From a virus: 64,000 bases of DNA. Numbering within the stretch: position 1 is the first letter of the stretch; the number at the start of each line of letters is the position of its first letter. Made by a program: the position numbers and the translations under genes. The DNA lies in IMG/VR virus record IMGVR_UViG_3300050821_003452, positions 1 through 64,000 of that record; one strand, written 5' to 3'. Below the pieces are notes generated by a model, which ran no database searches, was not told the origin of the DNA, and was given only the letters and a program-made list of their open reading frames with translations. Shown here piece by piece: positions 1 through 64,000 of the stretch.

Positions 1-1
1 C

Positions 2-2407
2 TTGGGGGCGACTGGCGCCCTCTACGGGTCCGGGGCCTATCAGCAGCAGCTTCAGCAGGCGCAACTTAATTCCGGCTATCAGCAGCAGCTTCAGCAGGCC
101 GCTTATCCATTCCAGACGGCGCAATATTTGGCGAACATCACTGGCGGCCTTGCCGGCGCTATGGGCGGGACCACGACAAGCCAGCAGCAGGGCACTTCTA
201 CCCCGGCCCAGCCTTCTATTTACAGTCAAATCCTTGGCGCCGGCACTGCCGGTTTGGGTCTTGCCGGTGGTATGGGGGCATTTGGATCAAACCCCAGCTA
301 TGGCGGCGGCAATATGTTTAGCGGGGACGCTTATGGTGGTTCTAGCGCCAATCCAGCGCAAGGACTTAATGCATCTGATTATGGTCCCGGCTTTGCCGGT
401 GGCGGCAATGTGCCACTGGATGGAAGCACTCCGGATATCACTTCTGGCGGTGGCATGAACTGGATGGGCTCTGATCCATCGGTCCCGAATGGCCAAATTC
501 ATGCCGCACCGATCAATGTTCCAAAGATTACCCCACTCAATATGAATAGCGGCTCTCAGTCTTCTTCCGGGCCGTCGCTTGGTGATATTGCTAAAACCGC
601 AATCTCAATTGGATCGATGTTCGCCGCTCGCGGTGGTGCTGTTCCGCACTTTGATGATGGTGGTGATGTAATCAATCCTGATGCGCCCTATCGAATGCCA
701 GATCAGCCATCTGTTAATAAATGGCGTCGTGGTGTTGATGAAGATAACGCTGCCGGGACGACAGCCACCCCCGGTCTTCCTTCTATTATTATGCAAGGAG
801 CAAATGCGCCGACTTCAGCAATGGCGTTTGCTCCTACAGGTGATGGACCGCCTAAAGAAAATGTAGGCAAGATTGCTACGGGCGATGATGAAAGTCCATC
901 GCCTTATGCTGATGCTGTTGCTGCAAAAAACAAAAAGGAAATGCAGAACCAGAGTTATCAAGTCCCTTATGACGACACCACTAACAACGAGAGCCGCACG
1001 TGGGCAAAAAGTCCTTGGCTTGCACTGATGAATGCTGGCTTTGGCATCATGGGTGGCACATCGCCTTATGCTGGCGTGAATATCGGCAAGGGTCTTCAAG
1101 AGGGCGTGAAAACTCTGGAAGGTCAGCGCAAGTCTTCTCAGGAAGAAGAAGCTATCAATCAGCGTGCTAGGCAGTTAGCCCTACAGGCCCAGCAGCATCT
1201 TGATAATTATACGCGCCTGAAACCTTCCGAGGCCGCCAATATCGAGAAGGCCAACAGCCAACTTGAACAGCAGGGCTGGCAGAAGGGCGCCGAGAATATC
1301 ATTAACGGCGATACCACTTGGTTCAACCCGCGTACTGGTGAAAGCGGCGTTCTTAAAGCTGATGGAACGTGGACACCGAAAGGCAAAACTGGGGCGCCGC
1401 CAACTGGTGCTGCACCGCCCGCTGGTGCGACACCGCCAGTGCCTCCACCCCCACAAGTAACGCCGCCTGTACCGCCGCCTCCGGGTGGCGCTACTCCGGG
1501 CGCTCAGTCTCCGGTCCCGCCGCAGCAACCCCCAGCAGGGGCGCAACCGCCAGTGCCGCCACAACAGCCGGCAGTTCCACCGCCCGTACCTCCGGTCCAG
1601 CCTCCCCAAGAAGCACCCCCGCCTTATGGCGTGAAAGACCTTGCCTCTAATCTAGAGCCCAGCAAGAGCAACATCACCTTTATGGGTAAGGGCTCGCCGC
1701 TGGGCAAAGCATCTGACAGAGATGCTCAGGCGACCATTCAGGCGCATGTCAAGTCTGCGCAACAGGAAGGCGCGTTGCGTCAAGATATCGGCAACATGAA
1801 GCTGGCCTATGCCACGCTAACCAAGGACGCCAACCAAGATAAATTCCTTGAGCAACTAGCTGAACAGCCCGGCGCTGATTTTGGCGCGCGACTTGAATAT
1901 GCCAAGAAAGCCAACGCACTCAAGATTGCGGCTGGTGAACCGCCTCCTTTCAATCCTGAGAAGATCGCTGCGGCAGAGACCATCAATAAAATCCAGAACC
2001 GTATGGGTCTGACCTTCTCGTCACAAATATCTCCGCGCGAAGCCTTCGCCGGCCAGAAGATTGGTATCGAAAGTTCGCCCGGCCTGACCAACAGTCCGCA
2101 GGGCTTACGCAGATTGTTGGCCACCTTTGAAGGTCTGGCAGATCAATCGCGAGACGAACGCGCGTTCTTCCAGAATTACCTCCAGAAAAATGGCACGTCA
2201 CTCGGCTGGCGGCAGGACTTCATAAACAAAAATCCTGACGAGCGTTATGTCGTGAAATCCATCATCGGCACGCTTCCTCCGGAAAATCAGCAGCATCTTG
2301 CTGAAGACGTTGAAGCGCTGCGCAAGGACCCTTCTGAGAAAAACAAGAAGCTCTTCAATCAGCACTATGCTGATACTGCGAGCTACTTCCTAAATGGGAA
2401 AATCTAA
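2..2407 (+). CDS. Large virion protein, 5'-truncated (possible DNA-ejection/internal protein)
   Basis: The frame is open from the window edge, so the true start is probably upstream; the first usable codon is a TTG at base 2. The 801 visible residues start with a Gln/Gly/Ala-rich stretch containing a repeated YQQQLQQA unit (exact 23-base DNA repeat at 38-60 and 77-99). A long Pro/Ala linker follows (about residues 460-545), then a helical Lys/Glu-rich C-terminus. This composition fits internal or ejection proteins of tailed phages, but no family is recognised with certainty. It ends in a TAATG overlap with the next late gene, so the two are translationally coupled. Structural role is inferred from position between late genes. 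Confidence 0.6.
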   Translation: MGATGALYGSGAYQQQLQQAQLNSGYQQQLQQAAYPFQTAQYLANITGGLAGAMGGTTTSQQQGTSTPAQPSIYSQILGAGTAGLGLAGGMGAFGSNPSYGGGNMFSGDAYGGSSANPAQGLNASDYGPGFAGGGNVPLDGSTPDITSGGGMNWMGSDPSVPNGQIHAAPINVPKITPLNMNSGSQSSSGPSLGDIAKTAISIGSMFAARGGAVPHFDDGGDVINPDAPYRMPDQPSVNKWRRGVDEDNAAGTTATPGLPSIIMQGANAPTSAMAFAPTGDGPPKENVGKIATGDDESPSPYADAVAAKNKKEMQNQSYQVPYDDTTNNESRTWAKSPWLALMNAGFGIMGGTSPYAGVNIGKGLQEGVKTLEGQRKSSQEEEAINQRARQLALQAQQHLDNYTRLKPSEAANIEKANSQLEQQGWQKGAENIINGDTTWFNPRTGESGVLKADGTWTPKGKTGAPPTGAAPPAGATPPVPPPPQVTPPVPPPPGGATPGAQSPVPPQQPPAGAQPPVPPQQPAVPPPVPPVQPPQEAPPPYGVKDLASNLEPSKSNITFMGKGSPLGKASDRDAQATIQAHVKSAQQEGALRQDIGNMKLAYATLTKDANQDKFLEQLAEQPGADFGARLEYAKKANALKIAAGEPPPFNPEKIAAAETINKIQNRMGLTFSSQISPREAFAGQKIGIESSPGLTNSPQGLRRLLATFEGLADQSRDERAFFQNYLQKNGTSLGWRQDFINKNPDERYVVKSIIGTLPPENQQHLAEDVEALRKDPSEKNKKLFNQHYADTASYFLNGKI

Positions 2408-4008
2408 TGGGATTTCTCTCTGATGCCGCCAACCAAGACGATCCTAATGCGCCGCCGCAACAGGATGCACCGGCCTATGGTGGCTTTCTGAGCGATAATC
2501 CGCCTCCAGCGCCACCGCCGCCTGTAGCGCAAGCTCCAAGCTGGTCTGAAATTCCCAAGAAGGCCCTTGTCAATGCTCCCGGTAGCGCCATGCAGTTCGG
2601 GGAAAATCTTTACCACACTGTCAGGCATCCGATTGATACGCTGGAGAGCATTGGTAATCTCGCACTTGGCACTATGCAAAAAGCCGGCCTAATGGCCAAG
2701 GGAGACACAGAAGCCAATAATTACGAGAAATATCCTGAAGCTCTCGGCAAGATGGTGGTGGATCGCTACGGCAGTGTCGATAATTTCAAGAAGACGCTCG
2801 CAACTGATCCAGTAGGTGCGGCTGCGGATATTTCCACGCTTCTGTTGGGGCCTGAAGCCGCGCTCTCCAAGGTTCCATATCTCGGCAAAGCCGCCACAGT
2901 CGCCCGCGCCGCGACCGATCCCCTAACTGTGCCTATTGGAGCCGCCAAGCTTGCTGGCAAGGCCGGCGCTCTCACGCTTGGCTATGACAGCGGCGCTGGC
3001 TATCGCAATATCGAAGAAGCCGCGCGTGCCGGCCATCAAGGCAGCGATACCAGCAAAGCCTTCAGAGCAAGCCAAGAAGGTCTGACTTCGCCTGAAGATA
3101 TCGTCAACATGGCGAATAACGCCAAGAAAAATCTCCTGAAAGAGCGCGGCCTTGATTACGAGACCGGCATGATCCCGGTCAAGAACAGCAACACGCAATT
3201 AAGTTTTGCCGATATCGGCCAAGCCATGACCGATGCTCACAAGATTACTACTTTCAAAGGAGAGCCGCTTAATCTTAATCCCGGCGTCCAGAGAGCATTA
3301 GAACGCGCGGACGATCAAATCATAAAATGGGTGCAACTCAATCCGGCAGAGTTTCATACCCCGCTGGGCTTCGATGCCTTGAAGAAATCCATGGGGACAC
3401 TGCGAGATCAATTCGAAGTTGGCACTCCGGAATGGAAGGCCATTAACGGCTATTACAAAGCCACCGATAACACGATCCGCAAGCAGGTTCCTGAGTACGG
3501 CAAGGTCATGAAAGATTATGCCGATTTCTCTAACGAGATAAATCAAATAGAGAAGACATTCTCGATGCCGCGCGATCAAGGAAAATTGGTTTACGATACA
3601 GCACTGCGCAAATTGCAAAGCATCATGCGCAAGAACGTCAACACCAATTTCGGTCAAAGAGAAAATCTGGCTAATGTTTTGGAAGAGGCCGGCGCTCCGA
3701 ACCTGAAGGCCGCGCTTGCGGGTCAGGCACTTAGCTCGCCAGAGGCTCATGGCCTTGTGAGACTGATCCCGGCACTCAAGAGCTTGGGTTGGACTGGCCT
3801 CAAAGAGGCCGCAACGGCGCTGGGTATAGGCTCGCCATATGCCGCTGGTCGCGTTGCGCATGGATTGGGCGTGATGGCTAGACCATTCAAATATCTCCCG
3901 CCGAAATCGCTTCAGGCCGCACAGGAAATCGGGCGCTGGGTGCCGCAGGAAAAACGCGGCGGCAGAATAGACCGCGCCATGAGAGCCGCAAGGAGACACC
4001 ATGGTTGA
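2407..4008 (+). CDS. Virion structural protein, unknown family
   Basis: 533 residues, starting on the ATG that overlaps the previous stop (TAATG). The N-terminus (about 1-45) is Pro/Gln-rich and carries a GFLSD motif twice. The rest is mainly helical, with an Ala/Gly-rich stretch around 130-200 and a basic Arg-rich C-terminus. It sits between the truncated virion protein and the collar protein, overlapping the latter by 8 bases. Position and composition suggest a virion-associated, perhaps ejected, protein. No catalytic motif is visible. Confidence 0.6.
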   Translation: MGFLSDAANQDDPNAPPQQDAPAYGGFLSDNPPPAPPPPVAQAPSWSEIPKKALVNAPGSAMQFGENLYHTVRHPIDTLESIGNLALGTMQKAGLMAKGDTEANNYEKYPEALGKMVVDRYGSVDNFKKTLATDPVGAAADISTLLLGPEAALSKVPYLGKAATVARAATDPLTVPIGAAKLAGKAGALTLGYDSGAGYRNIEEAARAGHQGSDTSKAFRASQEGLTSPEDIVNMANNAKKNLLKERGLDYETGMIPVKNSNTQLSFADIGQAMTDAHKITTFKGEPLNLNPGVQRALERADDQIIKWVQLNPAEFHTPLGFDALKKSMGTLRDQFEVGTPEWKAINGYYKATDNTIRKQVPEYGKVMKDYADFSNEINQIEKTFSMPRDQGKLVYDTALRKLQSIMRKNVNTNFGQRENLANVLEEAGAPNLKAALAGQALSSPEAHGLVRLIPALKSLGWTGLKEAATALGIGSPYAAGRVAHGLGVMARPFKYLPPKSLQAAQEIGRWVPQEKRGGRIDRAMRAARRHHG

Positions 4009-4909
4009 CCCAACCACAGCCAATATTGGTCTTGCTGTTCCTACGCGCGGCTCTGACACGGGTACATGGGATACGCCAGTTAACGGCAATTTCAATATTA
4101 TTGATCCTTCGATTGGCGGCATTCTTACTATTGGCCTGAATAGCTCGAACATCTCGCTTTCTTCTGCGCAGTTTATCTACAAGAGCATCACGTTCAATTC
4201 GACGCTGACAGCAAACGTGAGCGTGACGTTTCCGTCCACATTCATCAAATCATACGAGATTTATAATACCTGCACGGGTTCCAGCCTTTTCACGGTGACG
4301 CTTGCTGCGGCTGGCGGCGGACAAGTTATCTGCGCTCCCTTCGGGGAAATAATCGATATGGTCAGCGACGGCACCAATCTGCGATACAAGAATTTGGGTC
4401 GCGTCGGCTCTTACTGGGATTATGCCGGGTCATCTATTCCGGCGTGGGTGAGTGGATGTACCATCCCGCCGTATCTGAATTGCGACGGCACGATATTCAG
4501 TTCGGCATCTTACCCGGCGCTTTTCAATTATCTCGGCACAACCACGCTGCCTGACAGTCGCGCAAGATATCGCGTGACACTCAATCAGGGTTCTCTCAGT
4601 CCGATTTCGAGCGCTACCAATAATAGTTTTACGGCAAGCTCAGTCGGTGTTGCTGGTGGTGTGCAAGCGACTACGCTATCCAGCCAGCATGTGCCCCAAC
4701 TGGTCGATCCGGGCCACCATCATGGTGGCACTTTGAATTTGCCGGGCGGCGGCGGCACTATTCAGGGCGGCACGGGCATAAGCGCGTCATTTACGCAGAA
4801 CACATCATCTGCCGTTACCGGCATCGTTTATGGCAGCAGCACACAAACAGTCGTGACAGGCCTCCCGCCAAGCTATGTCGGTGGCTTGACACTCATAAGG
4901 GCTGGGTAG
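4001..4909 (+). CDS. Tail-collar domain protein (tail fibre or fibre tip)
   Basis: 302 residues. The N-terminal part (VPTRGSDTGTWDTPVNGNF) is the kind of repeat that opens many phage fibre proteins. Around residues 155-190 lies a collar-type segment: IPPYLNCDGTIFSSASYPAL followed by LGTTTLPDSRARY, typical of phage tail-collar domains. The C-terminal third is Gly/Ser/Thr-rich with a HHHGG cluster, as in trimeric fibre tips. It is the last clearly structural gene before the lysis cassette. Likely host-surface contact; exact location on the virion is not shown by the sequence. Confidence 0.75.
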   Translation: MVDPTTANIGLAVPTRGSDTGTWDTPVNGNFNIIDPSIGGILTIGLNSSNISLSSAQFIYKSITFNSTLTANVSVTFPSTFIKSYEIYNTCTGSSLFTVTLAAAGGGQVICAPFGEIIDMVSDGTNLRYKNLGRVGSYWDYAGSSIPAWVSGCTIPPYLNCDGTIFSSASYPALFNYLGTTTLPDSRARYRVTLNQGSLSPISSATNNSFTASSVGVAGGVQATTLSSQHVPQLVDPGHHHGGTLNLPGGGGTIQGGTGISASFTQNTSSAVTGIVYGSSTQTVVTGLPPSYVGGLTLIRAG

Positions 4910-4913
4910 AACC

Positions 4914-5630
4914 ATGGTCGATATTGCGGGACTAAAAATCAAGAACGCAGAGCGATGGGCCGCAGCTAGAGTTACCCGCAATTTTGTCTCAGTAGCCAGA
5001 GCCCTAGTCGAGCCATCGGCCAAAATCAGATATCTCTCTGTTGAAGTCAAAACCAAAGTCCCGTGGTGGGTCATTGCGGTTATTCATGAGCGCGAAGCCA
5101 GCCAGAATTGGCGCACGCAACTGGCGCAAGGCGATCCCCTCAATCGGGTTTCCGTTCATGTCCCGGGCGGACGTGGGCCTTTTGCGACATGGGAAGAGGG
5201 CGCGTTTGATGCCCTTGTTAATTGTTCGCCTCATGCGGCCAGAAACGATGACTGGAGCATTGGCGGCACGCTGACCACTCTGGAAGAATACAATGGTCTT
5301 GGTTATGCCGGCATGGGAAGGCCGTCGCCTTATGTCTGGGCCGGGACCAATCAGTATATTTCTGGAAAATATGTCAGGGATGGGGTCTTTGATCCCAATG
5401 TGGTTGATAGCCAGCTTGGATGTGCCGGCTTGATTAAAACCATGATGACCATGGATGGCTCTATCCGGTTCGGGGCTCCAACCATGGTGCAGCCGGCAGG
5501 GACCACCACGATCCCGCCCAAAACCACCACGGTCCCTGTGCCACCGCCAGTTGTGCCACAGCCGAAAATCAGTCAAGGTATATGGGGAAATCTTATCTCT
5601 CTTGTATCGTCTATCTTCAGGAGGAAGTGA
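4914..5630 (+). CDS. Endolysin, lysozyme-like family
   Basis: 238 residues. The core (about 40-185) contains PWWVIAVIHEREASQNW, where the Glu after IHER is a candidate catalytic acid, and a GGTLTTLEEYNGLGYAG segment. This arrangement is found in the phage and bacterial lysozyme family COG5526. A Pro/Thr linker (about 190-220) leads to a short hydrophobic tail ending in Arg/Lys (SLVSSIFRRK), which could associate with the membrane. No signal peptide is seen, so export would depend on the holins encoded directly downstream. The stop overlaps the next start (TGATG). Confidence 0.65.
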   Translation: MVDIAGLKIKNAERWAAARVTRNFVSVARALVEPSAKIRYLSVEVKTKVPWWVIAVIHEREASQNWRTQLAQGDPLNRVSVHVPGGRGPFATWEEGAFDALVNCSPHAARNDDWSIGGTLTTLEEYNGLGYAGMGRPSPYVWAGTNQYISGKYVRDGVFDPNVVDSQLGCAGLIKTMMTMDGSIRFGAPTMVQPAGTTTIPPKTTTVPVPPPVVPQPKISQGIWGNLISLVSSIFRRK

Positions 5631-5803
5631 TGCAGAACTTTATCGACATTCTGTGCGGCGTCGGCGGGTTTATCGTGTGCTGGTTCACCAAGGATTTTCT
5701 CCAGAAGGCGCTAACCGGCACGGAGGGCTTTATAGCCACCATGGAAGCCAAGATCGCGGCGCTTAAAGCCGCTAAGGCTCCAACAACTCCACCCAAGACC
5801 TGA
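5630..5803 (+). CDS. Small membrane protein, holin-like
   Basis: 57 residues. The ATG at 5630 overlaps the endolysin stop and is preceded by AGGAGG, better than the longer in-frame start at 5582. One hydrophobic segment (DILCGVGGFIVCWF) sits near the N-terminus, followed by an amphipathic Ala/Lys helix and a Pro/Thr tail. Size, single membrane segment and position between endolysin and other membrane proteins fit a holin or holin partner. Confidence 0.6.
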   Translation: MQNFIDILCGVGGFIVCWFTKDFLQKALTGTEGFIATMEAKIAALKAAKAPTTPPKT

Positions 5804-5836
5804 TCCTTACTAGATGAAAAGCGGGGGTAGGATGAA

Positions 5837-6058
5837 ATGTGGGAAACCATCAAAGGCTGGTTCAAAAACTCGCTAACGCTTGTCTGGGCGAGACTTCAGT
5901 ATATAGGAAGCATCATCGTGGCCGGGCTGGTCGCTACTTTTGGGGATTATGACTTCAAGACCCTAGCCACCATGACTTCCCGGGATGCGCTGCATATTCT
6001 TGGGGCGCTGGTCATCACCGGCATCATGACAGAATTCTGCCGGCGCAGGACGCTCTAA
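5837..6058 (+). CDS. Small membrane protein of the lysis cassette
   Basis: 73 residues, with AGGATGAA just before the ATG. A membrane segment at about 20-35 (YIGSIIVAGLVATFG) and a second hydrophobic stretch at about 50-65 (HILGALVITGIMTEF) end in an RRR cluster. A two-segment holin is plausible; there is no family-level recognition. Confidence 0.6.
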   Translation: MWETIKGWFKNSLTLVWARLQYIGSIIVAGLVATFGDYDFKTLATMTSRDALHILGALVITGIMTEFCRRRTL

Positions 6059-6060
6059 AA

Positions 6061-6489
6061 ATGTGGATGACCATCATCAGCTTCCTTGGTGGCCCGGTCA
6101 TCAGCGGGCTGATCAAGTCCTATCAGGCCAAATTGGCGGCAGGGAATACCTCAGAAAAGATTGCTGCTGAGTTGGCTGCCACTGAGATTGCTACCCAGCA
6201 AGCTGAAATTCAGGCTCAGATTAATCTTAAAATCGCTGAAATAGGCCACCCGTGGGAACCAGAAAAGCTGGCCTTCTATGTCACACTAGTCTTCTACGCC
6301 AAGATTTTGCTGTGGGATAAGGTGATAGGCAGTTTCGTTGGCTGCGCTGGTCACACTGCTCCGGGCACATGCGTATCCTTCCAGACCGATCCCGTTGAAG
6401 GGGCTGCCGCTATATGGGCCGGCCTGATCATGAGCTTCTACTTCACCAAAAGAGGCTTCGAAAATGTGGCCCGGATCATCAAGCGGTGA
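6061..6489 (+). CDS. Holin, similar to the 3-TM gene-transfer-agent holin type
   Basis: 142 residues. A short N-terminal hydrophobic stretch is followed by a long Ala/Glu/Gln helix (about 25-65, AELAATEIATQQAEIQAQI), then two membrane segments (about 75-95 and 118-135). A charged helix ahead of paired membrane spans, with the phrase EIGHPWEPEKL before the first span, resembles the holin family seen in alphaproteobacterial gene transfer agents. It lies 2 bases after the previous stop in the lysis cassette. Confidence 0.6.
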   Translation: MWMTIISFLGGPVISGLIKSYQAKLAAGNTSEKIAAELAATEIATQQAEIQAQINLKIAEIGHPWEPEKLAFYVTLVFYAKILLWDKVIGSFVGCAGHTAPGTCVSFQTDPVEGAAAIWAGLIMSFYFTKRGFENVARIIKR

Positions 6490-6560
6490 TCGCAGGATTT
6501 GTGCATAACGCATAAGGTGAAGGATCATATCCATGGCGGCGGCAATTTTTGGAAAGCATC

Positions 6561-6764
6561 ATGCAATCGGTCCCTGAGAGACTTGCGGCCTTGGAAGAGC
6601 GCGTGCGAAATATCGGTGATGACGTGTCCGAGATCGCTGACAGGGTTGACGAAATTCGCTCGCTTATTCAACAGGGTAAGGGGGCCAAGTGGGTCATTGT
6701 GGTCATGGCCAGCGTGATCGGCACGGCGCTTGGCGCTATTGCTCACAAAATGCTTCCCTTCTGA
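6561..6764 (+). CDS. XhlA-like lysis accessory protein
   Basis: 67 residues starting at the ATG preceded by GGAAAG; a TTG four codons upstream is the alternative. The N-terminal half is a heptad-like coiled coil (ERLAALEERVRNIGDDVSEI) and the C-terminal half is one membrane span (WVIVVMASVIGTALGAIA). This is the layout of the XhlA haemolysin-type proteins that work with a holin in PBSX-like lysis. Context in the lysis cassette supports it. Confidence 0.6.
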   Translation: MQSVPERLAALEERVRNIGDDVSEIADRVDEIRSLIQQGKGAKWVIVVMASVIGTALGAIAHKMLPF

Positions 6765-6816
6765 GGTTTTCCCTTGGTAAAACCGACCATCATCAATGGG
6801 GATAGGGAAATCTTTC

Positions 6817-7344
6817 ATGCGAGTTTTATCATTGGGGGTAGCGTGCTTGTTGGGCATGACGATCACTCCAGCACAAGCCAAGAAATACGTAGTTCTTGAT
6901 CCATCCTGTAATGTTACAATGCCATGCGAGGGTGGATTTTACTCTGAACGGGCAAAGAAGTTCATTGGCATCCCCTTCGGCATGCCATTGCAACATTACA
7001 TACCCCAACGCCCGAAACATCAAGCCGTTCCAGTTATCCACTCAGAAGCCGTGATCGGGGGCCGCCCTTCCGGATGCCCTCACGCTTATTGCGGGTGCAG
7101 TGCATCCCTGTACCTGTTTGGAGCCATCAAGCCTGATCTTAATCTGGCCGCCAATTGGCTCAGGTTTCCCCGCACCAGCCCAGCCCCTAGAATGGCCGCA
7201 GCACGCCATGGGCACGTCATGGTGCTGGTAGAGGCCCGGGGCGGCTCTAACTGGTTAGTCCATGACGGCAACTCAGGACGCGGCCTGACGCGGCTGCACG
7301 TTCGTTCTATTGCCGGCTATACGATAGTAAATCCTAACTCGTAA
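6817..7344 (+). CDS. Secreted Cys/His protein, possible peptidoglycan hydrolase
   Basis: 175 residues from the ATG at 6817 (GGGAAA in front), which yields a clean signal peptide ending at PAQA-KK; the ATG seven codons upstream would spoil it. The mature part contains CPHAYCGCSASLYLFG and later ARHGHVMVLVE, giving a Cys followed by a His about 45 residues on. That order is seen in CHAP/NlpC-type hydrolases and in small secreted alphaproteobacterial proteins. Assignment to that fold is inference. It is coupled to the next gene by TAATG. Confidence 0.55.
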   Translation: MRVLSLGVACLLGMTITPAQAKKYVVLDPSCNVTMPCEGGFYSERAKKFIGIPFGMPLQHYIPQRPKHQAVPVIHSEAVIGGRPSGCPHAYCGCSASLYLFGAIKPDLNLAANWLRFPRTSPAPRMAAARHGHVMVLVEARGGSNWLVHDGNSGRGLTRLHVRSIAGYTIVNPNS

Positions 7345-7694
7345 TGCCCAAAAATAAAAATAATATTCTTGTCCGGATTTTGGTTTTTGTGGTTCTCATA
7401 AATACCCCTAATCCGTGCTATGCAGAAAGCAGGTATGGACTGGTGAGTTTTTATCACGAGCCTCAACTTACTTCTTCGGGTGAGAGGTTCCGGCCCTTGG
7501 ATATGACTTGCGCGCACCGTTATCTGCCATTTGGCACGATAATCGTGGTGCAACGCGGCAAGCATGAGGCCGAATGCAGGGTTAATGATCGCGGCCCCGG
7601 TGTCAGGGGCCGCATCTTGGATGTATCGCTAGGGGTCGCACGGAAGCTAGGAATGACCAATTCCGGCGTCGTTAGTGCCGTAATCAGCTACTAG
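7344..7694 (+). CDS. RlpA-like double-psi beta-barrel protein (lytic transglycosylase-like)
   Basis: 116 residues with an N-terminal signal peptide (hydrophobic to about residue 28, ending CYA-ES). The body is a compact RlpA domain: SGERF, then TCAHRYLPFGT, then VNDRGP and GRILDVSLGVARKLGM. These are the hallmark blocks of RlpA and barwin-like barrels that bind or cleave denuded glycan strands. There is no SPOR domain. As the last gene of the lysis cassette it may help degrade peptidoglycan at division-type sites. Confidence 0.85.
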   Translation: MPKNKNNILVRILVFVVLINTPNPCYAESRYGLVSFYHEPQLTSSGERFRPLDMTCAHRYLPFGTIIVVQRGKHEAECRVNDRGPGVRGRILDVSLGVARKLGMTNSGVVSAVISY

Positions 7695-7953
7695 CTGCGG
7701 TCGGATTAAGGGCGTTCAGGGTCGCGTTGTTGTTCTCGACCTGAGTGGTGGCTGCGTCAACCGCTGCCTGATCGGTCCCGCTCCGCAGGGTTGTCACAAG
7801 GGCCTGCACAGCAGTTACGGCGGTAGTGTTAGCGGCGACCGCTGCCGTTAGCTTGGTGGTGTCGGCCATGATCTGTTTCTGCCTTTTCTCTATCTCTTCA
7901 AGCTTTGCGAGAACATCACGCAAAGTGGGCTTTCGCAGCCTACAAGATATCAT
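7684..7953 (-). CDS. Small phage protein, helical, unknown function
   Basis: 89 residues from the ATG at 7953 (AGAGGG ahead); a longer TTG start at 7983 is possible. A coiled-coil N-terminus (DVLAKLEEIEKRQKQI) is followed by Ala/Thr/Val-rich repeats (TTKLTAAVAANTTAVTAVQ), a composition seen in small phage structural proteins. It converges on the RlpA-like gene with an 11-base overlap and diverges from the next plus-strand gene across an inverted repeat. Confidence 0.55.
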   Translation of the reverse strand: MISCRLRKPTLRDVLAKLEEIEKRQKQIMADTTKLTAAVAANTTAVTAVQALVTTLRSGTDQAAVDAATTQVENNNATLNALNPTAASS

Positions 7954-7977
7954 TTGCTGAGCCCTCTGTCTAAATTG

Positions 7978-8002
7978 GAACAAACAACCGCCTCGTTTGT
8001 TC
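7978..8002. repeat. Inverted repeat between divergent genes
   Basis: GAACAAAC and GTTTGTTC form an exact 8-base inverted repeat separated by 9 bases, between the divergent starts at 7953 and 8035. It could be an operator for either gene or an RNA stem-loop. Confidence 0.5.
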
Positions 8003-8034
8003 CATACTTAGCCATTTTTAGGAGGGATTAACAG

Positions 8035-8265
8035 ATGATCGGAATTGCCATAGCACTTCTCCAATTACTCATTGGCGTCATCGTCATCTGCGGCGTCATC
8101 TGGTTCGTGTTCTATGTTCTCCGGTCGGTCATGGGCATCGCAATTCCAGCCCGCCTAGAACAAATGGTCTGGCTGATTATCCTGATCCTCGTCCTGATTG
8201 CACTTCTGTCTATGGTCGCGGGCGGGTCGATCAGTTCCGGGTTTCATTTCGGGTCCATTCGATAA
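8035..8265 (+). CDS. Small two-span membrane protein
   Basis: 76 residues, preceded by a strong AGGAGGG site. Two long hydrophobic segments (about 3-35 and 44-62) are joined by a short loop, with a Gly/Ser-rich C-terminus. No family is recognised. It could be a late lysis or superinfection membrane protein. Confidence 0.6.
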   Translation: MIGIAIALLQLLIGVIVICGVIWFVFYVLRSVMGIAIPARLEQMVWLIILILVLIALLSMVAGGSISSGFHFGSIR

Positions 8266-8349
8266 TCGTCAATCGCGGTTTTACAACGGTAGTGACATAC
8301 CCGATCCTGATCTTGGACCGCCGCCAAAACCGATCTGTAGGGGATGTTG

Positions 8350-8475
8350 ATGACCAAACGTCGGCCAGATATGCCTATCCCTACGGGACGCGAGTACATG
8401 ATCATGGTCATCGTCGTGCTGGCCGTGGTCATGACCGTGTTGCTAATCAATTTCTTTGTCGGACCCACACAATAA
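8350..8475 (+). CDS. Micro-protein with one membrane span
   Basis: 41 residues (MTKRRPDMPIPTGREY, then a 19-residue hydrophobic helix). AGGGG lies 6 bases before the ATG. The positive N-terminus and single span suggest an inner-membrane peptide. Its last 29 bases overlap the end of an opposing micro-gene. It was found by reading the gap by eye. Confidence 0.5.
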   Translation: MTKRRPDMPIPTGREYMIMVIVVLAVVMTVLLINFFVGPTQ

Positions 8476-8575
8476 CCGCCGCGATCACGAATGGAGTAAG
8501 GAATACCGCCGCCACGGCTAGGATTACCACGCCGCGCGGAAACAGGTAATTACCTACCCATATCAGATCATCCAT
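8447..8575 (-). CDS. Micro-protein with one membrane span, coupled to upstream gene
   Basis: 42 residues: MDDLIWVGNYLF, then a long hydrophobic segment (VVILAVAAVFLTPFVIAAVI) ending VRQRN. The ATG lies inside the end of the preceding minus-strand gene (8-base overlap), indicating translational coupling. The 3' end overlaps the opposing micro-gene by 29 bases. Confidence 0.5.
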   Translation of the reverse strand: MDDLIWVGNYLFPRGVVILAVAAVFLTPFVIAAVIVWVRQRN

Positions 8576-9011
8576 TTTCTTCTTCGTCCCCGCCCATTAG
8601 CCGCAGGATTTCATCCTTGCCGGCCTCTAGTTGTTCTCTAGTGAGCCCACTGGGCTGTTCAGCAAGTATCCTTGCGTGACCAGCTAAAGCTTCATCCCAA
8701 GTGCAGTATCTCTCCATATAGCCATCGTTTGGGCCACCAAACACCAAGGTCTCGAATAGAACCGGCGTTCCTCCGGTGAAGCTATGATCCAGCCCCAAAA
8801 AGACCGTGGAGATATCCACTTTGCCGATATTGTCAAAAGCCACGCGGCGATCATTGCCGCCTTTCTCGAAAGCATCATAATATTCCAAGCGGCTCTCTTT
8901 ATCAGAGGGCGCTGGCGAGACCGAATGATCCGCGTTCAGGACATACCAGCGCGGCATGGCGGCCTCGATTAGCTCTTTGGACATTTTTGGCATTTTGGCT
9001 AGACCCTTCAT
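8568..9011 (-). CDS. Conserved-looking phage protein, unknown function
   Basis: 147 residues, starting in an ATGA overlap with the HNH gene; internal Met7 or Met10 starts are also possible. The sequence is a compact mixed fold (RWYVLNADHSVSPAPS, DNIGKVDISTVFLGLDHSF, ERYCTWDEALAGHARIL). It resembles uncharacterised proteins common in phages of proteobacteria. No catalytic motif is obvious. It is the tail of a coupled run of minus-strand genes. Confidence 0.65.
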   Translation of the reverse strand: MKGLAKMPKMSKELIEAAMPRWYVLNADHSVSPAPSDKESRLEYYDAFEKGGNDRRVAFDNIGKVDISTVFLGLDHSFTGGTPVLFETLVFGGPNDGYMERYCTWDEALAGHARILAEQPSGLTREQLEAGKDEILRLMGGDEEENG

Positions 9012-9382
9012 CGCTTCCTCACAATGCCATCAAAACCCTTCTTCAGGCCGCTCGCCTTACTGCCGGGAATAGGTCTGGAGCTTTTCCTTTTTATACCCAG
9101 AAATGCGGCTCTTTTACGGTAGACCTTGGACTTCAGGGCCAAATCTTCCCGGGTCTTTTCTTTATGCGGGGTCTTGAGAACGGGAGCAAGATTGTACTCA
9201 CGATGCTCACCGCCATTAACCAAGGCAACAATGTGATCGCAGTCCCATGGCTCACCAGCCCGAATAAGTCGGCCCACAAGATAGCAACGACCGCCAAAGC
9301 GCTCAAATATGCGCAACCTAACGCGGGCAGGAATAGGCGTGTCATCTGTCTTTCCGATCCATTCTTTGACGCTGCGGGTCAC
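9008..9382 (-). CDS. HNH endonuclease
   Basis: 124 residues from a GTG that overlaps the previous stop (GTGA). The HNH core is clear: FGGRCYLVGRLIRAGEPWDC-DHIVAL-NGGEHREYNLAPV, then HKEKTREDLA. The DH pair, the Asn after REY and the downstream His are the metal-site residues. The usual CxxC zinc knuckle before it is reduced to a single Cys. The C-terminal tail is basic. It could act in packaging or as a free-standing nuclease; the gene is embedded in the coupled operon. Confidence 0.8.
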   Translation of the reverse strand: MTRSVKEWIGKTDDTPIPARVRLRIFERFGGRCYLVGRLIRAGEPWDCDHIVALVNGGEHREYNLAPVLKTPHKEKTREDLALKSKVYRKRAAFLGIKRKSSRPIPGSKASGLKKGFDGIVRKR

Positions 9383-9690
9383 TTTTTATTTTTTGCTCTC
9401 GGGTGCAGCTTGTTCCAGAAGGCTGATTTCTTGGTATATGGCCGGCGCTTGTTCTTAAGTCCGGTGCGCTTCTCGGCATTGTGCAGGCCCGCTTTGGAAA
9501 GCCTTCTAATAGGAAGGGAGCCAAGGGTCTTGCCGGCAATCTCGGTGGCCACAATACCAAGCCGTCTGTTATTAGTGACAGCCCCGACTTCATCGCGAAC
9601 AAGCTCACGCAGAATATCGATGGCATGCAAAAGGCTATCAGCCTCTTTTTGCAATTCCGCGATAGAACTCAAAATTCTCTGATGATTCAT
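9379..9690 (-). CDS. Small basic protein, unknown
   Basis: 103 residues: a helical acidic first half (SSIAELQKEADSLLHAIDIL) and a very basic second half (RRLSKAGLHNAEKRTGLKNK), possibly nucleic-acid binding. It starts in an ATGA overlap with the gene upstream. No family is recognised. Confidence 0.55.
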   Translation of the reverse strand: MNHQRILSSIAELQKEADSLLHAIDILRELVRDEVGAVTNNRRLGIVATEIAGKTLGSLPIRRLSKAGLHNAEKRTGLKNKRRPYTKKSAFWNKLHPRAKNKK

Positions 9691-10016
9691 AATCTCTTCT
9701 CCGATCTAGCCGTAGCTTCCGCAGATTGTTGTTCCGAAAACTGCATCTCGATATACCGCATCTGCACTTTTAACAGATTGGCAGAACTGCGATGTTCCAC
9801 CATCTGGGTGATAAACTCTTTATATTCCGGACTACACTTGGCAAGAAGCTCGGCACGGTTTACAGGGAAACCAAGGTTCTCCACAACGACCTTGTTGACC
9901 ATTTCAGATAACACCACGGATTTTGTTTCCTCCATTAAAGATGCGGCCTTATCGGCGTCAACCCATTTTCGGGCAACCAATCTATACATCTCCGAAATTG
10001 GCCGATCATCAGACAT
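9687..10016 (-). CDS. Small helical phage protein, unknown
   Basis: 109 residues, wholly helical in appearance (EMYRLVARKWVDADKAASLM, EYKEFITQMVEHRSSANLLK). It is preceded by GGAAGC close to the ATG. It belongs to the recombination-region operon and is coupled to the next gene. Function unknown. Confidence 0.6.
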   Translation of the reverse strand: MSDDRPISEMYRLVARKWVDADKAASLMEETKSVVLSEMVNKVVVENLGFPVNRAELLAKCSPEYKEFITQMVEHRSSANLLKVQMRYIEMQFSEQQSAEATARSEKRL

Positions 10017-10049
10017 GCTTCCATGTCCTTTTGGACAAAACTCTATATA

Positions 10050-10343
10050 TCATGCCGCCTCTTCAATAGAGATGTTCAAGTCCATGCCAAGATTTTGCTT
10101 GAGGGTTTGAGTTATATTCTCGGCCACGTCAGCATCTATCTTTACTGGCAAGAGACGATCTGCCGGCACGGATATTCTAGCCTCCAATACAGGCTTCATG
10201 AACAGCATGTCAGGAAGGTCGATCTTGACTTTTACTGCGATTTCGCCGGCATCAAGTCTTGGCGAACGATCAACCACGCGGGCACCAATGGTGCCAGCTG
10301 GTCGATCTTTCTTACGCAGGACTAAGTAGAATTCACCACGCAT
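10050..10343 (-). CDS. Conserved phage protein of the recombination region, unknown
   Basis: 97 residues, with GAGGAAAA ahead of the ATG. The mixed beta/alpha sequence (GEIAVKVKIDLPDMLFMKPV, SVPADRLLPVKIDADVAENI) lies next to the SSB-like and ERF genes, suggesting a recombination or replication accessory role. That role is inferred from position only. Confidence 0.6.
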   Translation of the reverse strand: MRGEFYLVLRKKDRPAGTIGARVVDRSPRLDAGEIAVKVKIDLPDMLFMKPVLEARISVPADRLLPVKIDADVAENITQTLKQNLGMDLNISIEEAA

Positions 10344-10352
10344 GTATTTTCC

Positions 10353-10661
10353 TCAAAATGGAATTCCGTCTCCATCGTCACCATCATCGAATGGATCGAT
10401 TGGTTTCTTTGGTGCTTGCGGTGGCGCTTTCTTAGCAAACGGCGAGCCAGTCGCAGGGCCAGCAGTTGTCTTGAGGCTTCCGCCCGGGTTTTTCTTCTTG
10501 TCTTCCGATACCTGAAAGTAATTCACTCCGCTTCTTGCTGTTTTCGGCCACAGGGCAATCTCTGTCCTGACGCCATCGATTTCAATAAAGCCGGTAAATG
10601 CCGGCCCGGTCTGTTTGTCGTTCTCAAAGAACGCGCCCTTGACGCGAAAGTTATTCGGCAT
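10353..10661 (-). CDS. Single-stranded-DNA-binding-like protein with acidic SSB tip
   Basis: 102 residues. The N-terminal half is beta-rich (KGAFFENDKQTGPAFTGFIE, IALWPKTARSGVNYFQVSED). A Pro/Lys/Gly linker leads to an acidic end, DPFDDGDDGDGIPF, closely matching the bacterial SSB C-terminal tip (DDDIPF) that recruits partner proteins. It is directly downstream of the ERF annealing protein. The fold of the first half is not certain to be a classical OB fold. Confidence 0.7.
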   Translation of the reverse strand: MPNNFRVKGAFFENDKQTGPAFTGFIEIDGVRTEIALWPKTARSGVNYFQVSEDKKKNPGGSLKTTAGPATGSPFAKKAPPQAPKKPIDPFDDGDDGDGIPF

Positions 10662-11529
10662 CTTTCTTCTCCAATTCCTTGCGCACCTTGATCAGAGCCA
10701 TGCTCATATTGGTATACATCTTTGCGGCGTATTCCTGCATGTTTTTTAGCGGGGCGATGTTGTTGGCCTCAAGCTCTTCCAGATCAATAAGGTGCGGCGC
10801 TTTGCGGGCCTGTTCCATGAACATCTGTCCCCACTTTAGCCAGTCATGATTGGAATTGTCAGCAAGAAATGGAACATTGATACTGTCCCCATTGAAGGGA
10901 ATATCCTTGGTCTCGATCTTGATTGAACCGCCGCTGGCCACCGTGGTTTTAATAGTTTTAATCGGGTCTGGTGCGGGAGGATTTGGTTTGCCGGCTTGCT
11001 GGATAGCCTGAACCTCATTGCCATCGGCGGCATTCCCGTCATCGTCTTCTTCAGCGGCAACACCAACGAGCGCAGCCAGCGCGTATCTTTTCATATAGGT
11101 CAGCGCAGAACCAAACTGCTGATTGGTTCCATCGGAGATAATCAGCGGCGTGACGCTGGAAATAAACTGGTTCTCAAAATGCAGCGAAGTGGTAAGATAG
11201 TAGAGCTTATCGTTGTTCTCGAACGTCAAAACCTGAGTGTATGCTATCCCGTTATCTGAGAGAGCCTTCTTGATGCCCTTGATGATCGCCGCCAAGGTCG
11301 CATATTTGAAATGATAAGCAGTGCCCAGACGCGGCTGTACCGTCACAGTTCTGTCGCGCTCGATATCGGGGATTTGCCCCTGCGCCTTGGCGAGGGCCAC
11401 CATCAGATTACTTATGTCCGCGCTTTGGCTTCTTATCTCCGCTATCGTCTTCGATAGCTCGGATTGAAACTCTGAGCGCTCGGTCTCGCTTGGCGACCAC
11501 TCCGTAGCCGGTACATACTCTTGCGTCAT
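10651..11529 (-). CDS. erf: ERF-family single-strand annealing protein
   Basis: 292 residues. The ERF signature is clear: FKYATLAAIIKGIKKALSDN, later GSALTYMKRYALAALVGVAA, followed by EEDDDGN. ERF proteins anneal complementary strands in phage recombination, usually with an exonuclease, here encoded just upstream. The start at 11529 overlaps the exonuclease gene by 122 bases. An internal ATG at 11403 would remove the overlap, but the preceding residues (QSADISNL before MVALAKAQ) look like part of the conserved family start, so I keep the longer form. The C-terminal 50 residues are helical and charged. Confidence 0.85.
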   Translation of the reverse strand: MTQEYVPATEWSPSETERSEFQSELSKTIAEIRSQSADISNLMVALAKAQGQIPDIERDRTVTVQPRLGTAYHFKYATLAAIIKGIKKALSDNGIAYTQVLTFENNDKLYYLTTSLHFENQFISSVTPLIISDGTNQQFGSALTYMKRYALAALVGVAAEEDDDGNAADGNEVQAIQQAGKPNPPAPDPIKTIKTTVASGGSIKIETKDIPFNGDSINVPFLADNSNHDWLKWGQMFMEQARKAPHLIDLEELEANNIAPLKNMQEYAAKMYTNMSMALIKVRKELEKKDAE

Positions 11530-12244
11530 TTGGAATTAAACCTCTCAATTTTTCTTCAGCATCATCATGTTTCTTTGCGGCTTCTTTATGGTTTAACCAC
11601 TCAAATGCCGCCGTAGCCCACAAGTTATTTCCCGTGAAATTATAGTCCTTGCCGGCAGTAATCTTCTCCAGAATTCTGGGCTCCAGAACCACCGGCTCCG
11701 TCATGTTCCAGACGTGCTCCATGAAGCGCAGAGCCCTTCCCATCAATTCATCAGCGTACTCTTTGTCGTAATCCACGATCTCTATTGTGGGCTGTTTGCC
11801 GCCTTGGATGACTGAGAAGGCGCACTGTCTGGTTTGTGTGCATTCCATCTGCCAGTGGCATTGAGGCATATATCTTTGTAGCACAACGTCAAACTTTTCG
11901 TATCCCGAGACGTGCTTGGCTTCGACGGGGCCATTAAGTACAGGATCGAAGCCGTCAAGAGTGGCAGCAGCCCAAAAATAATCAGGATGATTAACCACGG
12001 CGCCACGCCGATCCAGTGTTCTTTGTCGGGTTCGCTCGTACCAATCGAGGTTGAGTTTTTCCGTACACGATCCAAGTTGAACTGCCCAAACGTCATCAAG
12101 ATTTTCCTCTACGAATGCAGGATCGCCACATAGCTCACGCCACAACTGCATGATCTTGGTCTTGTCGCCCGTCATCAGACAGGCAACTTTGCTTGCGGTC
12201 AATTTGCCTTCGCGGGCTAATCTCTGTGCTTCTGTAAGGGCCAA
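11408..12244 (-). CDS. YqaJ/lambda-Exo-type recombination exonuclease
   Basis: 278 residues. The PD-(D/E)xK core is visible: GSCTE near residue 60, ATLDGFD with Asp97, then GPVEAKHV giving E108-x-K110, and a Gln-rich QCHWQM helix at about 128-133. This is the YqaJ-type viral recombinase that resects double-strand ends for the annealing protein. It pairs with ERF and the SSB-like protein as a recombination module. The 5' end overlaps a 50-residue gene by 28 bases. Confidence 0.85.
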   Translation of the reverse strand: MALTEAQRLAREGKLTASKVACLMTGDKTKIMQLWRELCGDPAFVEENLDDVWAVQLGSCTEKLNLDWYERTRQRTLDRRGAVVNHPDYFWAAATLDGFDPVLNGPVEAKHVSGYEKFDVVLQRYMPQCHWQMECTQTRQCAFSVIQGGKQPTIEIVDYDKEYADELMGRALRFMEHVWNMTEPVVLEPRILEKITAGKDYNFTGNNLWATAAFEWLNHKEAAKKHDDAEEKLRGLIPNDARVCTGYGVVAKRDRALRVSIRAIEDDSGDKKPKRGHK

Positions 12245-12369
12245 GGTTCCGGTTCTTTCAGCGAATTCAGCAGGGCGATATAAGCGGCAACCGCTGGATG
12301 TTTTTCCAGTTCCCTGATTGCCTTTAGGACTTCATGCACATTAGGTTGGGTCTGTTGCAAGATGGCCAT
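12217..12369 (-). CDS. Micro-protein between membrane gene and exonuclease
   Basis: 50 residues with GGAAGG immediately before the ATG. A helical core (NVHEVLKAIRELEKHPAVAA) ends with Pro-rich residues. It overlaps both neighbours by 28-29 bases, consistent with the compact operon. Unknown function. Confidence 0.55.
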   Translation of the reverse strand: MAILQQTQPNVHEVLKAIRELEKHPAVAAYIALLNSLKEPEPWPLQKHRD

Positions 12370-12838
12370 GTTCCTTCCTCTCAAAAAACGGCTTCTTCTC
12401 GCGATCCCTGATCGTCAACAGAAACAGATATCCATAGACAAGAACCGAAACTGTCGAAGTGGCCTGAAGTATATCGAGCGTACATATTTCACCTATGAGG
12501 CCGCCAAACAAAAAGCCGTTGATTGTATGCCTCCATAATATCCCCTTCATAAAAGAAGCGATGCTGTTTATGGCCTTGCTGTTGCCTGCTCCCTGAAGCC
12601 AGTAACGATGCCCCAGAACCAAGAGGTTGATTACCCCAAAGAACATCATGAGGAAGATGATAACGCCGTTCCAGCTACTCCAATCCCGGAACAGAACCAC
12701 GTTGACATAAGCAAGAATAACAAGCTGGAGACTTGCCAGATACATTCCGGTACGATCAAGCAGCCAAAAATAGGCTGCCTGAAGCGTATCGATGATCCAT
12801 TGATCTACTGTAGCGAGCAGCGTGTTGATGCGGGCCAT
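12341..12838 (-). CDS. Membrane protein, three to four spans
   Basis: 165 residues starting in a TAATG overlap with the ParB-like gene. Hydrophobic segments lie at about 32-50, 57-76, 105-120 and 125-142, with a charged C-terminus (RDREKKPFFERKEH). No family is recognised. Presence in an early recombination operon suggests a role in host takeover or exclusion, which is speculative. Confidence 0.6.
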   Translation of the reverse strand: MARINTLLATVDQWIIDTLQAAYFWLLDRTGMYLASLQLVILAYVNVVLFRDWSSWNGVIIFLMMFFGVINLLVLGHRYWLQGAGNSKAINSIASFMKGILWRHTINGFLFGGLIGEICTLDILQATSTVSVLVYGYLFLLTIRDREKKPFFERKEHGHLATDPT

Positions 12839-13938
12839 TAGGAAGCCTTCTTGACGCGGCCAGTCTTGCCCTTGCCGTAGTATTCCATGCGGCGCAGCAC
12901 AAGATGACGCGAAGTCTGCTTGTTCTTGTTGATATGATCGATGATATGGCGACGGAGCAATTCACCCGCCGTAGCGCCAGCGCCGGCCAGACGAATAATT
13001 GTCGGGTCCTGCATCGGAAAGGACTTCAGCTTGCGCTTCATGTCGCCATCAATAACCAGTTTGTTACCATCCCAGAAATCTTCATGATCAGACAAGATGC
13101 CGGCAAACTGGATCAGGAAGTTGCCCTTGGTCTGGGTTGCGCGATCCTGATACTTGATGCCGCGCAAGCCCCAGATTTCATCAACGGCCTCAAACAGCAC
13201 GTTGATGTTATTCCGGAAGGTCTGAAGACCAACAGCAGCAACCGCGCGATCCATGGTGACAGGAAGATCGCCGCCAGCCGTGATATGACGGCCACCAGTC
13301 GTGGTATGCCTATGAAGGGTCATGCAGATTTTGCCGAATAGGAGCGCAGTGAGAAGCTCCCCACGGTGCATTTGCTGATCCCAGCAGACCTTGGCGTTAA
13401 GAGCAAAGTTGCGGTCATGCATGGTCAGCCCATAAAGCGTGGCCACACTATGATGATGGTTTCGCTTATTGCGAAGGATCACGCTCGGCGCCATGGCCTT
13501 GCGCTGAAGATTGAGAACAGTGAAAAGATCGTTCTCGCTGTCTCGCGTAGTAGAGAACCTGACTTCAGCGCCAATGCGGATTGAAGCGGCCTTGTCGGGA
13601 AAGTCAGTCGCGAATTTTCGCAGGGCCGAAATGCGCTGGAGGCCGTCAATAATGTATACATCGTTTTCCAGCAGCATATCATCGCCGCGTGAGGTATATT
13701 TCTCGCCCCGCATGCCCAACATGATATCTGGCAAGCGAGCGCCGGCTTCAACCCCTCTGCGCAGAGAGCTAACCTTGCCTCCACGGTTCTCCATAATCTC
13801 GCGCTGGTAGTCGCCAACGCGAAGGTTCTGAATGGCTTCCATATCAAGCCATCCATGGGCAACAATCTCTCCGTTCTTTTCATCCAGCCGGGATGACTGG
13901 AGACGAACGGAATTCATCTCTCGATCAGACTTGGCCAT
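12838..13938 (-). CDS. ParB/DGQHR-like domain protein
   Basis: 366 residues with AAGAGGGAAA before the ATG. The motif IIDGLQRISALRKF (DGLQR at 98-102) matches the DGQHR/DGQQR signature of ParB/Srx-like proteins such as DndB and DUF262/ParB-nuclease relatives. FTVLNLQRKAMAPSVIL is a second typical block. The C-terminus is basic (YYGKGKTGRVKKAS). Family members bind nucleotides or DNA, and some act in phosphorothioation or restriction systems. No partner of such a system is nearby, so here it is more likely a DNA-handling or regulatory protein. Confidence 0.6.
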   Translation of the reverse strand: MAKSDREMNSVRLQSSRLDEKNGEIVAHGWLDMEAIQNLRVGDYQREIMENRGGKVSSLRRGVEAGARLPDIMLGMRGEKYTSRGDDMLLENDVYIIDGLQRISALRKFATDFPDKAASIRIGAEVRFSTTRDSENDLFTVLNLQRKAMAPSVILRNKRNHHHSVATLYGLTMHDRNFALNAKVCWDQQMHRGELLTALLFGKICMTLHRHTTTGGRHITAGGDLPVTMDRAVAAVGLQTFRNNINVLFEAVDEIWGLRGIKYQDRATQTKGNFLIQFAGILSDHEDFWDGNKLVIDGDMKRKLKSFPMQDPTIIRLAGAGATAGELLRRHIIDHINKNKQTSRHLVLRRMEYYGKGKTGRVKKAS

Positions 13939-13988
13939 GAATTTCCCTCTTTCGACTATAGTTGCTCTCTATAAACGCCGATTATGGC

Positions 13989-14453
13989 TTATTTATAGCG
14001 ATACTCCGTATGAGCATTGTTGCGGATGCTGTGAAGAATTTTGGGCGCCTTGCGCTTCTTGATACCCCGACGCGAATTACGATTGGTCTTGTCTTTGCCG
14101 CCACCATGCTTGCCATGAGGCAACTCTGACTTGGAGAGCGGGTTGATCTTGTAGGAGCCCGGCTCAAAGTTGCCGCCGCGATCAAAGGAAACAATCTCGG
14201 TGCGCAGGGCGCCGGGGGTCTTGCCGCGAAGCCAGTATCTTTCTCCGACTTTAAGAAAGATGCGGCCAATGTGAATGCGAGCCTCGGTAATGTGTGGAAG
14301 ACGCCTTGCAGCCAAAGCCGCCGCACAACTTCCGGGCGCCTTGGTGCTCGCCTTGCGGCAATCCTCGCCGGTAATGTGAAGCATGATCGGCTTCTTGAGA
14401 TTACGAACTGGAAGACCCTCGATGCGAGCAAATTCTTGCGACTTGGTAGGCAT
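13989..14453 (-). CDS. Basic phage protein, unknown
   Basis: 154 residues from the ATG at 14453 preceded by AAAGAGG; a longer start at 14489 is possible. It contains ITEARIHIGRIFLKVG and GALRTEIVSFDRGGNFEPGS, and a Lys/Arg-rich end. Of the two overlapping minus-strand frames here, this one has the better site and composition. It is divergent from the HTH gene. No function assigned. Confidence 0.6.
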   Translation of the reverse strand: MPTKSQEFARIEGLPVRNLKKPIMLHITGEDCRKASTKAPGSCAAALAARRLPHITEARIHIGRIFLKVGERYWLRGKTPGALRTEIVSFDRGGNFEPGSYKINPLSKSELPHGKHGGGKDKTNRNSRRGIKKRKAPKILHSIRNNAHTEYRYK

Positions 14454-14492
14454 GGATTTTTTCCTCTTTGGTGAAACTGCCTCACCCATTAA

Positions 14493-14526
14493 CCCATCTT
14501 GGGATGCATGTCAAGCACAATTTGGG
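14493..14526. promoter_or_regulatory. Two copies of a CCCAA/TTGGG-type palindrome in a divergent promoter region
   Basis: CCCATCTTGGG (14493-14503) and the degenerate CACAATTTGGG (14516-14526) lie between the divergent genes at 14453 and 14595. The second is embedded in a wider imperfect palindrome GTCAA...TTGAC (14510-14531). Related palindromes occur at other divergent loci in this window, suggesting operators for a phage HTH regulator. Confidence 0.5.
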
Positions 14527-14594
14527 TTGACCTTCAAACTTTTTTCTGTTAAGAGTTTTTTCTGGCAAAAATTCAAACGTCAAGGAAAATCGAT

Positions 14595-14789
14595 ATGCGA
14601 CTTCGCGGTTGGATGGACAAGACCAATATCGATGTTCTGGGCGCCGCTAAGCTCTTTGGTGTATCGGTTCATGCAGTCAAGAAGTGGCTACGCGGTGATC
14701 GTATCCCAAGAGACAAGATGAAGGCTAAAATCAGCAAGCTTACGAAAGGTGCCGTTTCAGGCAATGATTGGGTTCCAAATGGCGATTGA
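14595..14789 (+). CDS. Small HTH regulator (Cro/YdaS-like)
   Basis: 64 residues with AAGGAAAA before the ATG. The core VLGAAKLFGVSVHAVKKWLR is a helix-turn-helix in which recognition helix and turn are clear (GVSVHAVKKW). Size and divergent position fit a Cro-like or YdaS-like repressor. It may act on the palindromes upstream of its own gene and at the other divergent loci; that link is inference. It overlaps the gcrA start by 11 bases. Confidence 0.7.
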   Translation: MRLRGWMDKTNIDVLGAAKLFGVSVHAVKKWLRGDRIPRDKMKAKISKLTKGAVSGNDWVPNGD

Positions 14790-15246
14790 TAACTGGACAG
14801 CAGAAGAGAAGAGCATCTTGATCGAACACTGGGATAGTAACAAATCGGCCCAAGAAATCTCCAATATGCTTGGCACCAAGAGCAGAAATGCGGTGATCGG
14901 GAAGGCTCACAGATTAGGCCTCGCCTCACGCAAGAAAGCTTCGCCGCCCCGGAACCCAACCAAGGTTCCGAAAGTTGCAAACGATAACACCGAACCCAAG
15001 ATGGCAAAGATCAGGACCATAAAGGCCAAGCCGCCTACCAAGCTCTCGGCAGAGGTTCCTCTTCCGACTGGTCAGCACCCTATTACCATCATGGAGCTAA
15101 CTTCCAACACTTGCCGGGCTATCGTGGGTCGCGGCTCCAATGGACTTGCTACATATTGTGGTGAGGAAGTGTTCCCCGGCAAGGTCTGGTGTCCCGGCCA
15201 TTGCGTGCTGTACTTCAATCATGAACCACGGCGGCGCTCGGCATGA
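14779..15246 (+). CDS. gcrA: GcrA-family cell cycle regulator
   Basis: 155 residues from the ATG at 14779, overlapping the HTH gene. The N-terminus is typical GcrA: WTAEEKSILIEHWDSNKSAQ, then SRNAVIGKAHRLGL. The C-terminus has the Cys-rich block: CRAIVGRG, then YCGEEVFPGKVWCPGHCVLY. In Caulobacter and relatives GcrA binds sigma-70 RNA polymerase and GANTC-methylated promoters. A phage copy could redirect host cell-cycle transcription. This is the strongest hint that the host is an alphaproteobacterium. It ends in an ATGA overlap with the next gene. Confidence 0.85.
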   Translation: MAIDNWTAEEKSILIEHWDSNKSAQEISNMLGTKSRNAVIGKAHRLGLASRKKASPPRNPTKVPKVANDNTEPKMAKIRTIKAKPPTKLSAEVPLPTGQHPITIMELTSNTCRAIVGRGSNGLATYCGEEVFPGKVWCPGHCVLYFNHEPRRRSA

Positions 15247-15413
15247 GTACCGGGTCGGTCTACGCTAAATATGAGCTTCCGGAACAAAATCCGGAAGCTC
15301 ACTTGATGTACCGGCCTGAGTTTAGTTTGGAGGAAATGGAAGCCGCTAGGCAGCTAATTAGTGCCTTGCGCCAAAGCCCACCTTGCGGACCTTCCCGCCC
15401 TGACCCTGATTGA
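15243..15413 (+). CDS. Short protein carrying the shared C-terminal tag
   Basis: 56 residues starting in the ATGA overlap with gcrA. It is little more than the tag: YRPEFSLEEMEAARQLISAL is followed by a Pro-rich end. The last 56 bases run antisense to the AAA ATPase gene. Because it is nearly tag only, it may be the minimal form of the family or a competitor for whatever binds the tag. Confidence 0.55.
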   Translation: MSTGSVYAKYELPEQNPEAHLMYRPEFSLEEMEAARQLISALRQSPPCGPSRPDPD

Positions 15414-16413
15414 ATAGGTCGGCAATAGAGTAAGTGCCCTTCTCGATAGGAATAGGCACGCCGGCAACCTTGGCCGCCGCCTGAGCTTCATTCAGGTCCA
15501 ACTCGCGGGTCCTGATCACGCCATAACAGCGCCCCGGCCTTAAAAGCGCTTCGTCCACCCGGCCAAAGTCAGCGGACCCCAGATTGGTAGTAAACACCAG
15601 TTTCTTGTTGGGAAGCTTGATAAGCCCGTCACTGACAGAGAGAAATCTGGCCATCATCTTATTGCCGTCATCCCGCTCGGAAAGGATGGTATCGGCGTCT
15701 TCGATGACCATGATCTCGGAGTTATCGTTAAAGAGAAATCCCTGAAAAACGGCGTCTTTCTCCATGAGTTTTTCGTCATAGATCACATGGGCAGAAAGCT
15801 TATGATCTATGATCAGGTGCCTGAGAAGCGTGGTTTTCCCGGTGCCGGGAGGCCCCGCAAGAAGCAGGACGCTGGCATCGGAAGCCAGATATTTATCCAT
15901 GAAATCATAGGGGTCGCCAAGGTCCGGGTAATATTCCGGATGCAGTTTGGTCTTGTTTGGTGGAAAGTAAATATCGCGGGTTTCGGTGCCGTGGCGCCCC
16001 TCATACCACCATTTGACCTTGGCCATTTTCTCGTTGGCAAAGGCGCTCTCGATCTCCTGCTTGATATCCAGTGCCACGTCTTTCTCGGCATAGATATATG
16101 CCGTTATATCATGAACATCTTCGTTTTCTTCGCCATGGCGAGAGTTATTGTTGAGGATAACCAAGCGATCCGTACCCTCAATAACCACCAAGTTTGAATT
16201 AGGCATGGACAGGCGAGATTTATCTTCGCCCGCAATAACATGAACCTGATGATAGATATCGAGGGCCGAATTGGCTTTGCGCACCACGATCTTTGTGGTT
16301 TCTGAATAGATATTAAGCAAGGTGCGCGCGATGAATTGCTGGATGATCTGGTTCTCCAGCGACGTATCAACAACCGTCGCATGCTCCATCTGAAACGAAT
16401 TGGTCTTGTCCAT
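15358..16413 (-). CDS. AAA+ ATPase (BCS1/FtsH-like AAA module)
   Basis: 351 residues from the ATG at 16413 (AAGAGGCAAG ahead); a weaker start at 16482 adds 23 residues. The C-terminal half is a classical AAA domain: Walker A GPPGTGKTT (about 187-195), Walker B MVIEDADTIL (about 236), sensor region VFTTN, and DEALLRPGR containing the arginine finger. The N-terminal 180 residues are a mixed domain without a clear family. Such ATPases remodel proteins; the target is unknown. It converges on the tagged 56-residue gene. Confidence 0.75.
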   Translation of the reverse strand: MDKTNSFQMEHATVVDTSLENQIIQQFIARTLLNIYSETTKIVVRKANSALDIYHQVHVIAGEDKSRLSMPNSNLVVIEGTDRLVILNNNSRHGEENEDVHDITAYIYAEKDVALDIKQEIESAFANEKMAKVKWWYEGRHGTETRDIYFPPNKTKLHPEYYPDLGDPYDFMDKYLASDASVLLLAGPPGTGKTTLLRHLIIDHKLSAHVIYDEKLMEKDAVFQGFLFNDNSEIMVIEDADTILSERDDGNKMMARFLSVSDGLIKLPNKKLVFTTNLGSADFGRVDEALLRPGRCYGVIRTRELDLNEAQAAAKVAGVPIPIEKGTYSIADLFNQGQGGKVRKVGFGARH

Positions 16414-16515
16414 TTTCTTGCCTCTTGCCTTCAGGCTCTTTGCTGCCCTAAAATCATCCCAGTGAGTATTCCAGTGTGACATTTCTAGACTGGATCAAAT
16501 CTTTAGGGCTAATTT

Positions 16516-16875
16516 ATGACTAAGATCACGATGCATCTTCCATTTCCTCCAAGCACAAATTCATTGTGGCGTTCAAGCAGAGGGCGCGTTCATCTTAGCG
16601 CTAAGTATAAAGCATGGTTGAATACAGCCGGCTACGAATGGATCGCACAAAAGAAACATCAGCCTAATGGAATATCCGGGCATTTCAAAGCCATTTTAAT
16701 ACTTAACGAAGATATGCGCAGTAGAAAAGATTGCGATAACCACGCGAAAGCGCCTCTTGACCTTGCCAAACAGCACGGATTGATCGTGGATGACAAACTT
16801 TGCGATGCAATTCTTATCAAGTGGGGCTCGCCAAAGAAAGCTCCATTAGGGGCCAGACTTGTTCTTAAGGGTTGA
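16516..16875 (+). CDS. rusA: RusA-type Holliday junction resolvase
   Basis: 119 residues. The RusA pattern is present: an N-terminal FPPSTNSLWR, then SRKDCDNHAKAPLDLAKQHG and VDDKLCDAI. The Asp residues of KDCDN and VDD are the metal-binding acids of the family. RusA cuts Holliday junctions during phage recombination or before packaging. Its last 30 bases overlap the end of an opposing tagged gene. Confidence 0.9.
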   Translation: MTKITMHLPFPPSTNSLWRSSRGRVHLSAKYKAWLNTAGYEWIAQKKHQPNGISGHFKAILILNEDMRSRKDCDNHAKAPLDLAKQHGLIVDDKLCDAILIKWGSPKKAPLGARLVLKG

Positions 16876-17148
16876 ATAGATTTCTTGCTCGAATAGAATA
16901 TTCTCCAATTCTGTTTTTGGCTCTTTATCTTTCGGTAAATATTCAAAAGTGTCCGAAAGATAATCCCCGTCCATTTGCCCGGCCCGAAATTCATTATCAT
17001 CCCATTTAACATGAACCAGCCAATCCTTCATATACTCCGACCAATAAGTTTGTTTTGTAATTATGGCTATGGCTCCAGCCCTTGCCGCCATCCCGCCCCG
17101 ATCTACAGGCATGAAAACCCTATCACCCATTTCAAATATTTTCTTCAT
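16846..17148 (-). CDS. SH3/KOW-like small protein with C-terminal tag
   Basis: 100 residues starting in an ATGA overlap with the upstream tagged gene. The N-terminus MGDRVFMPVDRGG is the GDRVxx opening of a small SH3/KOW-like barrel. The C-terminus ELENILFEQEIYSTL is a variant of the shared tag, with a short KNKSGP extension. Function unknown. Confidence 0.6.
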   Translation of the reverse strand: MKKIFEMGDRVFMPVDRGGMAARAGAIAIITKQTYWSEYMKDWLVHVKWDDNEFRAGQMDGDYLSDTFEYLPKDKEPKTELENILFEQEIYSTLKNKSGP

Positions 17149-17480
17149 GACATACCCTCCAGTATTTCCATAGCCTGCATGGTTTCGTTATATTCTTCAT
17201 TTCCTACTTCTATCGGGGACGGTTCTTTGAATAATTCCACAAAATCTTGCCAATACTCGTTTTTATACTTTTTATCGGCCCATTCTACAGATGTAGCCCA
17301 ATAAGTTGGCGGCTCATTCGGTACGGCGAACGGACCTACACTATGGCCCTTGCGACTAACATTTTCAGGGCGCCATTTTCGATTGGCGGTAACAATTCCA
17401 ATGCCTTCGCGCTGGAGTTTATTTTGGGTATTATATACCCTGACCCTATCACCGATCTTGAATTTTGGTTCGTCGCTCAT
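17145..17480 (-). CDS. SH3/KOW-like small protein with C-terminal tag
   Basis: 111 residues. KIGDRVRVYNTQNKLQREG opens a KOW-like barrel; the rest is aromatic-rich (YWATSVEWADKKYKNEYWQD). The tag NEEYNETMQAMEILEGM closes the protein. It is the first gene of a two-gene minus-strand unit divergent from the replication gene, with a CCCATTATGGG palindrome just upstream of its start. Confidence 0.6.
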   Translation of the reverse strand: MSDEPKFKIGDRVRVYNTQNKLQREGIGIVTANRKWRPENVSRKGHSVGPFAVPNEPPTYWATSVEWADKKYKNEYWQDFVELFKEPSPIEVGNEEYNETMQAMEILEGMS

Positions 17481-17485
17481 GGTTG

Positions 17486-17496
17486 CCCATTATGGG
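17486..17496. promoter_or_regulatory. CCCATTATGGG palindrome upstream of a tagged gene
   Basis: Perfect 11-base palindrome six bases before the start of the minus-strand gene at 17480, one base before a TATAAT reading on the plus strand. It is related to the CCCAA/TTGGG palindromes at other divergent loci. Confidence 0.4.
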
Positions 17497-17590
17497 TATA
17501 ATCTTGTTGGTTTCAAGGCATTGACACACAAGCTGTAGAGGCTTGCCAGCAAGATCAGGATGTGATTGGATTTGGACTTCCGGGCCAATT

Positions 17591-17629
17591 GCCCGGTCCC
17601 CCCAAGAGGGAAAATAAAGGGGACCGGGC
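17591..17629. repeat. 11-base inverted repeat in a divergent intergenic region
   Basis: GCCCGGTCCCC (17591-17601) and GGGGACCGGGC (17619-17629) are exact complements with a 17-base loop that contains AGAGGGAAAA. The 257-base gap between 17480 and 17738 also holds the small palindrome GTGCA/TGCAC further right. A stem-loop or protein site is possible. A 71-codon minus-strand frame crosses it but looks spurious. Confidence 0.55.
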
Positions 17630-17719
17630 TTGAGGCTCAACACTAGTGCAGGAGCTTGCACCAATGGAACACGTCTGTTTTATAGACGCTATCTATAACA
17701 ATATCAAGACCGGCATGGT

Positions 17720-17731
17720 TCCAATTTGGGA
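17720..17731. promoter_or_regulatory. TCCAATTTGGGA palindrome before the replication gene
   Basis: Near-perfect palindrome, flanked by GGT/ACC, ending 6 bases before the ATG at 17738. Same motif class as the other divergent-locus palindromes. Confidence 0.45.
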
Positions 17732-17737
17732 CCGGCC

Positions 17738-18406
17738 ATGACATCCACCGAAACTCTCATTCAAGAACTGGTTAATCTTGGGTGCCCCGCAGCACGGGCC
17801 TTCACCCTTGTCAGTGAGGCTAGAACGCAATGGGCCGCTGAACCAAAACAGCGCTCCCGGCACTCCCTCGCCCAGTCGAAATATTATTTCAAGCGGAAGG
17901 CTAAACGATCATCCGATGATCATCCGATGATCAGTGATGATCATCATGATCACTCAAAAGAAAGTCTCCATACCTCTAAAGAAAACATAGGTTATACATA
18001 TTCTGTTAACTCACTACGTTCGTTAACAGCACCGGAAGACGGTTGCGATCTGTTCAAAAAAGGTCTCCCGCTTCTATCTCAACTCACTGGAAACAAAAGC
18101 CATTCTTCATTGCGTTCACTGCTTGGGCGCTGGGTAAAGATGGTCGATGGCGATCATGTTCATGTTCTCGCCGCCATCGAAGACGCCGCCCGGGAACAGC
18201 CCATCGATCCAAGGGGCTGGATATTTGGCCGGCTCAACCAAATCGTTCGGGAACGCAATAAAAACAGGCCAGAAAGCTACCAGAAAAAGGAAAGCAACCA
18301 TGCCGTTCTTGCCGCTGTCGGAGCCAAAATCAGAGCCCTCTACCCCGAAGACCAACCCCAAGACGGCCCACCACTGGCTAACGCAGCTTTTCGGCTTATT
18401 CCCTGA
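17738..18406 (+). CDS. Putative replication initiator (lambda-O-like position)
   Basis: 222 residues from the ATG at 17738. The N-terminal half is basic and Ser-rich with an Asp/His low-complexity stretch (about 57-71). The C-terminal part has LLGRWVKMVDGDHVHVLAAI, then PIDPRGWIFGRLNQIV, a pattern seen in phage and prophage replication proteins. Its middle encodes a phased cluster of TGATCA sites, as the lambda O gene carries the origin. The next gene starts inside its 3' end, like O-P pairs. The function is inference from pattern and context. Confidence 0.5.
   Translation: MTSTETLIQELVNLGCPAARAFTLVSEARTQWAAEPKQRSRHSLAQSKYYFKRKAKRSSDDHPMISDDHHDHSKESLHTSKENIGYTYSVNSLRSLTAPEDGCDLFKKGLPLLSQLTGNKSHSSLRSLLGRWVKMVDGDHVHVLAAIEDAAREQPIDPRGWIFGRLNQIVRERNKNRPESYQKKESNHAVLAAVGAKIRALYPEDQPQDGPPLANAAFRLIP
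17907..17952. other. Candidate replication origin: phased TGATCA iterons inside the initiator gene
   Basis: Four TGATCA palindromes (17917, 17928, 17938, 17947) plus a GATC at 17907 lie within 46 bases at 9-11 base spacing, about one helical turn. An AT-rich stretch follows (about 17960-18010). In-gene iterons followed by an AT-rich region are the layout of the lambda-type origin. Activity is inferred. Confidence 0.5.
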
Positions 18407-18899
18407 TACGGCGAACCTAAAATCTGAAATGGTTCAAGCCATGGTATTGATATTTTCTCAATATCCAGAAAGCACGCTCAAGGTTATTGTTAATCCTCTG
18501 GAAGGCCTCCCTTCTAAATTCAAGTTCTTGCCCGGCGTCATGGAATTTGGGGCGGCCTGCGCGGAAATCTCTGCTGCGGTTGAGTTGCAAAAGCAGAGAA
18601 TTGCCGACCATGAACGAAAGGTTTATTACCAAGCCCTGCCGGCCCCTGAGAGGCCCGCTGAGAAGGGTTGCTATGAGGGGCCTATCGAACTGGTCAAACC
18701 CGGGGATATCCTCTCATGGGAGCGCCATGCTGAATACAGGGCCTATATGGAAGCCAAACATGGTTTTGACCCCGGGCGGGCAGTAGACCCCAAGAACTGG
18801 ATGGATAGCGGTAGGCGCCCATTCGATACACTATCTGGCAAGCACAGTGCTAACCAAAATCAATCTACGGAAGAACCTAACCCCTTTGATATTTCCTAA
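18300..18899 (+). CDS. Conserved phage protein, possible helicase loader by position
   Basis: 199 residues from the ATG at 18300, which has AAGGAAAG in front and removes most of a spurious N-terminal extension. It overlaps the initiator by 107 bases. Notable block: QYPESTLKVIVNPLEGLPSK then FLPGVMEFGAACAEI, a pattern I associate with uncharacterised alphaproteobacterial prophage replication-region proteins. The C-terminus is acidic with NPFDIS. The loader role rests only on being downstream of the initiator. Confidence 0.55.
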   Translation: MPFLPLSEPKSEPSTPKTNPKTAHHWLTQLFGLFPDTANLKSEMVQAMVLIFSQYPESTLKVIVNPLEGLPSKFKFLPGVMEFGAACAEISAAVELQKQRIADHERKVYYQALPAPERPAEKGCYEGPIELVKPGDILSWERHAEYRAYMEAKHGFDPGRAVDPKNWMDSGRRPFDTLSGKHSANQNQSTEEPNPFDIS

Positions 18900-18904
18900 T
18901 AATC

Positions 18905-19180
18905 CTATCCCTCGATAAGCTGCCTTCCTAGTTCGATTTCCTCTAATGAGAAATCTGGCTCGACCATAGGATAGTCATTTTTTTCTGGAATAAGATCGTC
19001 TTCTGCATACCAAATTCTATCGATTGGAGGGGACATACCATCCCGGTTAACCAAAAAAATATCAGTACTGTCTTTTCTCTCTATTTTTTCAGTAATCTTG
19101 CCATGAATTTCATAATGCGGGGCATTGGAGTTATCTTCATATTCCCGCGTAACAATGACAACACGATCTCCCACCTTCAT
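18905..19180 (-). CDS. SH3/KOW-like small protein with C-terminal tag
   Basis: 91 residues. MKVGDRVVIVTREY opens a barrel-like domain (about 1-70), then PDFSLEEIELGRQLIEG, the phenylalanine form of the tag, ends the protein. It starts in an ATGA overlap with the upstream tagged gene. Last of a run of coupled tagged genes. Confidence 0.6.
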   Translation of the reverse strand: MKVGDRVVIVTREYEDNSNAPHYEIHGKITEKIERKDSTDIFLVNRDGMSPPIDRIWYAEDDLIPEKNDYPMVEPDFSLEEIELGRQLIEG

Positions 19181-19554
19181 GTCATGTCCTCCATGATTTT
19201 CTGGGCTTGTTCTATTTCCGACAACTCAAAAGTATTGCCGGCGTTATTAGTATTTGTAACCATCTTTTTACGCTTGCGATAAAACGTGGATTTATGCATC
19301 CATGTTTCTGGTGTAAGGTCCCTTCCTGCGCCACTCATTTCAAGGCAATACAATGGGCCTTTCTGATAAAGGTCAAAAGGGTCAGAAGTGTCAAATCTGC
19401 CATATTTGTTTCGGCGTAACATCGCATAGTGCCCAAGATAATGGTCATTATGAAACTCTGGCACCCAGATATCATTGGCCTTATACAATGCCTTTATGAG
19501 CTTTATATCTCTCGGCAAAAATGGCCGGACGTGGTATTCTACTTTGTCAGACAC
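19177..19554 (-). CDS. Tagged protein without KOW domain
   Basis: 125 residues. The body is basic and aromatic (HVRPFLPRDIKLIKALYKAN, GRFDTSDPFDLYQKG). The C-terminus TFELSEIEQAQKIMEDM is one of the best matches to the tag consensus. It overlaps the upstream gene by 8 bases. Body family not recognised. Confidence 0.6.
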   Translation of the reverse strand: MSDKVEYHVRPFLPRDIKLIKALYKANDIWVPEFHNDHYLGHYAMLRRNKYGRFDTSDPFDLYQKGPLYCLEMSGAGRDLTPETWMHKSTFYRKRKKMVTNTNNAGNTFELSEIEQAQKIMEDMT

Positions 19555-19858
19555 CTTGCATTTCCTTTATGTAGAATTCTGCTAATTCCATATCGTCCAA
19601 GTCGAAGTCCGTTTCCATGACTTGCTGATAAGCCAGAGGCTCAACATGGGCCTCGCGAAACCAGAATTTGGGATACTCTCTTCTTCCTACGATTACCGGA
19701 TTGTCGAATTCAACCTGAAAATCATATCCAGCCGACGCTATAGCCCTGACAGTGCCGAATGGCTCTTTAGTGAAGAGCATAGGCAGATTACCATCGCCAT
19801 TCGCAGTAGGAACGGTTCTGATCAGAATTCTAACCCTATCACCTTCTTTGTAGGTCAT
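19547..19858 (-). CDS. SH3/KOW-like small protein with C-terminal tag
   Basis: 103 residues: KEGDRVRILIRTVP then a beta-rich body (FGTVRAIASAGYDFQVEFDN) and the tag TDFDLDDMELAEFYIKEMQ. ATGA overlap with the upstream tagged gene. Same architecture as its neighbours but little sequence identity outside the GDRVR start and the tag. Confidence 0.6.
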   Translation of the reverse strand: MTYKEGDRVRILIRTVPTANGDGNLPMLFTKEPFGTVRAIASAGYDFQVEFDNPVIVGRREYPKFWFREAHVEPLAYQQVMETDFDLDDMELAEFYIKEMQGV

Positions 19859-20193
19859 GACAAATCCTCCAGTATCTTGCTGCCGGCCTCGATTTCATCT
19901 AGTGTAAAATCCGGCTGGAGCATTTCAAAGCGTTCTGGTTCAATGTGTTCGAACCCGTACCACCATTCTGATCGGTTCCCATCGTGCTTAAAAGAAATCA
20001 GCAAATCATAGTCAGTGGCATGAGTTTGGTTGGCGCTTAAATCCTCAATAACCCCTATTTGTCCCTTGATGGGACTGTAGCGTTTATCATGTGGGCCTCT
20101 TCTGTAAGGTTCCCTTCGGCTATCTCTTAATGGGACATAATCGATAAGAAACCTAATCCTGTCGCCTATTGCGAATTTTTGTTTGGGTCCCAT
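19855..20193 (-). CDS. SH3/KOW-like small protein with C-terminal tag
   Basis: 112 residues: FAIGDRIRFLIDYVP, an internal GQIGVIEDL strand pair, a Trp-rich segment (RSEWWYGFEHIEP) and the tag PDFTLDEIEAGSKILEDL. It overlaps the upstream coiled-coil gene by 28 bases. Confidence 0.6.
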   Translation of the reverse strand: MGPKQKFAIGDRIRFLIDYVPLRDSRREPYRRGPHDKRYSPIKGQIGVIEDLSANQTHATDYDLLISFKHDGNRSEWWYGFEHIEPERFEMLQPDFTLDEIEAGSKILEDLS

Positions 20194-20411
20194 GCCGGCA
20201 CCTTTGGTTTATCATTCATAAGCATTTCCTGAAGGCGCTCGTTTTCGAGTTGAGTATCCTCAAGGGTTTCTTCTAGGCTTGCCAGACATTGCAGAACAGC
20301 GTTAGTTAGTTGCGCCATCGCACTACTCGCATGAAGCGGGTTGGCAAACTGGTCCGGAGTTTTCGGAAGCTTGTCGATTAGCTCTCTAAATTTTTCAGTG
20401 TAGACGCCCAT
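20166..20411 (-). CDS. Small coiled-coil protein
   Basis: 81 residues with a strong GGAGAAGAAAT site that lies inside the tag codons of the upstream broken gene. The C-terminal half is a coiled coil (LASLEETLEDTQLENERLQ). It has no tag itself. Embedded in the tagged-gene run. Confidence 0.55.
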   Translation of the reverse strand: MGVYTEKFRELIDKLPKTPDQFANPLHASSAMAQLTNAVLQCLASLEETLEDTQLENERLQEMLMNDKPKVPAWDPNKNSQ

Positions 20412-20634
20412 ATTTCTTCTCCTGCGATGACAGTCTCATATTCTTCTGCGCCGTTATTCATGACTTGCTTATTATATGGAAGCGCATCAAGGCCCGCTCT
20501 CAGGATTTTACCAATGTTGGCATTTGCCGTATTGCCGCCGTTTTATCGAAATACTCCGACACCCATATCTGGTCGTCTCCAGAAAGGTTCTGGTATTCGT
20601 TATGGGCCCGATCCCAAAGCTGCCTATCAACCAT
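20378..20634 (-). pseudogene. Apparently frameshifted tagged gene
   Basis: Frame one (20634 to 20500) starts MVDRQLWDRAHNEYQNLSG and stops after 44 codons. A second frame, open from about 20543 to 20378, continues with ANIGKILRAGLDALPYN and then AEEYETVIAGEEIW, a clear tag. Joining them needs a single shift near GCGGCAATACGG. Either the gene is broken, the assembly has an indel, or the shift is used in translation. Confidence 0.4.
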
Positions 20635-20872
20635 TCATGATCTCCTGCGCTGTTATGGCCTCTTCGTACTCTTGGGCCGCGACTGTCATAGGGGTGGGGA
20701 CCAAATCCGGCATACGCCAATAAATGGCTTCCAATAGTGCCTGCCCATCATAGAGCGGGACCCTGTTTATTTTGTAGCGTCCGATGATAGTAGCGCGTTC
20801 AGCGGTCCCCTCAGGGGCCACTTTGTTCAAAAGGTTGACTATTTCAACCCACTTTGCGGTATGTATGGCCAT
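20627..20872 (-). CDS. Tagged protein without KOW domain
   Basis: 81 residues. The body is helical (AKWVEIVNLLNKVAPEGTAE, ALLEAIYWRMPDL), followed by AQEYEEAITAQEIMNG, the tyrosine form of the tag. It heads the tagged minus-strand run, divergent from the small terminase gene, with a palindrome between them. Confidence 0.6.
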   Translation of the reverse strand: MAIHTAKWVEIVNLLNKVAPEGTAERATIIGRYKINRVPLYDGQALLEAIYWRMPDLVPTPMTVAAQEYEEAITAQEIMNG

Positions 20873-20898
20873 ATGCTATGATCCTCTTATGTTGGTCT

Positions 20899-20916
20899 TT
20901 ACACCCAAACTGGGGC
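20899..20916. promoter_or_regulatory. TTTACACCCAAACTGGGG element before the small terminase gene
   Basis: Palindrome CCCAAACTGGG (20904-20914) a few bases before the start at 20920. The 18-base context is identical in 17 of 18 positions to that before the endonuclease VII gene (22276-22293), so it is a real repeated element. The GGGG half may double as the ribosome site. Confidence 0.6.
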
Positions 20917-20919
20917 TAA

Positions 20920-21387
20920 ATGATGGTTACTAATTCTGTGCTGCGCGATCCCAAGAGAGAACTCTTTGCGCAAAAAGTTTCTGCCGGCGTTCCCAAGGAA
21001 CAGGCTTACCAAGAAGCGGGCTACCTTGGAAAATCAAAAATGGGCAGTTCTCGTCTTATGAATATCCCTGCCGTGCGAGCCCGCATCAACGAAATCATGG
21101 ATGCTGGCGCCAAGCGTTCTGAGCTAACCAGAAAGGGTATTCTGGAGAGAATATTCGAAGACTGGGAGACCGCACGTAAACTCGGCCAGATACCTGCTGC
21201 GCTCAAAGCCGGGGAATTATTGGGTCGCGAGATGTTCCGGATGTTTACCGAACGAAAAGAAATTGGTGGCCCGGGGGATTTCGATCAGAAGTCTGAGGAA
21301 GAGCTTCGTCAGATCGTTACAGAGGAACTAAAACAACTGGGCTGGGAAGACCTATCAACCCAACCTCCCTCAGATACCGTCAATTAG
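20920..21387 (+). CDS. terS: Terminase small subunit
   Basis: 155 residues (a second ATG follows directly). The pattern LRDPKRELFAQKVSAGVPKE, AYQEAGYLG, then ELTRKGILERIFEDWETARK and AALKAGELLGREMFRMF matches small terminases of the Terminase_2 type: an N-terminal HTH for pac/cos recognition and a helical oligomerisation part. It lies alone on the plus strand, about 25 kb from the large subunit. The 3' end overlaps the opposing tagged gene by 18 bases. Confidence 0.75.
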   Translation: MMVTNSVLRDPKRELFAQKVSAGVPKEQAYQEAGYLGKSKMGSSRLMNIPAVRARINEIMDAGAKRSELTRKGILERIFEDWETARKLGQIPAALKAGELLGREMFRMFTERKEIGGPGDFDQKSEEELRQIVTEELKQLGWEDLSTQPPSDTVN

Positions 21388-21651
21388 CTCTTGCGCTTCG
21401 TGGATTTCATCTAGCGTGAAATCAGGTTCAGGTGGCTTTAGTTTGATTATCTCCAGGTCTTCCTCTGGATAAATAAATCCATCATGATGGGGGTGTATCT
21501 CTTCCACATGCGGCCAAATAACGCGACGCCAAGTTCTTTTACTGTTGTTTGGCTTGGTGTCTAATGCCGTTATTCTTCCAGTTTCTCCCTTGGATTGGTG
21601 CAACCAGTGACTTAGATTACCTTTGATTTTTACCAGATCACCTATTTTCAT
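21370..21651 (-). CDS. SH3/KOW-like small protein with C-terminal tag
   Basis: 93 residues from the ATG at 21651 (GGAGGG ahead). MKIGDLVKIKGNLSHW and GETGRITALD form the barrel-like part; PDFTLDEIHEAQELIDGI is the tag. It sits directly behind a nested inverted repeat. Confidence 0.65.
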   Translation of the reverse strand: MKIGDLVKIKGNLSHWLHQSKGETGRITALDTKPNNSKRTWRRVIWPHVEEIHPHHDGFIYPEEDLEIIKLKPPEPDFTLDEIHEAQELIDGI

Positions 21652-21665
21652 CTTTATCCCTCCAT

Positions 21666-21710
21666 AATTGCTTAACACAGTCCCCCGTAAGGGACTGGCC
21701 TTAAGCAATT
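21666..21710 (-). repeat. Nested stem-loop in front of a tagged gene
   Basis: Outer arms AATTGCTTAA/TTAAGCAATT (10 bases, 21666-21675 with 21701-21710) enclose inner arms CAGTCCC/GGGACTG (7 bases, 21678-21684 with 21691-21697). It ends about 15 bases before the start at 21651, leaving the ribosome site just outside. Related in placement to the double stem-loop leaders further right. Confidence 0.65.
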
Positions 21711-21790
21711 CAGAATGGCGCCGTGATGTATCCGGCTATGTAGCCAGCGCAGAATAACTCCACGCAGAAAACCAGACGGAAAAATATCAT
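21710..21790 (-). CDS. Possible micro-protein, hydrophobic
   Basis: 26 codons (MIFFRLVFCVELFCAGYIAG, then YITAPF) starting in a TAATG overlap with the upstream stop. One membrane span. Coupling supports translation, but the size makes this uncertain. Confidence 0.35.
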   Translation of the reverse strand: MIFFRLVFCVELFCAGYIAGYITAPF

Positions 21791-22197
21791 TAATGCACCG
21801 TATGGCCGGCGTGGCCATCCTCTTCGTTATGGTCCGGATCACCGCACTTGCCGAAAGCCGCTTTGGCCAAATCGGAAAGCTCGTCCGGATCGGTTTCGGC
21901 CTGAGCCATACAGGCCAGCATGAAGGGAATATAAGCCTCTTCAGGCACGCCAATGGCTTTCAGCACTTCATGGGATTTATCTACACCCCACTTGGCATGT
22001 TCCCCAAGTTTGTGATGCTTGTGGAAATGCTCGGCCTTTTCATGCAGAAACGGCACGATGCAAAGATATTTTGCAAGAGCCTTTTCAGCATCGTCGCCGG
22101 GGAAAACAGCAAGAAGGTGTTCTTTCTCAAGGACAACACCGTTGACCTTGAATTCCTTCTCGGTTTCCTCGACCTTGATCTTGATCATTCCAAACAT
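21790..22197 (-). CDS. Acidic, His-rich phage protein, unknown
   Basis: 135 residues, with AGAGAGGGAAATC before the ATG. The N-terminus is beta-rich (IKIKVEETEKEFKVNGVVLE). The middle is His-rich (EKAEHFHKHHKLGEHAK), and the end is acidic/His (GDPDHNEEDGHAGHTVH), suggesting metal binding. It has the double stem-loop leader. No family recognised. Confidence 0.6.
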   Translation of the reverse strand: MFGMIKIKVEETEKEFKVNGVVLEKEHLLAVFPGDDAEKALAKYLCIVPFLHEKAEHFHKHHKLGEHAKWGVDKSHEVLKAIGVPEEAYIPFMLACMAQAETDPDELSDLAKAAFGKCGDPDHNEEDGHAGHTVH

Positions 22198-22200
22198 GAT

Positions 22201-22252
22201 TTCCCTCTCTCGATTGAAGCATAAGCGCTTCGTGCTGCGCTATGGACTAGCG
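22201..22252 (-). promoter_or_regulatory. Double stem-loop leader, copy 1
   Basis: Read on the minus strand: CGCTA/TAGCG stem (22238-22252), then GAAGC/GCTTC stem (22216-22231), then AGAGAGGGAAATC and the ATG at 22197. No U-run follows either stem, so these are not classical terminators. Confidence 0.65.
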
Positions 22253-22275
22253 TAGGACGAAAGGCTTGCTTATAT

Positions 22276-22293
22276 TTACACCCAAATTGGGGA
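22276..22293. promoter_or_regulatory. TTTACACCCAAATTGGGG element before endonuclease VII
   Basis: Perfect CCCAAATTGGG palindrome (22281-22291), 8 bases before the ATG at 22300. It shares 17 of 18 bases with the element before the small terminase gene. Candidate operator or promoter part. Confidence 0.6.
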
Positions 22294-22299
22294 AAATCT

Positions 22300-22857
22300 A
22301 TGTCTAAGACGTGCTCACGATGTTCTCAAACGAAACTACTGACGGAGTTTTATGCCCGTGGATCATGGTGCAGGACTTGCAACAAGACTATATGCAAAGC
22401 GTACTATGAAGCTCGGAAGCGACGGAATGGGAAGCTGGTAAGGCCGCGCAATCCGATCATTAATGGTCTCAAAAATTGTCGCCAGTGTAATACTGTAAAG
22501 CTCATATCAGAATTTTGGAAACACGGTAAATTTCCCGGCGCGTACTGTAAGATTTGCGCTAGTGAGGCAGGTAAGGCGTGGTATAAAGAGAATAAGCGTA
22601 AGGATAAGGATTGGAAACTGCGTCGCACTTACGGCCTCACCATTGATCAGTACGAACAAATATTGGCTCGACAGAATTATAAATGTGCTATTTGCAAAGT
22701 TTCTAATCCGAAAGGTCGGAATGGCTTCAACGTAGATCATTGTCACGAAACTAGTAAAATTCGCGGTTTACTTTGTTCCAATTGTAACATTGGAATAGGA
22801 AATCTTCAACACGACCCGGATATTCTCCGGGCCGCATTGAAGTATCTCGAAGTCTAG
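22300..22857 (+). CDS. Recombination endonuclease VII-like (His-Me finger)
   Basis: 185 residues. Several CxxC pairs (CSRCSQTK, CRTCNK, CRQC, CKIC) precede the endonuclease VII core: YGLTIDQYEQILARQNYKC, AIC, FNVDHCHETSKIRGLLCSNC, then NIGIGNLQHD. These are the zinc and catalytic His blocks of the T4 endonuclease VII type family, which resolves branched DNA or nicks at specific sites. Free-standing on the plus strand between minus-strand units, so it may be a mobile element. Confidence 0.85.
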   Translation: MSKTCSRCSQTKLLTEFYARGSWCRTCNKTICKAYYEARKRRNGKLVRPRNPIINGLKNCRQCNTVKLISEFWKHGKFPGAYCKICASEAGKAWYKENKRKDKDWKLRRTYGLTIDQYEQILARQNYKCAICKVSNPKGRNGFNVDHCHETSKIRGLLCSNCNIGIGNLQHDPDILRAALKYLEV

Positions 22858-24020
22858 TAATCAACCGTTCGCCCAAAGGGCGCGCGGAGCTTGTTGTGGG
22901 CAGCGAAGTTCACAAATACGACGGGAAAGGGCGGTTCCTTGCCAAAGGAACCCGTCTCTAAATCTGTGAAAAAGATCATGCCAACTGATCCGGCATATTC
23001 TTCGTTCACAAGCTTCATGAGACTTTCAAAGTGCGTCCCTCCGCCCCCGCGAGGCTTCCATTCAATGACACCCTGCGAGTTGGTTACGACCGAAATTGAC
23101 TTCGGTTCAGTGTCCACGGCAATAAGCGTGGCTTGGTTGATAATATTCTCGTCCAAAACCGCTGACGCCTCTGTCTTCATGGCTTTCAACATATCATCAC
23201 TCACAGAGCCAGATACGTCAAATACCAACAGAAGATTGTAGATATTGTCATCGGCATAACCCGGCATAATCGGGTCCTGCCTACGACGATTTACGCGGGT
23301 CCAAGAACGACTTTCGCGTGATTTGGCATCGCGCGACATATCCCGGATAATATCCCGCCAATTCAGTTTCTCGACTGGCAATAATTCTTCTACCAATCGC
23401 TGAATGTTGGCCGGCATATTGCCGGCCTTCTTGGCCTTGTCAGAGGCGTTTGCTACCGCGCGTGACCAATCCTTGGCTGCCTGATCGGCCTCTTCCTGAT
23501 CTTCCGGAGAGGGGTCTTCCATGCCGCCCGGTTGGTTAGCACCGTTTTCACCATCGCTTTGGCCTTTGCCGCCGCCTTTGCCACCACCACCTTTCTTGCT
23601 TTCCTGTTCTTCCAGAAGCTCATAAATCTCTTCCGCAGCTTTATTAGGATAAAGCCCATCGCCTTTCATTAACTCGGGATGTTGTGGAAAATACTGATGA
23701 ACCAATGGCCTTACTGAAAAGTCAGTGGCTTGGTTCCACTTGTCCTTGTCGCGGGACTTCCTGCGGGGAACATGCGCCAATGCAAGGTGCATGATCACTT
23801 CAAGAATATCGCCCTCAATGTACTGATCATTTTCCTTGACGTATTCCGGATTGAAAAAGATGTTGATGCCGTTAGTCCAGATTGCGGGCCTACGGTCACT
23901 TTCTTCAAGCCGGGCATTGAACAGAAGGGACGCAAAGAAAGGATTGCGCCGCGCGATACGTTCGCGTGCCACCAATACCCGTCGCATTGCATCCGTATAT
24001 TTGGTATTCCAGTTCCACAT
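22854..24020 (-). CDS. VWA-domain protein with degenerate metallopeptidase-like N-terminus
   Basis: 388 residues. The N-terminal 130 resemble the DUF2201-type metallopeptidase-like region: EVIMHLALAHVPRR keeps His78 and His83 but has lost the usual HE pair. A Gly/Lys/Glu linker follows (about 140-195). The C-terminus is a von Willebrand A domain with MIDAS motif DVSGSVS (268-274) and an FFTDLETG block. VWA proteins work with MoxR AAA ATPases, and one is encoded directly upstream. Likely a chaperone-like or metal-insertion machine; substrate unknown. Confidence 0.8.
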   Translation of the reverse strand: MWNWNTKYTDAMRRVLVARERIARRNPFFASLLFNARLEESDRRPAIWTNGINIFFNPEYVKENDQYIEGDILEVIMHLALAHVPRRKSRDKDKWNQATDFSVRPLVHQYFPQHPELMKGDGLYPNKAAEEIYELLEEQESKKGGGGKGGGKGQSDGENGANQPGGMEDPSPEDQEEADQAAKDWSRAVANASDKAKKAGNMPANIQRLVEELLPVEKLNWRDIIRDMSRDAKSRESRSWTRVNRRRQDPIMPGYADDNIYNLLLVFDVSGSVSDDMLKAMKTEASAVLDENIINQATLIAVDTEPKSISVVTNSQGVIEWKPRGGGGTHFESLMKLVNEEYAGSVGMIFFTDLETGSFGKEPPFPVVFVNFAAHNKLRAPFGRTVDY

Positions 24021-24027
24021 GATTTGT

Positions 24028-24080
24028 TCCCTCTTTATGAAGCATGTCGCTTCGTGCTGCCCTAGATTGCTCTAGGGCAG
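24028..24080 (-). promoter_or_regulatory. Double stem-loop leader, copy 2
   Basis: Minus-strand order: a 10-base stem CTGCCCTAGA/TCTAGGGCAG with loop GCAA (24057-24080), a GNRA tetraloop in RNA; then GAAGC/GCTTC (24039-24053); then AGAGGGAAC and the VWA start at 24020. Confidence 0.7.
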
Positions 24081-24092
24081 TGTCGAAACGTC

Positions 24093-25115
24093 TTACTTCT
24101 TATCAACCGCTTCCTGTACCAAGCTCGCCAAGTCTTTGTTGGACTTGAGACTGGTATCGCGCGCCATGGCTTCGTGTGCGGCCATGGAACGGATATCCGG
24201 AGTAAGCCGCGAAAGATACTCGGCAAACTTGGAGGCGTTCTTGAGGTCGATGTTCTTGGCCACGGCAGACGCCACAACATACTGATAGTGTGGATCAGTC
24301 GGGACCTTGGCCTTGCTCGGATTAGCCAGAATATCGCCCATCTTGGGAAGTCCCGCCGCAAGGTTATTGATGAACGTCATAAACTGACGCGAAAAGCCGT
24401 CACCAAGAATAGCCTGAGCATTGTTCTCAAGAACAGCCTTGGAGCTATCCATTGAGAGGTTTTTCAGGACCTTGTTGAAGCTTTCCAAAGACCTTGGCGT
24501 CGGAAATGCCGGATCAGTCTGCGATACCTTGTGAATATCGTCAGGCCGAAGTGTCAAATACGCGACAAGGCGCGGGTCCCAACCCCAGATTTTCATCTTT
24601 TCGATCAAACCCGGAGCGTCGGGTTCCACACTGACATGCGCCATGCGGTTCTCAAGAGGCTTCAGCATCTTGTTATCGCCGCCGCCGTCAGTCCGGGTAT
24701 TGCTTGCCAGCAAAACGCGGTTTTTGTTGGGCAACGGAAAGCCGCCCAAACCACGATCCAGCACAAGGCTATAAGCCATCTGCTGAAGCTGTACACTCGC
24801 ATGTCCGAACTCGTCATAGAACATCACGTGCATATTGCCGTCTTCCTGCGGAATGAATGCAGGCCGCGTCCAATAAGTCGCACGATTGTCCTTGTCGATA
24901 ATCGGCATGCCAGTGCCATCCACAATATCCTTTGTGGAAAGCCGGGTATCATGCAAGATCGAAGTGCCGTATTCTTTGACTATGGCTGGCAAGACTTCGT
25001 TCTTGATGATAGAAGACTTGCCCACACCAGTCGGGCCATAGATCATTACCGGAACATCGGCAAAGACCAAAGGCAAGACGGTATCTGCAAGCTTGGTTAT
25101 TTTCACCTTAAGCAT
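24093..25115 (-). CDS. MoxR-type AAA+ ATPase
   Basis: 340 residues from the ATG at 25115 with GAGAGGGAAAA ahead. Walker A is GPTGVGKSS (27-35), Walker B VMFYDEFGHA, and sensor 1 VLLASNT. MoxR ATPases pair with VWA proteins to activate or remodel targets, and the VWA gene is next downstream. The C-terminal helical part (about 200-340) is typical in length. With the upstream helical protein this forms a three-gene set of a kind seen in other phages. Confidence 0.8.
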   Translation of the reverse strand: MLKVKITKLADTVLPLVFADVPVMIYGPTGVGKSSIIKNEVLPAIVKEYGTSILHDTRLSTKDIVDGTGMPIIDKDNRATYWTRPAFIPQEDGNMHVMFYDEFGHASVQLQQMAYSLVLDRGLGGFPLPNKNRVLLASNTRTDGGGDNKMLKPLENRMAHVSVEPDAPGLIEKMKIWGWDPRLVAYLTLRPDDIHKVSQTDPAFPTPRSLESFNKVLKNLSMDSSKAVLENNAQAILGDGFSRQFMTFINNLAAGLPKMGDILANPSKAKVPTDPHYQYVVASAVAKNIDLKNASKFAEYLSRLTPDIRSMAAHEAMARDTSLKSNKDLASLVQEAVDKK

Positions 25116-25122
25116 GTTTGAT

Positions 25123-25181
25123 TTTCCCTCTCGTCTGAGCAACATTGCTCACCAATGCGCTATATGGCTAGTACAGCGCAT
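25123..25181 (-). promoter_or_regulatory. Double stem-loop leader, copy 3
   Basis: Minus-strand order: ATGCGCT/AGCGCAT stem with a 13-base loop (25155-25181), TGAGCA/TGCTCA stem (25136-25151), then GAGAGGGAAAA and the start at 25115. The second stem differs in sequence from copies 1-2 but keeps full pairing. Confidence 0.65.
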
Positions 25182-25196
25182 GGCGTGAACAGTGAT

Positions 25197-25388
25197 TTAC
25201 GCATACCTGCTATGCGTTATTGAGGTATCAAGACTGTATCCATGAGACCACACTTTTAGCGTTGTGCCGTCCGTAAAGGTAAGGATAATTGTCTCGTTAT
25301 TCCCGTTGGTATTGTTGGCAGTGTCCATTGCCATGTATTCGGCATGAGAAATGGTCTTGCCAACAAGCTCAAAGATATTCACTGGCAT
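25197..25388 (-). CDS. Small protein coupled to the MoxR partner
   Basis: 63 residues from the ATG at 25388 (GGTGGA ahead), overlapping the upstream gene by 20 bases. It is a beta-rich small domain (ETIILTFTDGTTLKVWSHG) that looks like a compact sheet. Unknown function. Confidence 0.5.
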   Translation of the reverse strand: MPVNIFELVGKTISHAEYMAMDTANNTNGNNETIILTFTDGTTLKVWSHGYSLDTSITHSRYA

Positions 25389-26325
25389 CTTCCACCATCG
25401 AAGTGATTTCCTTGTCCCGCAAATCAAGACTTGCGAGCGTGGCCATGACTTCGTTAGCTACTTCCAGAGCTTTTGGCTTGCCATAAGGCGCAACAGGATC
25501 GTTGAACCTTTCAGGCCTGCGGCGCCAGTAGTCTGCGCTGAAATAAGTCAACCGGCCTAAATCAGTGATGACTTTCTTGATTTGCTTGTTCTCAGTCAGA
25601 TTAAGCTTCTCAAGAATTTTTTGAGTATCCCTGATATTATCGATCAAGCTATCATGAATTTTGCCAAGTAATTCGCCCGTAGAAGGCTCTACTTTGACGT
25701 TTTCAAGCTTGTCAATAAAGGCCTGCACGACTTCTCTTGCGCGCCTTACCATGTCATGAGAAGCATCAACTAGCCGTTCTTCGATTTCAGCCTCAATGGA
25801 AGCTTTCGCTTCGCTTGCTGCCTCTTTCGAAATTTCAGCCATCAAATGCCCACTATCAGGCATAGGCCAATAACTAACCTTTGCCGTGAATAGCGCCTTA
25901 GCCTCGTCTTGGCTAGGATATTGCCGGCTATCGAATAACGGTCCTAAATCCCTTTCACTGGCTGCAACAAGTGCAGGATAGTAAAAGATATATTCGGAGC
26001 GCGCGTCTTCTAAATCTTTCAGCGCGGCATTTACGTCATAGCGAAAAGCCTCCAGTGTTTTCACTGGAATCAATCGCATGTTTTCATTTCCCCATGGCAG
26101 GGTATAACGGTAGACGACTTCGCGAACGCGCTGGCTTGCCGCTAATATCCTCTTGACCGTTTTATGATTGCGGTCGATCAGATAAGTAGAGGCTTGCGCA
26201 CGCTTGTCAGATACATGATATGTATTCTGAACCAACGTTGAAGCTTTACTATTCTTGCGTTGGCCAAGCAATCCGCCGTTGGAAATGGTGACAGATACCA
26301 GCATTGCTTTCTTAGTGATATCCAT
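25369..26325 (-). CDS. Helical partner of the MoxR-VWA pair (DUF3150-like)
   Basis: 318 residues from the ATG at 26325 with AGAGAGGGA ahead. It is mostly helical with a long coiled-coil region (about 165-270: EISKEAASEAKASIEAEIEE and following) and an N-terminal VSVTISNGGLLGQRK. In several phages a protein of this general shape, DUF3150, sits next to CobS/CobT-like AAA and VWA genes. The family call is tentative; the neighbourhood is the main support. Confidence 0.5.
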   Translation of the reverse strand: MDITKKAMLVSVTISNGGLLGQRKNSKASTLVQNTYHVSDKRAQASTYLIDRNHKTVKRILAASQRVREVVYRYTLPWGNENMRLIPVKTLEAFRYDVNAALKDLEDARSEYIFYYPALVAASERDLGPLFDSRQYPSQDEAKALFTAKVSYWPMPDSGHLMAEISKEAASEAKASIEAEIEERLVDASHDMVRRAREVVQAFIDKLENVKVEPSTGELLGKIHDSLIDNIRDTQKILEKLNLTENKQIKKVITDLGRLTYFSADYWRRRPERFNDPVAPYGKPKALEVANEVMATLASLDLRDKEITSMVEDASEYL

Positions 26326-26329
26326 TTGA

Positions 26330-26381
26330 TCCCTCTCTCTATTAGAGCTTAATGCTCTATGCTGCACTGTTGCCAGTGCAG
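26330..26381 (-). promoter_or_regulatory. Double stem-loop leader, copy 4
   Basis: Minus-strand order: CTGCACTG/CAGTGCAG stem with GCAA tetraloop (26362-26381), AGAGC/GCTCT stem (26344-26358), then AGAGAGGGA and the start at 26325. The AGAGC/GCTCT pair replaces GAAGC/GCTTC with matched changes on both arms. Confidence 0.7.
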
Positions 26382-26392
26382 AGGTAGAACAT

Positions 26393-26611
26393 TCAGGAGT
26401 TAAGCCAATCCTTGGCCGCTTTCATGGCTTCTTTATAATTGACTACGGCAATGGTATTGCCGGCTATCGCCGTAGGATAAATGGGTTTCCCGTTTTCGTC
26501 GCGGAAATAGATTTCCCAACCTTGACCATAATGGCGAACGCCAACGTGGCCTTTTGATCCCTCAAAACTATACCACTGGTTGGCAAGTTTCTTGCGTGCT
26601 ATCTTATTCAT
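26393..26611 (-). CDS. Small protein, unknown
   Basis: 72 residues: basic N-terminus, beta-rich middle (GSKGHVGVRHYGQGWEIYFR) and a C-terminal helix (KEAMKAAKDWLNS). It has the double stem-loop leader and AGAGGGAAG site. It resembles small host-takeover proteins in size only. Confidence 0.6.
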   Translation of the reverse strand: MNKIARKKLANQWYSFEGSKGHVGVRHYGQGWEIYFRDENGKPIYPTAIAGNTIAVVNYKEAMKAAKDWLNS

Positions 26612-26615
26612 GTGC

Positions 26616-26666
26616 TTCCCTCTCTATTGAAGCTTAATGCTTCTCACTACCGCTCGTAAGCGGTAG
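26616..26666 (-). promoter_or_regulatory. Double stem-loop leader, copy 5
   Basis: Minus-strand order: CTACCGCT/AGCGGTAG stem with TACG loop (26647-26666), a UNCG tetraloop in RNA; then GAAGC/GCTTC (26629-26643); then AGAGAGGGAAG and the start at 26611. The conserved GAAACATT box (26671-26678, plus strand) lies before the stem. Confidence 0.7.
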
Positions 26667-26676
26667 GACAGAAACA

Positions 26677-26979
26677 TTAGAGCGTGGCAGTTTTGCCTTT
26701 ACTGCCGTAGAATTGCAGACTTTCTTGATCCCGCAGAATTGTCTCATATTCGACGGTATCAATTCCCGTTGCCGCCAAAAACCGGAACGTATCGAAATTG
26801 TCGTTTGTGCTTCGTAGATAGTCTGCAAACAAACGGGCAATTTCGAGGCGTTTATCAGGGCTAACGCGCGAGATAATGCCGGCGATATATGCAAAGTGTC
26901 GATGTTGCATAAATCCGGATTTTATCACTCTTGCGCTAACCCTGTCCTTGGCTAGTGCCGATTTAGCTGATAACGGCAT
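26677..26979 (-). CDS. Tagged helical protein
   Basis: 100 residues from the ATG at 26979; a longer start at 27036 overlaps the upstream gene more. Helical body (SPDKRLEIARLFADYLRSTN) and a C-terminal TVEYETILRDQESLQF, which matches the shared tag loosely, followed by 11 residues. It is the most distant tag copy. Confidence 0.55.
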   Translation of the reverse strand: MPLSAKSALAKDRVSARVIKSGFMQHRHFAYIAGIISRVSPDKRLEIARLFADYLRSTNDNFDTFRFLAATGIDTVEYETILRDQESLQFYGSKGKTATL

Positions 26980-27169
26980 TTTTCTTTGCCTTTCTATAAG
27001 CCACAATGGCTGCATAAATCTTTTGCTCAGGTTCATGCGTCATTTCAGCGATGTTCTTGACGGTTTCATGTAACGCAAGGGCAATGCCTTTGTTTCTGCC
27101 AAGCCTAAACGAGGCATAAACGCCAAGGCCATAAACTAGGCCGATCATGAGATAATTTTCTATTGCCAT
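26963..27169 (-). CDS. Small membrane-anchored protein
   Basis: 68 residues: an N-terminal hydrophobic segment (LMIGLVYGLGVYASF) and a basic helical tail (KIYAAIVAYRKAKKN). TTCCCTCT on the plus strand gives an AGAGGGAA site before the ATG. It is coupled to the next gene by a 17-base overlap. Confidence 0.55.
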   Translation of the reverse strand: MAIENYLMIGLVYGLGVYASFRLGRNKGIALALHETVKNIAEMTHEPEQKIYAAIVAYRKAKKNAVIS

Positions 27170-27177
27170 GGTTCCCT

Positions 27178-27384
27178 CTATTCGTCGTTTGGAGTTTCGA
27201 TTAAATCTGGCAAATCGGGCGGAATAGCTGCGGCAATTTCAAGTTTGCCTAACAGCCAGTCCCAATATCCAAGGCGCGTATTGTCCTCAGATACGTCCCG
27301 CTGCCAGTCGGCAACCGGAAATTTATCGTTCTCTTTCCAGATGCCGCCGTGTTCGTCTGCCAGCAAATAAGCTTCCGGGGACAT
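27178..27384 (-). CDS. Small acidic protein, unknown
   Basis: 68 residues, acidic, Trp-rich (DWQRDVSEDNTRLGYWDWLL). It overlaps the stop of the upstream gene by one base. DNA-mimic-like composition is possible, but nothing specific supports it. Confidence 0.55.
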   Translation of the reverse strand: MSPEAYLLADEHGGIWKENDKFPVADWQRDVSEDNTRLGYWDWLLGKLEIAAAIPPDLPDLIETPNDE

Positions 27385-27641
27385 TATTTTGCCCTCTTGT
27401 TATCTGCCCGATAACCTTTTCGGTTATAAGCATATGAAGCTTTCGGCGCAGTGAAAGTCACAACCTTAGGCGTAGGCTGCCCGACATGCTGGCGCGCGTC
27501 TTTAAGTGTCTTATGCGCGACAATCTGCGAGGCATCGCCAATGCTGCTTTCCCGCACGGTTTGATACCGCACTGTTTCGCCGCGAATATTGGAAACCTTT
27601 TGGATTGCATGACCGTTGTAACGGTCGATTGTTCTTAACAT
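27384..27641 (-). CDS. Small basic protein, unknown
   Basis: 85 residues, basic, with the double stem-loop leader. Sequence RQHVGQPTPKVVTFTAPKAS then Lys/Arg-rich end (YNRKGYRADNKRAK). Possibly nucleic-acid binding. Confidence 0.55.
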   Translation of the reverse strand: MLRTIDRYNGHAIQKVSNIRGETVRYQTVRESSIGDASQIVAHKTLKDARQHVGQPTPKVVTFTAPKASYAYNRKGYRADNKRAK

Positions 27642-27645
27642 GGTT

Positions 27646-27705
27646 ATTCCCTCTCTCTATGGTGAAGCAAAATGCTTCGCAATGTAGTAGGATTAGCTAC
27701 TACAT
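27646..27705 (-). promoter_or_regulatory. Double stem-loop leader, copy 6
   Basis: Minus-strand order: ATGTAGTAG/CTACTACAT stem, 9 bases (27682-27705), GAAGCA/TGCTTC stem (27664-27678), then AGAGAGGGAAT and the start at 27641. GAAACATTCA box beside it at 27709-27718. Confidence 0.7.
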
Positions 27706-27715
27706 GCCGAAACAT

Positions 27716-28108
27716 TCAAGCGTTGGCAAATTCAATCCAGTCCGATACATTGGGCGCGTATTCGTGATGATAGTCGAAATTGAAATTATCTAATTCCGCC
27801 TCAGGAATAAGATAATCTGCGATATTATCACGCCAAGCTATTTCGTAATCATCCCATTTGCGAGAGATTAAATATTCCAGATGCCTGTTATTGTCCCAAG
27901 CCTCATTCCATGTTCGGTCCCTCCATCCGCCGCGCTTGATAACCATCATTTCCGAATAAACCATGCTGGCATTATTTGCCCAGTTTCGGGAATACGGATT
28001 GCCAACCATAGGCAAGGGATGCTTGTATTTGCCAAGCCGTGATGGCATTGTCAGGCCGGTTTTGAATTTATACGGCCAAGCTTGAAAGCCTGCTTTCTTC
28101 TTTGCCAT
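27716..28108 (-). CDS. Small aromatic-rich protein, unknown
   Basis: 130 residues from the ATG at 28108 with AGAGGGAAAATATC ahead; the longer frame to 28255 reads back through the leader and is rejected. Trp/Tyr/Asn-rich (WRDRTWNEAWDNNRHLEYLI, KWDDYEIAWRDNIADYLIPE). No family known to me. Confidence 0.6.
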   Translation of the reverse strand: MAKKKAGFQAWPYKFKTGLTMPSRLGKYKHPLPMVGNPYSRNWANNASMVYSEMMVIKRGGWRDRTWNEAWDNNRHLEYLISRKWDDYEIAWRDNIADYLIPEAELDNFNFDYHHEYAPNVSDWIEFANA

Positions 28109-28111
28109 GAT

Positions 28112-28164
28112 ATTTTCCCTCTCAATGAAGCTTGAGTGCTTCCCAATGCGGCGCGAACGCCGCA
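28112..28164 (-). promoter_or_regulatory. Double stem-loop leader, copy 7
   Basis: Minus-strand order: TGCGGCG/CGCCGCA stem with TTCG loop (28147-28164), a classic UUCG tetraloop in RNA; then GAAGC/GCTTC (28127-28142); then AGAGGGAAAATATC and the start at 28108. Confidence 0.75.
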
Positions 28165-28176
28165 CGGCGGAAACAT

Positions 28177-28287
28177 TCATTTGGCTTTGTAAGTGATTTG
28201 CACATTTTGACCGATAAGCCAGTGTCCAATTCGCAAAAATTGGACCCCTAGCCAAATACGGTAATTGCGCTTAAGCCAGATATTCAT
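28177..28287 (-). CDS. Micro-protein, basic
   Basis: 36 residues (MNIWLKRNYRIWLGVQFLRI, then GHWLIGQNVQITYKAK), starting in an ATGA overlap with the upstream gene. Amphipathic and basic; may associate with membrane. Confidence 0.45.
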   Translation of the reverse strand: MNIWLKRNYRIWLGVQFLRIGHWLIGQNVQITYKAK

Positions 28288-28454
28288 GGGCGCATAATTT
28301 CGAAGTGCCGATAACCTTCGCGCCAGCGCCGTGCTTTCCAAGTGAGTGGATTGTACGGATTGGCGTGAATTGAATATCCCTTGCCGGCCATAACGAAACC
28401 TGTTTCGAAAGCTTCGTCGCGACCTGCGATGGCTGTTGCTAGACTGTAGATCAT
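28284..28454 (-). CDS. Small protein, unknown
   Basis: 56 residues from the ATG at 28454 with AGAGGGAAAATATC ahead. Basic and aromatic (KGYSIHANPYNPLTWKARRW). Carries the double stem-loop leader. Confidence 0.55.
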   Translation of the reverse strand: MIYSLATAIAGRDEAFETGFVMAGKGYSIHANPYNPLTWKARRWREGYRHFEIMRP

Positions 28455-28457
28455 GAT

Positions 28458-28515
28458 ATTTTCCCTCTCGATATAGAGCACAATGCTCTAGACTGTGCTG
28501 GAATAACCAGCACAG
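28458..28515 (-). promoter_or_regulatory. Double stem-loop leader, copy 8
   Basis: Minus-strand order: CTGTGCTGG/CCAGCACAG stem, 9 bases (28493-28515), TAGAGCA/TGCTCTA stem (28474-28490), then GAGAGGGAAAATATC and the start at 28454. Confidence 0.7.
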
Positions 28516-28526
28516 GGTTAGAACAT

Positions 28527-28589
28527 TTATCGCCGTTTATGCTTGGCAAATAACGACTGGGAGGCGAAAAACCTGAAAACATATTTCAT
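28527..28589 (-). CDS. Possible 20-residue peptide
   Basis: Open frame MKYVFRFFASQSLFAKHKRR starting 4 bases after the upstream stop. Basic and hydrophobic. Too short to judge; listed because other cassettes here end in such coupled micro-genes. Confidence 0.25.
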   Translation of the reverse strand: MKYVFRFFASQSLFAKHKRR

Positions 28590-28593
28590 GGTT

Positions 28594-28815
28594 TTATGCC
28601 CAATGGTCGATATTAGTGACCCACATATTGCGCGGCGAAGTCTCGCCCTTGCGGCGATATAACTTGACGTTATATGGCCGGCCGTCATCGTGGAAAAATT
28701 CGAAGATATCGAATGTATTCACCGATTTCGGGATAGGACCATGCAACGGGACAAGCGGCATGCTCCAATCGGTATTTGCGGGGCGATCCTGATCATATTC
28801 GCTTTGCTCTGACAT
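28594..28815 (-). CDS. Small protein, unknown
   Basis: 73 residues: acidic N-terminus (SEQSEYDQDRPANTDW), then VNTFDIFEFFHDDGRPYNVK and KGETSPRNMWVTNIDHW. TAGAGGGAAATATTC precedes the ATG. It has the double stem-loop leader. Confidence 0.55.
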   Translation of the reverse strand: MSEQSEYDQDRPANTDWSMPLVPLHGPIPKSVNTFDIFEFFHDDGRPYNVKLYRRKGETSPRNMWVTNIDHWA

Positions 28816-28818
28816 GAA

Positions 28819-28881
28819 TATTTCCCTCTATTTAGAGCGTCCTAAATGGACTAACCCGCTAGGTGTTCTAATACCTAGCGG
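28819..28881 (-). promoter_or_regulatory. Double stem-loop leader, copy 9
   Basis: Minus-strand order: CCGCTAGGT/ACCTAGCGG stem, 9 bases (28856-28881), GTCC/GGAC stem (28839-28851), then AGAGGGAAATATTC and the start at 28815. The short stem is wholly different in sequence from GAAGC/GCTTC. Confidence 0.65.
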
Positions 28882-28887
28882 AATAAA

Positions 28888-29163
28888 TTAAGCAGCAACC
28901 ATTTCGCGATAATTCGCGGCGGTTTTGAACGCTTGTGCCGTGGCGCGCATGTAATTTTTGTACACACTCGGCATAACTAGTTCCGCAATCTGCCAGTGAT
29001 AGTCGGCATAATGCGCAACGCGTTCTTGGTAGGCTTCCCAAGCTGGAATGCGGATGCTTTCATAAACATCCTGTTGAGCGGGCGAAAGCAAATCGGCGGC
29101 CAACTCGCCCCAATTTACTTCTGCCAAGTCATCCAGCGCCAAGGCTTCAGAAAGTGTAAGCAT
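28888..29163 (-). CDS. Small helical acidic protein, first gene of the cassette run
   Basis: 91 residues, helical (SEALALDDLAEVNWGELAAD, NYMRATAQAFKTAANYREMV). AGAGGGAAC precedes the ATG. It is the promoter-proximal gene of the minus-strand run of small cassettes. No family recognised. Confidence 0.55.
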   Translation of the reverse strand: MLTLSEALALDDLAEVNWGELAADLLSPAQQDVYESIRIPAWEAYQERVAHYADYHWQIAELVMPSVYKNYMRATAQAFKTAANYREMVAA

Positions 29164-29166
29164 GGA

Positions 29167-29269
29167 ATGTTCCCTCTATTGATTGACCGTAAATGGTCTA
29201 ACAGCCGTCGAGGGATAGCCTTTCAACCCTAGAAAGCCTTGTGGGCGATCAGGCGGAATAGGCTATCCC
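29167..29269 (-). promoter_or_regulatory. Double stem-loop leader, copy 10 (with long distal arm)
   Basis: GACC/GGTC stem (29185-29198) next to the AGAGGGAAC site, preceded on the minus strand by a larger inverted repeat GGGATAGCCT/AGGCTATCCC (29212-29221 with 29260-29269) enclosing 38 bases. Leader of the first gene of the run. Confidence 0.6.
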
Positions 29270-29921
29270 CCTAGGCCAAACGTAAGAAAACCTCCCAGCG
29301 GGCTTTGTAAGCCGTTTGAGGGGCATTCTAGAAAGGGAAAGGGTGCAGTCTTTAAGACTGCTATCATGCTAAGATGCAATGCTTTGATTTTTATCCCCTA
29401 ATCAACACTCTCGACCGTTCACGGCTTGCTAGGGTTTATTCGTGGAATTACCAAATGCGCGCGATGGCGTTCTTTTGGATTTGCCCGATACCTACTGATT
29501 AGAGGGGATAGCGCGGTTTTTCCCTTAGGTTACCCTCTGATTGCGTCCCCGCGCTGTTTCCGGACCTTGATCCGGGCTTTGGGTTGGCTGGCACTGTAAG
29601 GTGCCTCATACTCTCGCCTAAGCTAACTGTCACCGTTGGCTTGCCGTCTTATGATCCTAGAGCGCTCCGTAGTCGGGAAGCACGTTAACGGTTTCTAGCT
29701 TGGCAATGGAACCGGGCAATTTATGAAGTCTTGCCAAGACTTGGCTAGGGCTTGATCGGCCTAGCGAGTGAAGTGGGTTGGTATGTGATCTCCTAGTGAA
29801 TTAAACTAAGGCAAGACATACTCTCTTGCCAGCCATTGAGAAGTCATGGAAATGCATGGCTGCTATGCAAAAACGCATAACCTGCTATAATCGACGCGTC
29901 GAATATGGAGTGGGCAGGGAC
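29270..29921. ncRNA. Structured intergenic region, candidate noncoding RNA or control region
   Basis: No convincing gene in about 650 bases between divergent units. Inverted repeats: GCAGTC/GACTGC (29345-29361), CCGGA/TCCGG and GGCAC/GTGCC further right, and a GCCAAG/CTTGGC pair near 29740. AGAGGG/CCCTCT (29501-29506 with 29533-29538) and AGCGCGG/CCGCGCT (29510-29516 with 29549-29555) interlock as an H-type pseudoknot. ATCCCCTAATCA (29393-29404) can pair instead with 29496-29509, so two exclusive folds exist. Either strand could be transcribed. Function unknown. Confidence 0.4.
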
Positions 29922-30173
29922 ATGAATATCACGGTTGATATTGGGCAAATCCTTATGGGAATTGCACAATTGGTTACGGTTGGATTATTGGTTCGCAACA
30001 TGAAAGCCGGCAGAAGGCGCGACAAGGCAATCGAGGAAATACATCTTGCTACTAACAGCATGAAAGACGCGCTGGTGTCGGCCACAGAAAAGGAAAGCTT
30101 CGCGCGTGGCGTCAGGTCTGGCGAGTTGTCATCGATGAATATCAACCATCGGAAGGCTGATGATAAAGGGTAA
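29922..30173 (+). CDS. Small membrane-anchored protein
   Basis: 83 residues from the ATG at 29922 (AGGGAC ahead). One span (IGQILMGIAQLVTVGLLV) then a basic patch (RRRDK) and helical tail ending in ATEKESFARGVRSGE. This layout is seen in small phage membrane proteins. It stands alone in a largely noncoding region. Confidence 0.5.
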   Translation: MNITVDIGQILMGIAQLVTVGLLVRNMKAGRRRDKAIEEIHLATNSMKDALVSATEKESFARGVRSGELSSMNINHRKADDKG

Positions 30174-31034
30174 TATAATTGCGTGATGGCATCCCGCGCT
30201 AAGATGCTTCGCAATGCACAATGACAAGTATGTTTACACTGTCAAGATTACTCTATTACCGTAGGTATCGCAACTGCGAACCTGATATACTCAATTCCGG
30301 ATATGGCTCTGGGATCGAATAGGATGACCAGCGATAAGCGATAATATCCCCGCTAGGTAACCAACCCGAAACCGCAGCCATATTGCTAGGCCTTCTAATT
30401 GAATAATATTAGGGCCATTCCGGTCATGATCATGCACCCAACGCATAACTCTGTATACTAGAGCTATGCATATAACGCGGGACAAGATAAACCAAAGACT
30501 TAACCAAACCTATGCAATATCCGCATAGCTTAGAACCAATGAACGATTATGCACCTGCAACATTCATGTGACGAATACCAATAGCTGATATACGAATGAT
30601 AAATGAAGGCAATCGTTAGGGAAAACTGTCTTGCCGCTCTCGCCTACTGTGAAACCCATGTTGGTGTATCAGCTATTTGATGTTGCGACTACCGCAACGT
30701 GGCTACCCCTCTACTGGGCCACCGCAAACGATAATCATTTGCATCTGATGATTGTGGTGTATCGTCAGCAAACATCATGCCAGACACCTACGCATTACAT
30801 GCATTGCACCTATGCGCCTATAGCATGGCTCATGGTGCGTTGCGGCAGGAAAAGGGACCCGGACCCGGTAGGACCCCCGTAATAGAGCGGGCCACCTGTT
30901 GGCCGTCTTTTCTGTCCCATCTTTTCTGTAATAAAATCCTAGAGAGACCCACTTTGGGATTGTTGATTTCGGCTTCGCTGTTTGTGATCTCCTGATATCC
31001 CAATTTGGGCATAATTTAGTGGTAGAGACCCAAG
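30174..31034. other. 861-base stretch without a convincing gene
   Basis: Several frames of 60-85 codons occur on both strands but lack ribosome sites and protein-like composition. Seen: inverted repeat CTATGC/GCATAG (30510-30528); TATGCATA-type palindromes near 30470; a short GGACCC-type repeat near 30860; and two CCCAA/TTGGG-type palindromes near the right end. It probably holds the promoter for the plus-strand operon starting at 31035. Confidence 0.4.
30948..31009. promoter_or_regulatory. Two palindromes before the plus-strand tagged operon
   Basis: CCCACTTTGGG (30948-30958) and CCCAATTTGGG (30999-31009) precede the first gene at 31035. The second is a clean member of the motif found at other divergent loci. 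Candidate operators. Confidence 0.5.
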
Positions 31035-31328
31035 ATGTCCAGTAAAGCGCAGAAATATGATTTTCGGGTTGGGGACTTGGTGGTCTGTGCTGACATTTCG
31101 GGCGACACCAGACAACTGACGCTTGGCGTGACTTATAAAGTAGAGAAAATACTCAGGAGCCATATTCAGATTATTGGCGACCGTGGATATCCTATTAACA
31201 GATTTGCTAGGCAATTTAAGCCGGCGCCGGTTCCCGAAGTTATTACCTCCGAAGTTATTACCTCCGATGACCAAGAATACCATGAAATCCTGAAGGCTCA
31301 AGAGATTTATGAGGATGCGACCAAATGA
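31035..31328 (+). CDS. SH3/KOW-like small protein with C-terminal tag
   Basis: 97 residues: FRVGDLVVCADISGDTRQL and GVTYKVEKIL form the barrel-like part. A 15-base tandem repeat (31236-31265) encodes EVITS twice as a spacer, then DQEYHEILKAQEIYEDATK is the tag. First gene of the plus-strand run; ATGA overlap with the next. Confidence 0.65.
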   Translation: MSSKAQKYDFRVGDLVVCADISGDTRQLTLGVTYKVEKILRSHIQIIGDRGYPINRFARQFKPAPVPEVITSEVITSDDQEYHEILKAQEIYEDATK

Positions 31329-31588
31329 AAACAGGAAATACCGTCTGGTGCATCAATGGCGGGCCGACGCCGGTTGGCGAAAGCTCGTATCTGACTGTCG
31401 GTAAAGAATACGAAGTCGAGCTGATTACCGCCAATCATGTCCATGTTACTGGAGATCATGGATGGGTTGTGGTGCGCCGAAGGGACAGGTTCGCGTTGAT
31501 GGCCCCCACGTCTCCGATGGAGAGTATGGCAGAAGAATACCATGACGCCCTCCAAGGCCAAGAAATATACGAGAGCCTGATCGAATGA
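31325..31588 (+). CDS. SH3-like small protein with C-terminal tag
   Basis: 87 residues. KTGNTVWCINGGPTPVGESS, GKEYEVELITANHVHVTGD and VVVRRRDRFAL match the small SH3-like domain of some phage proteins that bind RNA or DNA. Tag: AEEYHDALQGQEIYESLIE. ATGA overlaps on both sides. Confidence 0.65.
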   Translation: MKTGNTVWCINGGPTPVGESSYLTVGKEYEVELITANHVHVTGDHGWVVVRRRDRFALMAPTSPMESMAEEYHDALQGQEIYESLIE

Positions 31589-32061
31589 AATTCATGGTTG
31601 GCGATAAAGTCAGGGTGATCATTCCCCAATGGCACGGGAACCGTGAGGGTGAAGTCAATCATGCTTGCTCAATCCATGCTATCTACATAATTGGGTGTCG
31701 CGCCGTGGTAAATTTTCTTGGTCTGTTCAAAACCAAGCCTTCCATTGCCAAGCCGCTTCAGGTGCCGGGAATATCCCCGCCGCCTCAATTTTCCATAGGC
31801 GATATAGTTATGCTCAGGGATATAAACCCCTACAAGGGCTCGCTATCCAGCAAGAACACATATTCAGTTCTCAGGTTTATACCTCCGGACCATCTTTGCG
31901 TTCAATCCGATACCGGAGATAATTCTTGGTATTCCGCCAGATATTTCACCTTGGTACGGCAATCGCCCCTTACGGCAGCCGACGAATACGAAGAGATCAT
32001 GAAAATTCAGGACAGCCTTGATTTAGCCGAATTTCAAGGTCATAAAGACCACAGAGACTAG
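31585..32061 (+). CDS. Two-barrel SH3/KOW-like protein with tag
   Basis: 158 residues with two GDxVxV starts: MVGDKVRVIIPQWHGNREG at the N-terminus and FSIGDIVMLRDINPYKGSLS near residue 70. The tag ADEYEEIMKIQDSLDLAEF is followed by 10 further residues. Looks like a fusion of two family members. Confidence 0.65.
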   Translation: MKFMVGDKVRVIIPQWHGNREGEVNHACSIHAIYIIGCRAVVNFLGLFKTKPSIAKPLQVPGISPPPQFSIGDIVMLRDINPYKGSLSSKNTYSVLRFIPPDHLCVQSDTGDNSWYSARYFTLVRQSPLTAADEYEEIMKIQDSLDLAEFQGHKDHRD

Positions 32062-32267
32062 CATAACATGGGTCCGTCCTCCGAAGCGGATACCCTGCTG
32101 TAGTTGGGAAACTGGTAGAGCCCATAGTCTTCAGGTCTTGCGGCGGCCTTGTAAGCTGAGCGGCATAAACCTTGGCGGATGAAAGCCAAAACACGGCAAG
32201 TCACACCAAGACCAGCAAGCTGGTCTAAGATCAGAAGTAATTCTTCTTGGGGCTGCCGTAAATTCTA
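32062..32267. other. 206-base intergenic region with stem-loops
   Basis: No gene. It contains TTGGC/GCCAA (near 32171-32188) and AGACCAG/CTGGTCT with CAAG loop (near 32209-32226). A segment near 32100-32130 looks like a tRNA D-arm (GGGAAACTGGTAGAGC), but no full cloverleaf fits. Confidence 0.35.
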
Positions 32268-32549
32268 ATGTCTGAACCCAAACCAGAGAACGCAAAGAAC
32301 CCGGCGAGCTTCGCTCCCGGGGACTTTGTGCATTTCGAAGACTATCGGAACAAAGAAGATGTTTACGGCTATGTTACTCACGTTCAAGGCTCAGATGTAT
32401 GGGTAGATGTAGATGCCGAGAATAAATGGATCGTCAGTGCATCAAGTCTGACATTTGTAATGCCCGCCAAAACACCGATGACGGACGCCGCAGAGGAATA
32501 CGAAGAAACAATTCTGGCACAAGACATGATGGAAATCCTCCATGGATGA
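32268..32549 (+). CDS. KOW-like small protein with C-terminal tag
   Basis: 93 residues: SFAPGDFVHFEDYRNKEDVY, GYVTHVQGSDVWVDVDAENK, then the tag AEEYEETILAQDMMEILHG. It overlaps the next gene by 8 bases. Confidence 0.65.
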   Translation: MSEPKPENAKNPASFAPGDFVHFEDYRNKEDVYGYVTHVQGSDVWVDVDAENKWIVSASSLTFVMPAKTPMTDAAEEYEETILAQDMMEILHG

Positions 32550-32838
32550 AGACGATAAAATCCGCCATGCCAAATCAGTTAGGCGTATTTATAATGAAGA
32601 CCAGCAACAAAAAGATGAATTTGGGGCTTTGCTAAAGATCGTGGATGATAGATTTGGAGAGGAGTGGCGCTCCAAGATCATCGATCTTGTCTGGCTGGAT
32701 GCAACAGACGAGATGTCTTATCGCGATCTTTATAATCTTGCCATCCATAAAGCCAAGCTAAAGCTGAATATAATTGTGCTTGATGCCACCGAGTATGAAG
32801 AAACCATGCGCTTCTCGGATATTATGGAGACGCTATGA
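32542..32838 (+). CDS. Tagged helical protein without KOW domain
   Basis: 98 residues. The acidic and basic helical body (RHAKSVRRIYNEDQQQKDEF) has a segment MSYRDLYNLAIHKAKLKLN. It ends in ATEYEETMRFSDIMETL, a tag variant. ATGA overlap with the next gene. Confidence 0.6.
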   Translation: MDEDDKIRHAKSVRRIYNEDQQQKDEFGALLKIVDDRFGEEWRSKIIDLVWLDATDEMSYRDLYNLAIHKAKLKLNIIVLDATEYEETMRFSDIMETL

Positions 32839-33383
32839 TGATTTGGTATTTTTTATACTTTATCTGGGCATTTACTGGCGTATCCATAATAGGTGCGCTT
32901 GTGGTCATTCGTTATAATATCTGCATGACAAGAATGATGAATGTAAAAAGCGACTTGTGGAGCGGGTATGATTGTAATTTTTGTGCACTGGGCGAAAACT
33001 GTCATCATCTCAAGACAGAACTAAGACATATCGAATGGGATCAAGTCCACAAGTGTATGTTCTGGGGCAGGAACTATCGTCGGCATCTTGAGCCACTGAC
33101 CCAGTGTGCATTGAAAGGTATTTATCCAGAAGAAAATGATTGTCCTATATTCTGGAATTCCTACAAGAATATTTACCCTCTTCTGCAAGAAAAGCAGCGA
33201 CGGCAGGTTCTTGCCAATCTTACAGGCTGGAACCAACCACAGGTGATGTTTACGCATGAACTTGAATGTCTTGGTTTCAATGTCTGGGTTTTTGATAGTA
33301 AAAATAACTCTACTAATGCCGGCGCAGAAGAATATCTTGAGGCCATCAAGGCGCAGGAAATTGCAGAGCAAATGGGACTATGA
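32835..33383 (+). CDS. Tagged membrane-anchored protein
   Basis: 182 residues. One N-terminal membrane span (FLYFIWAFTGVSIIGALVVI) is followed by a Cys-containing domain (CNFCALGENCHHLKTEL, QCALKGIYPEENDCP) and the tag AEEYLEAIKAQEIAEQMGL. The Cys pairs may bind metal or form disulfides. The tag would face the cytoplasm or periplasm depending on topology, which is not clear. Confidence 0.6.
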   Translation: MMIWYFLYFIWAFTGVSIIGALVVIRYNICMTRMMNVKSDLWSGYDCNFCALGENCHHLKTELRHIEWDQVHKCMFWGRNYRRHLEPLTQCALKGIYPEENDCPIFWNSYKNIYPLLQEKQRRQVLANLTGWNQPQVMFTHELECLGFNVWVFDSKNNSTNAGAEEYLEAIKAQEIAEQMGL

Positions 33384-33886
33384 AACGCATCCTGATATGC
33401 GGCAGCAGGGAATTTTCCAATTGGGATATATTCTGGAATGCTCTACATGAGATCGCTTGGTGTTATTTTGCTAGAGGGCCGCTGGATAATCAGGGTAATT
33501 TTACCTATGCGGTGACTGTCATCTGCGGCGGCGCAAAGGGTGCTGATACGCTTGCGATGGAATGGGCGGCAATCGAGAACGTCAATCTGGAAATCTATCT
33601 GGCTGAGTGGGACAAATTCGGCAAGTCTGCCGGCTATCGCCGCAACAAGAGAATGCTGGATGAAGGCAAGCCTGATATTGTAATTGCTTTCCCCGGTGGC
33701 ATCGGGACAAAGATGATGGTGGATATCGCCAGACTGGCCAACGTGAAGATAATTAAGGTAAATGTCACTCCTGCCGGATCGCACTATGTAATAAGCGAGG
33801 ACACCGCAGGCAGCCTAGACCCCGGTGCCGAAGAGTACGAGCAAATTATGGAAGCGATAGATTTAGTGGACAAAATGTCTCCATAA
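33380..33886 (+). CDS. SLOG/DUF2493-like protein with C-terminal tag
   Basis: 168 residues. The Rossmann-like SLOG pattern is clear: MKRILICGSREFSNWDIFW, VICGGAKGADTLAMEWA, AGYRRNKRMLDEGKPDIVIA, FPGGIGTKMMVDIARL. SLOG proteins bind nucleotides or nucleotide-derived ligands and occur in signalling and defence contexts. A linker then leads to the tag AEEYEQIMEAIDLVDKM. Here a recognisable enzyme-like domain carries the tag, indicating the tag is a separate module. Confidence 0.75.
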   Translation: MKRILICGSREFSNWDIFWNALHEIAWCYFARGPLDNQGNFTYAVTVICGGAKGADTLAMEWAAIENVNLEIYLAEWDKFGKSAGYRRNKRMLDEGKPDIVIAFPGGIGTKMMVDIARLANVKIIKVNVTPAGSHYVISEDTAGSLDPGAEEYEQIMEAIDLVDKMSP

Positions 33887-34119
33887 TGCCGCATTTCGAT
33901 GCTATCTACCGCGAGATGGTCGAACCGATGACTTGCGGTGTTTGCACCAAATGCTTCAGGTATTTATCGGGTAGACGCAAAGGACAGTGCATCCATGGCG
34001 GGCCGTATTTAGGTTATGTTCATGTCGAACCAAGCGAGAATGCAGAACCGGAAGTACCGCAGGAAAATAGCGGCAATAGAGAGAAAATACCGGAAGCGTA
34101 CTCAACAGGAAATCTATGA
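33886..34119 (+). CDS. Small Cys-containing protein
   Basis: 77 residues starting at the previous stop (TAATG). CGVCTKCFRYLSGRRKGQC with a following CIHGG suggests a small zinc site. The C-terminal 35 residues are low complexity and overlap another frame (34022-34222) that could also code. Confidence 0.55.
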   Translation: MPHFDAIYREMVEPMTCGVCTKCFRYLSGRRKGQCIHGGPYLGYVHVEPSENAEPEVPQENSGNREKIPEAYSTGNL

Positions 34120-34139
34120 AGATGTATTGAGGTATCAAT

Positions 34140-34391
34140 ATGCCCAAGCGCGGCAAGCATTTGAAGCCAGAAAAGCCTCTTTACCTGAAGGGGCACGCAA
34201 GGCAGATATGGAGGGTGGTTGATGGTGCGGTTCTTGACGCCTTCAAAAACCACCCCGATTATCTGACCCACAAAGGTTCTCGGAACCAGACCGCAAGGCG
34301 CAGTGTCGTCAAGCGGGTTACTGGCTCCGTTCTGAGCTACTTGGTGCAAGCCAAGTGGGGGCGCTCCGGTGCATCGTGCCGGCGCCTGTAA
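34140..34391 (+). CDS. Small basic phage protein, unknown
   Basis: 83 residues with TTGAGG ahead of the ATG. IWRVVDGAVLDAFKNHPDYL and RRSVVKRVTGSVLSYLVQAK look like conserved helices of a small uncharacterised protein found in alphaproteobacterial phages. Strongly basic N-terminus. Confidence 0.6.
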   Translation: MPKRGKHLKPEKPLYLKGHARQIWRVVDGAVLDAFKNHPDYLTHKGSRNQTARRSVVKRVTGSVLSYLVQAKWGRSGASCRRL

Positions 34392-34457
34392 ATGGCAGGA
34401 AGAGTTAGCGCGAAGATGGCTCTTTTTGCCGACTGAAGAGGTTCTAACCTTTTCAGG

Positions 34458-34487
34458 GCGGGGAGGGAAGTTACGCTCCCTCCCCGC
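34458..34487 (+). promoter_or_regulatory. GC-rich stem-loop ahead of a plus-strand gene
   Basis: 11-base arms GCGGGGAGGGA/TCCCTCCCCGC with an 8-base loop, then AGAGAGGGAAAT and the ATG at 34510. Same plan (stem-loop plus AGAGGGAA site) as the minus-strand leaders, and no U-run. Confidence 0.6.
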
Positions 34488-34509
34488 TAACGTCTTGAGA
34501 GAGGGAAAT

Positions 34510-34770
34510 ATGTTTCTCACGAAAGAGCAAGCCAAAGAGACATGGTGTCCGTATGCGCATGTCGTATCGCTGCCAGCGCCAGTTATATCCGGATATAATA
34601 GAGCTTGGATAAGAGGCGGCAAAGCTGAAAATAATCATCCAGCTTGTACGGGATGCCTTGCCGATAAGTGCGCCTGTTGGCGCTGGGAAGCCTCTCTAAC
34701 TGATATAGACCTGACGACTAGCTCCGTTGAGAAGCGCGGTTATTGCGGTCTGGCCGGCAGACCATGCTAG
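34510..34770 (+). CDS. Cys-rich small protein, paralogue of the next gene
   Basis: 86 residues from the ATG at 34510; the longer frame crosses the stem-loop. Pattern: TKEQAKETWCP, then CTGCLADKCACWRWEA and RGYCGLAGRP. Cys spacing suits a metal or Fe-S site. The next gene has the same layout, so they are duplicated. Uncharacterised in my knowledge. Confidence 0.65.
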   Translation: MFLTKEQAKETWCPYAHVVSLPAPVISGYNRAWIRGGKAENNHPACTGCLADKCACWRWEASLTDIDLTTSSVEKRGYCGLAGRPC

Positions 34771-35045
34771 TCACTGAACAGGAAGCCCAGAAGCGTTGGT
34801 GCCCTATGGGTCGCCAGCCGACCATGGTGCCTACAGGCGCCAACGCAAATATGTGGACGCATGTAGCCGCCAATCGTCAACCCAATGGCGACGTGCCATC
34901 CTGTCTGGGCTCTCTATGCATGGCTTGGCGATGGCATGACGAAAAAACCTATCGTGAAATTGATGTAACCACTAACGAAGTTCTGGACGAACAGCCAAGG
35001 CGAGGGTTTTGCGGGTTATTTGGGAAGCCTGAGTATGCAGAGTAA
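34764..35045 (+). CDS. Cys-rich small protein, paralogue of the previous gene
   Basis: 93 residues from the ATG at 34764 (7-base overlap). TEQEAQKRWCPMGRQ, CLGSLCMAWRWHD, RRGFCGLFGKP align with the previous gene. Divergence between the two copies is large, so the duplication is old. Confidence 0.65.
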   Translation: MLVTEQEAQKRWCPMGRQPTMVPTGANANMWTHVAANRQPNGDVPSCLGSLCMAWRWHDEKTYREIDVTTNEVLDEQPRRGFCGLFGKPEYAE

Positions 35046-35529
35046 TTCGCGCTGCACAAAATGCGGCAAGACCAAAACGGCCAATGAATTTGGCGTAAGG
35101 TATCGTATTTTGGTATCTGGTAAAAAATCTGGTCCATTTTTGGAAAGCTGGTGCTTGCCGTGCAAGCGCATCTATAATGGAAGAAGCGGCCCACGAAGAA
35201 GCGTCCGCAAACAAAAATTAATAGCCATGCATGGCGGCAAGTGTGTCAAGTGCCATGGCATTTTTCACCATGCGGCCTATGATTTTCACCATAGGGACCC
35301 CTCTCAAAAACACTTCCATCTTACCGCTCTTTACGATAAGAAGTGGGATCGGTTGGTTGCGGAAGCCGCCAAATGTGATCTAATATGCTCTAACTGCCAT
35401 CGCGTAATGCATTACGAAGAGGGTATTATTGTTTTTCCAAGCAAGGCCACAACGATGCTGGCCTCACGCAGGAAGGCTCGTCTGAACTATCAACAAGATC
35501 AGGCAAATTACCGCAATAATAGGGAATAA
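35035..35529 (+). CDS. HNH endonuclease with zinc knuckles
   Basis: 164 residues from the ATG at 35035 (11-base overlap). CTKCGKTK and CLPCKRIYN pairs, then GGKCVKCHG, AYDFHHRDPSQKHFHLT and CDLICSNCHRVMHYE. This is the layout of small HNH nucleases with a C4 zinc frame (DFHHR as the His-Me finger strand). Possibly a mobile nuclease or a nicking enzyme. Confidence 0.8.
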   Translation: MQSNSRCTKCGKTKTANEFGVRYRILVSGKKSGPFLESWCLPCKRIYNGRSGPRRSVRKQKLIAMHGGKCVKCHGIFHHAAYDFHHRDPSQKHFHLTALYDKKWDRLVAEAAKCDLICSNCHRVMHYEEGIIVFPSKATTMLASRRKARLNYQQDQANYRNNRE

Positions 35530-35534
35530 CAGCC

Positions 35535-35975
35535 ATGGGCGTTCTAGAAGAGCTTCACGACGAACACAAAGCCCGCCAAGAACGCATCGCCAAGGCGGCA
35601 TTCAAGACAGTCGCCCTCCCACCTAAACCACTAACCATCACAAGCGAAGACCTGCCATTTGCCAGTTTTGATATTATTCTCAATGAGATATGTGCATATT
35701 TCGGAACTAGGGTAGAAGATATCCTTTCCTCCCGCCGCCAAGCCGATCTTGCCAAAAAACGCGCCATGCTGGCCTACATGACTTATCTGCTGACGCCTTT
35801 ATCTAACCCTCAAATTGCCATAAAAATGAACCGAGACCCCACCAGCATAGGTTACGCTATCAACAGGGTCAGAAATAACCTTAGCATGCACACCGAGACC
35901 ATCGATATACTGGAAGCCAAGATCGTCCCGCTGCTGGAAGAAAAAACCCAGCGGGTCAAGAAAAGAGATAGATAG
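35535..35975 (+). CDS. DnaA domain IV-like protein
   Basis: 146 residues. IILNEICAYFGTRVEDILSS, RRQADLAKKRAMLAYMTYLL and MNRDPTSIGYAINRVRNNL follow the DnaA C-terminal DNA-binding domain, including the signature-like NRDPTSIGYA in place of GRDHTTVLHA. There is no ATPase domain. It may bind DnaA-box-like sites in the phage origin or compete with host DnaA. Confidence 0.7.
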   Translation: MGVLEELHDEHKARQERIAKAAFKTVALPPKPLTITSEDLPFASFDIILNEICAYFGTRVEDILSSRRQADLAKKRAMLAYMTYLLTPLSNPQIAIKMNRDPTSIGYAINRVRNNLSMHTETIDILEAKIVPLLEEKTQRVKKRDR

Positions 35976-36376
35976 TGAGTACCTTCATTGCATACTTGTT
36001 GCTTGGTGTGGCTGCCGGCATCATCGCGAGTGTGATCTGGAAGCTTCTCAGCCATGAGCGCAAATTCAATAACTATGTGGCAGAGCTTCGCGGCATGACC
36101 GAGGCCATGAAGCAATCCAATCGCGAAGTCAGTGAGCTTCACTTCAGGGACATTACTGGAAGGCCGCGCATTGTGCGGATCGTGGTGGATTATGGCCTGA
36201 CCGATGAAGTGCTTTCTGACGGCTTGATAGATTTTGTCCGCTCTACCAAAGTGGCCAACAACACCGACGAGATGATATTCTCTCCCCGCGCAGTCCGAGA
36301 ACTTCGCGCCAAAGGCCTTGAGCCTGATGATGTTGTCAGGCAAATGCTGATTGCATCAGGGATTATGCCGCGATGA
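35975..36376 (+). CDS. Membrane-anchored protein, unknown
   Basis: 133 residues from a GTG overlapping the previous stop. N-terminal span (IAYLLLGVAAGIIASVIW) and a soluble helical domain (ELRGMTEAMKQSNREVSELH, RELRAKGLEPDDVVRQMLIA). Unknown role. Confidence 0.6.
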   Translation: MSTFIAYLLLGVAAGIIASVIWKLLSHERKFNNYVAELRGMTEAMKQSNREVSELHFRDITGRPRIVRIVVDYGLTDEVLSDGLIDFVRSTKVANNTDEMIFSPRAVRELRAKGLEPDDVVRQMLIASGIMPR

Positions 36377-36837
36377 TCTCACGCTTGCTGGATTATATGG
36401 AGAAAATAGCCAACCCAAAAAAGGAAACTCCAGTGGCAAATATAAACTCATATTATGGCATTGCCGGCACTGCGCCACCGACAGTGCCGGCTGGTGGCAG
36501 CGGTACCTATTGTTCAACCGGCAGTGCTGGCATCAGTGCTGGCATTGCTTACCATCAGCATGCCCAAGTTAACAAGGTTAATGGCATGGGCCTTCCAATG
36601 TTCCCAAGCGGACAGGTGGTGACTATTTCCTTTCGCGATGCTTATGGTGTTATGTTCTCGCTGGCGGTTGATAGCACTGTTGTTACGTTGATGAACCATA
36701 TTGATGGTATCCATGGCATGGCATCAGCGCAGTTTACGCCTGTGACTAAATTCAAGATGAATGATGCAGATTTCTCCATCGATGAACTGGAGAAAGCCGA
36801 AAAGGTTATGGAAGAGTTGGGATATGAGCGAGCCTAG
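36373..36837 (+). CDS. Tagged protein with Gly/Ser-rich middle
   Basis: 154 residues, ATGA overlap at the start. The middle is Gly/Ser/Thr-rich (GIAGTAPPTVPAGGSGTYCS) and then beta-rich (VVTISFRDAYGVMFSLAVDS). The end ADFSIDELEKAEKVMEELG is the phenylalanine form of the tag. It overlaps the HTH gene by 14 bases. Confidence 0.6.
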   Translation: MISRLLDYMEKIANPKKETPVANINSYYGIAGTAPPTVPAGGSGTYCSTGSAGISAGIAYHQHAQVNKVNGMGLPMFPSGQVVTISFRDAYGVMFSLAVDSTVVTLMNHIDGIHGMASAQFTPVTKFKMNDADFSIDELEKAEKVMEELGYERA

Positions 36838-37306
36838 TCATACCAGACCCAAAATTGTCAAAGATACTTCTCCACTCTCCAACAATAGGCAGACGATAGG
36901 TCTGCGCATCAAATGGCTTCGCGCCCAGCAGAAGCCATACATGACACAAACGCAACTGGCACAATTGGCCAAGATTTCTCAGTATAGTGTAGCGCATCTG
37001 GAGCTTGGTCGGGGAACAGATTTTAGAATTAGCACGCTGCGGAAGATAGCCAACGCCTTGGGTTGCGAAGTCTACATCAACATAAAGTCGAGACCATCGA
37101 GGGCTGAAGGGGAGTGTATGGTTCCAAGTCTTGAGTTGCCGCGCCCTGTAAGACCGAAGACCAAAAGCACGGCGAGAGGCCGGTGGCTGGCCGCAAAATT
37201 CCAACGTTCTTTTCTGAAAAAGGATCACCCGCTCGAACGGTTTCAAGAACGTGTAGACTTTTACGCAGCGAAGCGTTTGGCGCGCGAGGCCGAGAAGGAC
37301 GAGTAG
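36824..37306 (+). CDS. XRE-type HTH regulator with antisense C-terminal extension
   Basis: 160 residues from the ATG at 36824. The HTH spans about 22-80: QTIGLRIKWLRAQQK, MTQTQLAQLAKISQYSVAHL, ELGRGTDFRISTLRKIANAL. The remaining 75 residues are Arg/Lys/Pro-rich and lie over the 3' end of the NeuB-like gene on the other strand (230-base overlap), so this tail probably arose by read-through. Possible regulator of the operator palindromes. Confidence 0.7.
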   Translation: MSEPSHTRPKIVKDTSPLSNNRQTIGLRIKWLRAQQKPYMTQTQLAQLAKISQYSVAHLELGRGTDFRISTLRKIANALGCEVYINIKSRPSRAEGECMVPSLELPRPVRPKTKSTARGRWLAAKFQRSFLKKDHPLERFQERVDFYAAKRLAREAEKDE

Positions 37307-38114
37307 AGTACCAAACATCCTTGCAGGCCGCGATCATCTGGCCAAATTCGACCGGCTCCATGCTGAAAGCAGCATCTGACCCGCCAATGGCGCGATCAAT
37401 AATGAAGTGCTTCTCGATTATAGAGGCCCCAAAGGATACCGCGCCGCAAGCAGTACCAATGCCAAGAGTATGATCACTAAAGCCAACCTCATGACGGCCT
37501 CCAAGTAAACTTTTCAGGGGTCCTAATGCCGGCAAATTGGTGCCTGCTGGGTCAGCAGGGTAGTCCGATACGCAATGCAGTAGTGCCAGATTGGACACTG
37601 ACGAGAGACTGCCGGCATTATAGGCATTGATGGCGTCGATGATTTCTCGGGAAGTGGCCATGCCTGTAGATATAATTACAGGAAGGCCTGTGCTTGCTGC
37701 GTAGCGTATAAGGGGCGTGTCTATTAACTCGAAACTACTAATCTTTAAAGCTATACTATCCAGACTTGAGACTAAATCGACACCAGAGAAGTCAAATACA
37801 GATGAAAATAGCGGTATATTCTTGGTCTTGGCGTATTTGAATAGCTCCCGAACCATGTCGGGAGGCGTTTCTGCTTCTTTATACAGATCAAATAGCCTTT
37901 TTCCCTTCCACAGACCGCTCTCCAATACATAACCATCGTTTGCACAGAGCTTTTCTGCTGTATAACACTGGATTTTGATGGCATCAGCGCCTACGTCCAT
38001 GGCTGCGTCCATGGTTTCGCATGCCGTCTTGACGCTACCGCCATGGTTGCTCGAAATTTCTGCCACTACATAGGGCAAATAGTCAGGACCGATCTCTCGA
38101 CTGCCTATTTTCAT
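37077..38114 (-). CDS. neuB: Nonulosonic acid synthase (PseI/NeuB family)
   Basis: 345 residues. NeuB-type TIM barrel: VAEISSNHGGSVKTACETMD, ADAIKIQCYTAEKL, ALKISSFELIDTPLIRYAAS, VIISTGMAT, LLHCVSDYPAD, GFSDHTLGIGTACGAVSFGA, IIEKHFIIDR. A C-terminal SAF (antifreeze-like) domain follows (RKSLHVLETVRAGDPFSEKN and GILRPATGLSP). It would condense phosphoenolpyruvate with a 6-deoxy aminosugar to make a nonulosonic acid. Coupled by ATGA to the upstream small gene. Length is normal for the family. Confidence 0.9.
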   Translation of the reverse strand: MKIGSREIGPDYLPYVVAEISSNHGGSVKTACETMDAAMDVGADAIKIQCYTAEKLCANDGYVLESGLWKGKRLFDLYKEAETPPDMVRELFKYAKTKNIPLFSSVFDFSGVDLVSSLDSIALKISSFELIDTPLIRYAASTGLPVIISTGMATSREIIDAINAYNAGSLSSVSNLALLHCVSDYPADPAGTNLPALGPLKSLLGGRHEVGFSDHTLGIGTACGAVSFGASIIEKHFIIDRAIGGSDAAFSMEPVEFGQMIAACKDVWYSTRPSRPRAPNASLRKSLHVLETVRAGDPFSEKNVGILRPATGLSPCFWSSVLQGAATQDLEPYTPLQPSMVSTLC

Positions 38115-38284
38115 TTTTCTAACTCACCCAGAAGCTTTGAAATCTTCTTATCGGCCTTACGGATGTTCCTGAGAACCATTTTAGTTCTAGTTGGAGCGCA
38201 ATTAATGGCGATTTCCAATATTTTCATCCATAGGTCATTGTTTCTAGCCCTAATTTCCTTGATCTTATATAGTTTTTTTCTCAT
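38111..38284 (-). CDS. Small basic protein of the nonulosonic operon
   Basis: 57 residues (MRKKLYKIKEIRARNNDLWM, then helices to ISKLLGELEK) with ATGA overlaps on both sides. Similar short proteins with an R-x-x-NN-x-W-M phrase accompany synthase genes in bacterial surface-sugar clusters, to my recollection. Role unknown, perhaps a synthase partner. Confidence 0.6.
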   Translation of the reverse strand: MRKKLYKIKEIRARNNDLWMKILEIAINCAPTRTKMVLRNIRKADKKISKLLGELEK

Positions 38285-39348
38285 AGGGCATCTCTCAACT
38301 TGCTGACCATGGTGTTGATCTCTTCATCGGTTGGATCGAAAGCACATACCTCGAATAATACCATGCGATCTTCTACGTCTTCGACCGCAGGAAGCCAGAT
38401 TTGGCGCGACTTGAAGGCTTTCAATTCATAGAGCGGTCTCAAATAGCCGGCCCTGAATGGCTCAGGTATTGGTTTTCTTGGTTTGGTTCTTAATTGCGCT
38501 CCCCAGACGTAGTAACTATGGGTACATCCTTGTCTGATGGAAGGTGGTATAAGAACATCATTGGGCGGAATTAAGTCGGTGATCTTCTGAGCCAGAGCCA
38601 TCCTGCCGGCGATAATCTCTGGCGCTTTCTTAAGCTGCTCAATGGCCATAGCGGCAGTTATCTCCGTCATGCGCAGATTAAGGCCGGTTATGCCCCCGCG
38701 CATTTCGCCATGGTTCATGGCCTCTCTGAGCTTGGTATCAAGTGTATTACTTGCTGTGACGACTATTCCTCCCTCGCCAACCTGAAGATGCTTGTGGACG
38801 TTAAGGGAGAATACCCCCATATGGCCAATCGTGCCCGCATAGCGACCCTGCTCTTGAGCAAAAATCGACTGAGCATTGTCCTCAATGAGATAAACTCCAT
38901 GGTCATCACATATGGACCGCAATTCGTGAAGATGTGCGGCGTGGCCGAAAAGATTTGTGACGATCACTGCCTTGGTCTTTCGAGTAATCGAATTAGCCAC
39001 GTCCACGGGATCAAGCGTGTAGGTCTCTCTCTCGATATCGGCCCAGACCAGCGTGGCGCCAAGTACCTTGGGTGCTGCCGCTGTAGCAGACATAGTATAT
39101 GGCGAGACAATGACTTCATCGCCGGGACCAACCTCGATAGCCATACAGGCCGCAAGCAGCCCAGACGTGGCGCTATTAACGGCAACGGCATGTTTGATAT
39201 CGAAGGCTTTCTCCCAGCCTAACTCAAGTTCAGTTATGGCCCTTCCACCAGTTGGGTGTGAGCCGATATATCCAGAGAGCGGATAACCCTCAATAATATG
39301 ATCAGCCGCGCCACGCTCTGCATTCCCGATTGTATTGAAGCTCTTCAT
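38281..39348 (-). CDS. DegT/DnrJ-type sugar aminotransferase (PseC-like)
   Basis: 355 residues from the second Met. GYPLSGYIGSHPTGGRAITE, NSATSGLLAACMA, DEVIVSPYTMSATAAAP, LFGHAAHLHELRSICDDHG, YLIEDNAQS, and the PLP-lysine block SLNVHKHLQVGEGG (Lys about 186). PseC aminates UDP-4-keto-6-deoxy-AltNAc using glutamate. Adjacent to the PseB-like dehydratase, so the same pathway step order is present. Substrate is inferred from context. Confidence 0.8.
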   Translation of the reverse strand: MKSFNTIGNAERGAADHIIEGYPLSGYIGSHPTGGRAITELELGWEKAFDIKHAVAVNSATSGLLAACMAIEVGPGDEVIVSPYTMSATAAAPKVLGATLVWADIERETYTLDPVDVANSITRKTKAVIVTNLFGHAAHLHELRSICDDHGVYLIEDNAQSIFAQEQGRYAGTIGHMGVFSLNVHKHLQVGEGGIVVTASNTLDTKLREAMNHGEMRGGITGLNLRMTEITAAMAIEQLKKAPEIIAGRMALAQKITDLIPPNDVLIPPSIRQGCTHSYYVWGAQLRTKPRKPIPEPFRAGYLRPLYELKAFKSRQIWLPAVEDVEDRMVLFEVCAFDPTDEEINTMVSKLRDAL

Positions 39349-39493
39349 TATAGTTCTCATGTTTCAGGAAATTGGCTCTAGCATCCTGCATTGTTTTGCC
39401 ACTACCAAGACAGATGCCATAACGAAATCCGCAATACCAAATCTTGGTTTCTTCATCTTGGATGAAAACATATTTCGGCAGGAATTTAATCAT
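39302..39493 (-). CDS. Small protein inside the nonulosonic operon
   Basis: 63 residues (YVFIQDEETKIWYCGFRYGI, then MQDARANFLKHENYNEEL). It starts in an ATGA overlap with the PseB-like gene and overlaps the aminotransferase start by 47 bases. Unknown; a tight coupling role is possible. Confidence 0.5.
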   Translation of the reverse strand: MIKFLPKYVFIQDEETKIWYCGFRYGICLGSGKTMQDARANFLKHENYNEELQYNRECRAWRG

Positions 39494-40413
39494 AGCGTAT
39501 CCCTTATCTCTTCCACTGAAAGAAAGCGCTCATTAGTATCGGATGAATATCTCATGCCGGGCTTGGTGTTATTCGTTGTATCCGGATTAAGGATATACCT
39601 ATCCCAGCTTTCGAGGGCCATATGGCTTTCATCGTCTGTGATCAGCGTCTCATGCAGCTTTTCTCCGGCCCGAATGCCGATCATGGAGTGATTACCGCCC
39701 GGGTCAATCGCCTCTACCAAGTCCATGATATGGACAGAGGGTATCTTGGGAACGAAAATCTCGCGGCCCTTCATCATGCTCTCTGAAGAAAGAACAAAGT
39801 CCACCGCCTCGTCCAGCGTCATCCAGAACCGTGTCATGCGCTGGTCGGTTATCGTGAGAGGTAGACCCCGAGCATGTAGGGATTTGAATAGGGGGACCAC
39901 ACTACCGCGACTGCCCACCACATTGCCGTACCGCACAACGCTGAACTGACACCGCCCAGCAGCCAGATTATTAGCGGCCACCATGATCTTTTCGGCTGCA
40001 AGCTTTGTCGCCCCATAGAGGTTAAGCGGGCTGACAGCCTTGTCGGTGGAAAGTGCGACAACTCGGCTAACACCAGTCGCCATCGCTGCCCTGCATACAT
40101 TTTCTGCCCCATGAATGTTGGTCATCACCGCTTCGAATGGATTATATTCGCAAGTCGGCACGATCTTCAGAGCCGCCGCGTGGACTACAAGATCGGCTCC
40201 ATACATGGCCATCTCAAGGCGCTTACGATCTCTTACGTCTCCTATGAAAAATCTCATGGCTGGATGATCAAAGTGATGCGCCATGGCCTCCTGAAGCTGC
40301 TCTCCGCGAGAATATATGATTATCTTGGCCGGTTCCATAGGAAGAACCTTGCGCACGAAGGCATTGCCGAAGGAGCCGCTGCCTCCGGTGATCAGGATAG
40401 TTTTACCTTTCAT
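39490..40413 (-). CDS. pseB: UDP-GlcNAc 4,6-dehydratase, PseB-like
   Basis: 307 residues. NAD(P)-binding TGGSGSFG (9-16), FFIGDVRD, DLVVHAAALKIVPTCEYNP, STDKAVSPLNLYGATKLAAE (Asp124/Lys125, Tyr133/Lys137), then VVRYGNVVGSRGSVVPLF and IGIRAGEKLHETLI. This pattern is specific for the PseB/FlaA1 group that converts UDP-GlcNAc to the 4-keto-6-deoxy sugar with C5 inversion. It is the first step for pseudaminic acid. Coupled to the next gene by ATGA. Confidence 0.9.
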   Translation of the reverse strand: MKGKTILITGGSGSFGNAFVRKVLPMEPAKIIIYSRGEQLQEAMAHHFDHPAMRFFIGDVRDRKRLEMAMYGADLVVHAAALKIVPTCEYNPFEAVMTNIHGAENVCRAAMATGVSRVVALSTDKAVSPLNLYGATKLAAEKIMVAANNLAAGRCQFSVVRYGNVVGSRGSVVPLFKSLHARGLPLTITDQRMTRFWMTLDEAVDFVLSSESMMKGREIFVPKIPSVHIMDLVEAIDPGGNHSMIGIRAGEKLHETLITDDESHMALESWDRYILNPDTTNNTKPGMRYSSDTNERFLSVEEIRDTL

Positions 40414-42380
40414 CGCACAGTTTTTCCCTTGATGACTTCACCTTCCAGTTTCACGCCGGCTGAAATGGCCTTGAGGGTGCTATCCCAAGCATAGATAACA
40501 CGATCCAATTCTGGCTTATTGTGGGCGTAGCAGGTATTATGAGACCCTATGATCAGCACGCCATTCTTGGCCATCTCCTGAATGAAGATGCTCTGAAGGT
40601 GTTTATCCCTGAACTTAATTCGGTTTAGTTCTGGACGTGAATATAACTCAATACCTTCGACACTATATTGCTTGATAAGCGTATTGATTTGTCCTCTGAG
40701 AACCTCTCCGACTGTAAATAATTTATCATGGACTTGGAGCGCGGTCAGCTTATCAATGGTGGCAATCGCTGCCGCAATCGAGAGCGTTTCCCCGAAGAAG
40801 GTCCCTGAATAAGAAATCTCAGGCATGCGCTTCATGTACTTCTCAAGACCTACAAGAGCGCTGATAGGCATGCCATTGGCCATGGCCTTGCCGAAGGTGG
40901 ACAGATCGGGCGTGACACCATATTCGCGCTGGAGCCCGCCCATTCCGCAGCGGAAGCCAGTTATGATTTCATCGAAGATCAGAATGATGCCGGCATGATC
41001 ACACTGCCGTCTTAGAAGCTCTAGCTCTTGTCGCGATTTGAACTCTGGCTCCAGTATAATAGCTGCCGGCTTTACGCTTTCGCTATCAAACATAAAGGCA
41101 TCAGGAATTGGCCTTGATAAGTTTTGCACATAACCCGGGATACCGTTAGTGTGCTCACTTACCGACATACTCCAATCGTGCCAACCATGATATCCCCCGA
41201 CATAGACCCTATCCCGCCCTGTAATATGTCTGGCAAGCCTTATGCCGGCAGTAGTCACGTCACTGCCGTTCTTGCCGAACCGAACCATTTCCGCAGATGG
41301 AATGTGGTAGTTTAGTTTCTCGGCAAGTTCCTCTTCCAGAGGCGTTGCCAATGAAAAAGAAATTCCTCGCGATAGTTGGTCCCGTATGGCTTGGTCAACG
41401 TCAGGGTCCCGATAACCAAGAACATTAGGCAGCAGGCCACCAACAAGGTCCACGTAGTCATGACCATCCACGTCGAACACATATCCACCATCTCCATGGG
41501 TTACGAAAAGGGGCGCCACCCCTTCAGGGAACATTAGCTTGGATTTACTGAAAGTCTGCGCTCCCAGAGGAATAAGATGTTCTGCCTGTTTTAGGCACTG
41601 GGCAGATACCTTGTATGAGCGCGTGGTTGTTTCCCGCTTCAGGTCTTCGTAAAATCTCTCATTGCGCGAGAGATGCGAGTTAAGGTCTCTCAGCGCAGGA
41701 TTAGCGGAGAGAACACCCAGAATATCCAGATAGCTGGGAGAATAATAAGAAACAGGTAGCAGATCGGAGACAGCTTGAATAAAAGCATAGTCTTCCGGAC
41801 TATCGAGTACCCACCTTTCCCTAACCAGATCAGGAAGCGGACACACCAGATTAACGGCGCTAAAACGATAACGGTTGCGCACCATAAAACGAGTGACAGT
41901 ATCACGATCAGTTCTGCGAATGGCCTCTTTATTGGATGCTTCAAGAATAGCCCTAGTAAAGACTTCCACGTCAAGGCCATCTGGGTAGCTGGGTGGGTCT
42001 GTGTTTGTGGCGTAGTCTGCATTCTTCATTTCCCTTAACTTGATGACTTCACCAATGACGCGCGGGTCCAGAAACGGACAGTCGCCAGTTAGCCTTACGA
42101 TAATGTCGGCATTATGTTGGTGCGCAGCCCCCAAGAACCGCGAGAGTACATCCGTCTCGGAGCCCCTGAAGACCGCAACACCTTTGGCAAGAGCCCACTC
42201 AACAATAGGATCGTCTTGCGGCAACGTCGAAGTCGCCACAACAACCTGATCCACGCCGGGGGATTGCTTGGCGGCTTCTACCACCCAATCTAGAACTGGT
42301 CTACCGCTTAAGTCTTTAAGAACCTTGCCGGGTAGTCTGGTACTGCCCATACGGGCTTGGCATATCGCGACTGTTTTCAT
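40410..42380 (-). CDS. Fusion: SpsF-type cytidylyltransferase plus class III aminotransferase
   Basis: 656 residues. Residues 1-245: sugar-acid cytidylyltransferase (MKTVAICQARMGSTRLPGKV, DIIVRLTGDCPFLDP), which activates sugar acids with CTP. Residues about 255-640: PLP enzyme of the glutamate-1-semialdehyde mutase group (YVFDVDGHDYVDLVGGLLPN, GYHGWHDWS, IILIFDEIITGFR, STFGKAMANG with Lys498). The fused pair would both activate the nonulosonic acid and transfer an amino group on a precursor. Such fusions occur in bacterial surface-sugar clusters. Confidence 0.85.
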   Translation of the reverse strand: MKTVAICQARMGSTRLPGKVLKDLSGRPVLDWVVEAAKQSPGVDQVVVATSTLPQDDPIVEWALAKGVAVFRGSETDVLSRFLGAAHQHNADIIVRLTGDCPFLDPRVIGEVIKLREMKNADYATNTDPPSYPDGLDVEVFTRAILEASNKEAIRRTDRDTVTRFMVRNRYRFSAVNLVCPLPDLVRERWVLDSPEDYAFIQAVSDLLPVSYYSPSYLDILGVLSANPALRDLNSHLSRNERFYEDLKRETTTRSYKVSAQCLKQAEHLIPLGAQTFSKSKLMFPEGVAPLFVTHGDGGYVFDVDGHDYVDLVGGLLPNVLGYRDPDVDQAIRDQLSRGISFSLATPLEEELAEKLNYHIPSAEMVRFGKNGSDVTTAGIRLARHITGRDRVYVGGYHGWHDWSMSVSEHTNGIPGYVQNLSRPIPDAFMFDSESVKPAAIILEPEFKSRQELELLRRQCDHAGIILIFDEIITGFRCGMGGLQREYGVTPDLSTFGKAMANGMPISALVGLEKYMKRMPEISYSGTFFGETLSIAAAIATIDKLTALQVHDKLFTVGEVLRGQINTLIKQYSVEGIELYSRPELNRIKFRDKHLQSIFIQEMAKNGVLIIGSHNTCYAHNKPELDRVIYAWDSTLKAISAGVKLEGEVIKGKTVR

Positions 42381-43270
42381 ATTCCGGCCTTTGCTCTGAT
42401 TGCCATGACTGTGTAGAGCGCCCTTACGCCGTCTTCGCCGGTAGCCAGAGGCTCAAGGTGTCTTCCCTGTTGTATGCTATCCAGAAAGCACTTCATTTCG
42501 TCTATGTAATTATCATCCCATGTATCGCTGGCCTGAAACGCCATATGCGGCGGACCGCCACCCATTCGCATGTAGATTTCACGCAGAACAAGATTGACGT
42601 AGATCGACCCTTTTTCGCCCTCTATCCAGAAATATCGCTGCTCTGGGTCTGAGTAATAATCGGCTTGCAGATAGACGTTTCCTTTGACTTTGGGGAACTT
42701 CATCTCTACAAAGGCATCAGTAGTGTCGTTACCGTTACTGTCCACAGGGACAGACGCGGAAACTACATCTCCTTCTCCCAACAAATAGTGAGCTAGATCA
42801 ATCTCATGGCTGAGCCAGTTGCGAACGATGCCGTCCATCAAATATGGCGGCTTGGTTGTTTTTTGGTAAACCGTGAAGCTCGCGGCGAGAATGTTGCCGA
42901 TGGATGGAAGCAATTCCTTAGTCTTCTGGACGCAATGGTGGAACCGAAGATTAAAGCCAGTGGCGATGATCAGGCTGCGGTCCTTGTACCGAATGCCTTG
43001 CAAAAAACCATCGATTAACGGTGGGCAATCATAGCCGATTGGTTTCTCAACCAGCACATGCTTACCGGCATGAAGAACATCCATAAGATCATGAGCATGG
43101 ATTTTGCTGGGAGTGGCGATTACAATGGCATCTGCGTTTGTGAAAACATAGTCACGATACGAGGGCCGAGAAACTGATGGATCATATGCAACAAATTCAT
43201 GACCGAGAAACTCAATATTTAGAGCATGCCGCGTGCCAATAGAGCCATATCCTAGAATTCCAATTTTCAT
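42377..43270 (-). CDS. Gfo/Idh/MocA-type oxidoreductase
   Basis: 297 residues from the ATG at 43270 (ATGA overlap). Rossmann start MKIGILGYGSIGTRHALN, DAIVIATPSKIHAHDLMDVL, GKHVLVEKPIGYDCPPLIDG (EKP motif), GFNLRFHHCVQKTKELL, NWLSHEIDLAHYLLGEGDVV. Sugar or cyclitol dehydrogenase, probably acting on a branch of the sugar-acid pathway or its decoration. Confidence 0.85.
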   Translation of the reverse strand: MKIGILGYGSIGTRHALNIEFLGHEFVAYDPSVSRPSYRDYVFTNADAIVIATPSKIHAHDLMDVLHAGKHVLVEKPIGYDCPPLIDGFLQGIRYKDRSLIIATGFNLRFHHCVQKTKELLPSIGNILAASFTVYQKTTKPPYLMDGIVRNWLSHEIDLAHYLLGEGDVVSASVPVDSNGNDTTDAFVEMKFPKVKGNVYLQADYYSDPEQRYFWIEGEKGSIYVNLVLREIYMRMGGGPPHMAFQASDTWDDNYIDEMKCFLDSIQQGRHLEPLATGEDGVRALYTVMAIRAKAGI

Positions 43271-43896
43271 TTCAGGTCCTCGACTGGCCATCCTGCGCTC
43301 AGGTCCTTCTTCAGTACCCAGATAGCGGTGTCTTTGTCGGGCTTGATCTTCTTCACCAACGAGTAGGCCGGATTGGCCAGCCAGAGCTTGGAGTAATCCA
43401 TCTTGTAAGAATAAGCGTCATCAAGGTGTTTATAGGGAACGCAATGAGGATGATCAGGATCAAAATCGTGGATGATCAAATACCCTCCATCCATCAATGC
43501 ATAGTCTCCGGTAGAAACTATTTGAGATAGATGATTTGGCTCACATAGATAGAGGCAAAACCCATAAATAATAATCCCGCATTCACCATACGGTTCTCGC
43601 GCGGTTCCAACTCTAAAGTGTAAGCTCGGAAACCTTATTGCGCCCGCCTCTATCGCGGCCCTTGATGGATCGCAGCCATAACATTCAGCGCCAGTTTTTA
43701 ATCTTATTTGCTCTAGTCTCCAGCCATTGGCGCAGCCGTATTCCAAGATATCTCCCCGAGACCACAGCTTAACTACAAGCTGCGCAATTTCGTCATCCGG
43801 CTTTTCCATTTTGTGGAAATTGCGATTGAACCATGCATCTGCCTCGCCTTTAAGAAAGGCTTCTTCCTGCTTGAGCATGAACGGAAACATTTTCAT
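43267..43896 (-). CDS. Class I SAM-dependent methyltransferase
   Basis: 209 residues. SAM motif DILEYGCANGWRLEQIR, then GAECYGCDPSRAAIEAGA; helical N-terminus (KQEEAFLKGEADAWFNRN). In surface-sugar clusters such enzymes methylate the sugar. It overlaps the second methyltransferase gene by 47 bases and the oxidoreductase by 4. Confidence 0.8.
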   Translation of the reverse strand: MKMFPFMLKQEEAFLKGEADAWFNRNFHKMEKPDDEIAQLVVKLWSRGDILEYGCANGWRLEQIRLKTGAECYGCDPSRAAIEAGAIRFPSLHFRVGTAREPYGECGIIIYGFCLYLCEPNHLSQIVSTGDYALMDGGYLIIHDFDPDHPHCVPYKHLDDAYSYKMDYSKLWLANPAYSLVKKIKPDKDTAIWVLKKDLSAGWPVEDLK

Positions 43897-44755
43897 TCTT
43901 GAGGATGATCATGAAGTTAGGCGAACACGCATAGAATTCACCAAATGTAGGCAATTGTGAGGCGATGGCATTGATCGGGTTATTATAATCCGGTTCTACG
44001 CCCTGATCTTGGCATATTTTAGCGTAGATCACCCGCGAAGCCATATAATACATATGGCCGATGTTCTCGACATACTCTTGGGTCAAAAGATGCCCTTGGA
44101 TTTGGGAGATGAACTTCTGGAATTCGGCCTGCGGGATATAAAAATTATGCCAGCGCTCCTTTATGGCCGGCAGTCCCAGCCTTCCTCTAACTGCGTTCAG
44201 GTTCTTCAGGCCCTCGTCTACGTTTTCTACTAAGATCATGCGGCCATCCTTGGAGAGTAGTTTTCGCATCTCCAAGATGCCGATCTTCTGTTCTTGCCAG
44301 TTAGCAAGATTGATCAGGCAGCGGGTAGATAAAACCACGTCAAAGGTGGCGCCCTGCAAGTGCCCATTTCTTGACAAAGAAAGTACATCGCCATCATAAT
44401 AATCAATATTAGGCGCCAGATTATGCCTGATGGCTTCATTGATCATCCCCTGTGAGAAATCCACCCCAATAATCTCTGCATCAGGAAAGGCCTTGGCGAG
44501 AGCCAGCGTGGTGTAGCCATTGCCGCAGCCAACATCCAGAATGGTGTCGTGCTTCAGGCTGCCGACCACATGCAGGATGCGTTCGACTTCAAGCTGGCGA
44601 TAATGATGATCAGGATTGGTAGCAAGATCAGAAGCGCCATGTTGTTTGGCCTGATCTTCCCAGAAGTCATGAACCGTTGCTGGTTGTTTCGGTTTGGGTG
44701 GCCTGCCCCGTTTTTTGGTTGATGGAGATAACTTTGGCTGTTCGGAACTTGCCAT
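43850..44755 (-). CDS. Methyltransferase with an AT-hook-like N-terminus
   Basis: 301 residues from the Met at 44755; a TTG at 44788 would lengthen it. Residues 8-20 read SPSTKKRGRPPKP, resembling an AT hook. SAM core: HDTILDVGCGNGYTTLALAK, EIIGVDFSQGMINEAIRHN, FDVVLSTRCLINLANW, KDGRMILVENVDEGL. It overlaps the acetyltransferase by 89 bases. Likely sugar or lipid methylation; the AT-hook-like patch may be fortuitous. Confidence 0.75.
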   Translation of the reverse strand: MASSEQPKLSPSTKKRGRPPKPKQPATVHDFWEDQAKQHGASDLATNPDHHYRQLEVERILHVVGSLKHDTILDVGCGNGYTTLALAKAFPDAEIIGVDFSQGMINEAIRHNLAPNIDYYDGDVLSLSRNGHLQGATFDVVLSTRCLINLANWQEQKIGILEMRKLLSKDGRMILVENVDEGLKNLNAVRGRLGLPAIKERWHNFYIPQAEFQKFISQIQGHLLTQEYVENIGHMYYMASRVIYAKICQDQGVEPDYNNPINAIASQLPTFGEFYACSPNFMIILKNENVSVHAQAGRSLS

Positions 44756-45257
44756 AGAGATGCATGTCCTGTGGTTGACCGCGAACAAGAAAATGCCCGT
44801 GGATGATGGCTTCGTGTGTGAATTGGAGCTTGTCTAGTATCCTGATCATGGCCTTGTTGTTTGCCATACAGCCAGCCTCAATCTTGCGAGTGCCGCTATC
44901 AAACAGATAATGAGAGATAGCTTCCCATGCCTCGCAACCAAGGCCTCGGCTCCAGTATTGCTTGACGCCGATCAGGATACCCATATTTGCGGTCTTGTTG
45001 TCAGCATCCCGAAAAGCAGATGCAGTACCAATATGGGTTCCGTCGAAATGGATATCCCAGAAATAGTTGTCACCGCTCTGAAAGGAACAGAGATATTCAT
45101 ACTGGGAAGCTTCAGTGTGTTTTCGGTGGCGCTGTTCAGAATACTGCATGACAACCGGGTCGTGTAGCCAGCGCAGGTAATTTGAAACATCCATCTTCTC
45201 GTACATGAACGGCGGCATCAGGGTGAGCCTAGCCGCCCTGAGCGTCGGTGTGGTCAT
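44667..45257 (-). CDS. GNAT acetyltransferase (PseH-like role)
   Basis: 196 residues. RimJ/PseH-type GNAT: LRAARLTLMPPFMYEKMDVS, YLRWLHDPVVMQYSEQRHRK, ANMGILIGVKQYWSRGLGCE, AISHYLFDSGTRKIEAGCMA, NNKAMIRILDKLQFTHEA. PseH acetylates the 4-amino group of the PseC product. Starts in an ATGA overlap at the end of the frame that crosses the tRNA, so its ribosome site, if any, lies in the tRNA 3' end. Confidence 0.8.
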   Translation of the reverse strand: MTTPTLRAARLTLMPPFMYEKMDVSNYLRWLHDPVVMQYSEQRHRKHTEASQYEYLCSFQSGDNYFWDIHFDGTHIGTASAFRDADNKTANMGILIGVKQYWSRGLGCEAWEAISHYLFDSGTRKIEAGCMANNKAMIRILDKLQFTHEAIIHGHFLVRGQPQDMHLYGKFRTAKVISINQKTGQATQTETTSNGS

Positions 45258-45493
45258 TTTTTGGTGCGCCCGGCAGGATTTGAACCCACAACCCGGCGCT
45301 TATATGGCGCACGCTCTACCGTTGAGCTACGGGCGCTTGGATATGTCTGGATAGCGTGCTCGACCAAGCTCCGCATGTTCTTGAGAAGAAACACCATGTA
45401 GCGCGAGTTGGCATCGAAATCTCCCAAAGCTTCACGCTGGGAGATGACTTGTTCGACTTCGCCCTTGAAGGCTTGGAGTTGTTTTTTGTTCAT
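45254..45493 (-). CDS. Small protein whose 3' part is a tRNA gene
   Basis: 79 codons, ATGA overlaps at both ends. The first 52 codons (MNKKQLQAFKGEVEQVISQR then helices) look like a normal helical protein. From codon 53 the frame reads through the whole tRNA, giving residues typical of translated tRNA genes (ARSSTVERAPYKRRVVG). Either the gene was fused to a tRNA by insertion or the last part is tolerated read-through. Real product length uncertain. Confidence 0.5.
   Translation of the reverse strand: MNKKQLQAFKGEVEQVISQREALGDFDANSRYMVFLLKNMRSLVEHAIQTYPSARSSTVERAPYKRRVVGSNPAGRTKK
45262..45336 (-). tRNA. tRNA-Ile (anticodon TAT), with A at position 33
   Basis: 75 bases with encoded CCA. Acceptor GCGCCCG/CGGGCGC perfect; D-arm GCTC/GAGC; T-arm GTGGG-TTCAAAT-CCTGC. 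The anticodon arm TGCGC-CATATAA-GCGCC has one mismatch at its outer pair. The loop places T-A-T as anticodon and A at position 33, where U is almost universal. It would read AUA (Ile), a rare codon in many alphaproteobacteria. Nested in a coding frame. Confidence 0.75.
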
Positions 45494-45699
45494 GGTTTCT
45501 TTAACGAGCGATCTGCATCATGACCCCGGGGCCCTCTTCCAATGTGAAGCATCGCGCATTCTGGGCAGATATAAACGCCGACTTTTGCCGGATTGCCGCG
45601 CTTCCTATTTCTCCACGTCAACTTATTCGCTTCCTTTTCTGCTTGGTCGAAGCTGGAGAAGGCGATCTTGCCGCGCTCATGGCATCTAGGTCCGCTCAT
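45490..45699 (-). CDS. Small zinc-finger-like protein
   Basis: 69 residues with CHERGKIAFSSFDQAEKEAN and VYICPECAMLHIGRG. The Cys/His spacing suits a small zinc ribbon; similar proteins are common in phages. ATGA overlap with the next gene. Confidence 0.6.
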   Translation of the reverse strand: MSGPRCHERGKIAFSSFDQAEKEANKLTWRNRKRGNPAKVGVYICPECAMLHIGRGPRGHDADRSLKKP

Positions 45700-45711
45700 G
45701 ACTTTCTCAAT

Positions 45712-46263
45712 TTAACAAGAACACGAAAAGGTATTGGGCTTGTGCAGCACTTTATGGCCCAGAACAACCTCAACATGATCCCAAAACTCAGGCGGGATTG
45801 AGGCGTGGCCATCCATGTCATAAAGACTGAAATAATCGGCATCAATCCTAATGTTGGGATTATGGCCCTTGATGCCCTCTATGACGGTCTCATAGCCGGG
45901 GCAGTCATTGTTATTACAGAAATCCCGCAGCCAAGCTTCTGACGTGGCTTTGTTATAGCCAAGCTCTGGCTCGCCTTTGAACGCTGGGTGGGTCCAGTCA
46001 TGGCGCAGCGACGTGATGGTGTTCGGGTTGACGAACATCCAGAAGCGGTCGCCGGGATTGACGGGCTTTTTCAGGAAAGGGTCCACGATGCCAACAGACA
46101 GCGGCCATGGACATATATCGACCGTGATTTGATCGTCGTCTACAAAAGTAATAGGCGTGCCGGGACTTAGCATGCGCTTGGCAATAACAGGAGCCACCGC
46201 AACGTGAATAGCATCGCGCGGTTCATTACCAGTCCTCAGTTGACCGACTTCAGTGTTAGACAT
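45712..46263 (-). CDS. Conserved phage protein, unknown
   Basis: 183 residues from the ATG at 46263, with AGAGGGAAATCA ahead and the tRNA-Ser 13 bases further upstream. Body: TPITFVDDDQITVDICPWPL, GDRFWMFVNPNTITSLRHDW, EAWLRDFCNNND. A structural or regulatory beta-rich fold is likely; not recognised. Confidence 0.6.
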   Translation of the reverse strand: MSNTEVGQLRTGNEPRDAIHVAVAPVIAKRMLSPGTPITFVDDDQITVDICPWPLSVGIVDPFLKKPVNPGDRFWMFVNPNTITSLRHDWTHPAFKGEPELGYNKATSEAWLRDFCNNNDCPGYETVIEGIKGHNPNIRIDADYFSLYDMDGHASIPPEFWDHVEVVLGHKVLHKPNTFSCSC

Positions 46264-46281
46264 TGATTTCCCTCTCAAAAG

Positions 46282-46369
46282 TGGCGGGGAGAGTAGGATT
46301 TGAACCCACGGAATCTTGCGGTTCTCTCGTTTTCAGGACGAGCGCGATAAGCCTCTCTGCCATCTCCCC
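46282..46369 (-). tRNA. tRNA-Ser (anticodon TGA), with C at position 33
   Basis: 88 bases with encoded CCA. Acceptor GGGGAGA/TCTCCCC perfect; anticodon arm CTCGT-CCTGAAA-ACGAG perfect; long variable arm; T-arm GTGGG-TTCAAAT-CCTAC. The loop gives anticodon TGA with C, not U, at position 33. The D-stem is weak (two to three pairs), as in class II tRNAs. It lies directly before a gene with an AGAGGGAA ribosome site, in the place where other leaders have a stem-loop. Confidence 0.8.
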
Positions 46370-46393
46370 TTAAACCCACTATGGCACGATTAT

Positions 46394-46422
46394 TTGTCTA
46401 AAATAGGGCGTCGGGTTATATA
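46394..46422 (+). promoter_or_regulatory. Predicted sigma-70-type promoter of the late operon
   Basis: TTGTCT (46394-46399), 17 bases, TATATA (46417-46422), with TATAAT overlapping at 46419-46424. The first ATG of the operon begins 7 bases after TATATA, so transcription may start at that ATG (leaderless message). No ribosome site is visible before it. Confidence 0.5.
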
Positions 46423-46428
46423 ATCTCA

Positions 46429-46710
46429 ATGACTGAATTGCCCCAGATTGTCATCCCGCGCCCGGGCGGGGAAGCCAGACCCTATAAGACGCCGGATAAG
46501 CGCTGGGAAGAAGTTACACGTGAGATGTATGGCAGCAGTGAGTTACCGGATAGCATTCATCATCGCCATGATCCAGTCTGGAATGAACGATTTTGGAGCA
46601 TTCAGAATGCCCACGATCAGTCCGAAGGTAAGAAATTTGGATTTTGGGCCATTATTGGTATTATTTTCGTTCTAATGGACATGACTTGGTACTTCAGGGT
46701 GCGTTTCTAA
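46429..46710 (+). CDS. Small membrane protein at the head of the late operon
   Basis: 93 residues; soluble N-terminus (TELPQIVIPRPGGEARPYKT) and one C-terminal span (FWAIIGIIFVLMDMTWYF). Overlaps the large terminase start (TAATG). Role unknown. Possibly translated from a leaderless message. Confidence 0.55.
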   Translation: MTELPQIVIPRPGGEARPYKTPDKRWEEVTREMYGSSELPDSIHHRHDPVWNERFWSIQNAHDQSEGKKFGFWAIIGIIFVLMDMTWYFRVRF

Positions 46711-48350
46711 TGGAATTGCTTCGCAATGAGAGAATTACGCGCCTGAAAATGGCGACGATGAAGCTGCAAGAAAAGCAGCAAGCCAAAGCCTATGAAGGTC
46801 ATCTTATTGATTTTGTGAAGTATTGCTGGTCGATTGTGGACCCAGCCATTCCTTTTATTGAAGGCTGGGCAATTTCGGCAATATCTGAGCATTTAGAGGC
46901 TGTTACAAGAGGCGAGATAAGAAGGCTTCTTATCAACGTGCCTCCGGGCTTTTCAAAAAGCACATTGACCAACGTGATGTGGCCGGCATGGGAGTGGGGA
47001 CCACAAAATCGGCCTTGGTATCGATATGTCTGTGCCTCTTATTCGAACCACCTGACCGAGCGCGACAACATGAAGTGCCGGAACGTGGTTATGTCCGAGC
47101 GCTATCAGAAACTTTGGGGCAACAGGTTCAAAATCTCCAACGAGCAGTTCACCAAGGTCAAATTCGCCAACGATCAGACTGGCTGGAAACTGGCGACTTC
47201 GACTGGAGGCATCGGCGTCGGTGAGCGTGGCGATAGGTTCGTGATCGACGACGCCAACAACACCATGATGATGGAGAGTGAGGCCGTCCGCTGGACCACC
47301 AATATGTGGTTTACGGAAGTCGTGCCTGACCGACTTAATAATCCCAAAGACAGCGCAATTGTCGTTATTCAACAGAGACTTCATGAGGAAGACGTTTCTG
47401 GCGTGGCCCTCTCAAGGAATCTTGGCTACACGCATCTCTGCGTTCCAATGGAGTATGTACCGCACGGCATGGTAAATGGGTATGATACTACCGGAAAGAT
47501 CAGGAATTTCGATACTTGGGATGCTGAAGAGGAACAGCCAGTTAAGGTCTTCTGGCAAGACCCACGCACGCAAGACGGAGAGCCGGCGTGGCCAGAGCGA
47601 TTTGGCCCGGATGAAATTGAGGAACTAAAAAGTGCCAAGGGGCCATACGCTTGGGCTGGTCAGTATCAGCAAACCCCCGAAGTTCGTGGTGGTAGCATCA
47701 TACGGCGAGACTACTGGCAGCACTGGGAAGCTCCACGCTTTCCAGATAATATAGAATACATACTGGCCTCCTTGGATACCGCTTACACCGAGAAACAAGA
47801 AAACGACGCCAGTGCCCTGACGATCTGGGGTGTTTTTAGGGATGCCAACAAGAACCCCAAGGTTATCTTGCTTTATGCGTGGGAAGAGCGCCTAGAAATT
47901 CATAAGCTTGTTCAAAGGGTTATAAGTAGCTGTAAAGGTGATGCGGCAACCGGGAGGCCGCCTGTAGATAGGTTGCTTATTGAGGCCAAGGCTTCAGGCT
48001 TATCAGTTAGTCAGGAAATTCGCAGAATAATTGGCTTCAATGGTGAATTCGGTATCGAGCTAATTAATCCCACCAAGCAGGGCGATAAAGTCGCCCGCGC
48101 GCACAGCGTTATTCATATGTTCTCAGATGGCATGATCTACACCCCCAAAGGTTATACTTGGTGTGACAAAGTAATTGATCAGTCTGCCGTTTTCCCCAAA
48201 GGCTCTCATGATGACTTGGTGGATAGTACTACTATGGCCCTGAGATATCTGCGCGATTTCGGCTTCGCTCTAATGCGAGAGGAAGCCAAATTCGACCTTG
48301 AAGAAGAATTCCGATATCGTCCCCGCCAGCGCGTGCTCTACCCGTGCTAG
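46710..48350 (+). CDS. terL: Terminase large subunit
   Basis: 546 residues from the ATG at 46710. ATPase: Walker A-like INVPPGFSKSTLTN (about 75-88), Walker B RFVIDDANN (Asp180-Asp181). RNase-H-like nuclease: ASLDTAYTEKQENDASALTI (Asp356) and SHDDLVDSTTMAL (Asp501, Asp502). This enzyme cuts and pumps DNA into the prohead. A longer frame start at 46644 is rejected because it lies inside the previous gene. The small subunit is far away, at 20920. Confidence 0.9.
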   Translation: MELLRNERITRLKMATMKLQEKQQAKAYEGHLIDFVKYCWSIVDPAIPFIEGWAISAISEHLEAVTRGEIRRLLINVPPGFSKSTLTNVMWPAWEWGPQNRPWYRYVCASYSNHLTERDNMKCRNVVMSERYQKLWGNRFKISNEQFTKVKFANDQTGWKLATSTGGIGVGERGDRFVIDDANNTMMMESEAVRWTTNMWFTEVVPDRLNNPKDSAIVVIQQRLHEEDVSGVALSRNLGYTHLCVPMEYVPHGMVNGYDTTGKIRNFDTWDAEEEQPVKVFWQDPRTQDGEPAWPERFGPDEIEELKSAKGPYAWAGQYQQTPEVRGGSIIRRDYWQHWEAPRFPDNIEYILASLDTAYTEKQENDASALTIWGVFRDANKNPKVILLYAWEERLEIHKLVQRVISSCKGDAATGRPPVDRLLIEAKASGLSVSQEIRRIIGFNGEFGIELINPTKQGDKVARAHSVIHMFSDGMIYTPKGYTWCDKVIDQSAVFPKGSHDDLVDSTTMALRYLRDFGFALMREEAKFDLEEEFRYRPRQRVLYPC

Positions 48351-48358
48351 GGGCTTAA

Positions 48359-51190
48359 ATGGTCAGGTCAGTTAATACCGGCACAATCCGCTTGGATGAC
48401 CCCAAGCAGCAAAATCCATTTACCTTGCCGTCTACTGTTAATCTGCCACAGCCGGCACCAAACGGTGCCATGACCATTGAAAATGGCATAGGCAAGACTG
48501 AACATCCTGATGGATCGCTGACGGTTGATTTTTCTCCTAAGGCTACACAAGCAAAAGGTAAATCTGGGGACTGGTTTGGAAATCTTGCCGACGAGATTGA
48601 TGCTGGCGAGCTATCTAGGATTGCCTCAGAGCTTCTGGAAGGCATTCAATCCGATGATCAGTCTCGTAAAGACTGGCTAGAGACCCGCGCAAGAGGTATT
48701 GCGCTTCTTGGACTTAAATTGAATGAGCCCAAGGGAGAAGTAACTTCAGAGGGCGTGTCTTCGGTCCAGCACCCTCTTTTATTGGAAGCCACCCTTCGAT
48801 TTCAAGCCAATGCCAGAGGTGAGTTGCTGCCGGCAGCAGGTCCAATAAAAATCCGCAATGACGCGCCCGTTGCCCCAAAAATACCATCTTATACGATGCC
48901 AATGTCTAACCCGCAGGGTCCGCCTGCTGGTCCGGGTGGCGGTCCTCCACAACCGCCTCAATCGCAACCTGCCCCCGGTGCGATGCCGTCACCCGGAGCC
49001 CCTCCCAACGGGGGGCCTCCTATTCCACCCCCGCCGCCTACCCCGGGCTCTGGGCCTATGCCCGGCCCGGGGGCTTCTCCGCAACAGCCGCCCCCGCCTC
49101 AGACTGGATTGATGGCGCCGCCCAAGCCGGTCATTCCCGGGGGCATGAATTCTGCTTCAGATGAATTAGCAGAAGCGCTTGAGACTGACCTTAATCATTG
49201 GATTACGGCAGTCGCGACAGAATACTATCCCGACACCGATAGAATGTTGTTCTGGGTTGGATGCGGCGGCCAAGGTATCAAGAAAGTATACAACTGCCCG
49301 CTACGAAGGAGACCCGTTTCCGAAAGCATCGATGCGGAAGATTTGATTGTCTCCAACGCCGAAACAAATCTGGAAAACTGCGGGAGAATTACTCACCGCA
49401 TCAAGATGCGTCCCGCCGTTCTCAAGCGCATGCAATTGGTGGGCGCTTATCGCGACATAGAATTGACTGGGCAGCAATACATGATGCCCGATCCTGTTAA
49501 AGAGAAGAAACAGGAAATCCAAGGCATTATTCCGCAAGTAAATCGTCCGCAGGATGCCGAGCATGAAATCTATGAGTGTTACTGCGAATTGGATATCTCT
49601 GGTTTTGAACACAAGACTAAAGGCAAGATAACAGGACTTCAGCTTCCCTATGTCGCCACCATCCACAAAGAGAGCCGGCAAATCCTCGCGCTTCGCCGCA
49701 ACTGGCGCGAAGACGATAAAATGTGCATGGCGAAGGAATATTTCGTTGATTTTGCCTTTGTGCGCGCTCTTGGCTTTTATGGTATTGGCCTTATCCATAT
49801 TCTTGGAAACACCACAAGCGCCCTGACGGCAGCGTGGCGTATTCAGCTTGATGCCGGGATGTTTTCTTGCTTTCCCGGCTTTGTTTACGCCAAGCAATTT
49901 GGCCGGCAACTCACCAATCAATTCCGCGTTCCCCCGGGCGGTGGCATTCCCATCGATACCGGCAACATGCGTATTCAGGATGCTGTCATGCCGCTCCCTT
50001 ATAAGGAGCCCGGCAGCGCATTCATGCAACTGACCCAGAATATCGAACAGCTTGGTCAGCGTGTTGGCGGCACGGCTGAAATCTCGGTTGGCGAAGGCAA
50101 CCAAGAGGCCCCGGTAGGCACGACGCTGGCGCTGATTGAGCAGGCTACCAAGACCATGGATGCCGTGCATAAGCGGCTTACGTCTGCGCAGGCCAAGGAA
50201 TTCCAGCTTCTCAAGGAGCGCTTCAAAGAAGACCCGGAAGCCTTCTGGCGCCATAACAAGCGTCAGACGCATCCTTGGGAGAAGAAGCAGTTTCTTGAGG
50301 CGCTAGACAATAGCAATCTTGTTCCTGTTGCCGATCCGAACAATCCGACCAGCATGCACCGCATTGCCAAGGCGGTGGTGATCAAGACGCTTCAGCAGGG
50401 CGCTCCCGATCTTTATGATCCAATCGCAGTCGATACCCGCATTATGCGGATTACGGGCATCGATCCCGAGGGCCTCTTCAGGCAGACACCGCAGGAGCCG
50501 CCGCCCAATCCAAATCTCATTGCAGCGCAGGCCAAGCAGCAAGCCAACCAGCAACAGGCTCAAAGCCAGATGTTGCAGATGCAATTGAAAATGAAAATTC
50601 AGGAGATGCAGTCTCAGGACAAGGCTGCTGACCGCACTTCACGCGAGAAGACCGAGCAGATGAAGATCATGCTTGAGCGTCTTCGCATTCAGGAAGAGAG
50701 CATTATCCATCGCGGGCAGGCCGAGCAGGAAATGCATCACAAGGCCCTCAATCTTTTGATGGACCATCAAAGCGATCAGGCCAAGAACCAGAATGACATT
50801 GCCATGCAGCAGCAGAAGCAGGCCGCTGATATGGAAATGAAACGCGGCGGCATGGTCTTGGATATGCACCACAAGCATATTGAGAAACAGCATGACCTTG
50901 ATATGCAGCGCGAGACCCACGCTCAGGAAATGCAAATGGAGCGCGAGCGTCACCAACATGAGCTTGAGCTATTGCGGGACAAGCATGAGAAAGAGCTTGA
51001 GCATAAGAAGGCCACGTCCAATGCTGATCTCAAGCATCAGCGATCCATGGACCGGCAGGAAGTCACCAGCAAGCGCCACGAAATCCAGAGCAAGGAGCGC
51101 ATCGCCAAGATTGGTGCGCAGGCCAAGATCGCGGTGGCCAAGCAGGCGGCCAAGCACAGGCCGAAACCCACAAGTGGGGGAAGCAAATGA
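48359..51190 (+). CDS. Portal protein with Pro-rich insert and coiled-coil C-terminus
   Basis: 943 residues, long for a portal. A Pro/Gly-rich segment (about 178-260) splits the N-terminal part. The central region holds the portal core, including YYPDTDRMLFWVGCGGQGIK and QLTQNIEQLGQRVGGTAEIS with GTTLALIEQATKTMDAVHKR. The last 230 residues are a Gln/His/Lys-rich coiled coil (QEMHHKALNLLMDHQSDQAK and similar). Directly after the terminase, as expected. The long tail could reach into the capsid. Confidence 0.8.
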   Translation: MVRSVNTGTIRLDDPKQQNPFTLPSTVNLPQPAPNGAMTIENGIGKTEHPDGSLTVDFSPKATQAKGKSGDWFGNLADEIDAGELSRIASELLEGIQSDDQSRKDWLETRARGIALLGLKLNEPKGEVTSEGVSSVQHPLLLEATLRFQANARGELLPAAGPIKIRNDAPVAPKIPSYTMPMSNPQGPPAGPGGGPPQPPQSQPAPGAMPSPGAPPNGGPPIPPPPPTPGSGPMPGPGASPQQPPPPQTGLMAPPKPVIPGGMNSASDELAEALETDLNHWITAVATEYYPDTDRMLFWVGCGGQGIKKVYNCPLRRRPVSESIDAEDLIVSNAETNLENCGRITHRIKMRPAVLKRMQLVGAYRDIELTGQQYMMPDPVKEKKQEIQGIIPQVNRPQDAEHEIYECYCELDISGFEHKTKGKITGLQLPYVATIHKESRQILALRRNWREDDKMCMAKEYFVDFAFVRALGFYGIGLIHILGNTTSALTAAWRIQLDAGMFSCFPGFVYAKQFGRQLTNQFRVPPGGGIPIDTGNMRIQDAVMPLPYKEPGSAFMQLTQNIEQLGQRVGGTAEISVGEGNQEAPVGTTLALIEQATKTMDAVHKRLTSAQAKEFQLLKERFKEDPEAFWRHNKRQTHPWEKKQFLEALDNSNLVPVADPNNPTSMHRIAKAVVIKTLQQGAPDLYDPIAVDTRIMRITGIDPEGLFRQTPQEPPPNPNLIAAQAKQQANQQQAQSQMLQMQLKMKIQEMQSQDKAADRTSREKTEQMKIMLERLRIQEESIIHRGQAEQEMHHKALNLLMDHQSDQAKNQNDIAMQQQKQAADMEMKRGGMVLDMHHKHIEKQHDLDMQRETHAQEMQMERERHQHELELLRDKHEKELEHKKATSNADLKHQRSMDRQEVTSKRHEIQSKERIAKIGAQAKIAVAKQAAKHRPKPTSGGSK

Positions 51191-51447
51191 CCACGGCGCC
51201 CAATTTGATCGTTCTGGCGGGCTTTTTGCCTGAGTTTCAAATTGGCGCTACAGTACGCCTGAAATCTGGCAGCCCGACCATGACTGTGACGGCGGTAGAA
51301 GACCGACACGTTGAAGTTCACTGGTTTGAGGGCGATGTTGGAATGCAGAAGATTTTCCCGGTAGCGGCATTGAAAGCCATATCGAAGTCTAGGAGAGAGC
51401 AGGATGAAACCGTTTGCGGACGAAGCTCACAAGACAAAGCGGGCTAA
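51187..51447 (+). CDS. YodC/DUF2158-like small protein
   Basis: 86 residues. FQIGATVRLKSGSPTMTVTA and VEVHWFEGDVGMQKIFPV form a small SH3-like barrel similar to YodC/DUF2158 proteins. ATGA overlap with the portal; 44-base overlap with the next gene. It lacks the C-terminal tag seen on other SH3-like proteins in this genome. Confidence 0.65.
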   Translation: MTTAPNLIVLAGFLPEFQIGATVRLKSGSPTMTVTAVEDRHVEVHWFEGDVGMQKIFPVAALKAISKSRREQDETVCGRSSQDKAG

Positions 51448-51655
51448 GATGGGCTGCATAACCGGCTCGCCAGCCAACTTCGAAAGTGGCGCAGATAAAG
51501 CCGAGCGCCTTTGCCGTGGCGGCATGGCCGATGGTGGAGAAGTGGAAGCAACCCCGCTCCCGGCAAGCCCTTTCGAAGAAGTAAAACCTATTAAATCCCC
51601 GCGTTCCGGGCGAGCGCCTCGCCAGCCAGTGACCCCACCCCCTAATGAAATGTAA
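51404..51655 (+). CDS. Small head-region protein
   Basis: 83 residues, basic N-terminus (MKPFADEAHKTKRAKMGCIT), Gly-rich middle, Pro-rich end. An AGGAGAGAGCAGG site precedes the ATG. Probably a minor virion component, by position and composition. Confidence 0.55.
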   Translation: MKPFADEAHKTKRAKMGCITGSPANFESGADKAERLCRGGMADGGEVEATPLPASPFEEVKPIKSPRSGRAPRQPVTPPPNEM

Positions 51656-51666
51656 GGAAACCCAAT

Positions 51667-51963
51667 ATGTCTCACCCCTTCAAGAAAGAAGCCCACAAGA
51701 GCCACAAGGAAAAAGCCAAGAGCATGGGCAGGGTGAACAACCTTGATATCCCTATTATGAGCGCTGTTGGCGAGAACCGCGCTGGCGGCATCCATGAAAG
51801 CTCAGCGACCATGCAGCATATGAAACAGGCCGGCGATAATGGCATGAAGCGCGGTGGAAGAGCCTATCCACTTCATGAAGCCGGCTCAGGCAGTGGTGAG
51901 GGTCGTCTTCAGAAGAACCACAAGGGCAAGCCGCCGTTAAAGCCGATTATGCATGGCGACTAA
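51667..51963 (+). CDS. Small basic Gly/His-rich head-region protein
   Basis: 98 residues, rich in Lys, His and Gly (KKEAHKSHKEKAKSMGRVNN, MKRGGRAYPLHEAGSGSGEG). AAGGAAA precedes the ATG. Composition resembles other small proteins in this operon that end in GGRA motifs. Possibly packaged with DNA. Confidence 0.55.
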   Translation: MSHPFKKEAHKSHKEKAKSMGRVNNLDIPIMSAVGENRAGGIHESSATMQHMKQAGDNGMKRGGRAYPLHEAGSGSGEGRLQKNHKGKPPLKPIMHGD

Positions 51964-52151
51964 TGGAAACCGTCTTTGAAAGACGCCTGAAAGAGAAAAT
52001 CGGCTTGATGCGCGACATGGTAATCCAGTCCATGGCCGATACCGGGTATTCCTCTTTTGACGAATACAGGTACAATCTGGGTTATCTTCAGGCGCTCAGG
52101 CGTGTGGTTGAAGAAATAGAAGAAGTCCAAGACGAACTAAGGAAATCCTGA
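51963..52151 (+). CDS. Small helical head-region protein
   Basis: 62 residues, single long helix type (ERRLKEKIGLMRDMVIQSMA, YLQALRRVVEEIEEVQDELR). Starts in a TAATG overlap and is coupled to the GroES-like gene by TGATG. Possibly a head completion or assembly helper. Confidence 0.55.
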   Translation: METVFERRLKEKIGLMRDMVIQSMADTGYSSFDEYRYNLGYLQALRRVVEEIEEVQDELRKS

Positions 52152-52561
52152 TGCCGGTTGTTTCTGCCCAAAAAATTACCCAGCTTTCACAAGCAAAAGA
52201 CCCAAAAACCGCAATGTTAGAGGCAATTGGGGATACTTCCGGGGAAGAGCTTTTCCACAATCAGATTTTGGTTGTGACCTATGTGAGACCCGAAAAGACC
52301 ACTGGCGGCATCATCCGGCCTCAGACGAATGTAGGAGAGGATGAATATCAGGGAAAGGTGGGATTAGTGGTAAAGAAGGGAAAGACCGCCTTCGTTTCTG
52401 ACGACGAACAGGACTTCAAGGACCAAGACGTTGATGTTGGCGACTGGGTTGTTTACCGCGTGGGGGACGGTTGGGCTTTGACTATTCGCGGTACGCCGTG
52501 TCGCATTCTTACTGATCGAACCATCCGAATGAAAGTTAAAAGCCCGGAGGATATTTTCTGA
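52151..52561 (+). CDS. GroES-like co-chaperonin
   Basis: 136 residues. FHNQILVVTYVRPEKTTGGI, IRPQTNVGEDEYQGKVGLVV, VDVGDWVVYRVGDGW and CRILTDRTI follow the Cpn10 barrel, including a mobile-loop-like stretch before IIRP. Phage GroES-like proteins (T4 gp31 type) help GroEL fold the capsid protein. Located between portal and scaffold, as suits that role. Confidence 0.75.
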   Translation: MPVVSAQKITQLSQAKDPKTAMLEAIGDTSGEELFHNQILVVTYVRPEKTTGGIIRPQTNVGEDEYQGKVGLVVKKGKTAFVSDDEQDFKDQDVDVGDWVVYRVGDGWALTIRGTPCRILTDRTIRMKVKSPEDIF

Positions 52562-53631
52562 TGCCGCGCACGCGTCCACTTAAAACCAAGGAGGAAATCG
52601 ACAAGGTTCCTCTTGAGAGGCCGGTTACTGTTTCTCTCGAACCAGATGGAGTGGTCAATCTTGAGGACGAGCAAAATCCATTTGAGGAAAATCAGCCGCT
52701 TAAAACCAAGACGAAGCCCGCACAATCTGAGCAAGTTCCAGATAGACAGACTGGAAAAACGCGCCCTCAAAATGGGGCTACCGATCCCGAAGATGACGTA
52801 TCGGACCTAAGGCAACAGCTTGAGGATATGCGTCGCGCCAAAGACGAGGGCGATAAGCGCATTGCCGCCGAAATCCGCGCCCGTCAGGAAGCCGAAAAAG
52901 CGGTTCGCGAGCGTGAGCGTGAAGCTTCTCACTCGCGCGTGCGCGCCGAAGATGCTGAATACGATGCCATTCTTAATGCCATCGATGCCGCGAAATCAGA
53001 GGCCGAGCGGGCCGAGCGCGATATCGCCATGGCCAGTGAGGCCGGCGATCACAAGACGGTAGCAGAAGCCAATCGCCGTCTTGCGCGGGCCGAAAGCCGA
53101 TTGGCGCAGCTAGAAGACGGCAAAGAAGCCATTGAAAGCCAGAAAACAGTAGAAGCCGCGCGGCTCAAGGCGGAACGCGAAAATCCTCGCCAGCAAGAGC
53201 GTCAGGCTCCCGGCTCGATTGACGAATATATCGATCAGCTTCCCAATTTAATGCCAAGCCAGCGTGATTGGCTCAGGGAGCATCCAGACGCGCTCACCAA
53301 CCCAAGGCTCAATATGCGACTTCAGGGCGCGCATGTTGAAGCCGAAGATCAGGGTTTGCGTCCGGGTAGCCAGAAATATTTTGACTACCTTGAGAGCCGC
53401 CTTGGCTACACAGAACAGGAAGATGAGGAAACACAAGTGAACAGAACGCCTGTATCGGCGCCACCCTCCAAGGCCGCTACCAATCCATCCACTGGCAGGC
53501 CCAGCACGCGGCAGATTACCCTCACTCCGGAACAGCGCGAGATTGCGCGTCTGTCTGGTATCGATGAAATCACATATGCCAAGCAACTTCAGAAGCTTAA
53601 TGCCATGAAGGCTGAGGGCACACTTAACTAG
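52561..53631 (+). CDS. Scaffold-like protein
   Basis: 356 residues. The acidic N-terminus and a long coiled coil (about 80-215: LRQQLEDMRRAKDEGDKRIA and Ala/Glu/Arg repeats) end in a helical C-terminus (ITLTPEQREIARLSGIDEIT, YAKQLQKLNAMKAEG). This shape and position, upstream of the capsid gene, are typical of phage scaffolds. No protease motif is seen, so capsid maturation may rely on a host or missing protease. Confidence 0.75.
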   Translation: MPRTRPLKTKEEIDKVPLERPVTVSLEPDGVVNLEDEQNPFEENQPLKTKTKPAQSEQVPDRQTGKTRPQNGATDPEDDVSDLRQQLEDMRRAKDEGDKRIAAEIRARQEAEKAVREREREASHSRVRAEDAEYDAILNAIDAAKSEAERAERDIAMASEAGDHKTVAEANRRLARAESRLAQLEDGKEAIESQKTVEAARLKAERENPRQQERQAPGSIDEYIDQLPNLMPSQRDWLREHPDALTNPRLNMRLQGAHVEAEDQGLRPGSQKYFDYLESRLGYTEQEDEETQVNRTPVSAPPSKAATNPSTGRPSTRQITLTPEQREIARLSGIDEITYAKQLQKLNAMKAEGTLN

Positions 53632-53641
53632 GAGAAATCAA

Positions 53642-54238
53642 ATGGGCCGTCCCCCGGGCGTCAAGAACAAGCCCAAGGTTGCTACCGTTGAGCAGGTTGG
53701 TGGGACCATGAAGTCCACGCCGCGTATGGCCGGCTCAACTGCAAGGGAAGCCATTGCTCCGCTTAAAACCAAGGCCAAGCCAGTTCGTGTCGATCAGCAA
53801 GTCTATGATCGCAGAGTGGCTTTGGAGGAAGAGCAGGACGCACTTTATATTCCGCCCGAGCTTATTCCTGATGGCATGAGATATAACTGGAAGACGCTTT
53901 CGGTACTGGGCCAGCAGCAAACCCGCAGATTTGGCCGGTTTGAGGCCACCGGATGGTCTCCAGTCCCGGCAGAGCGTCATCCGGGCCTGTTTACTCCCAA
54001 GGGCTTCAAGGGAAATATCGAATATGACGGCTTGGTCCTGATGGAAAAGCCGGAAGAGTTGTGTCTGCAAAGCGAGGCCCGGGAATATATGAAAGCCCGC
54101 GCCCAAGTGATGGGTAAAGAAGCCCAGATAAGGGGTGGCGATGTAGATGGCGTTGGATTTGACACCAAGCATCGCTCTGCACAGCGCGTTAATCGCGTAA
54201 GTAAATCCTATGAGCCTTTCAAGGTCCCTGAAGAATGA
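53642..54238 (+). CDS. Head-associated protein, unknown
   Basis: 198 residues: MGRPPGVKNKPKVATVEQVG, then YDRRVALEEEQDALYIPPEL, RRFGRFEATGWSPVPAERHP. Between scaffold and capsid. Probably a minor head or head-tail protein of podovirus-like phages. Confidence 0.6.
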   Translation: MGRPPGVKNKPKVATVEQVGGTMKSTPRMAGSTAREAIAPLKTKAKPVRVDQQVYDRRVALEEEQDALYIPPELIPDGMRYNWKTLSVLGQQQTRRFGRFEATGWSPVPAERHPGLFTPKGFKGNIEYDGLVLMEKPEELCLQSEAREYMKARAQVMGKEAQIRGGDVDGVGFDTKHRSAQRVNRVSKSYEPFKVPEE

Positions 54239-54429
54239 GCCAAACTCCAGATATGCCAGACGATTTTTGGCCAGAAGAAATTATTGTAGTGGGGAAATAT
54301 AAAAATCACGAATTGGCGTTTGCCATAACCCTTAATGGGTTCCATGCCGGCACCGATTTAGCTGGATTTGAAACGAGTATAAATGCCTTGCGTCGGTGTC
54401 TCTGGAATGAGGTAGAGCACCAAATTTGA
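54235..54429 (+). CDS. Small acidic protein in the head operon
   Basis: 64 residues (QTPDMPDDFWPEEIIVVGKY, LAFAITLNGFHAGTDLAGFE). ATGA overlap at its start. Its stop is followed at once by a cluster of hairpins that precedes the HNH gene. Unknown. Confidence 0.5.
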   Translation: MSQTPDMPDDFWPEEIIVVGKYKNHELAFAITLNGFHAGTDLAGFETSINALRRCLWNEVEHQI

Positions 54430-54538
54430 CAGATATTAGTTTCTGTCATAAATATACTAACTGTTAAGTACGCGCTGTACTTAATTTCCCCCTCCATCAC
54501 GCGCTGTGGTGGCTCAACCGAACGCAACAATTGCGTTC
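54427..54538 (+). repeat. Four tandem hairpins before the inserted HNH gene
   Basis: TGACAGA/TCTGTCA (54427-54448), TTAAGTAC/GTACTTAA with loop GCGCT (54464-54484), CCATCAC/GTGGTGG with the same loop GCGCT (54494-54512), GAACGCAA/TTGCGTTC (54520-54538). The first begins at the stop codon of the previous gene. No U-run, so not a simple terminator. Confidence 0.65.
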
Positions 54539-54552
54539 AGAAAGAGCTACCT

Positions 54553-55050
54553 ATGGCTGATACCAACAGGATTAAGGAAAGGGCTATCGACGCAGCCGCG
54601 CTGCGCGAACAGCTTTCCTATGATCCTGTTTCTGGTGTGTTTGTTTGGCTGAATGACCGTGGATTTAATCCACGATCTAAAGCCGGCACACAGGCTGGAA
54701 CGGTATTGCCAACCGGCTATCGGTTAATCCGCGTAGATGGCTATCGTTATCTCGCCCATCGTCTTGCTTGGTTCTATGTCCATGGGGTTTGGCCCTCTGG
54801 TGAGATCGATCACTTAAACCAACAGAAAGACGATAATGCGATATCCAACCTGCGGGATGTTGATCGTAAGATCAATGTCTGGAACCGGGAAATGTCTCCA
54901 CACAAGCGTCGGTCTGGTTATGTTGCCCGTCTTTATCGAGACGGCAAAATTGTAATCAGGCGGCAATTCCCAACCAAAGAACTTGCGACATTGGCTAGAG
55001 AAATAGCCCTAGCGCAGTTCAATGCCTTAAACGGCTACGCAGGAGTATAA
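54553..55050 (+). CDS. HNH homing-type endonuclease (AP2-like C-terminus)
   Basis: 165 residues. LSYDPVSGVFVWLNDRG, LPTGYRLIRVDGYRYLAHRL, WFYVHGVWPSGEIDHLNQQK, DDNAISNLRDVDRKINVWN, then an AP2-like HKRRSGYVARLYRDGKIVIR. This is the common phage HNH homing nuclease layout. It interrupts the head operon between scaffold-region and capsid genes and is preceded by a hairpin array, which marks it as a mobile gene. Confidence 0.85.
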   Translation: MADTNRIKERAIDAAALREQLSYDPVSGVFVWLNDRGFNPRSKAGTQAGTVLPTGYRLIRVDGYRYLAHRLAWFYVHGVWPSGEIDHLNQQKDDNAISNLRDVDRKINVWNREMSPHKRRSGYVARLYRDGKIVIRRQFPTKELATLAREIALAQFNALNGYAGV

Positions 55051-55053
55051 ATC

Positions 55054-55677
55054 GTGACCAACACAATGGCACCGTTTGGTTTCCGGCAGTTCCGTCGCCT
55101 TGATGGCGGCGCCCCGACTGCTGGCTTTGACACGCTGACCATCGCGTCCAGCGATACCAACCTCTATTTCACGGGCGATCCGGTCGCAACTTCGACCACA
55201 GGCCCGTATGTCACCACACTTTCAACCGTACAAGTGCTGGTGCGCGGCATCTTCTTTGGTTGCGAATTCTTCAGCCCGACTTTCAACCGCAAAACTTGGT
55301 CGCCGTTCTTTCCGGGCTCTGTCCAGACTTCATCTGGCACCAATGACGCTCAGGCGTGGGTCTGCACTGACCCCGATATGATGTATACGGTTCAGTGTTC
55401 ATCGATTGCCCAAGTCACGTCATCCATGATCGGCCTGAACACCGGCCCGAACATGAGCATCGCGCTGCTTTCTTCTCAGGGCAACCAGACCACGGGCGTT
55501 TCCGTGACAACCTTGTCCACGGTAGCGACGACTAACTCTTCCGCACCCTTCCGCATCATGGACTTGTATTCCAACTGGGCGCCTCCGGGCGTCAATGGCA
55601 CGGACAATACCAACGTGGGCAACATCGTGATTGTTGCGCCCAATAACTTCGACCGCAAGAATACCACCGGCATCTAA
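55054..55677 (+). CDS. Head decoration-like protein
   Basis: 207 residues from a GTG with AGGAGTATAAATC ahead. Beta-rich, Thr/Ser-rich, low in Lys (FGFRQFRRLDGGAPTAGFDT, NLYFTGDPVATSTTGPYVTT). Directly before the capsid gene, where decoration proteins usually lie. Fold not certain. Confidence 0.65.
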   Translation: MTNTMAPFGFRQFRRLDGGAPTAGFDTLTIASSDTNLYFTGDPVATSTTGPYVTTLSTVQVLVRGIFFGCEFFSPTFNRKTWSPFFPGSVQTSSGTNDAQAWVCTDPDMMYTVQCSSIAQVTSSMIGLNTGPNMSIALLSSQGNQTTGVSVTTLSTVATTNSSAPFRIMDLYSNWAPPGVNGTDNTNVGNIVIVAPNNFDRKNTTGI

Positions 55678-55689
55678 GGAGTAATCTAA

Positions 55690-56604
55690 ATGCCCGTCGC
55701 ACTAGCTCAAATTCGTGACTTGCTTCTTCCCGGCCTGTGGGGCGTGAGTGGCAAGTACGAGCAGATCGAGCGTCAGTGGTCCAAGTTGTTTAAGACCACG
55801 GACAGCAAGATGGCGCTAGAGCGCCGGGCGTCCATGCGCTATCTGGGCCTCGCCCAGCTTAAGCAGGAAGGCGGCGTTACTGCCTTCGACAATTCAGCCG
55901 GCGAGCGGTATGTTTATAACCAAGAACACAACGAAATCGGTCTGGGTTATGCCATCACCCGCAAAGCCATTGATGACAACCTCTACAAGGCAGAGTTTGG
56001 ACCATCCAACGATGGTTTGATGGCCTCTTTCCAGCAGACGGAAGAGATATACGGCGCCAACGTGTTCAATACTGGCACCACGTTCAATGCGAACGTGGGC
56101 GGCGATGGTGTGGCACTTTACTCAACTGCGCACCCGATTGACGGCAATACCATCGGCAATCGTCCGACCACCGATCAGGACTTGAACGAGACTTCGCTGC
56201 TGAACGCCGGCATTTCCGTGCGCTCGACTTGGCGAGACAACGCTAATCTGAAGATTTACGCTCGCGCCAAGAAGACGATTATTCCGACCCAGCTTGAGCC
56301 GATTGCGCTACGCCTGTTCAGATCAGAGCTTCGTCCGGGCACGGCAGACAACGATGTTAACGCCATCCTTGGAATGAACGATAGCTTCAAGGAAGGCTTT
56401 ATCGTTAACGACTATCTGACAAGCTCGTTTGCTTGGTTCTTGCTGACCAACGTGGACGGCCTGATCTACATGAACCGTATCCCGTTTGAGATGGACATGA
56501 GCGTGGAGTTCACGACTGATAACCTGCTGGTCAAGGGTTATCAGCGTTATAGCTTCGGCTATTTCGACTGGCGATCCACGTATGGGAACTTTCCTACGAG
56601 CTAA
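55690..56604 (+). CDS. Major capsid protein (Mu gpT-like type)
   Basis: 304 residues, AGGAG ahead of the ATG. LLLPGLWGVSGKYEQIERQW, YNQEHNEIGLGYAITRKAID, LYSTAHPIDG, IPFEMDMSVEFTTDNLLVKG, YQRYSFGYFDWRSTYGN. The last block is a strong match to Mu gpT/HK97-type capsid ends. It is likely the most abundant virion protein. Confidence 0.8.
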   Translation: MPVALAQIRDLLLPGLWGVSGKYEQIERQWSKLFKTTDSKMALERRASMRYLGLAQLKQEGGVTAFDNSAGERYVYNQEHNEIGLGYAITRKAIDDNLYKAEFGPSNDGLMASFQQTEEIYGANVFNTGTTFNANVGGDGVALYSTAHPIDGNTIGNRPTTDQDLNETSLLNAGISVRSTWRDNANLKIYARAKKTIIPTQLEPIALRLFRSELRPGTADNDVNAILGMNDSFKEGFIVNDYLTSSFAWFLLTNVDGLIYMNRIPFEMDMSVEFTTDNLLVKGYQRYSFGYFDWRSTYGNFPTS

Positions 56605-56615
56605 GGAACAGGAAA

Positions 56616-57575
56616 ATGGTTCTCATAACCAACACCGGCCCTATTGTTGCGTTTGGTATTACTCGCGACAGCAACGGCAATGTTACGCAGTACAATGAAG
56701 AGCGTGGCACTTCGCTTTACGATCTTGGCACAGGATTTGCGGACCCGCGCATTCCATATGCTTATAAACCCGGCTCCGCAGTCGGCACTCCTATTGTTGG
56801 GTTCTTCGATAATCTGGGGCTAGTGGATTACATTCCAGCTACCGCCTCTAGCAATGCTCTTGTTAGCAACGGCTCTAGCACTGTTAACGGCTCACTTACA
56901 CTGACCGCAACTGGTGCCGGCGTGATTGCCACGACTATTGTGGCACCAGAGAGCGGTCAGACTGTTACTGTATTTGCTCTAGACAGCACTGCGGCAACCC
57001 TTCCTATGGGTCAGGCCGGCACGGTCCAACTTTGGAACCCCGCCGCTGGTGCGGGCCGTTGTATTTCTGTTACGGCTTCTTCCAGCGGCAGCACTGGCGC
57101 CACGGTCAGCATCGCTGGCCGCGATATGTACGGCATCAAGATGACTGAGTTGGTTACGCTCAGCACGGCAACTGCGCCCGCAGTTGGAACCAGCCAGAAA
57201 GCGTTCAAATATATCTCGTCCATCACGGCATCCACCACGTTCACTGCTGGTTTCATTGTGGGCACCACGGACACCTTCGGCTTCCCGTTGAAGCTGGCAT
57301 ATTGCGGTGTCAGCACCGTGGTTAATCTATTGGCCTCGTCCTTTTCTTCTGCTGTTGCCGTCGCACTTTCTTCCGCCTCAACCACGTTGGCGTCAACGGC
57401 TACTACGTCAAACTCTACCAATGGTGACGTGCGAGGTACTTATGCTTCCACAACTGCATCCAACGGAACCTTGCGGTTTCAAATAGTCCAGAATATGACT
57501 GCCAACCAGATGGCGGCTATCACCAGCACCAACCACGCTTCTGTGTTTGGTATTCCTCAGTTTAGCTCAGTGTAA
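56616..57575 (+). CDS. Virion surface or head fibre protein
   Basis: 319 residues, ACAGGAAA before the ATG. Ser/Thr/Ala-rich beta structure throughout (ASSNALVSNGSSTVNGSLTL, SSFSSAVAVALSSASTTLAS), with an N-terminal adaptor-like part (NVTQYNEERGTSLYDLGTGF). Fibre or decoration candidate by composition and place. Confidence 0.55.
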   Translation: MVLITNTGPIVAFGITRDSNGNVTQYNEERGTSLYDLGTGFADPRIPYAYKPGSAVGTPIVGFFDNLGLVDYIPATASSNALVSNGSSTVNGSLTLTATGAGVIATTIVAPESGQTVTVFALDSTAATLPMGQAGTVQLWNPAAGAGRCISVTASSSGSTGATVSIAGRDMYGIKMTELVTLSTATAPAVGTSQKAFKYISSITASTTFTAGFIVGTTDTFGFPLKLAYCGVSTVVNLLASSFSSAVAVALSSASTTLASTATTSNSTNGDVRGTYASTTASNGTLRFQIVQNMTANQMAAITSTNHASVFGIPQFSSV

Positions 57576-57587
57576 GGAGACCATTTG

Positions 57588-57884
57588 ATGGCCAAGCACA
57601 GGCACGAAAAGCACAAAAAAGAGCATGAGAAGAAGGAACACTTCAAGCGTGGCGGGCACGTCAAGCTGGATGCCAAGGACGACCTCAAGGGCGCCGATGA
57701 CTACTCTGGTAGCGGCAAGCCGGAAGTAGTGAAAGCTGCCGAGAGCCGTAAGGATAGCTTCAAGAAGGGCGGCAAGGTTATGGGCCACAAGTCCAAGGCC
57801 CGCATGGACAAATATGCCCGTGGCGGTCGCGCTGGCGGGTCCCCGTTCTCGTCTGCCAAGATCAAGGAAAATACGGCGGCTTAA
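57588..57884 (+). CDS. Small Lys/His/Gly-rich virion-region protein
   Basis: 98 residues from the ATG at 57588. KHRHEKHKKEHEKKEHFKRG at the N-terminus and ARGGRAGGSPFSSAKIKE at the end. Very basic, so DNA contact in the capsid is possible. Similar in composition to the protein at 51667. Confidence 0.55.
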   Translation: MAKHRHEKHKKEHEKKEHFKRGGHVKLDAKDDLKGADDYSGSGKPEVVKAAESRKDSFKKGGKVMGHKSKARMDKYARGGRAGGSPFSSAKIKENTAA

Positions 57885-57886
57885 CC

Positions 57887-58069
57887 ATGGCCAAGAATTG
57901 GATAAAGGGAGCTATCAAACATCCCGGGGCTTTGCATAGTCATCTGGGTGTTCCGCAAGGTCAGAAAATTCCTGCATCCAAGCTTGCGAAGGCAAGTCAT
58001 TCATCTAATCCGACTATTAAGCGCGAAGCCGCTCTTGCCAAGACCTTGAAGGGCTTCCACCACAAGTAA
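57887..58069 (+). CDS. Small basic virion-region protein
   Basis: 60 residues (KNWIKGAIKHPGALHSHLGV, PASKLAKASHSSNPTIKREA). Such short KHPGALH proteins occur in structural operons of many phages, in my experience. Function unknown. Confidence 0.6.
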   Translation: MAKNWIKGAIKHPGALHSHLGVPQGQKIPASKLAKASHSSNPTIKREAALAKTLKGFHHK

Positions 58070-58080
58070 GGAAGCTCTTG

Positions 58081-58422
58081 ATGCCTATGATGCCGGTCTA
58101 CATTACCCTGAGTTCGACCGGAACCTCACGGGCGGTCAATCTCGACTATAATTCCAGAAGTCCATTCAATGTCTCCGTTGGTGTGACTTACGGCTCCAGC
58201 ACCATGACGGCGACCTATGGCGTGGAATACACGCTTCAGGACCCGCTCTATCAGAGCCTAATTGGCTCGACTGCCGCGCAAATCTGGATCGCGGACGCCA
58301 ATCTTCCTGCCGGCCAGACCGCGACCGGTACCACCAATTATATGTTTCCTGTGGCGGCTGTGCGCTGCACAGTAAGCGCAATCTCGTCTGGCTCAGTGAC
58401 CTTCTGCGTGATGGAAGGATAA
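58081..58422 (+). CDS. Small beta-rich virion protein
   Basis: 113 residues from the ATG at 58081; a TTG one codon earlier is possible. Beta-sheet composition: VYITLSSTGTSRAVNLDYNS, VSVGVTYGSSTMTATYGVEY. Possibly a head completion or tail protein. Confidence 0.55.
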   Translation: MPMMPVYITLSSTGTSRAVNLDYNSRSPFNVSVGVTYGSSTMTATYGVEYTLQDPLYQSLIGSTAAQIWIADANLPAGQTATGTTNYMFPVAAVRCTVSAISSGSVTFCVMEG

Positions 58423-58429
58423 CTGATGC

Positions 58430-58663
58430 ATGGCGGTTTCCCTTACAGGCATAACGGTCACGCTGCCATCGGTGGGCGTATCTTTAACTCCGACGACGCT
58501 TCAGTTACCATGGGGAGCGGTGTCTGAGAGTTTGTTGCTGACTGTGAGTATACCGGGATCGACTACTGGAGGATCAACAAGTAGTTCCAGTCCAACGCAT
58601 ACACTGATCTTCACTGGTTCCTCTAACTCGATGTATATTCCCTTGATGGGAGGCTTTGGCTAA
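58430..58663 (+). CDS. Small beta-rich virion protein
   Basis: 77 residues, Ser/Thr/Leu-rich (ITVTLPSVGVSLTPTTLQLP, SIPGSTTGGSTSSSSPTHTL). Overlaps the next gene by 8 bases. Unknown. Confidence 0.5.
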   Translation: MAVSLTGITVTLPSVGVSLTPTTLQLPWGAVSESLLLTVSIPGSTTGGSTSSSSPTHTLIFTGSSNSMYIPLMGGFG

Positions 58664-59501
58664 CGTGGCAGATAATTATACGGTAATAAATTCCTGCGGC
58701 CAGACCATCACGATGAAGTCCATCGATATCGGCGGTGGGGTGGAAACTATTCAATCCATCCCAACCTCTACTGCTGGGACACCGCTTGTACTGAACCCAT
58801 CCAGTACGCCTACCAGCACCATGGCGGCGATGTTGGTGGCCATCTCTCCTAATGGAGTAAACGCCAACGGCCAAGCGACAATGGCCAACTCGGCTCCTGT
58901 TACGATTGCCAGCAATCAGAGCGCTGTGGCGGTTAGCCTGTCTTCGGCTACCGTTACTTTATCCAGCAATCCAACAGTAATTCTATCGAGCAACCCCACG
59001 GTTATTCCATCATCTGCGATACAAGTTACCCTGACAAGCAATGTGGTCGCCGTATCCTCTGGAACAGTAACTCTCTCATCCAACCCAACAGTCATTCCAT
59101 CCAGCGCCCTTACCGTTGGCTCTGGAAATATTTCATTGGTGCCAACCACCACGGGTGGGCTTTCGCTATCTTCTGTAATCATAGCGAGCGGGACCAATTC
59201 CACGCTGGTTAGCTCGTCCCCCAGACAAATCTACAAGGTGGAGTGTTTCAATAACACGGCCACCATCGGTTATCTGCATCTCTACAATCTATCCAGCGCG
59301 CCAACCGCTGGTAGTTCTCTTGTATTCGATAGATATCTGGTTCCGGCCAACACCAGTGGCGCAGGCGTCATCTCGGAACTTGTCAATGGCGTGTCATATG
59401 CGACGGGGATTGGATATACCTTTACTGGAGGTATTGCAGATAGCGATACCACGGCCATCTCTTCAAATGCTTCCTATATCGTGAATATTTACTATAAGTG
59501 A
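58656..59501 (+). CDS. Repeat-containing virion or fibre protein
   Basis: 281 residues from a TTG (a GTG three codons later is possible). A run of near-repeats around residues 95-150 (TVTLSSNPTVILSSNPTVIP) forms beta-solenoid-like units. Such repeats are common in phage neck, whisker or fibre proteins. Confidence 0.55.
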   Translation: MANVADNYTVINSCGQTITMKSIDIGGGVETIQSIPTSTAGTPLVLNPSSTPTSTMAAMLVAISPNGVNANGQATMANSAPVTIASNQSAVAVSLSSATVTLSSNPTVILSSNPTVIPSSAIQVTLTSNVVAVSSGTVTLSSNPTVIPSSALTVGSGNISLVPTTTGGLSLSSVIIASGTNSTLVSSSPRQIYKVECFNNTATIGYLHLYNLSSAPTAGSSLVFDRYLVPANTSGAGVISELVNGVSYATGIGYTFTGGIADSDTTAISSNASYIVNIYYK

Positions 59502-59509
59502 GCATGTAA

Positions 59510-60340
59510 ATGGCCACTTATTTTTGTGTAAACAGTTCACTAGGACAGACTTGGAATAGCAGTAATACTGTTATGTGGTCTACCACCAGCGGGTTGACTT
59601 CGGTTCCTGCTGGACCACCACAGGCCGCCGACACGGCTACATTTGATGGAGCGTCTGGCGGCGGCACAGTCACGGTTGGTTCCAGCATCAACACCACTAA
59701 CACCGTGTCTATTTTGACCATGGGAGCCTTCACTGGAGCGCTGGATTTCAGTGTAAACAACATCAGCCCAACCATAGGGACCATGACTAATTCCGGAACC
59801 GCAACCCGAACTCTTAATATGGGAAGTGGCACTTGGACAATAACCGGAAATACTGGAAACCCTTGGAATTTTACAACGGTTACCGGCCTAACTCTAGTTT
59901 CAAGCCTGTCCACAATATTACTATCCGCCACGGCGGCGGGATCAAGAACCCTTCAATTCGGGGGGACGACAATCAACAATCTATCCATCTCAAACCCATC
60001 TAGGAATAATTTACAGGTCAGGTTTGCCGATGCTGTGACGGTGGGCGGGTCTCTCACGATAAGCAATGTTGGGAACGTCCGCGTGGACGCCGCATTAACA
60101 GTGACTGGGGCTTGGGCATTTGATGGTACTTCTACAAACCCAGCGGTTCTTTATTTATCAGCACCGACGACGTTTACTGTGGGTGCCGCAAATACTTGGA
60201 CGTGGATATATGTACAAAATATAACCAAGGCCGGCGCCGGCTCAATTACCGCCAATAATTCTTTCGATGGCGGCTCCAACACCAACATCACCATTAATTC
60301 ACCACCCTCTGGTGGTGGCGGGGGTATAATTGGTGGATAA
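59510..60340 (+). CDS. Beta-helix-like fibre or neck protein
   Basis: 276 residues. Thr/Ser/Asn-rich with beta-solenoid periodicity (TLNMGSGTWTITGNTGNPWN, GGSLTISNVGNVRVDAALTV). Gly-rich end (PPSGGGGGIIGG). Coupled by one base to the next gene. Likely receptor-side structure. Confidence 0.6.
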   Translation: MATYFCVNSSLGQTWNSSNTVMWSTTSGLTSVPAGPPQAADTATFDGASGGGTVTVGSSINTTNTVSILTMGAFTGALDFSVNNISPTIGTMTNSGTATRTLNMGSGTWTITGNTGNPWNFTTVTGLTLVSSLSTILLSATAAGSRTLQFGGTTINNLSISNPSRNNLQVRFADAVTVGGSLTISNVGNVRVDAALTVTGAWAFDGTSTNPAVLYLSAPTTFTVGAANTWTWIYVQNITKAGAGSITANNSFDGGSNTNITINSPPSGGGGGIIGG

Positions 60341-63300
60341 TGACGGTTGGAATACTCAATATTGCCGCCGCCCTAGCACCTTCTTCTGGGTTTAACGGCG
60401 GCCAATCCCAGATGAATATGAGCCAGCTTAACTTTGCTGCTGTCCCATTCATTAATCTCGCCAAGACCGCCACGCTTCCGACAATTAGTTCTGCCGATGC
60501 CAATAATGGCTTTATCGTCAGCCCTAGTTTGCAGGACGCTAATGGCTATGCAACGTCACTTCCAGTTGGAGCCACGGGTACTCGACAAAATGCCCCAATC
60601 GTCAACCCATCGGCGCGCGGAACGACGCCTATTGTGGTCCGGTGGATTGGCTCATGGACGCTGACGGGTTCGGCTGGAACGGCGGTTTCTAACAATGTCA
60701 CAGCGGCCAACAACAGCACGACCGTCACGCTCACGGTCGGATCGCCCCATTATTATCGTGCTGGACAGGTGGTAGCACTTTCCACGTTTGCCGCGCCGTT
60801 CACTGGCTTCAACGGGCACACCTACCAGATAGCATCCACCACGACGACGACGATCACGCTGACCGGAGCGGATAGTTCTGGCTTTGGTGCTTATGTCTCA
60901 GGTGGCACCGTAACCAACTCTCTCTTGGCAGGAACTACGGGCGGTAGGTACGTCTACACTCCGGCAGAGATCGCAATCACGGCTATTAGCTCACCTAATG
61001 TCCAGCTAGGTTTCTCCGTTACGGGGTCAACTCCGGTCAGCGAGATCGAGGCGATGTACGTTGACGAAGAGGCGGCCTATGACGCCGGTGCTGTATTTTC
61101 TCCAAAGTTCATAAGTTTGTTGCGCGATACATTGCGCGTAGGAAAAATTCGCTTTCTCGACTGGCAGGGTGGATCGAGCGGAGCAAACAACTCCAACGTC
61201 ACAACGTGGGACACGGCGAGCAAACCAGAAACCTATGTAAGCTATGCGGGCGACTGGTGGGACCTTAACCGCTGGGTACCGACCGTCACCGTTGGAACTG
61301 GACCACCCACATCGGCCACAGGTTCTACGCAGGACTACGCGATCACTGTTGGCAGTGGCAACTTCACCGACAAGCAGACTATCCAGCTTCGGTTCCCGCT
61401 GACCGCGAATGCAAATTCCACGCTGACTTGGAGTGGAGGCACCGCCACCGTGACTACAGCATCTCCACATAATGTGCCAACCGGGTTGCTTTTTCCCGTT
61501 ATCATTGCGGGGGTGACGGCCACAGCCTATAACGGAAACTTTACTGCGACATCGACCGGCGCTAGCACATTCACCTACGCACTTGCCGCCAGTCAGTCCG
61601 ACGCGACCGTTCCCGGCACCTATGCCATCCTTGTCAACTCCATGCAGAAGAACGTCACGCTGTCCGGCACGGTCGGAAGCGGGGCCTTGCAGGTGGCATG
61701 GCCGGCCCACGGTTTTTCGAGTGGCACGCCACTTGTCGGGTTTCCGACGAGTGGCAGCACGCAATTGCCAAACCCAATAGCATTCAGCACGACCGTCTAT
61801 GTTGGAACAGTCGTTGATGCCAACACTTTTAATTTGTCGCTAACTGCTGGTGGCGCGGACATTATTAGACAATCGACTGGGGCCACTGCTGCTACTTTTG
61901 TGCGGCCAGCAACGCTTTCAATCAATGGCAATACGCCTGTTCCAATCAAGATTGGATATGGAGATGCGGCTACTGCTGGGGCGCAACCGGACAATGCGAG
62001 CTACAGCACGGTCGTCTTTGACGCAGCCATGAACTCGCTTCTGCTATGGAAGCACTCTTCAAATGGTGGGGGCATTATCAACGGCGTCCCGCCATCGCTG
62101 ATGTTCCGGCTATGCAAAGAAGTCGGCGCTCACTGTTGGTTTGTCACTCCGTTCCTAGCCGCCGAACCGATGACAGATTACATAGCGCAACTTATGACGG
62201 CAGGTAAAAATTATGCAGCATCCAACGCCCCGTGGATGATGATTGGGATCGAAGGACCAAATGAAACATGGAACAGTGGGCCCAACTTCTTCGCCACCCG
62301 TTACGCTTGGAATAAATCCTACATCAATTGGCCCCCATCTCCTTCAAGCACCAACGCCGGGTTTGATCATGATAACTGGTATGGCAAGGTAATCTCAACT
62401 ATCGGACAGGACGCTAATACGGTGTTCGGCGGCAATACTACTAAATACGATGTTTATTTGGGTGTCAGAGAGTCGAATGGGGGCGTGCCGACGCTAAATG
62501 ATCCGCGCCTGAAGGCTACTGCCTATGCTGCCCAATCAGCACCAGCGCAATCTGGATACAACAAAAATCCCGGCTATATGTATGCCACTAATGGCTGTAC
62601 AGCGGGGTATTTTGGCCCCGGCTTCTACGGATGGCCTCCCGAAATGCCGCTAGCCTACGACTTCGCCGTCAACGGCAACGCTGGTGCGATGACCACCTAT
62701 CTTGCCAGTTACACGGTCAGTGGCATGCACACCGGCAGCTTGGCGACACTTGCAACCAGAATTAGTGGGACGGCAACATACTTTGCGGGACCATGGGGGA
62801 CTGGTCCAACCTACACGCTTGGCCTTCAAGGGTATGAAGGTGGTTCCGATGCGGAAGACGCCGCAGGTAACAGCACATCGGTCGTGACCGCCGCGACGAA
62901 TGACGCGACCGGAGCGGTGCTAACGATGCCGACCGCTTTCATCACCGGCAATAATCTGGGAACCGCTCAATCTAACAGCCCAACCAACGCGGCGGCAGTC
63001 GGCATGATGTTTCAGGTGACTGGAGCAGCAGGCGGAACATGGGGCAGCTTGATAACCGGGGCAGCACAGAGCCAGAACGTCAGCGCCATCAGCGGGGCAG
63101 ATATTCCATACACGGGGACTGCCATTGTGGGGCAGGGCGTTAATTTCACAGTAGGTAACACAAGCTCGACGCTGCCGGCCAACCTTGTCAATGGCGTCAC
63201 CTATTACATTGTCAGCGTCAATGCCGGGGTTTCGCTTGAGGTTTCGGCCACTAAGGGTGGCTCGCCAATCAGCCCGAGCGGAGGCACAGGCCAGATCACC

Positions 63301-63660
63301 GTGCAGCCGGGCTGGGTTGTGAAGGCTATCAATGTCGGCAGCGATCCGCTTAAGGTGCAGATTGACGTTGATAGCTCCGGCTTTGGTACCTACACCGCAA
63401 GTTCTGCGACTGTGACCTACATCAACGGCATCAATTATCTGAACTCGCTCCGTCGCGCAGTTCGAACAAGTTCACTATTGCAGAACTACTACTACGGTGG
63501 GGCCTCATCCTACATCGGAACATGGACAACGGCAGGGGCGACTTGGCCGTCGCATTACCACTTCTTTGGTGCGCTCAATGATCCGTGGGGAATTTTTGAA
63601 CCTAGTTCCTACGCCACGATTTCCCCTTCTGGGTTGGCCATAGCGGCATTTAATGCCTAA
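60340..63660 (+). CDS. Tail protein with glycoside hydrolase clan-A-like domain
   Basis: 1106 residues. N-terminal Thr-rich virion-binding part, then a domain with IRFLDWQGGSSGAN (about 268-281) and SLMFRLCKEVGAHCWFVTPF (about 587-606). The IGIEGPNETWNSG block gives Asn641-Glu642, a typical acid/base pair. LGLQGYEGGSDAED gives Glu833, a plausible nucleophile. This order is that of retaining glycosidases of clan A. Probably degrades a host surface glycan during adsorption. Confidence 0.65.
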   Translation: MTVGILNIAAALAPSSGFNGGQSQMNMSQLNFAAVPFINLAKTATLPTISSADANNGFIVSPSLQDANGYATSLPVGATGTRQNAPIVNPSARGTTPIVVRWIGSWTLTGSAGTAVSNNVTAANNSTTVTLTVGSPHYYRAGQVVALSTFAAPFTGFNGHTYQIASTTTTTITLTGADSSGFGAYVSGGTVTNSLLAGTTGGRYVYTPAEIAITAISSPNVQLGFSVTGSTPVSEIEAMYVDEEAAYDAGAVFSPKFISLLRDTLRVGKIRFLDWQGGSSGANNSNVTTWDTASKPETYVSYAGDWWDLNRWVPTVTVGTGPPTSATGSTQDYAITVGSGNFTDKQTIQLRFPLTANANSTLTWSGGTATVTTASPHNVPTGLLFPVIIAGVTATAYNGNFTATSTGASTFTYALAASQSDATVPGTYAILVNSMQKNVTLSGTVGSGALQVAWPAHGFSSGTPLVGFPTSGSTQLPNPIAFSTTVYVGTVVDANTFNLSLTAGGADIIRQSTGATAATFVRPATLSINGNTPVPIKIGYGDAATAGAQPDNASYSTVVFDAAMNSLLLWKHSSNGGGIINGVPPSLMFRLCKEVGAHCWFVTPFLAAEPMTDYIAQLMTAGKNYAASNAPWMMIGIEGPNETWNSGPNFFATRYAWNKSYINWPPSPSSTNAGFDHDNWYGKVISTIGQDANTVFGGNTTKYDVYLGVRESNGGVPTLNDPRLKATAYAAQSAPAQSGYNKNPGYMYATNGCTAGYFGPGFYGWPPEMPLAYDFAVNGNAGAMTTYLASYTVSGMHTGSLATLATRISGTATYFAGPWGTGPTYTLGLQGYEGGSDAEDAAGNSTSVVTAATNDATGAVLTMPTAFITGNNLGTAQSNSPTNAAAVGMMFQVTGAAGGTWGSLITGAAQSQNVSAISGADIPYTGTAIVGQGVNFTVGNTSSTLPANLVNGVTYYIVSVNAGVSLEVSATKGGSPISPSGGTGQITVQPGWVVKAINVGSDPLKVQIDVDSSGFGTYTASSATVTYINGINYLNSLRRAVRTSSLLQNYYYGGASSYIGTWTTAGATWPSHYHFFGALNDPWGIFEPSSYATISPSGLAIAAFNA

Positions 63661-63710
63661 ATCGGACTTGCACCGATAGAGGTTTATATATCGAAAATGG
63701 TAATCAATAT

Positions 63711-64000
63711 ATGACCATTGGACTTCATCAAGTAGCTAAGCCATCCACGCTGGTAATCACCGGAACACCAATAACTGTGACTCAAATCAACGTGCCATAT
63801 ACTGGATTTAGCGTCATCGGAGATGGGGGTACACCCCCGTATATATATTCTCTTACCAGCGGAACATTCCCACTTGGGTTAACCATAAATTCTTCCAGCG
63901 GTCTTGTAAGCGGGACGCCTCTGGCGGTAATATTGTCATCCAGCCTTACGCTTCAAGTAACCGATAAATATGGAAGAACCGCTCAACTGGCGTCTTTTTC
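63711..64000 (+). CDS. Putative tail protein with Ig-like repeat, 3'-truncated
   Basis: 96 codons open to the window end. The sequence TPPYIYSLTSGTFPLGLTIN then SGLVSGTPLAV is the He_PIG-type immunoglobulin-like repeat (P-P-Y-x-Y, G-x-P-G-L, G-x-P). An upstream ATG at 63697 stops at once. Likely another fibre component. Confidence 0.6.
   Translation, partial: MTIGLHQVAKPSTLVITGTPITVTQINVPYTGFSVIGDGGTPPYIYSLTSGTFPLGLTINSSSGLVSGTPLAVILSSSLTLQVTDKYGRTAQLASF

Follow-up and report, generated by a model that had tools for sequence, protein, structure and literature searches.

What is the small RNA structure that recurs at the junctions of most genes in one operon of this virus, and what does it do there? 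The window analysed here comprises bases 1-64000 of a 76,589-base IMG/VR virus record (G000), for which no near relative was found among 50,697 phage records searched. Its terminase and portal genes lie at 46.6-51.2 kb, and the minus-strand block in question includes genes for an N4 gp24-type ATPase (24093-25115) and an N4 gp25-type metallopeptidase/VWA protein (22854-24020), both of which have their best phage matches in N4-like phages at ~30% identity or less. A first-pass annotation had proposed that the genes starting at 22197, 24020, 25115, 26325, 26611, 27641, 28108, 28454, 28815 and 29163 share a leader made of two stems, with a box recurring beside several of them, serving mRNA stabilisation, endonuclease processing or translation control. 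All ten starts are indeed ATGs of minus-strand genes (gene starts as called in this analysis) with hairpins and a Shine-Dalgarno (SD) sequence of the AGAGGGA type upstream, and the GCAA, TTCG and TACG loops are in the leaders as described. It was also right that no U-runs stand at the leaders; sigma-70 promoters and intrinsic terminators occur at chance level, with no promoter-like site in the minus-strand leaders, and a PF00940 search for a T7-like polymerase gave no match, nor did it in control genomes.

That the repeated leader is real is borne out by two kinds of search. Run on the 76.6-kb record, a covariance model (CM) trained on 38 leaders from other viruses, and on no sequence of the window, picks out nine leaders and no more. 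All nine are minus-strand and fall within 21657-28528; their E-values, to be taken as rough, range from 1.4e-13 to 5.6e-5, and the next-best match has E 3.5, that is, nothing more appears at E<1. A scan for the 1-2-3 motif explained below gives 53 matches in five related genomes (38 with a score of at least 45), as against 5-11 (0-1 with such a score) when the same scan is run on shuffled sequence. The leader is far more frequent than chance would allow.

The box, GAAACATT on the plus strand and AATGTTTC in the transcript, had been taken for a separate signal, but it turns out to be the partner strand of the proximal 5' arm, being complementary both to that arm and to the loop that follows it (AATGTTTCG with CGAAGCATT, AATGTTCTA with TAGAGCATT, and TGTTCAC with GTGAGCA are examples). 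Instead of two independent stems there are thus three mutually exclusive strands, the box and the two arms (5' and 3') of the proximal stem, which we number 1, 2 and 3. Pairing of strands 1 and 2 (1:2) prolongs the distal hairpin and pairing of strands 2 and 3 (2:3) is the previously described proximal stem; the two cannot coexist, because both use strand 2 and the box pairing takes the loop as well. The distal stem has 7-10 bp and so does the 1:2 helix, and the internal loop is mostly 3x2 or 2x2, with ACA/CA, GC/UG and GUC/UG recurring. Proximal loops are mostly of 4-6 nt (a loop of 3 in 7 of 69 leaders).

The leader of gene 28454 (28465-28528, on the minus strand like all that follow; CM match E 3e-6) illustrates the arrangement. 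In the motif scan its box AATGTTCTA occupies 28519-28527, the first A being the final base of a TAA stop, and is followed by the distal hairpin CTGTGCTGG-ttatt-CCAGCACAG (28493-28515), by strand 2 TAGAGCATT (28482-28490), whose partner is either the box or strand 3, and by strand 3 TGCTCTA (28474-28480). Scan and CM likewise both identify the leader of gene 28108 (28116-28175; E 2.8e-11), composed of box TGTTTCC (28169-28175), distal hairpin (28147-28164), strand 2 GGAAGCA (28137-28143), strand 3 GCTTC (28127-28131) and SD (28116-28121), and that of gene 27641 (27648-27716; E 1.2e-9), where box AATGTTTCG is at 27708-27716, the distal hairpin at 27682-27705, strand 2 CGAAGCATT at 27671-27679, strand 3 TGCTTC at 27664-27669 and the SD at 27648-27653. 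The strongest CM match of the nine, before gene 26611 (26617-26679; E 1.4e-13), has box TAATGTTTCT at 26670-26679, its distal hairpin at 26647-26666, strand 2 AGAAGCATTA at 26635-26644, strand 3 GCTTC at 26629-26633 and the SD at 26617-26622. Gene 26325, for which orthologues carry other triples, is preceded at 26330-26393 (scan; CM E 6.5e-9) by box AATGTTCTA (26385-26393), distal hairpin (26362-26381), strand 2 TAGAGCATT (26351-26359), strand 3 GCTCTA (26343-26348) and SD (26330-26335). The two N4-type genes also have leaders found by scan and CM: that of the ATPase gene (start 25115) spans 25125-25191 (E 5.6e-5), with box TGTTCAC at 25185-25191, distal hairpin at 25155-25181, strand 2 GTGAGCA at 25146-25152, strand 3 TGCTCA at 25136-25141 and SD at 25125-25130; that of the metallopeptidase/VWA gene (start 24020) spans 24028-24090 (E 1.5e-9), with box CGTTTCG at 24084-24090, distal hairpin at 24057-24080, strand 2 CGAAGCG at 24048-24054, strand 3 GCTTC at 24039-24043 and SD at 24028-24033.

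At the edges of the set the earlier description needs amendment. The leader of gene 22197 (22202-22262) belongs to the shared type by its CM match (E 2.9e-5), but its box is eroded to TTTCG (22258-22262); its distal hairpin (22235-22255) has one A.C mismatch, strands 2 and 3 lie at 22227-22232 and 22216-22220, and upstream of it is an endonuclease VII gene on the opposite strand, not the end of a same-strand gene. What had been called a nested relative before gene 21651 (21657-21710; CM E 1.8e-6) is a member devoid of the 3' arm (strand 3); its box AATTGCTTAA (21701-21710) and strand 2 TTAAGCAATT (21666-21675), on either side of the distal hairpin (21678-21697), pair in fully Watson-Crick fashion. 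Genes 28815 and 29163, the latter the first of the block, do carry two hairpins but lack the box and have no CM match: the former is preceded at 28816-28880 by a distal stem and a GTCC/GGAC hairpin, with no 1:2 pairing, and the latter at 29164-29230 by a leader with a GACC/GGTC hairpin. A supposed plus-strand relative at 34458 has neither box nor CM match and was dropped from the set.

The initial suggestion of selected RNA structure with compensatory change is supported by strong covariation of the stems, well above background. Among 71 leaders selected on three criteria alone, a distal hairpin, an SD and an ORF, complementarity exceeds permutation with z=13.7 for 1:2 and z=10.1 for 2:3, and in neither case did any of 5000 permutations reach as high. 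In a structure-blind MAFFT alignment 1:2 is paired in 96% of cells, and its covariation score is 0.500 versus 0.174+-0.016 for shuffled data and at most 0.13 after sliding by 1-3 columns; this result is unchanged without the window sequences, and covariation of 1:2 is as strong as or stronger than that of 2:3. Shuffles and permutations leave shared ancestry in place, which is nevertheless an insufficient explanation because neighbouring leaders within a genome have different triples. The unit repeated before many genes is also kept in relatives, where orthologous genes, rather than losing the stems, retain the element with changed sequences. For gene 26325 (318 aa) all three strands have changed, reading TTCTA/TAGAG/CTCTA in the window, TTCAC/GTGAG/CTCA in G001, TTTCG/CGAAG/CTTC in G005 and CACTG/CAGTG/CACT in G008. 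We consider the three-strand switch architecture to be well supported.

The element is present in about twenty other viral records, all viruses carrying it being uncultured records. Many more leaders occur in four related IMG/VR records (G001-G004; ATPase identity 60-76%), full-record scans find the element in G005, G006, G008-G012 and G014-G018, and it also occurs in loci such as L319, L322, L327, L171 and L176, while a pattern for one common triple finds it in many further IMG/VR contigs. Other SD types accompany some of these leaders (AGGAGGAG in L319, GGAGCAA in G008), and G008 and G010 contain a second class, entirely different in its letters (GAATACTA / TAGTGTTC / GAACACT), in which three-way complementarity is kept. 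A pattern search of 84,980 prokaryote genomes returned 92 stretches, of which a single one, in a Bradyrhizobium elkanii prophage (L262), contains the element. This prophage and one Rfam sRNA match make Rhizobiales a possible guess for the hosts. A search with a short permissive DNA pattern gave mostly chance matches. The element is absent from six other phages tested (N4, TM4, Pixie, the Rhizobium phages RHph_TM29 and RHph_TM3_3_9, and MW202675), and a distant search with the ATPase alignment gave no further relatives. In a covariance-model search no family of Rfam 15 matches the leaders, and a literature search that included sequence strings found no description of the element.

Two further regularities bear on function. 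Pair 5 of 1:2, when ten pairs are numbered from the internal loop, is a U(box).G(strand 2) wobble in 62 of 69 leaders, and opposite that same G strand 3 has C, so that the wobble is conserved in 1:2 and there is none in 2:3. The leaders without strand 3 (window 21651, G003 44470 and G004 43391), three only and read by eye, have C-G at pair 5 and not U.G. As to the upstream gene, any open frame of at least 25 codons was counted as a candidate. The distal stem follows the end of such a frame's stop codon at 7-14 nt in 83% of the 71 leaders, versus 8% at shifted positions, and at 10-11 nt in 40 of 67. A bacterial ribosome with a stop codon in its A site covers, by toeprint geometry, roughly ten nucleotides beyond it, and strand 1 fits the ~10-nt stretch after the stop codon. 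Since boxes sit at stop codons, small genes are predicted. In three places where the annotated upstream gene stops at a greater distance, a small ORF read directly from the sequence has its end precisely at the box: 28589-28527 (20 aa), 28287-28177 (36 aa) and 21790-21710 (26 aa). The abutting of stop codon and element could partly reflect genome compaction.

Nearest-neighbour folding of the free RNA gives P(1:2)=0.75 and P(2:3)=0.16, and P(2:3) becomes 0.73 when the bases upstream of the distal stem, i.e. the box, are blocked. The form with 1:2 (state A) is predicted to be the more stable, by an average of -2.4 kcal/mol for state A minus the form with 2:3 (state B). Predicted SD accessibility rises from 0.43 to 0.54 (p=3e-6); a second pair of values, bearing on whether the default state hides the ribosome-binding site, is 0.42 against 0.51. 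The change is significant and small, and the SDs look partly open in both predicted states. Strand 3 had been considered as a sequence-specific anti-SD and was rejected in that role: it hides the SD to no greater extent than a shuffled version of its letters, so masking is a matter of composition, and we retain it as a weak compositional effect. In the second class (G010) another hairpin lies between strand 3 and the SD. The output step, which is likely to be translation of the downstream gene, is the weak part of our case, because the predicted change at the SD is small and masking by strand 3 only compositional.

The leaders combine three-way complementarity, covariation, a fixed wobble, a fixed stop-codon distance and conservation in other viruses, and our best reading of them, to which we would give an about even chance, is a termination-sensing ribosome switch for translational coupling, repeated at gene junctions. 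Each leader would act as a three-strand RNA switch, with strand 1 starting at the upstream gene's stop codon. In a ribosome-free transcript strand 1 would pair with strand 2 and prolong the distal hairpin (state A). A ribosome at the upstream stop, covering ~10 nt beyond, would occupy all of strand 1 while the distal hairpin ahead stayed folded; strand 2, thereby freed, would pair with strand 3 to form the distal and proximal hairpins of state B, in which the pyrimidine-rich strand 3 would be unable to mask the purine-rich SD just downstream. Translating one gene would in this way license the gene after it, at each junction in turn. Because pair 5 is a conserved U.G in 1:2 but C-G in 2:3, A would stay only slightly more stable than B. 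The folding shift upon blocking, along with the stop-codon geometry, points to the ribosome that terminates on the upstream gene as the likely trigger of the switch; we infer both this trigger and the downstream output.

The layout of the block is broadly consistent with such coupling. Its first two genes (29163 and 28815) have two hairpins and no box, which fits because genes that are on without a preceding signal would be expected there; yet 28815 does have an upstream gene. At block junctions without a leader the genes overlap or are a few bases apart, so that almost all junctions have some means of coupling, be it a leader or close spacing. Coupling by RNA unfolding over +52 nt is known for rpmI-rplT, but translational coupling generally works best when the two genes are close, and a structure directly following the stop codon is reported to lower it (PMC12548453); that the junctions here measure about 65-75 nt counts against coupling on the former score.

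Among the functions first envisaged, translation control therefore fits best and endonuclease processing stays as a rival, whereas plain mRNA stabilisation fits more poorly because it leaves the third strand and the stop-codon placement unexplained. The main rival, in our view an unlikely one, is processing by RNase III at a site that would also protect the new ends and yield a separate mRNA for each gene. Once the internal loop was cut, the upstream RNA would carry the distal hairpin at its 3' end, while strand 2, released, would form with strand 3 a hairpin that caps the 5' end of the downstream mRNA; this strand exchange would account for strand 3. The hairpin of state A resembles the T7 R sites: it has ~16-20 bp, is interrupted by a 3x2 or 2x2 internal loop and sits between genes just before the SD; moreover, T7 R1.1, a 60-nt RNA that stems from a junction of T7 genes and whose internal loop is asymmetric (4/5 nt), is cleaved by the Sinorhizobium RNase III, although this enzyme prefers longer dsRNA than that of E. 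coli (PMC6121014), and the helix here is short and interrupted. The fixed distance to the upstream stop codon, too, is unexplained by processing. It is equally unneeded by a single protein, as are three strands that change together, which makes it rather improbable that a phage or host repressor or activator binds the long hairpin with its internal loop and U.G, one regulator governing the whole block. The same element does stand before many genes, and the conserved wobble at pair 5 and recurrent internal loops could be contacts, but the proteins that were scanned yielded no RNA-binding candidate.

Static 5' hairpins that stabilise the mRNA, with incidental pairing of the box, would suit the two hairpins beside the SD in most leaders and the box-less leaders at the block start; covariation of 1:2 at least matching that of 2:3 renders this explanation very improbable. 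We give about as little credence to a gene-shuffling cassette, whose junction elements would be kept alike as recombination points, similarly to the promoter early stem-loops (PeSLs) found in T4-type phages. The element does accompany different genes, junction lengths are conserved and some leader cores are repeated in L319; however, the stems of neighbouring leaders differ and covary, which would hinder homologous exchange, and shuffling predicts neither wobble nor stop placement. DNA hairpin promoters for an N4-type virion RNA polymerase (vRNAP), brought to mind by the gp24/gp25-type genes of the window, are largely refuted: the N4 vRNAP has ~3500 aa, whereas the longest ORF in the record has 1106 aa, leaving no giant vRNAP; proximal loops are mostly 4-6 nt and not 3; on the mRNA strand the wobble reads U.G, which in the template strand would become A.C; and the early region of N4 is without such an element.

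Returning to the termination-sensing switch, its fullest form would be an operon-long relay: at successive junctions the ribosome finishing one gene would flip a three-strand switch dedicated to that junction and so license the following gene, the switches belonging to a covarying and previously undescribed RNA family; we put this forward tentatively, its chances being somewhat short of even. If true, diverse uncultured viruses would use the relay to order or balance gene expression. How the output of neighbouring genes is linked in prokaryotes, a long-standing question, would become directly testable because nature supplies dozens of matched variants, and the element could serve as a modular part for building coupled operons.

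Several known elements share one trait or another with these leaders. The SAS and ESAS of Cluster K mycobacteriophages recur ahead of many start codons; about half come with an inverted repeat, and a role in translation initiation has been proposed for them (PMC3203893). However, SAS is a fixed 13-mer (GGGATAGGAGCCC before the start) and ESAS a fixed 17-bp repeat without three-strand covariation, whereas the SD of the window is AGAGGGA; ESAS in TM4 and Pixie (TGTTGAC...CAACA) looks promoter-like, and these two phages have no CM match and few scan matches, none at gene starts. PeSLs are likewise stem-loop cassettes repeated between genes, but contain an early promoter, while in the present case promoter-like sites are no more frequent than chance and lie away from the leaders. 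N4 early promoters are short DNA hairpins (PMC4496689) before early genes in phages with gp24/gp25; they act at the DNA level, at three sites, with a 5-7 bp stem and a 3-nt loop, and require a vRNAP, which was not found here. The leaders lack defining features of all three. They do have the outline of T7 RNase III sites (R1.1 and others), a hairpin of about 20 bp in which a lower helix, an asymmetric internal loop and an upper helix stand at a gene junction before the next SD, and add to it a third strand able to replace the lower helix and a stop codon at fixed distance.

The closest likeness is to RNA-unfolding coupling, as in f1 VII-IX, MS2 coat-lysis and E. coli rpmI-rplT, where the position of a ribosome chooses between exclusive pairings, as we propose here, and the upstream stop codon lies at the structure; trp and ermC exemplify ribosome-mediated attenuation. 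The leaders have mutually exclusive pairings that share one strand, and an upstream stop so placed that a ribosome would cover one of the strands, and by analogy the element may work like RNA-unfolding coupling or ribosome-mediated attenuation (PMC12548453), of which it is a candidate member. Such ribosome-driven RNA switches have so far been single, unrelated devices described case by case, whereas here one covarying family with a conserved wobble stands at many operon junctions in many viruses. What is new is thus the covarying RNA family and the iterated use of a known principle.

The 22197 leader, named like the others by the start of its downstream gene, has lost the outer half of its box, the first strand of the three-strand element. 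Between this leader and the N4 gp25-type metallopeptidase/VWA gene (22854-24020, minus strand) lies an endonuclease VII-type gene (PF02945; 22300-22857) on the plus strand, opposite to the leaders, and the box looks as though selection upon it had been relaxed once that gene had inserted. Boxes also coincide exactly with the ends of small minus-strand ORFs of 20 (28527-28589), 36 (28177-28287) and 26 (21710-21790) amino acids, which are probably genes that annotation missed and that the element exposes.

Three leaders of the related record G004 (locus L012), two of them near 5856 and 7854 and the third at the equivalent position ahead of the gene near 11370, carry an additional hairpin of similar design, inserted between strand 3 and the SD. 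Within a single other virus (L319), leader cores are near-identical at 7951, 8423 and 9276, and at 8863 and 10430; such near-identity suggests that the element has been duplicated or converted as a cassette.

The first-pass annotation had placed a plus-strand relative at 34458. Two strong hairpins do precede a plus-strand SD there (34443-34545), yet they lack the box and are not members of the leader family. Elsewhere in the window, clustered TGATCA/GATGATCATC repeats form inverted repeats (17870-17955), and phage-borne aminotransferase-like genes (phrog_2736, phrog_3139) occupy 38281-42380 on the minus strand.

Immediately 5' of a leader-bearing gene in another related virus (L011, 6648-6755, plus strand), Rfam reports an 83-bit match to RF02496 (Atu_At1), a Rhizobiales sRNA, which hints at a Rhizobiales host or at an sRNA held in common.
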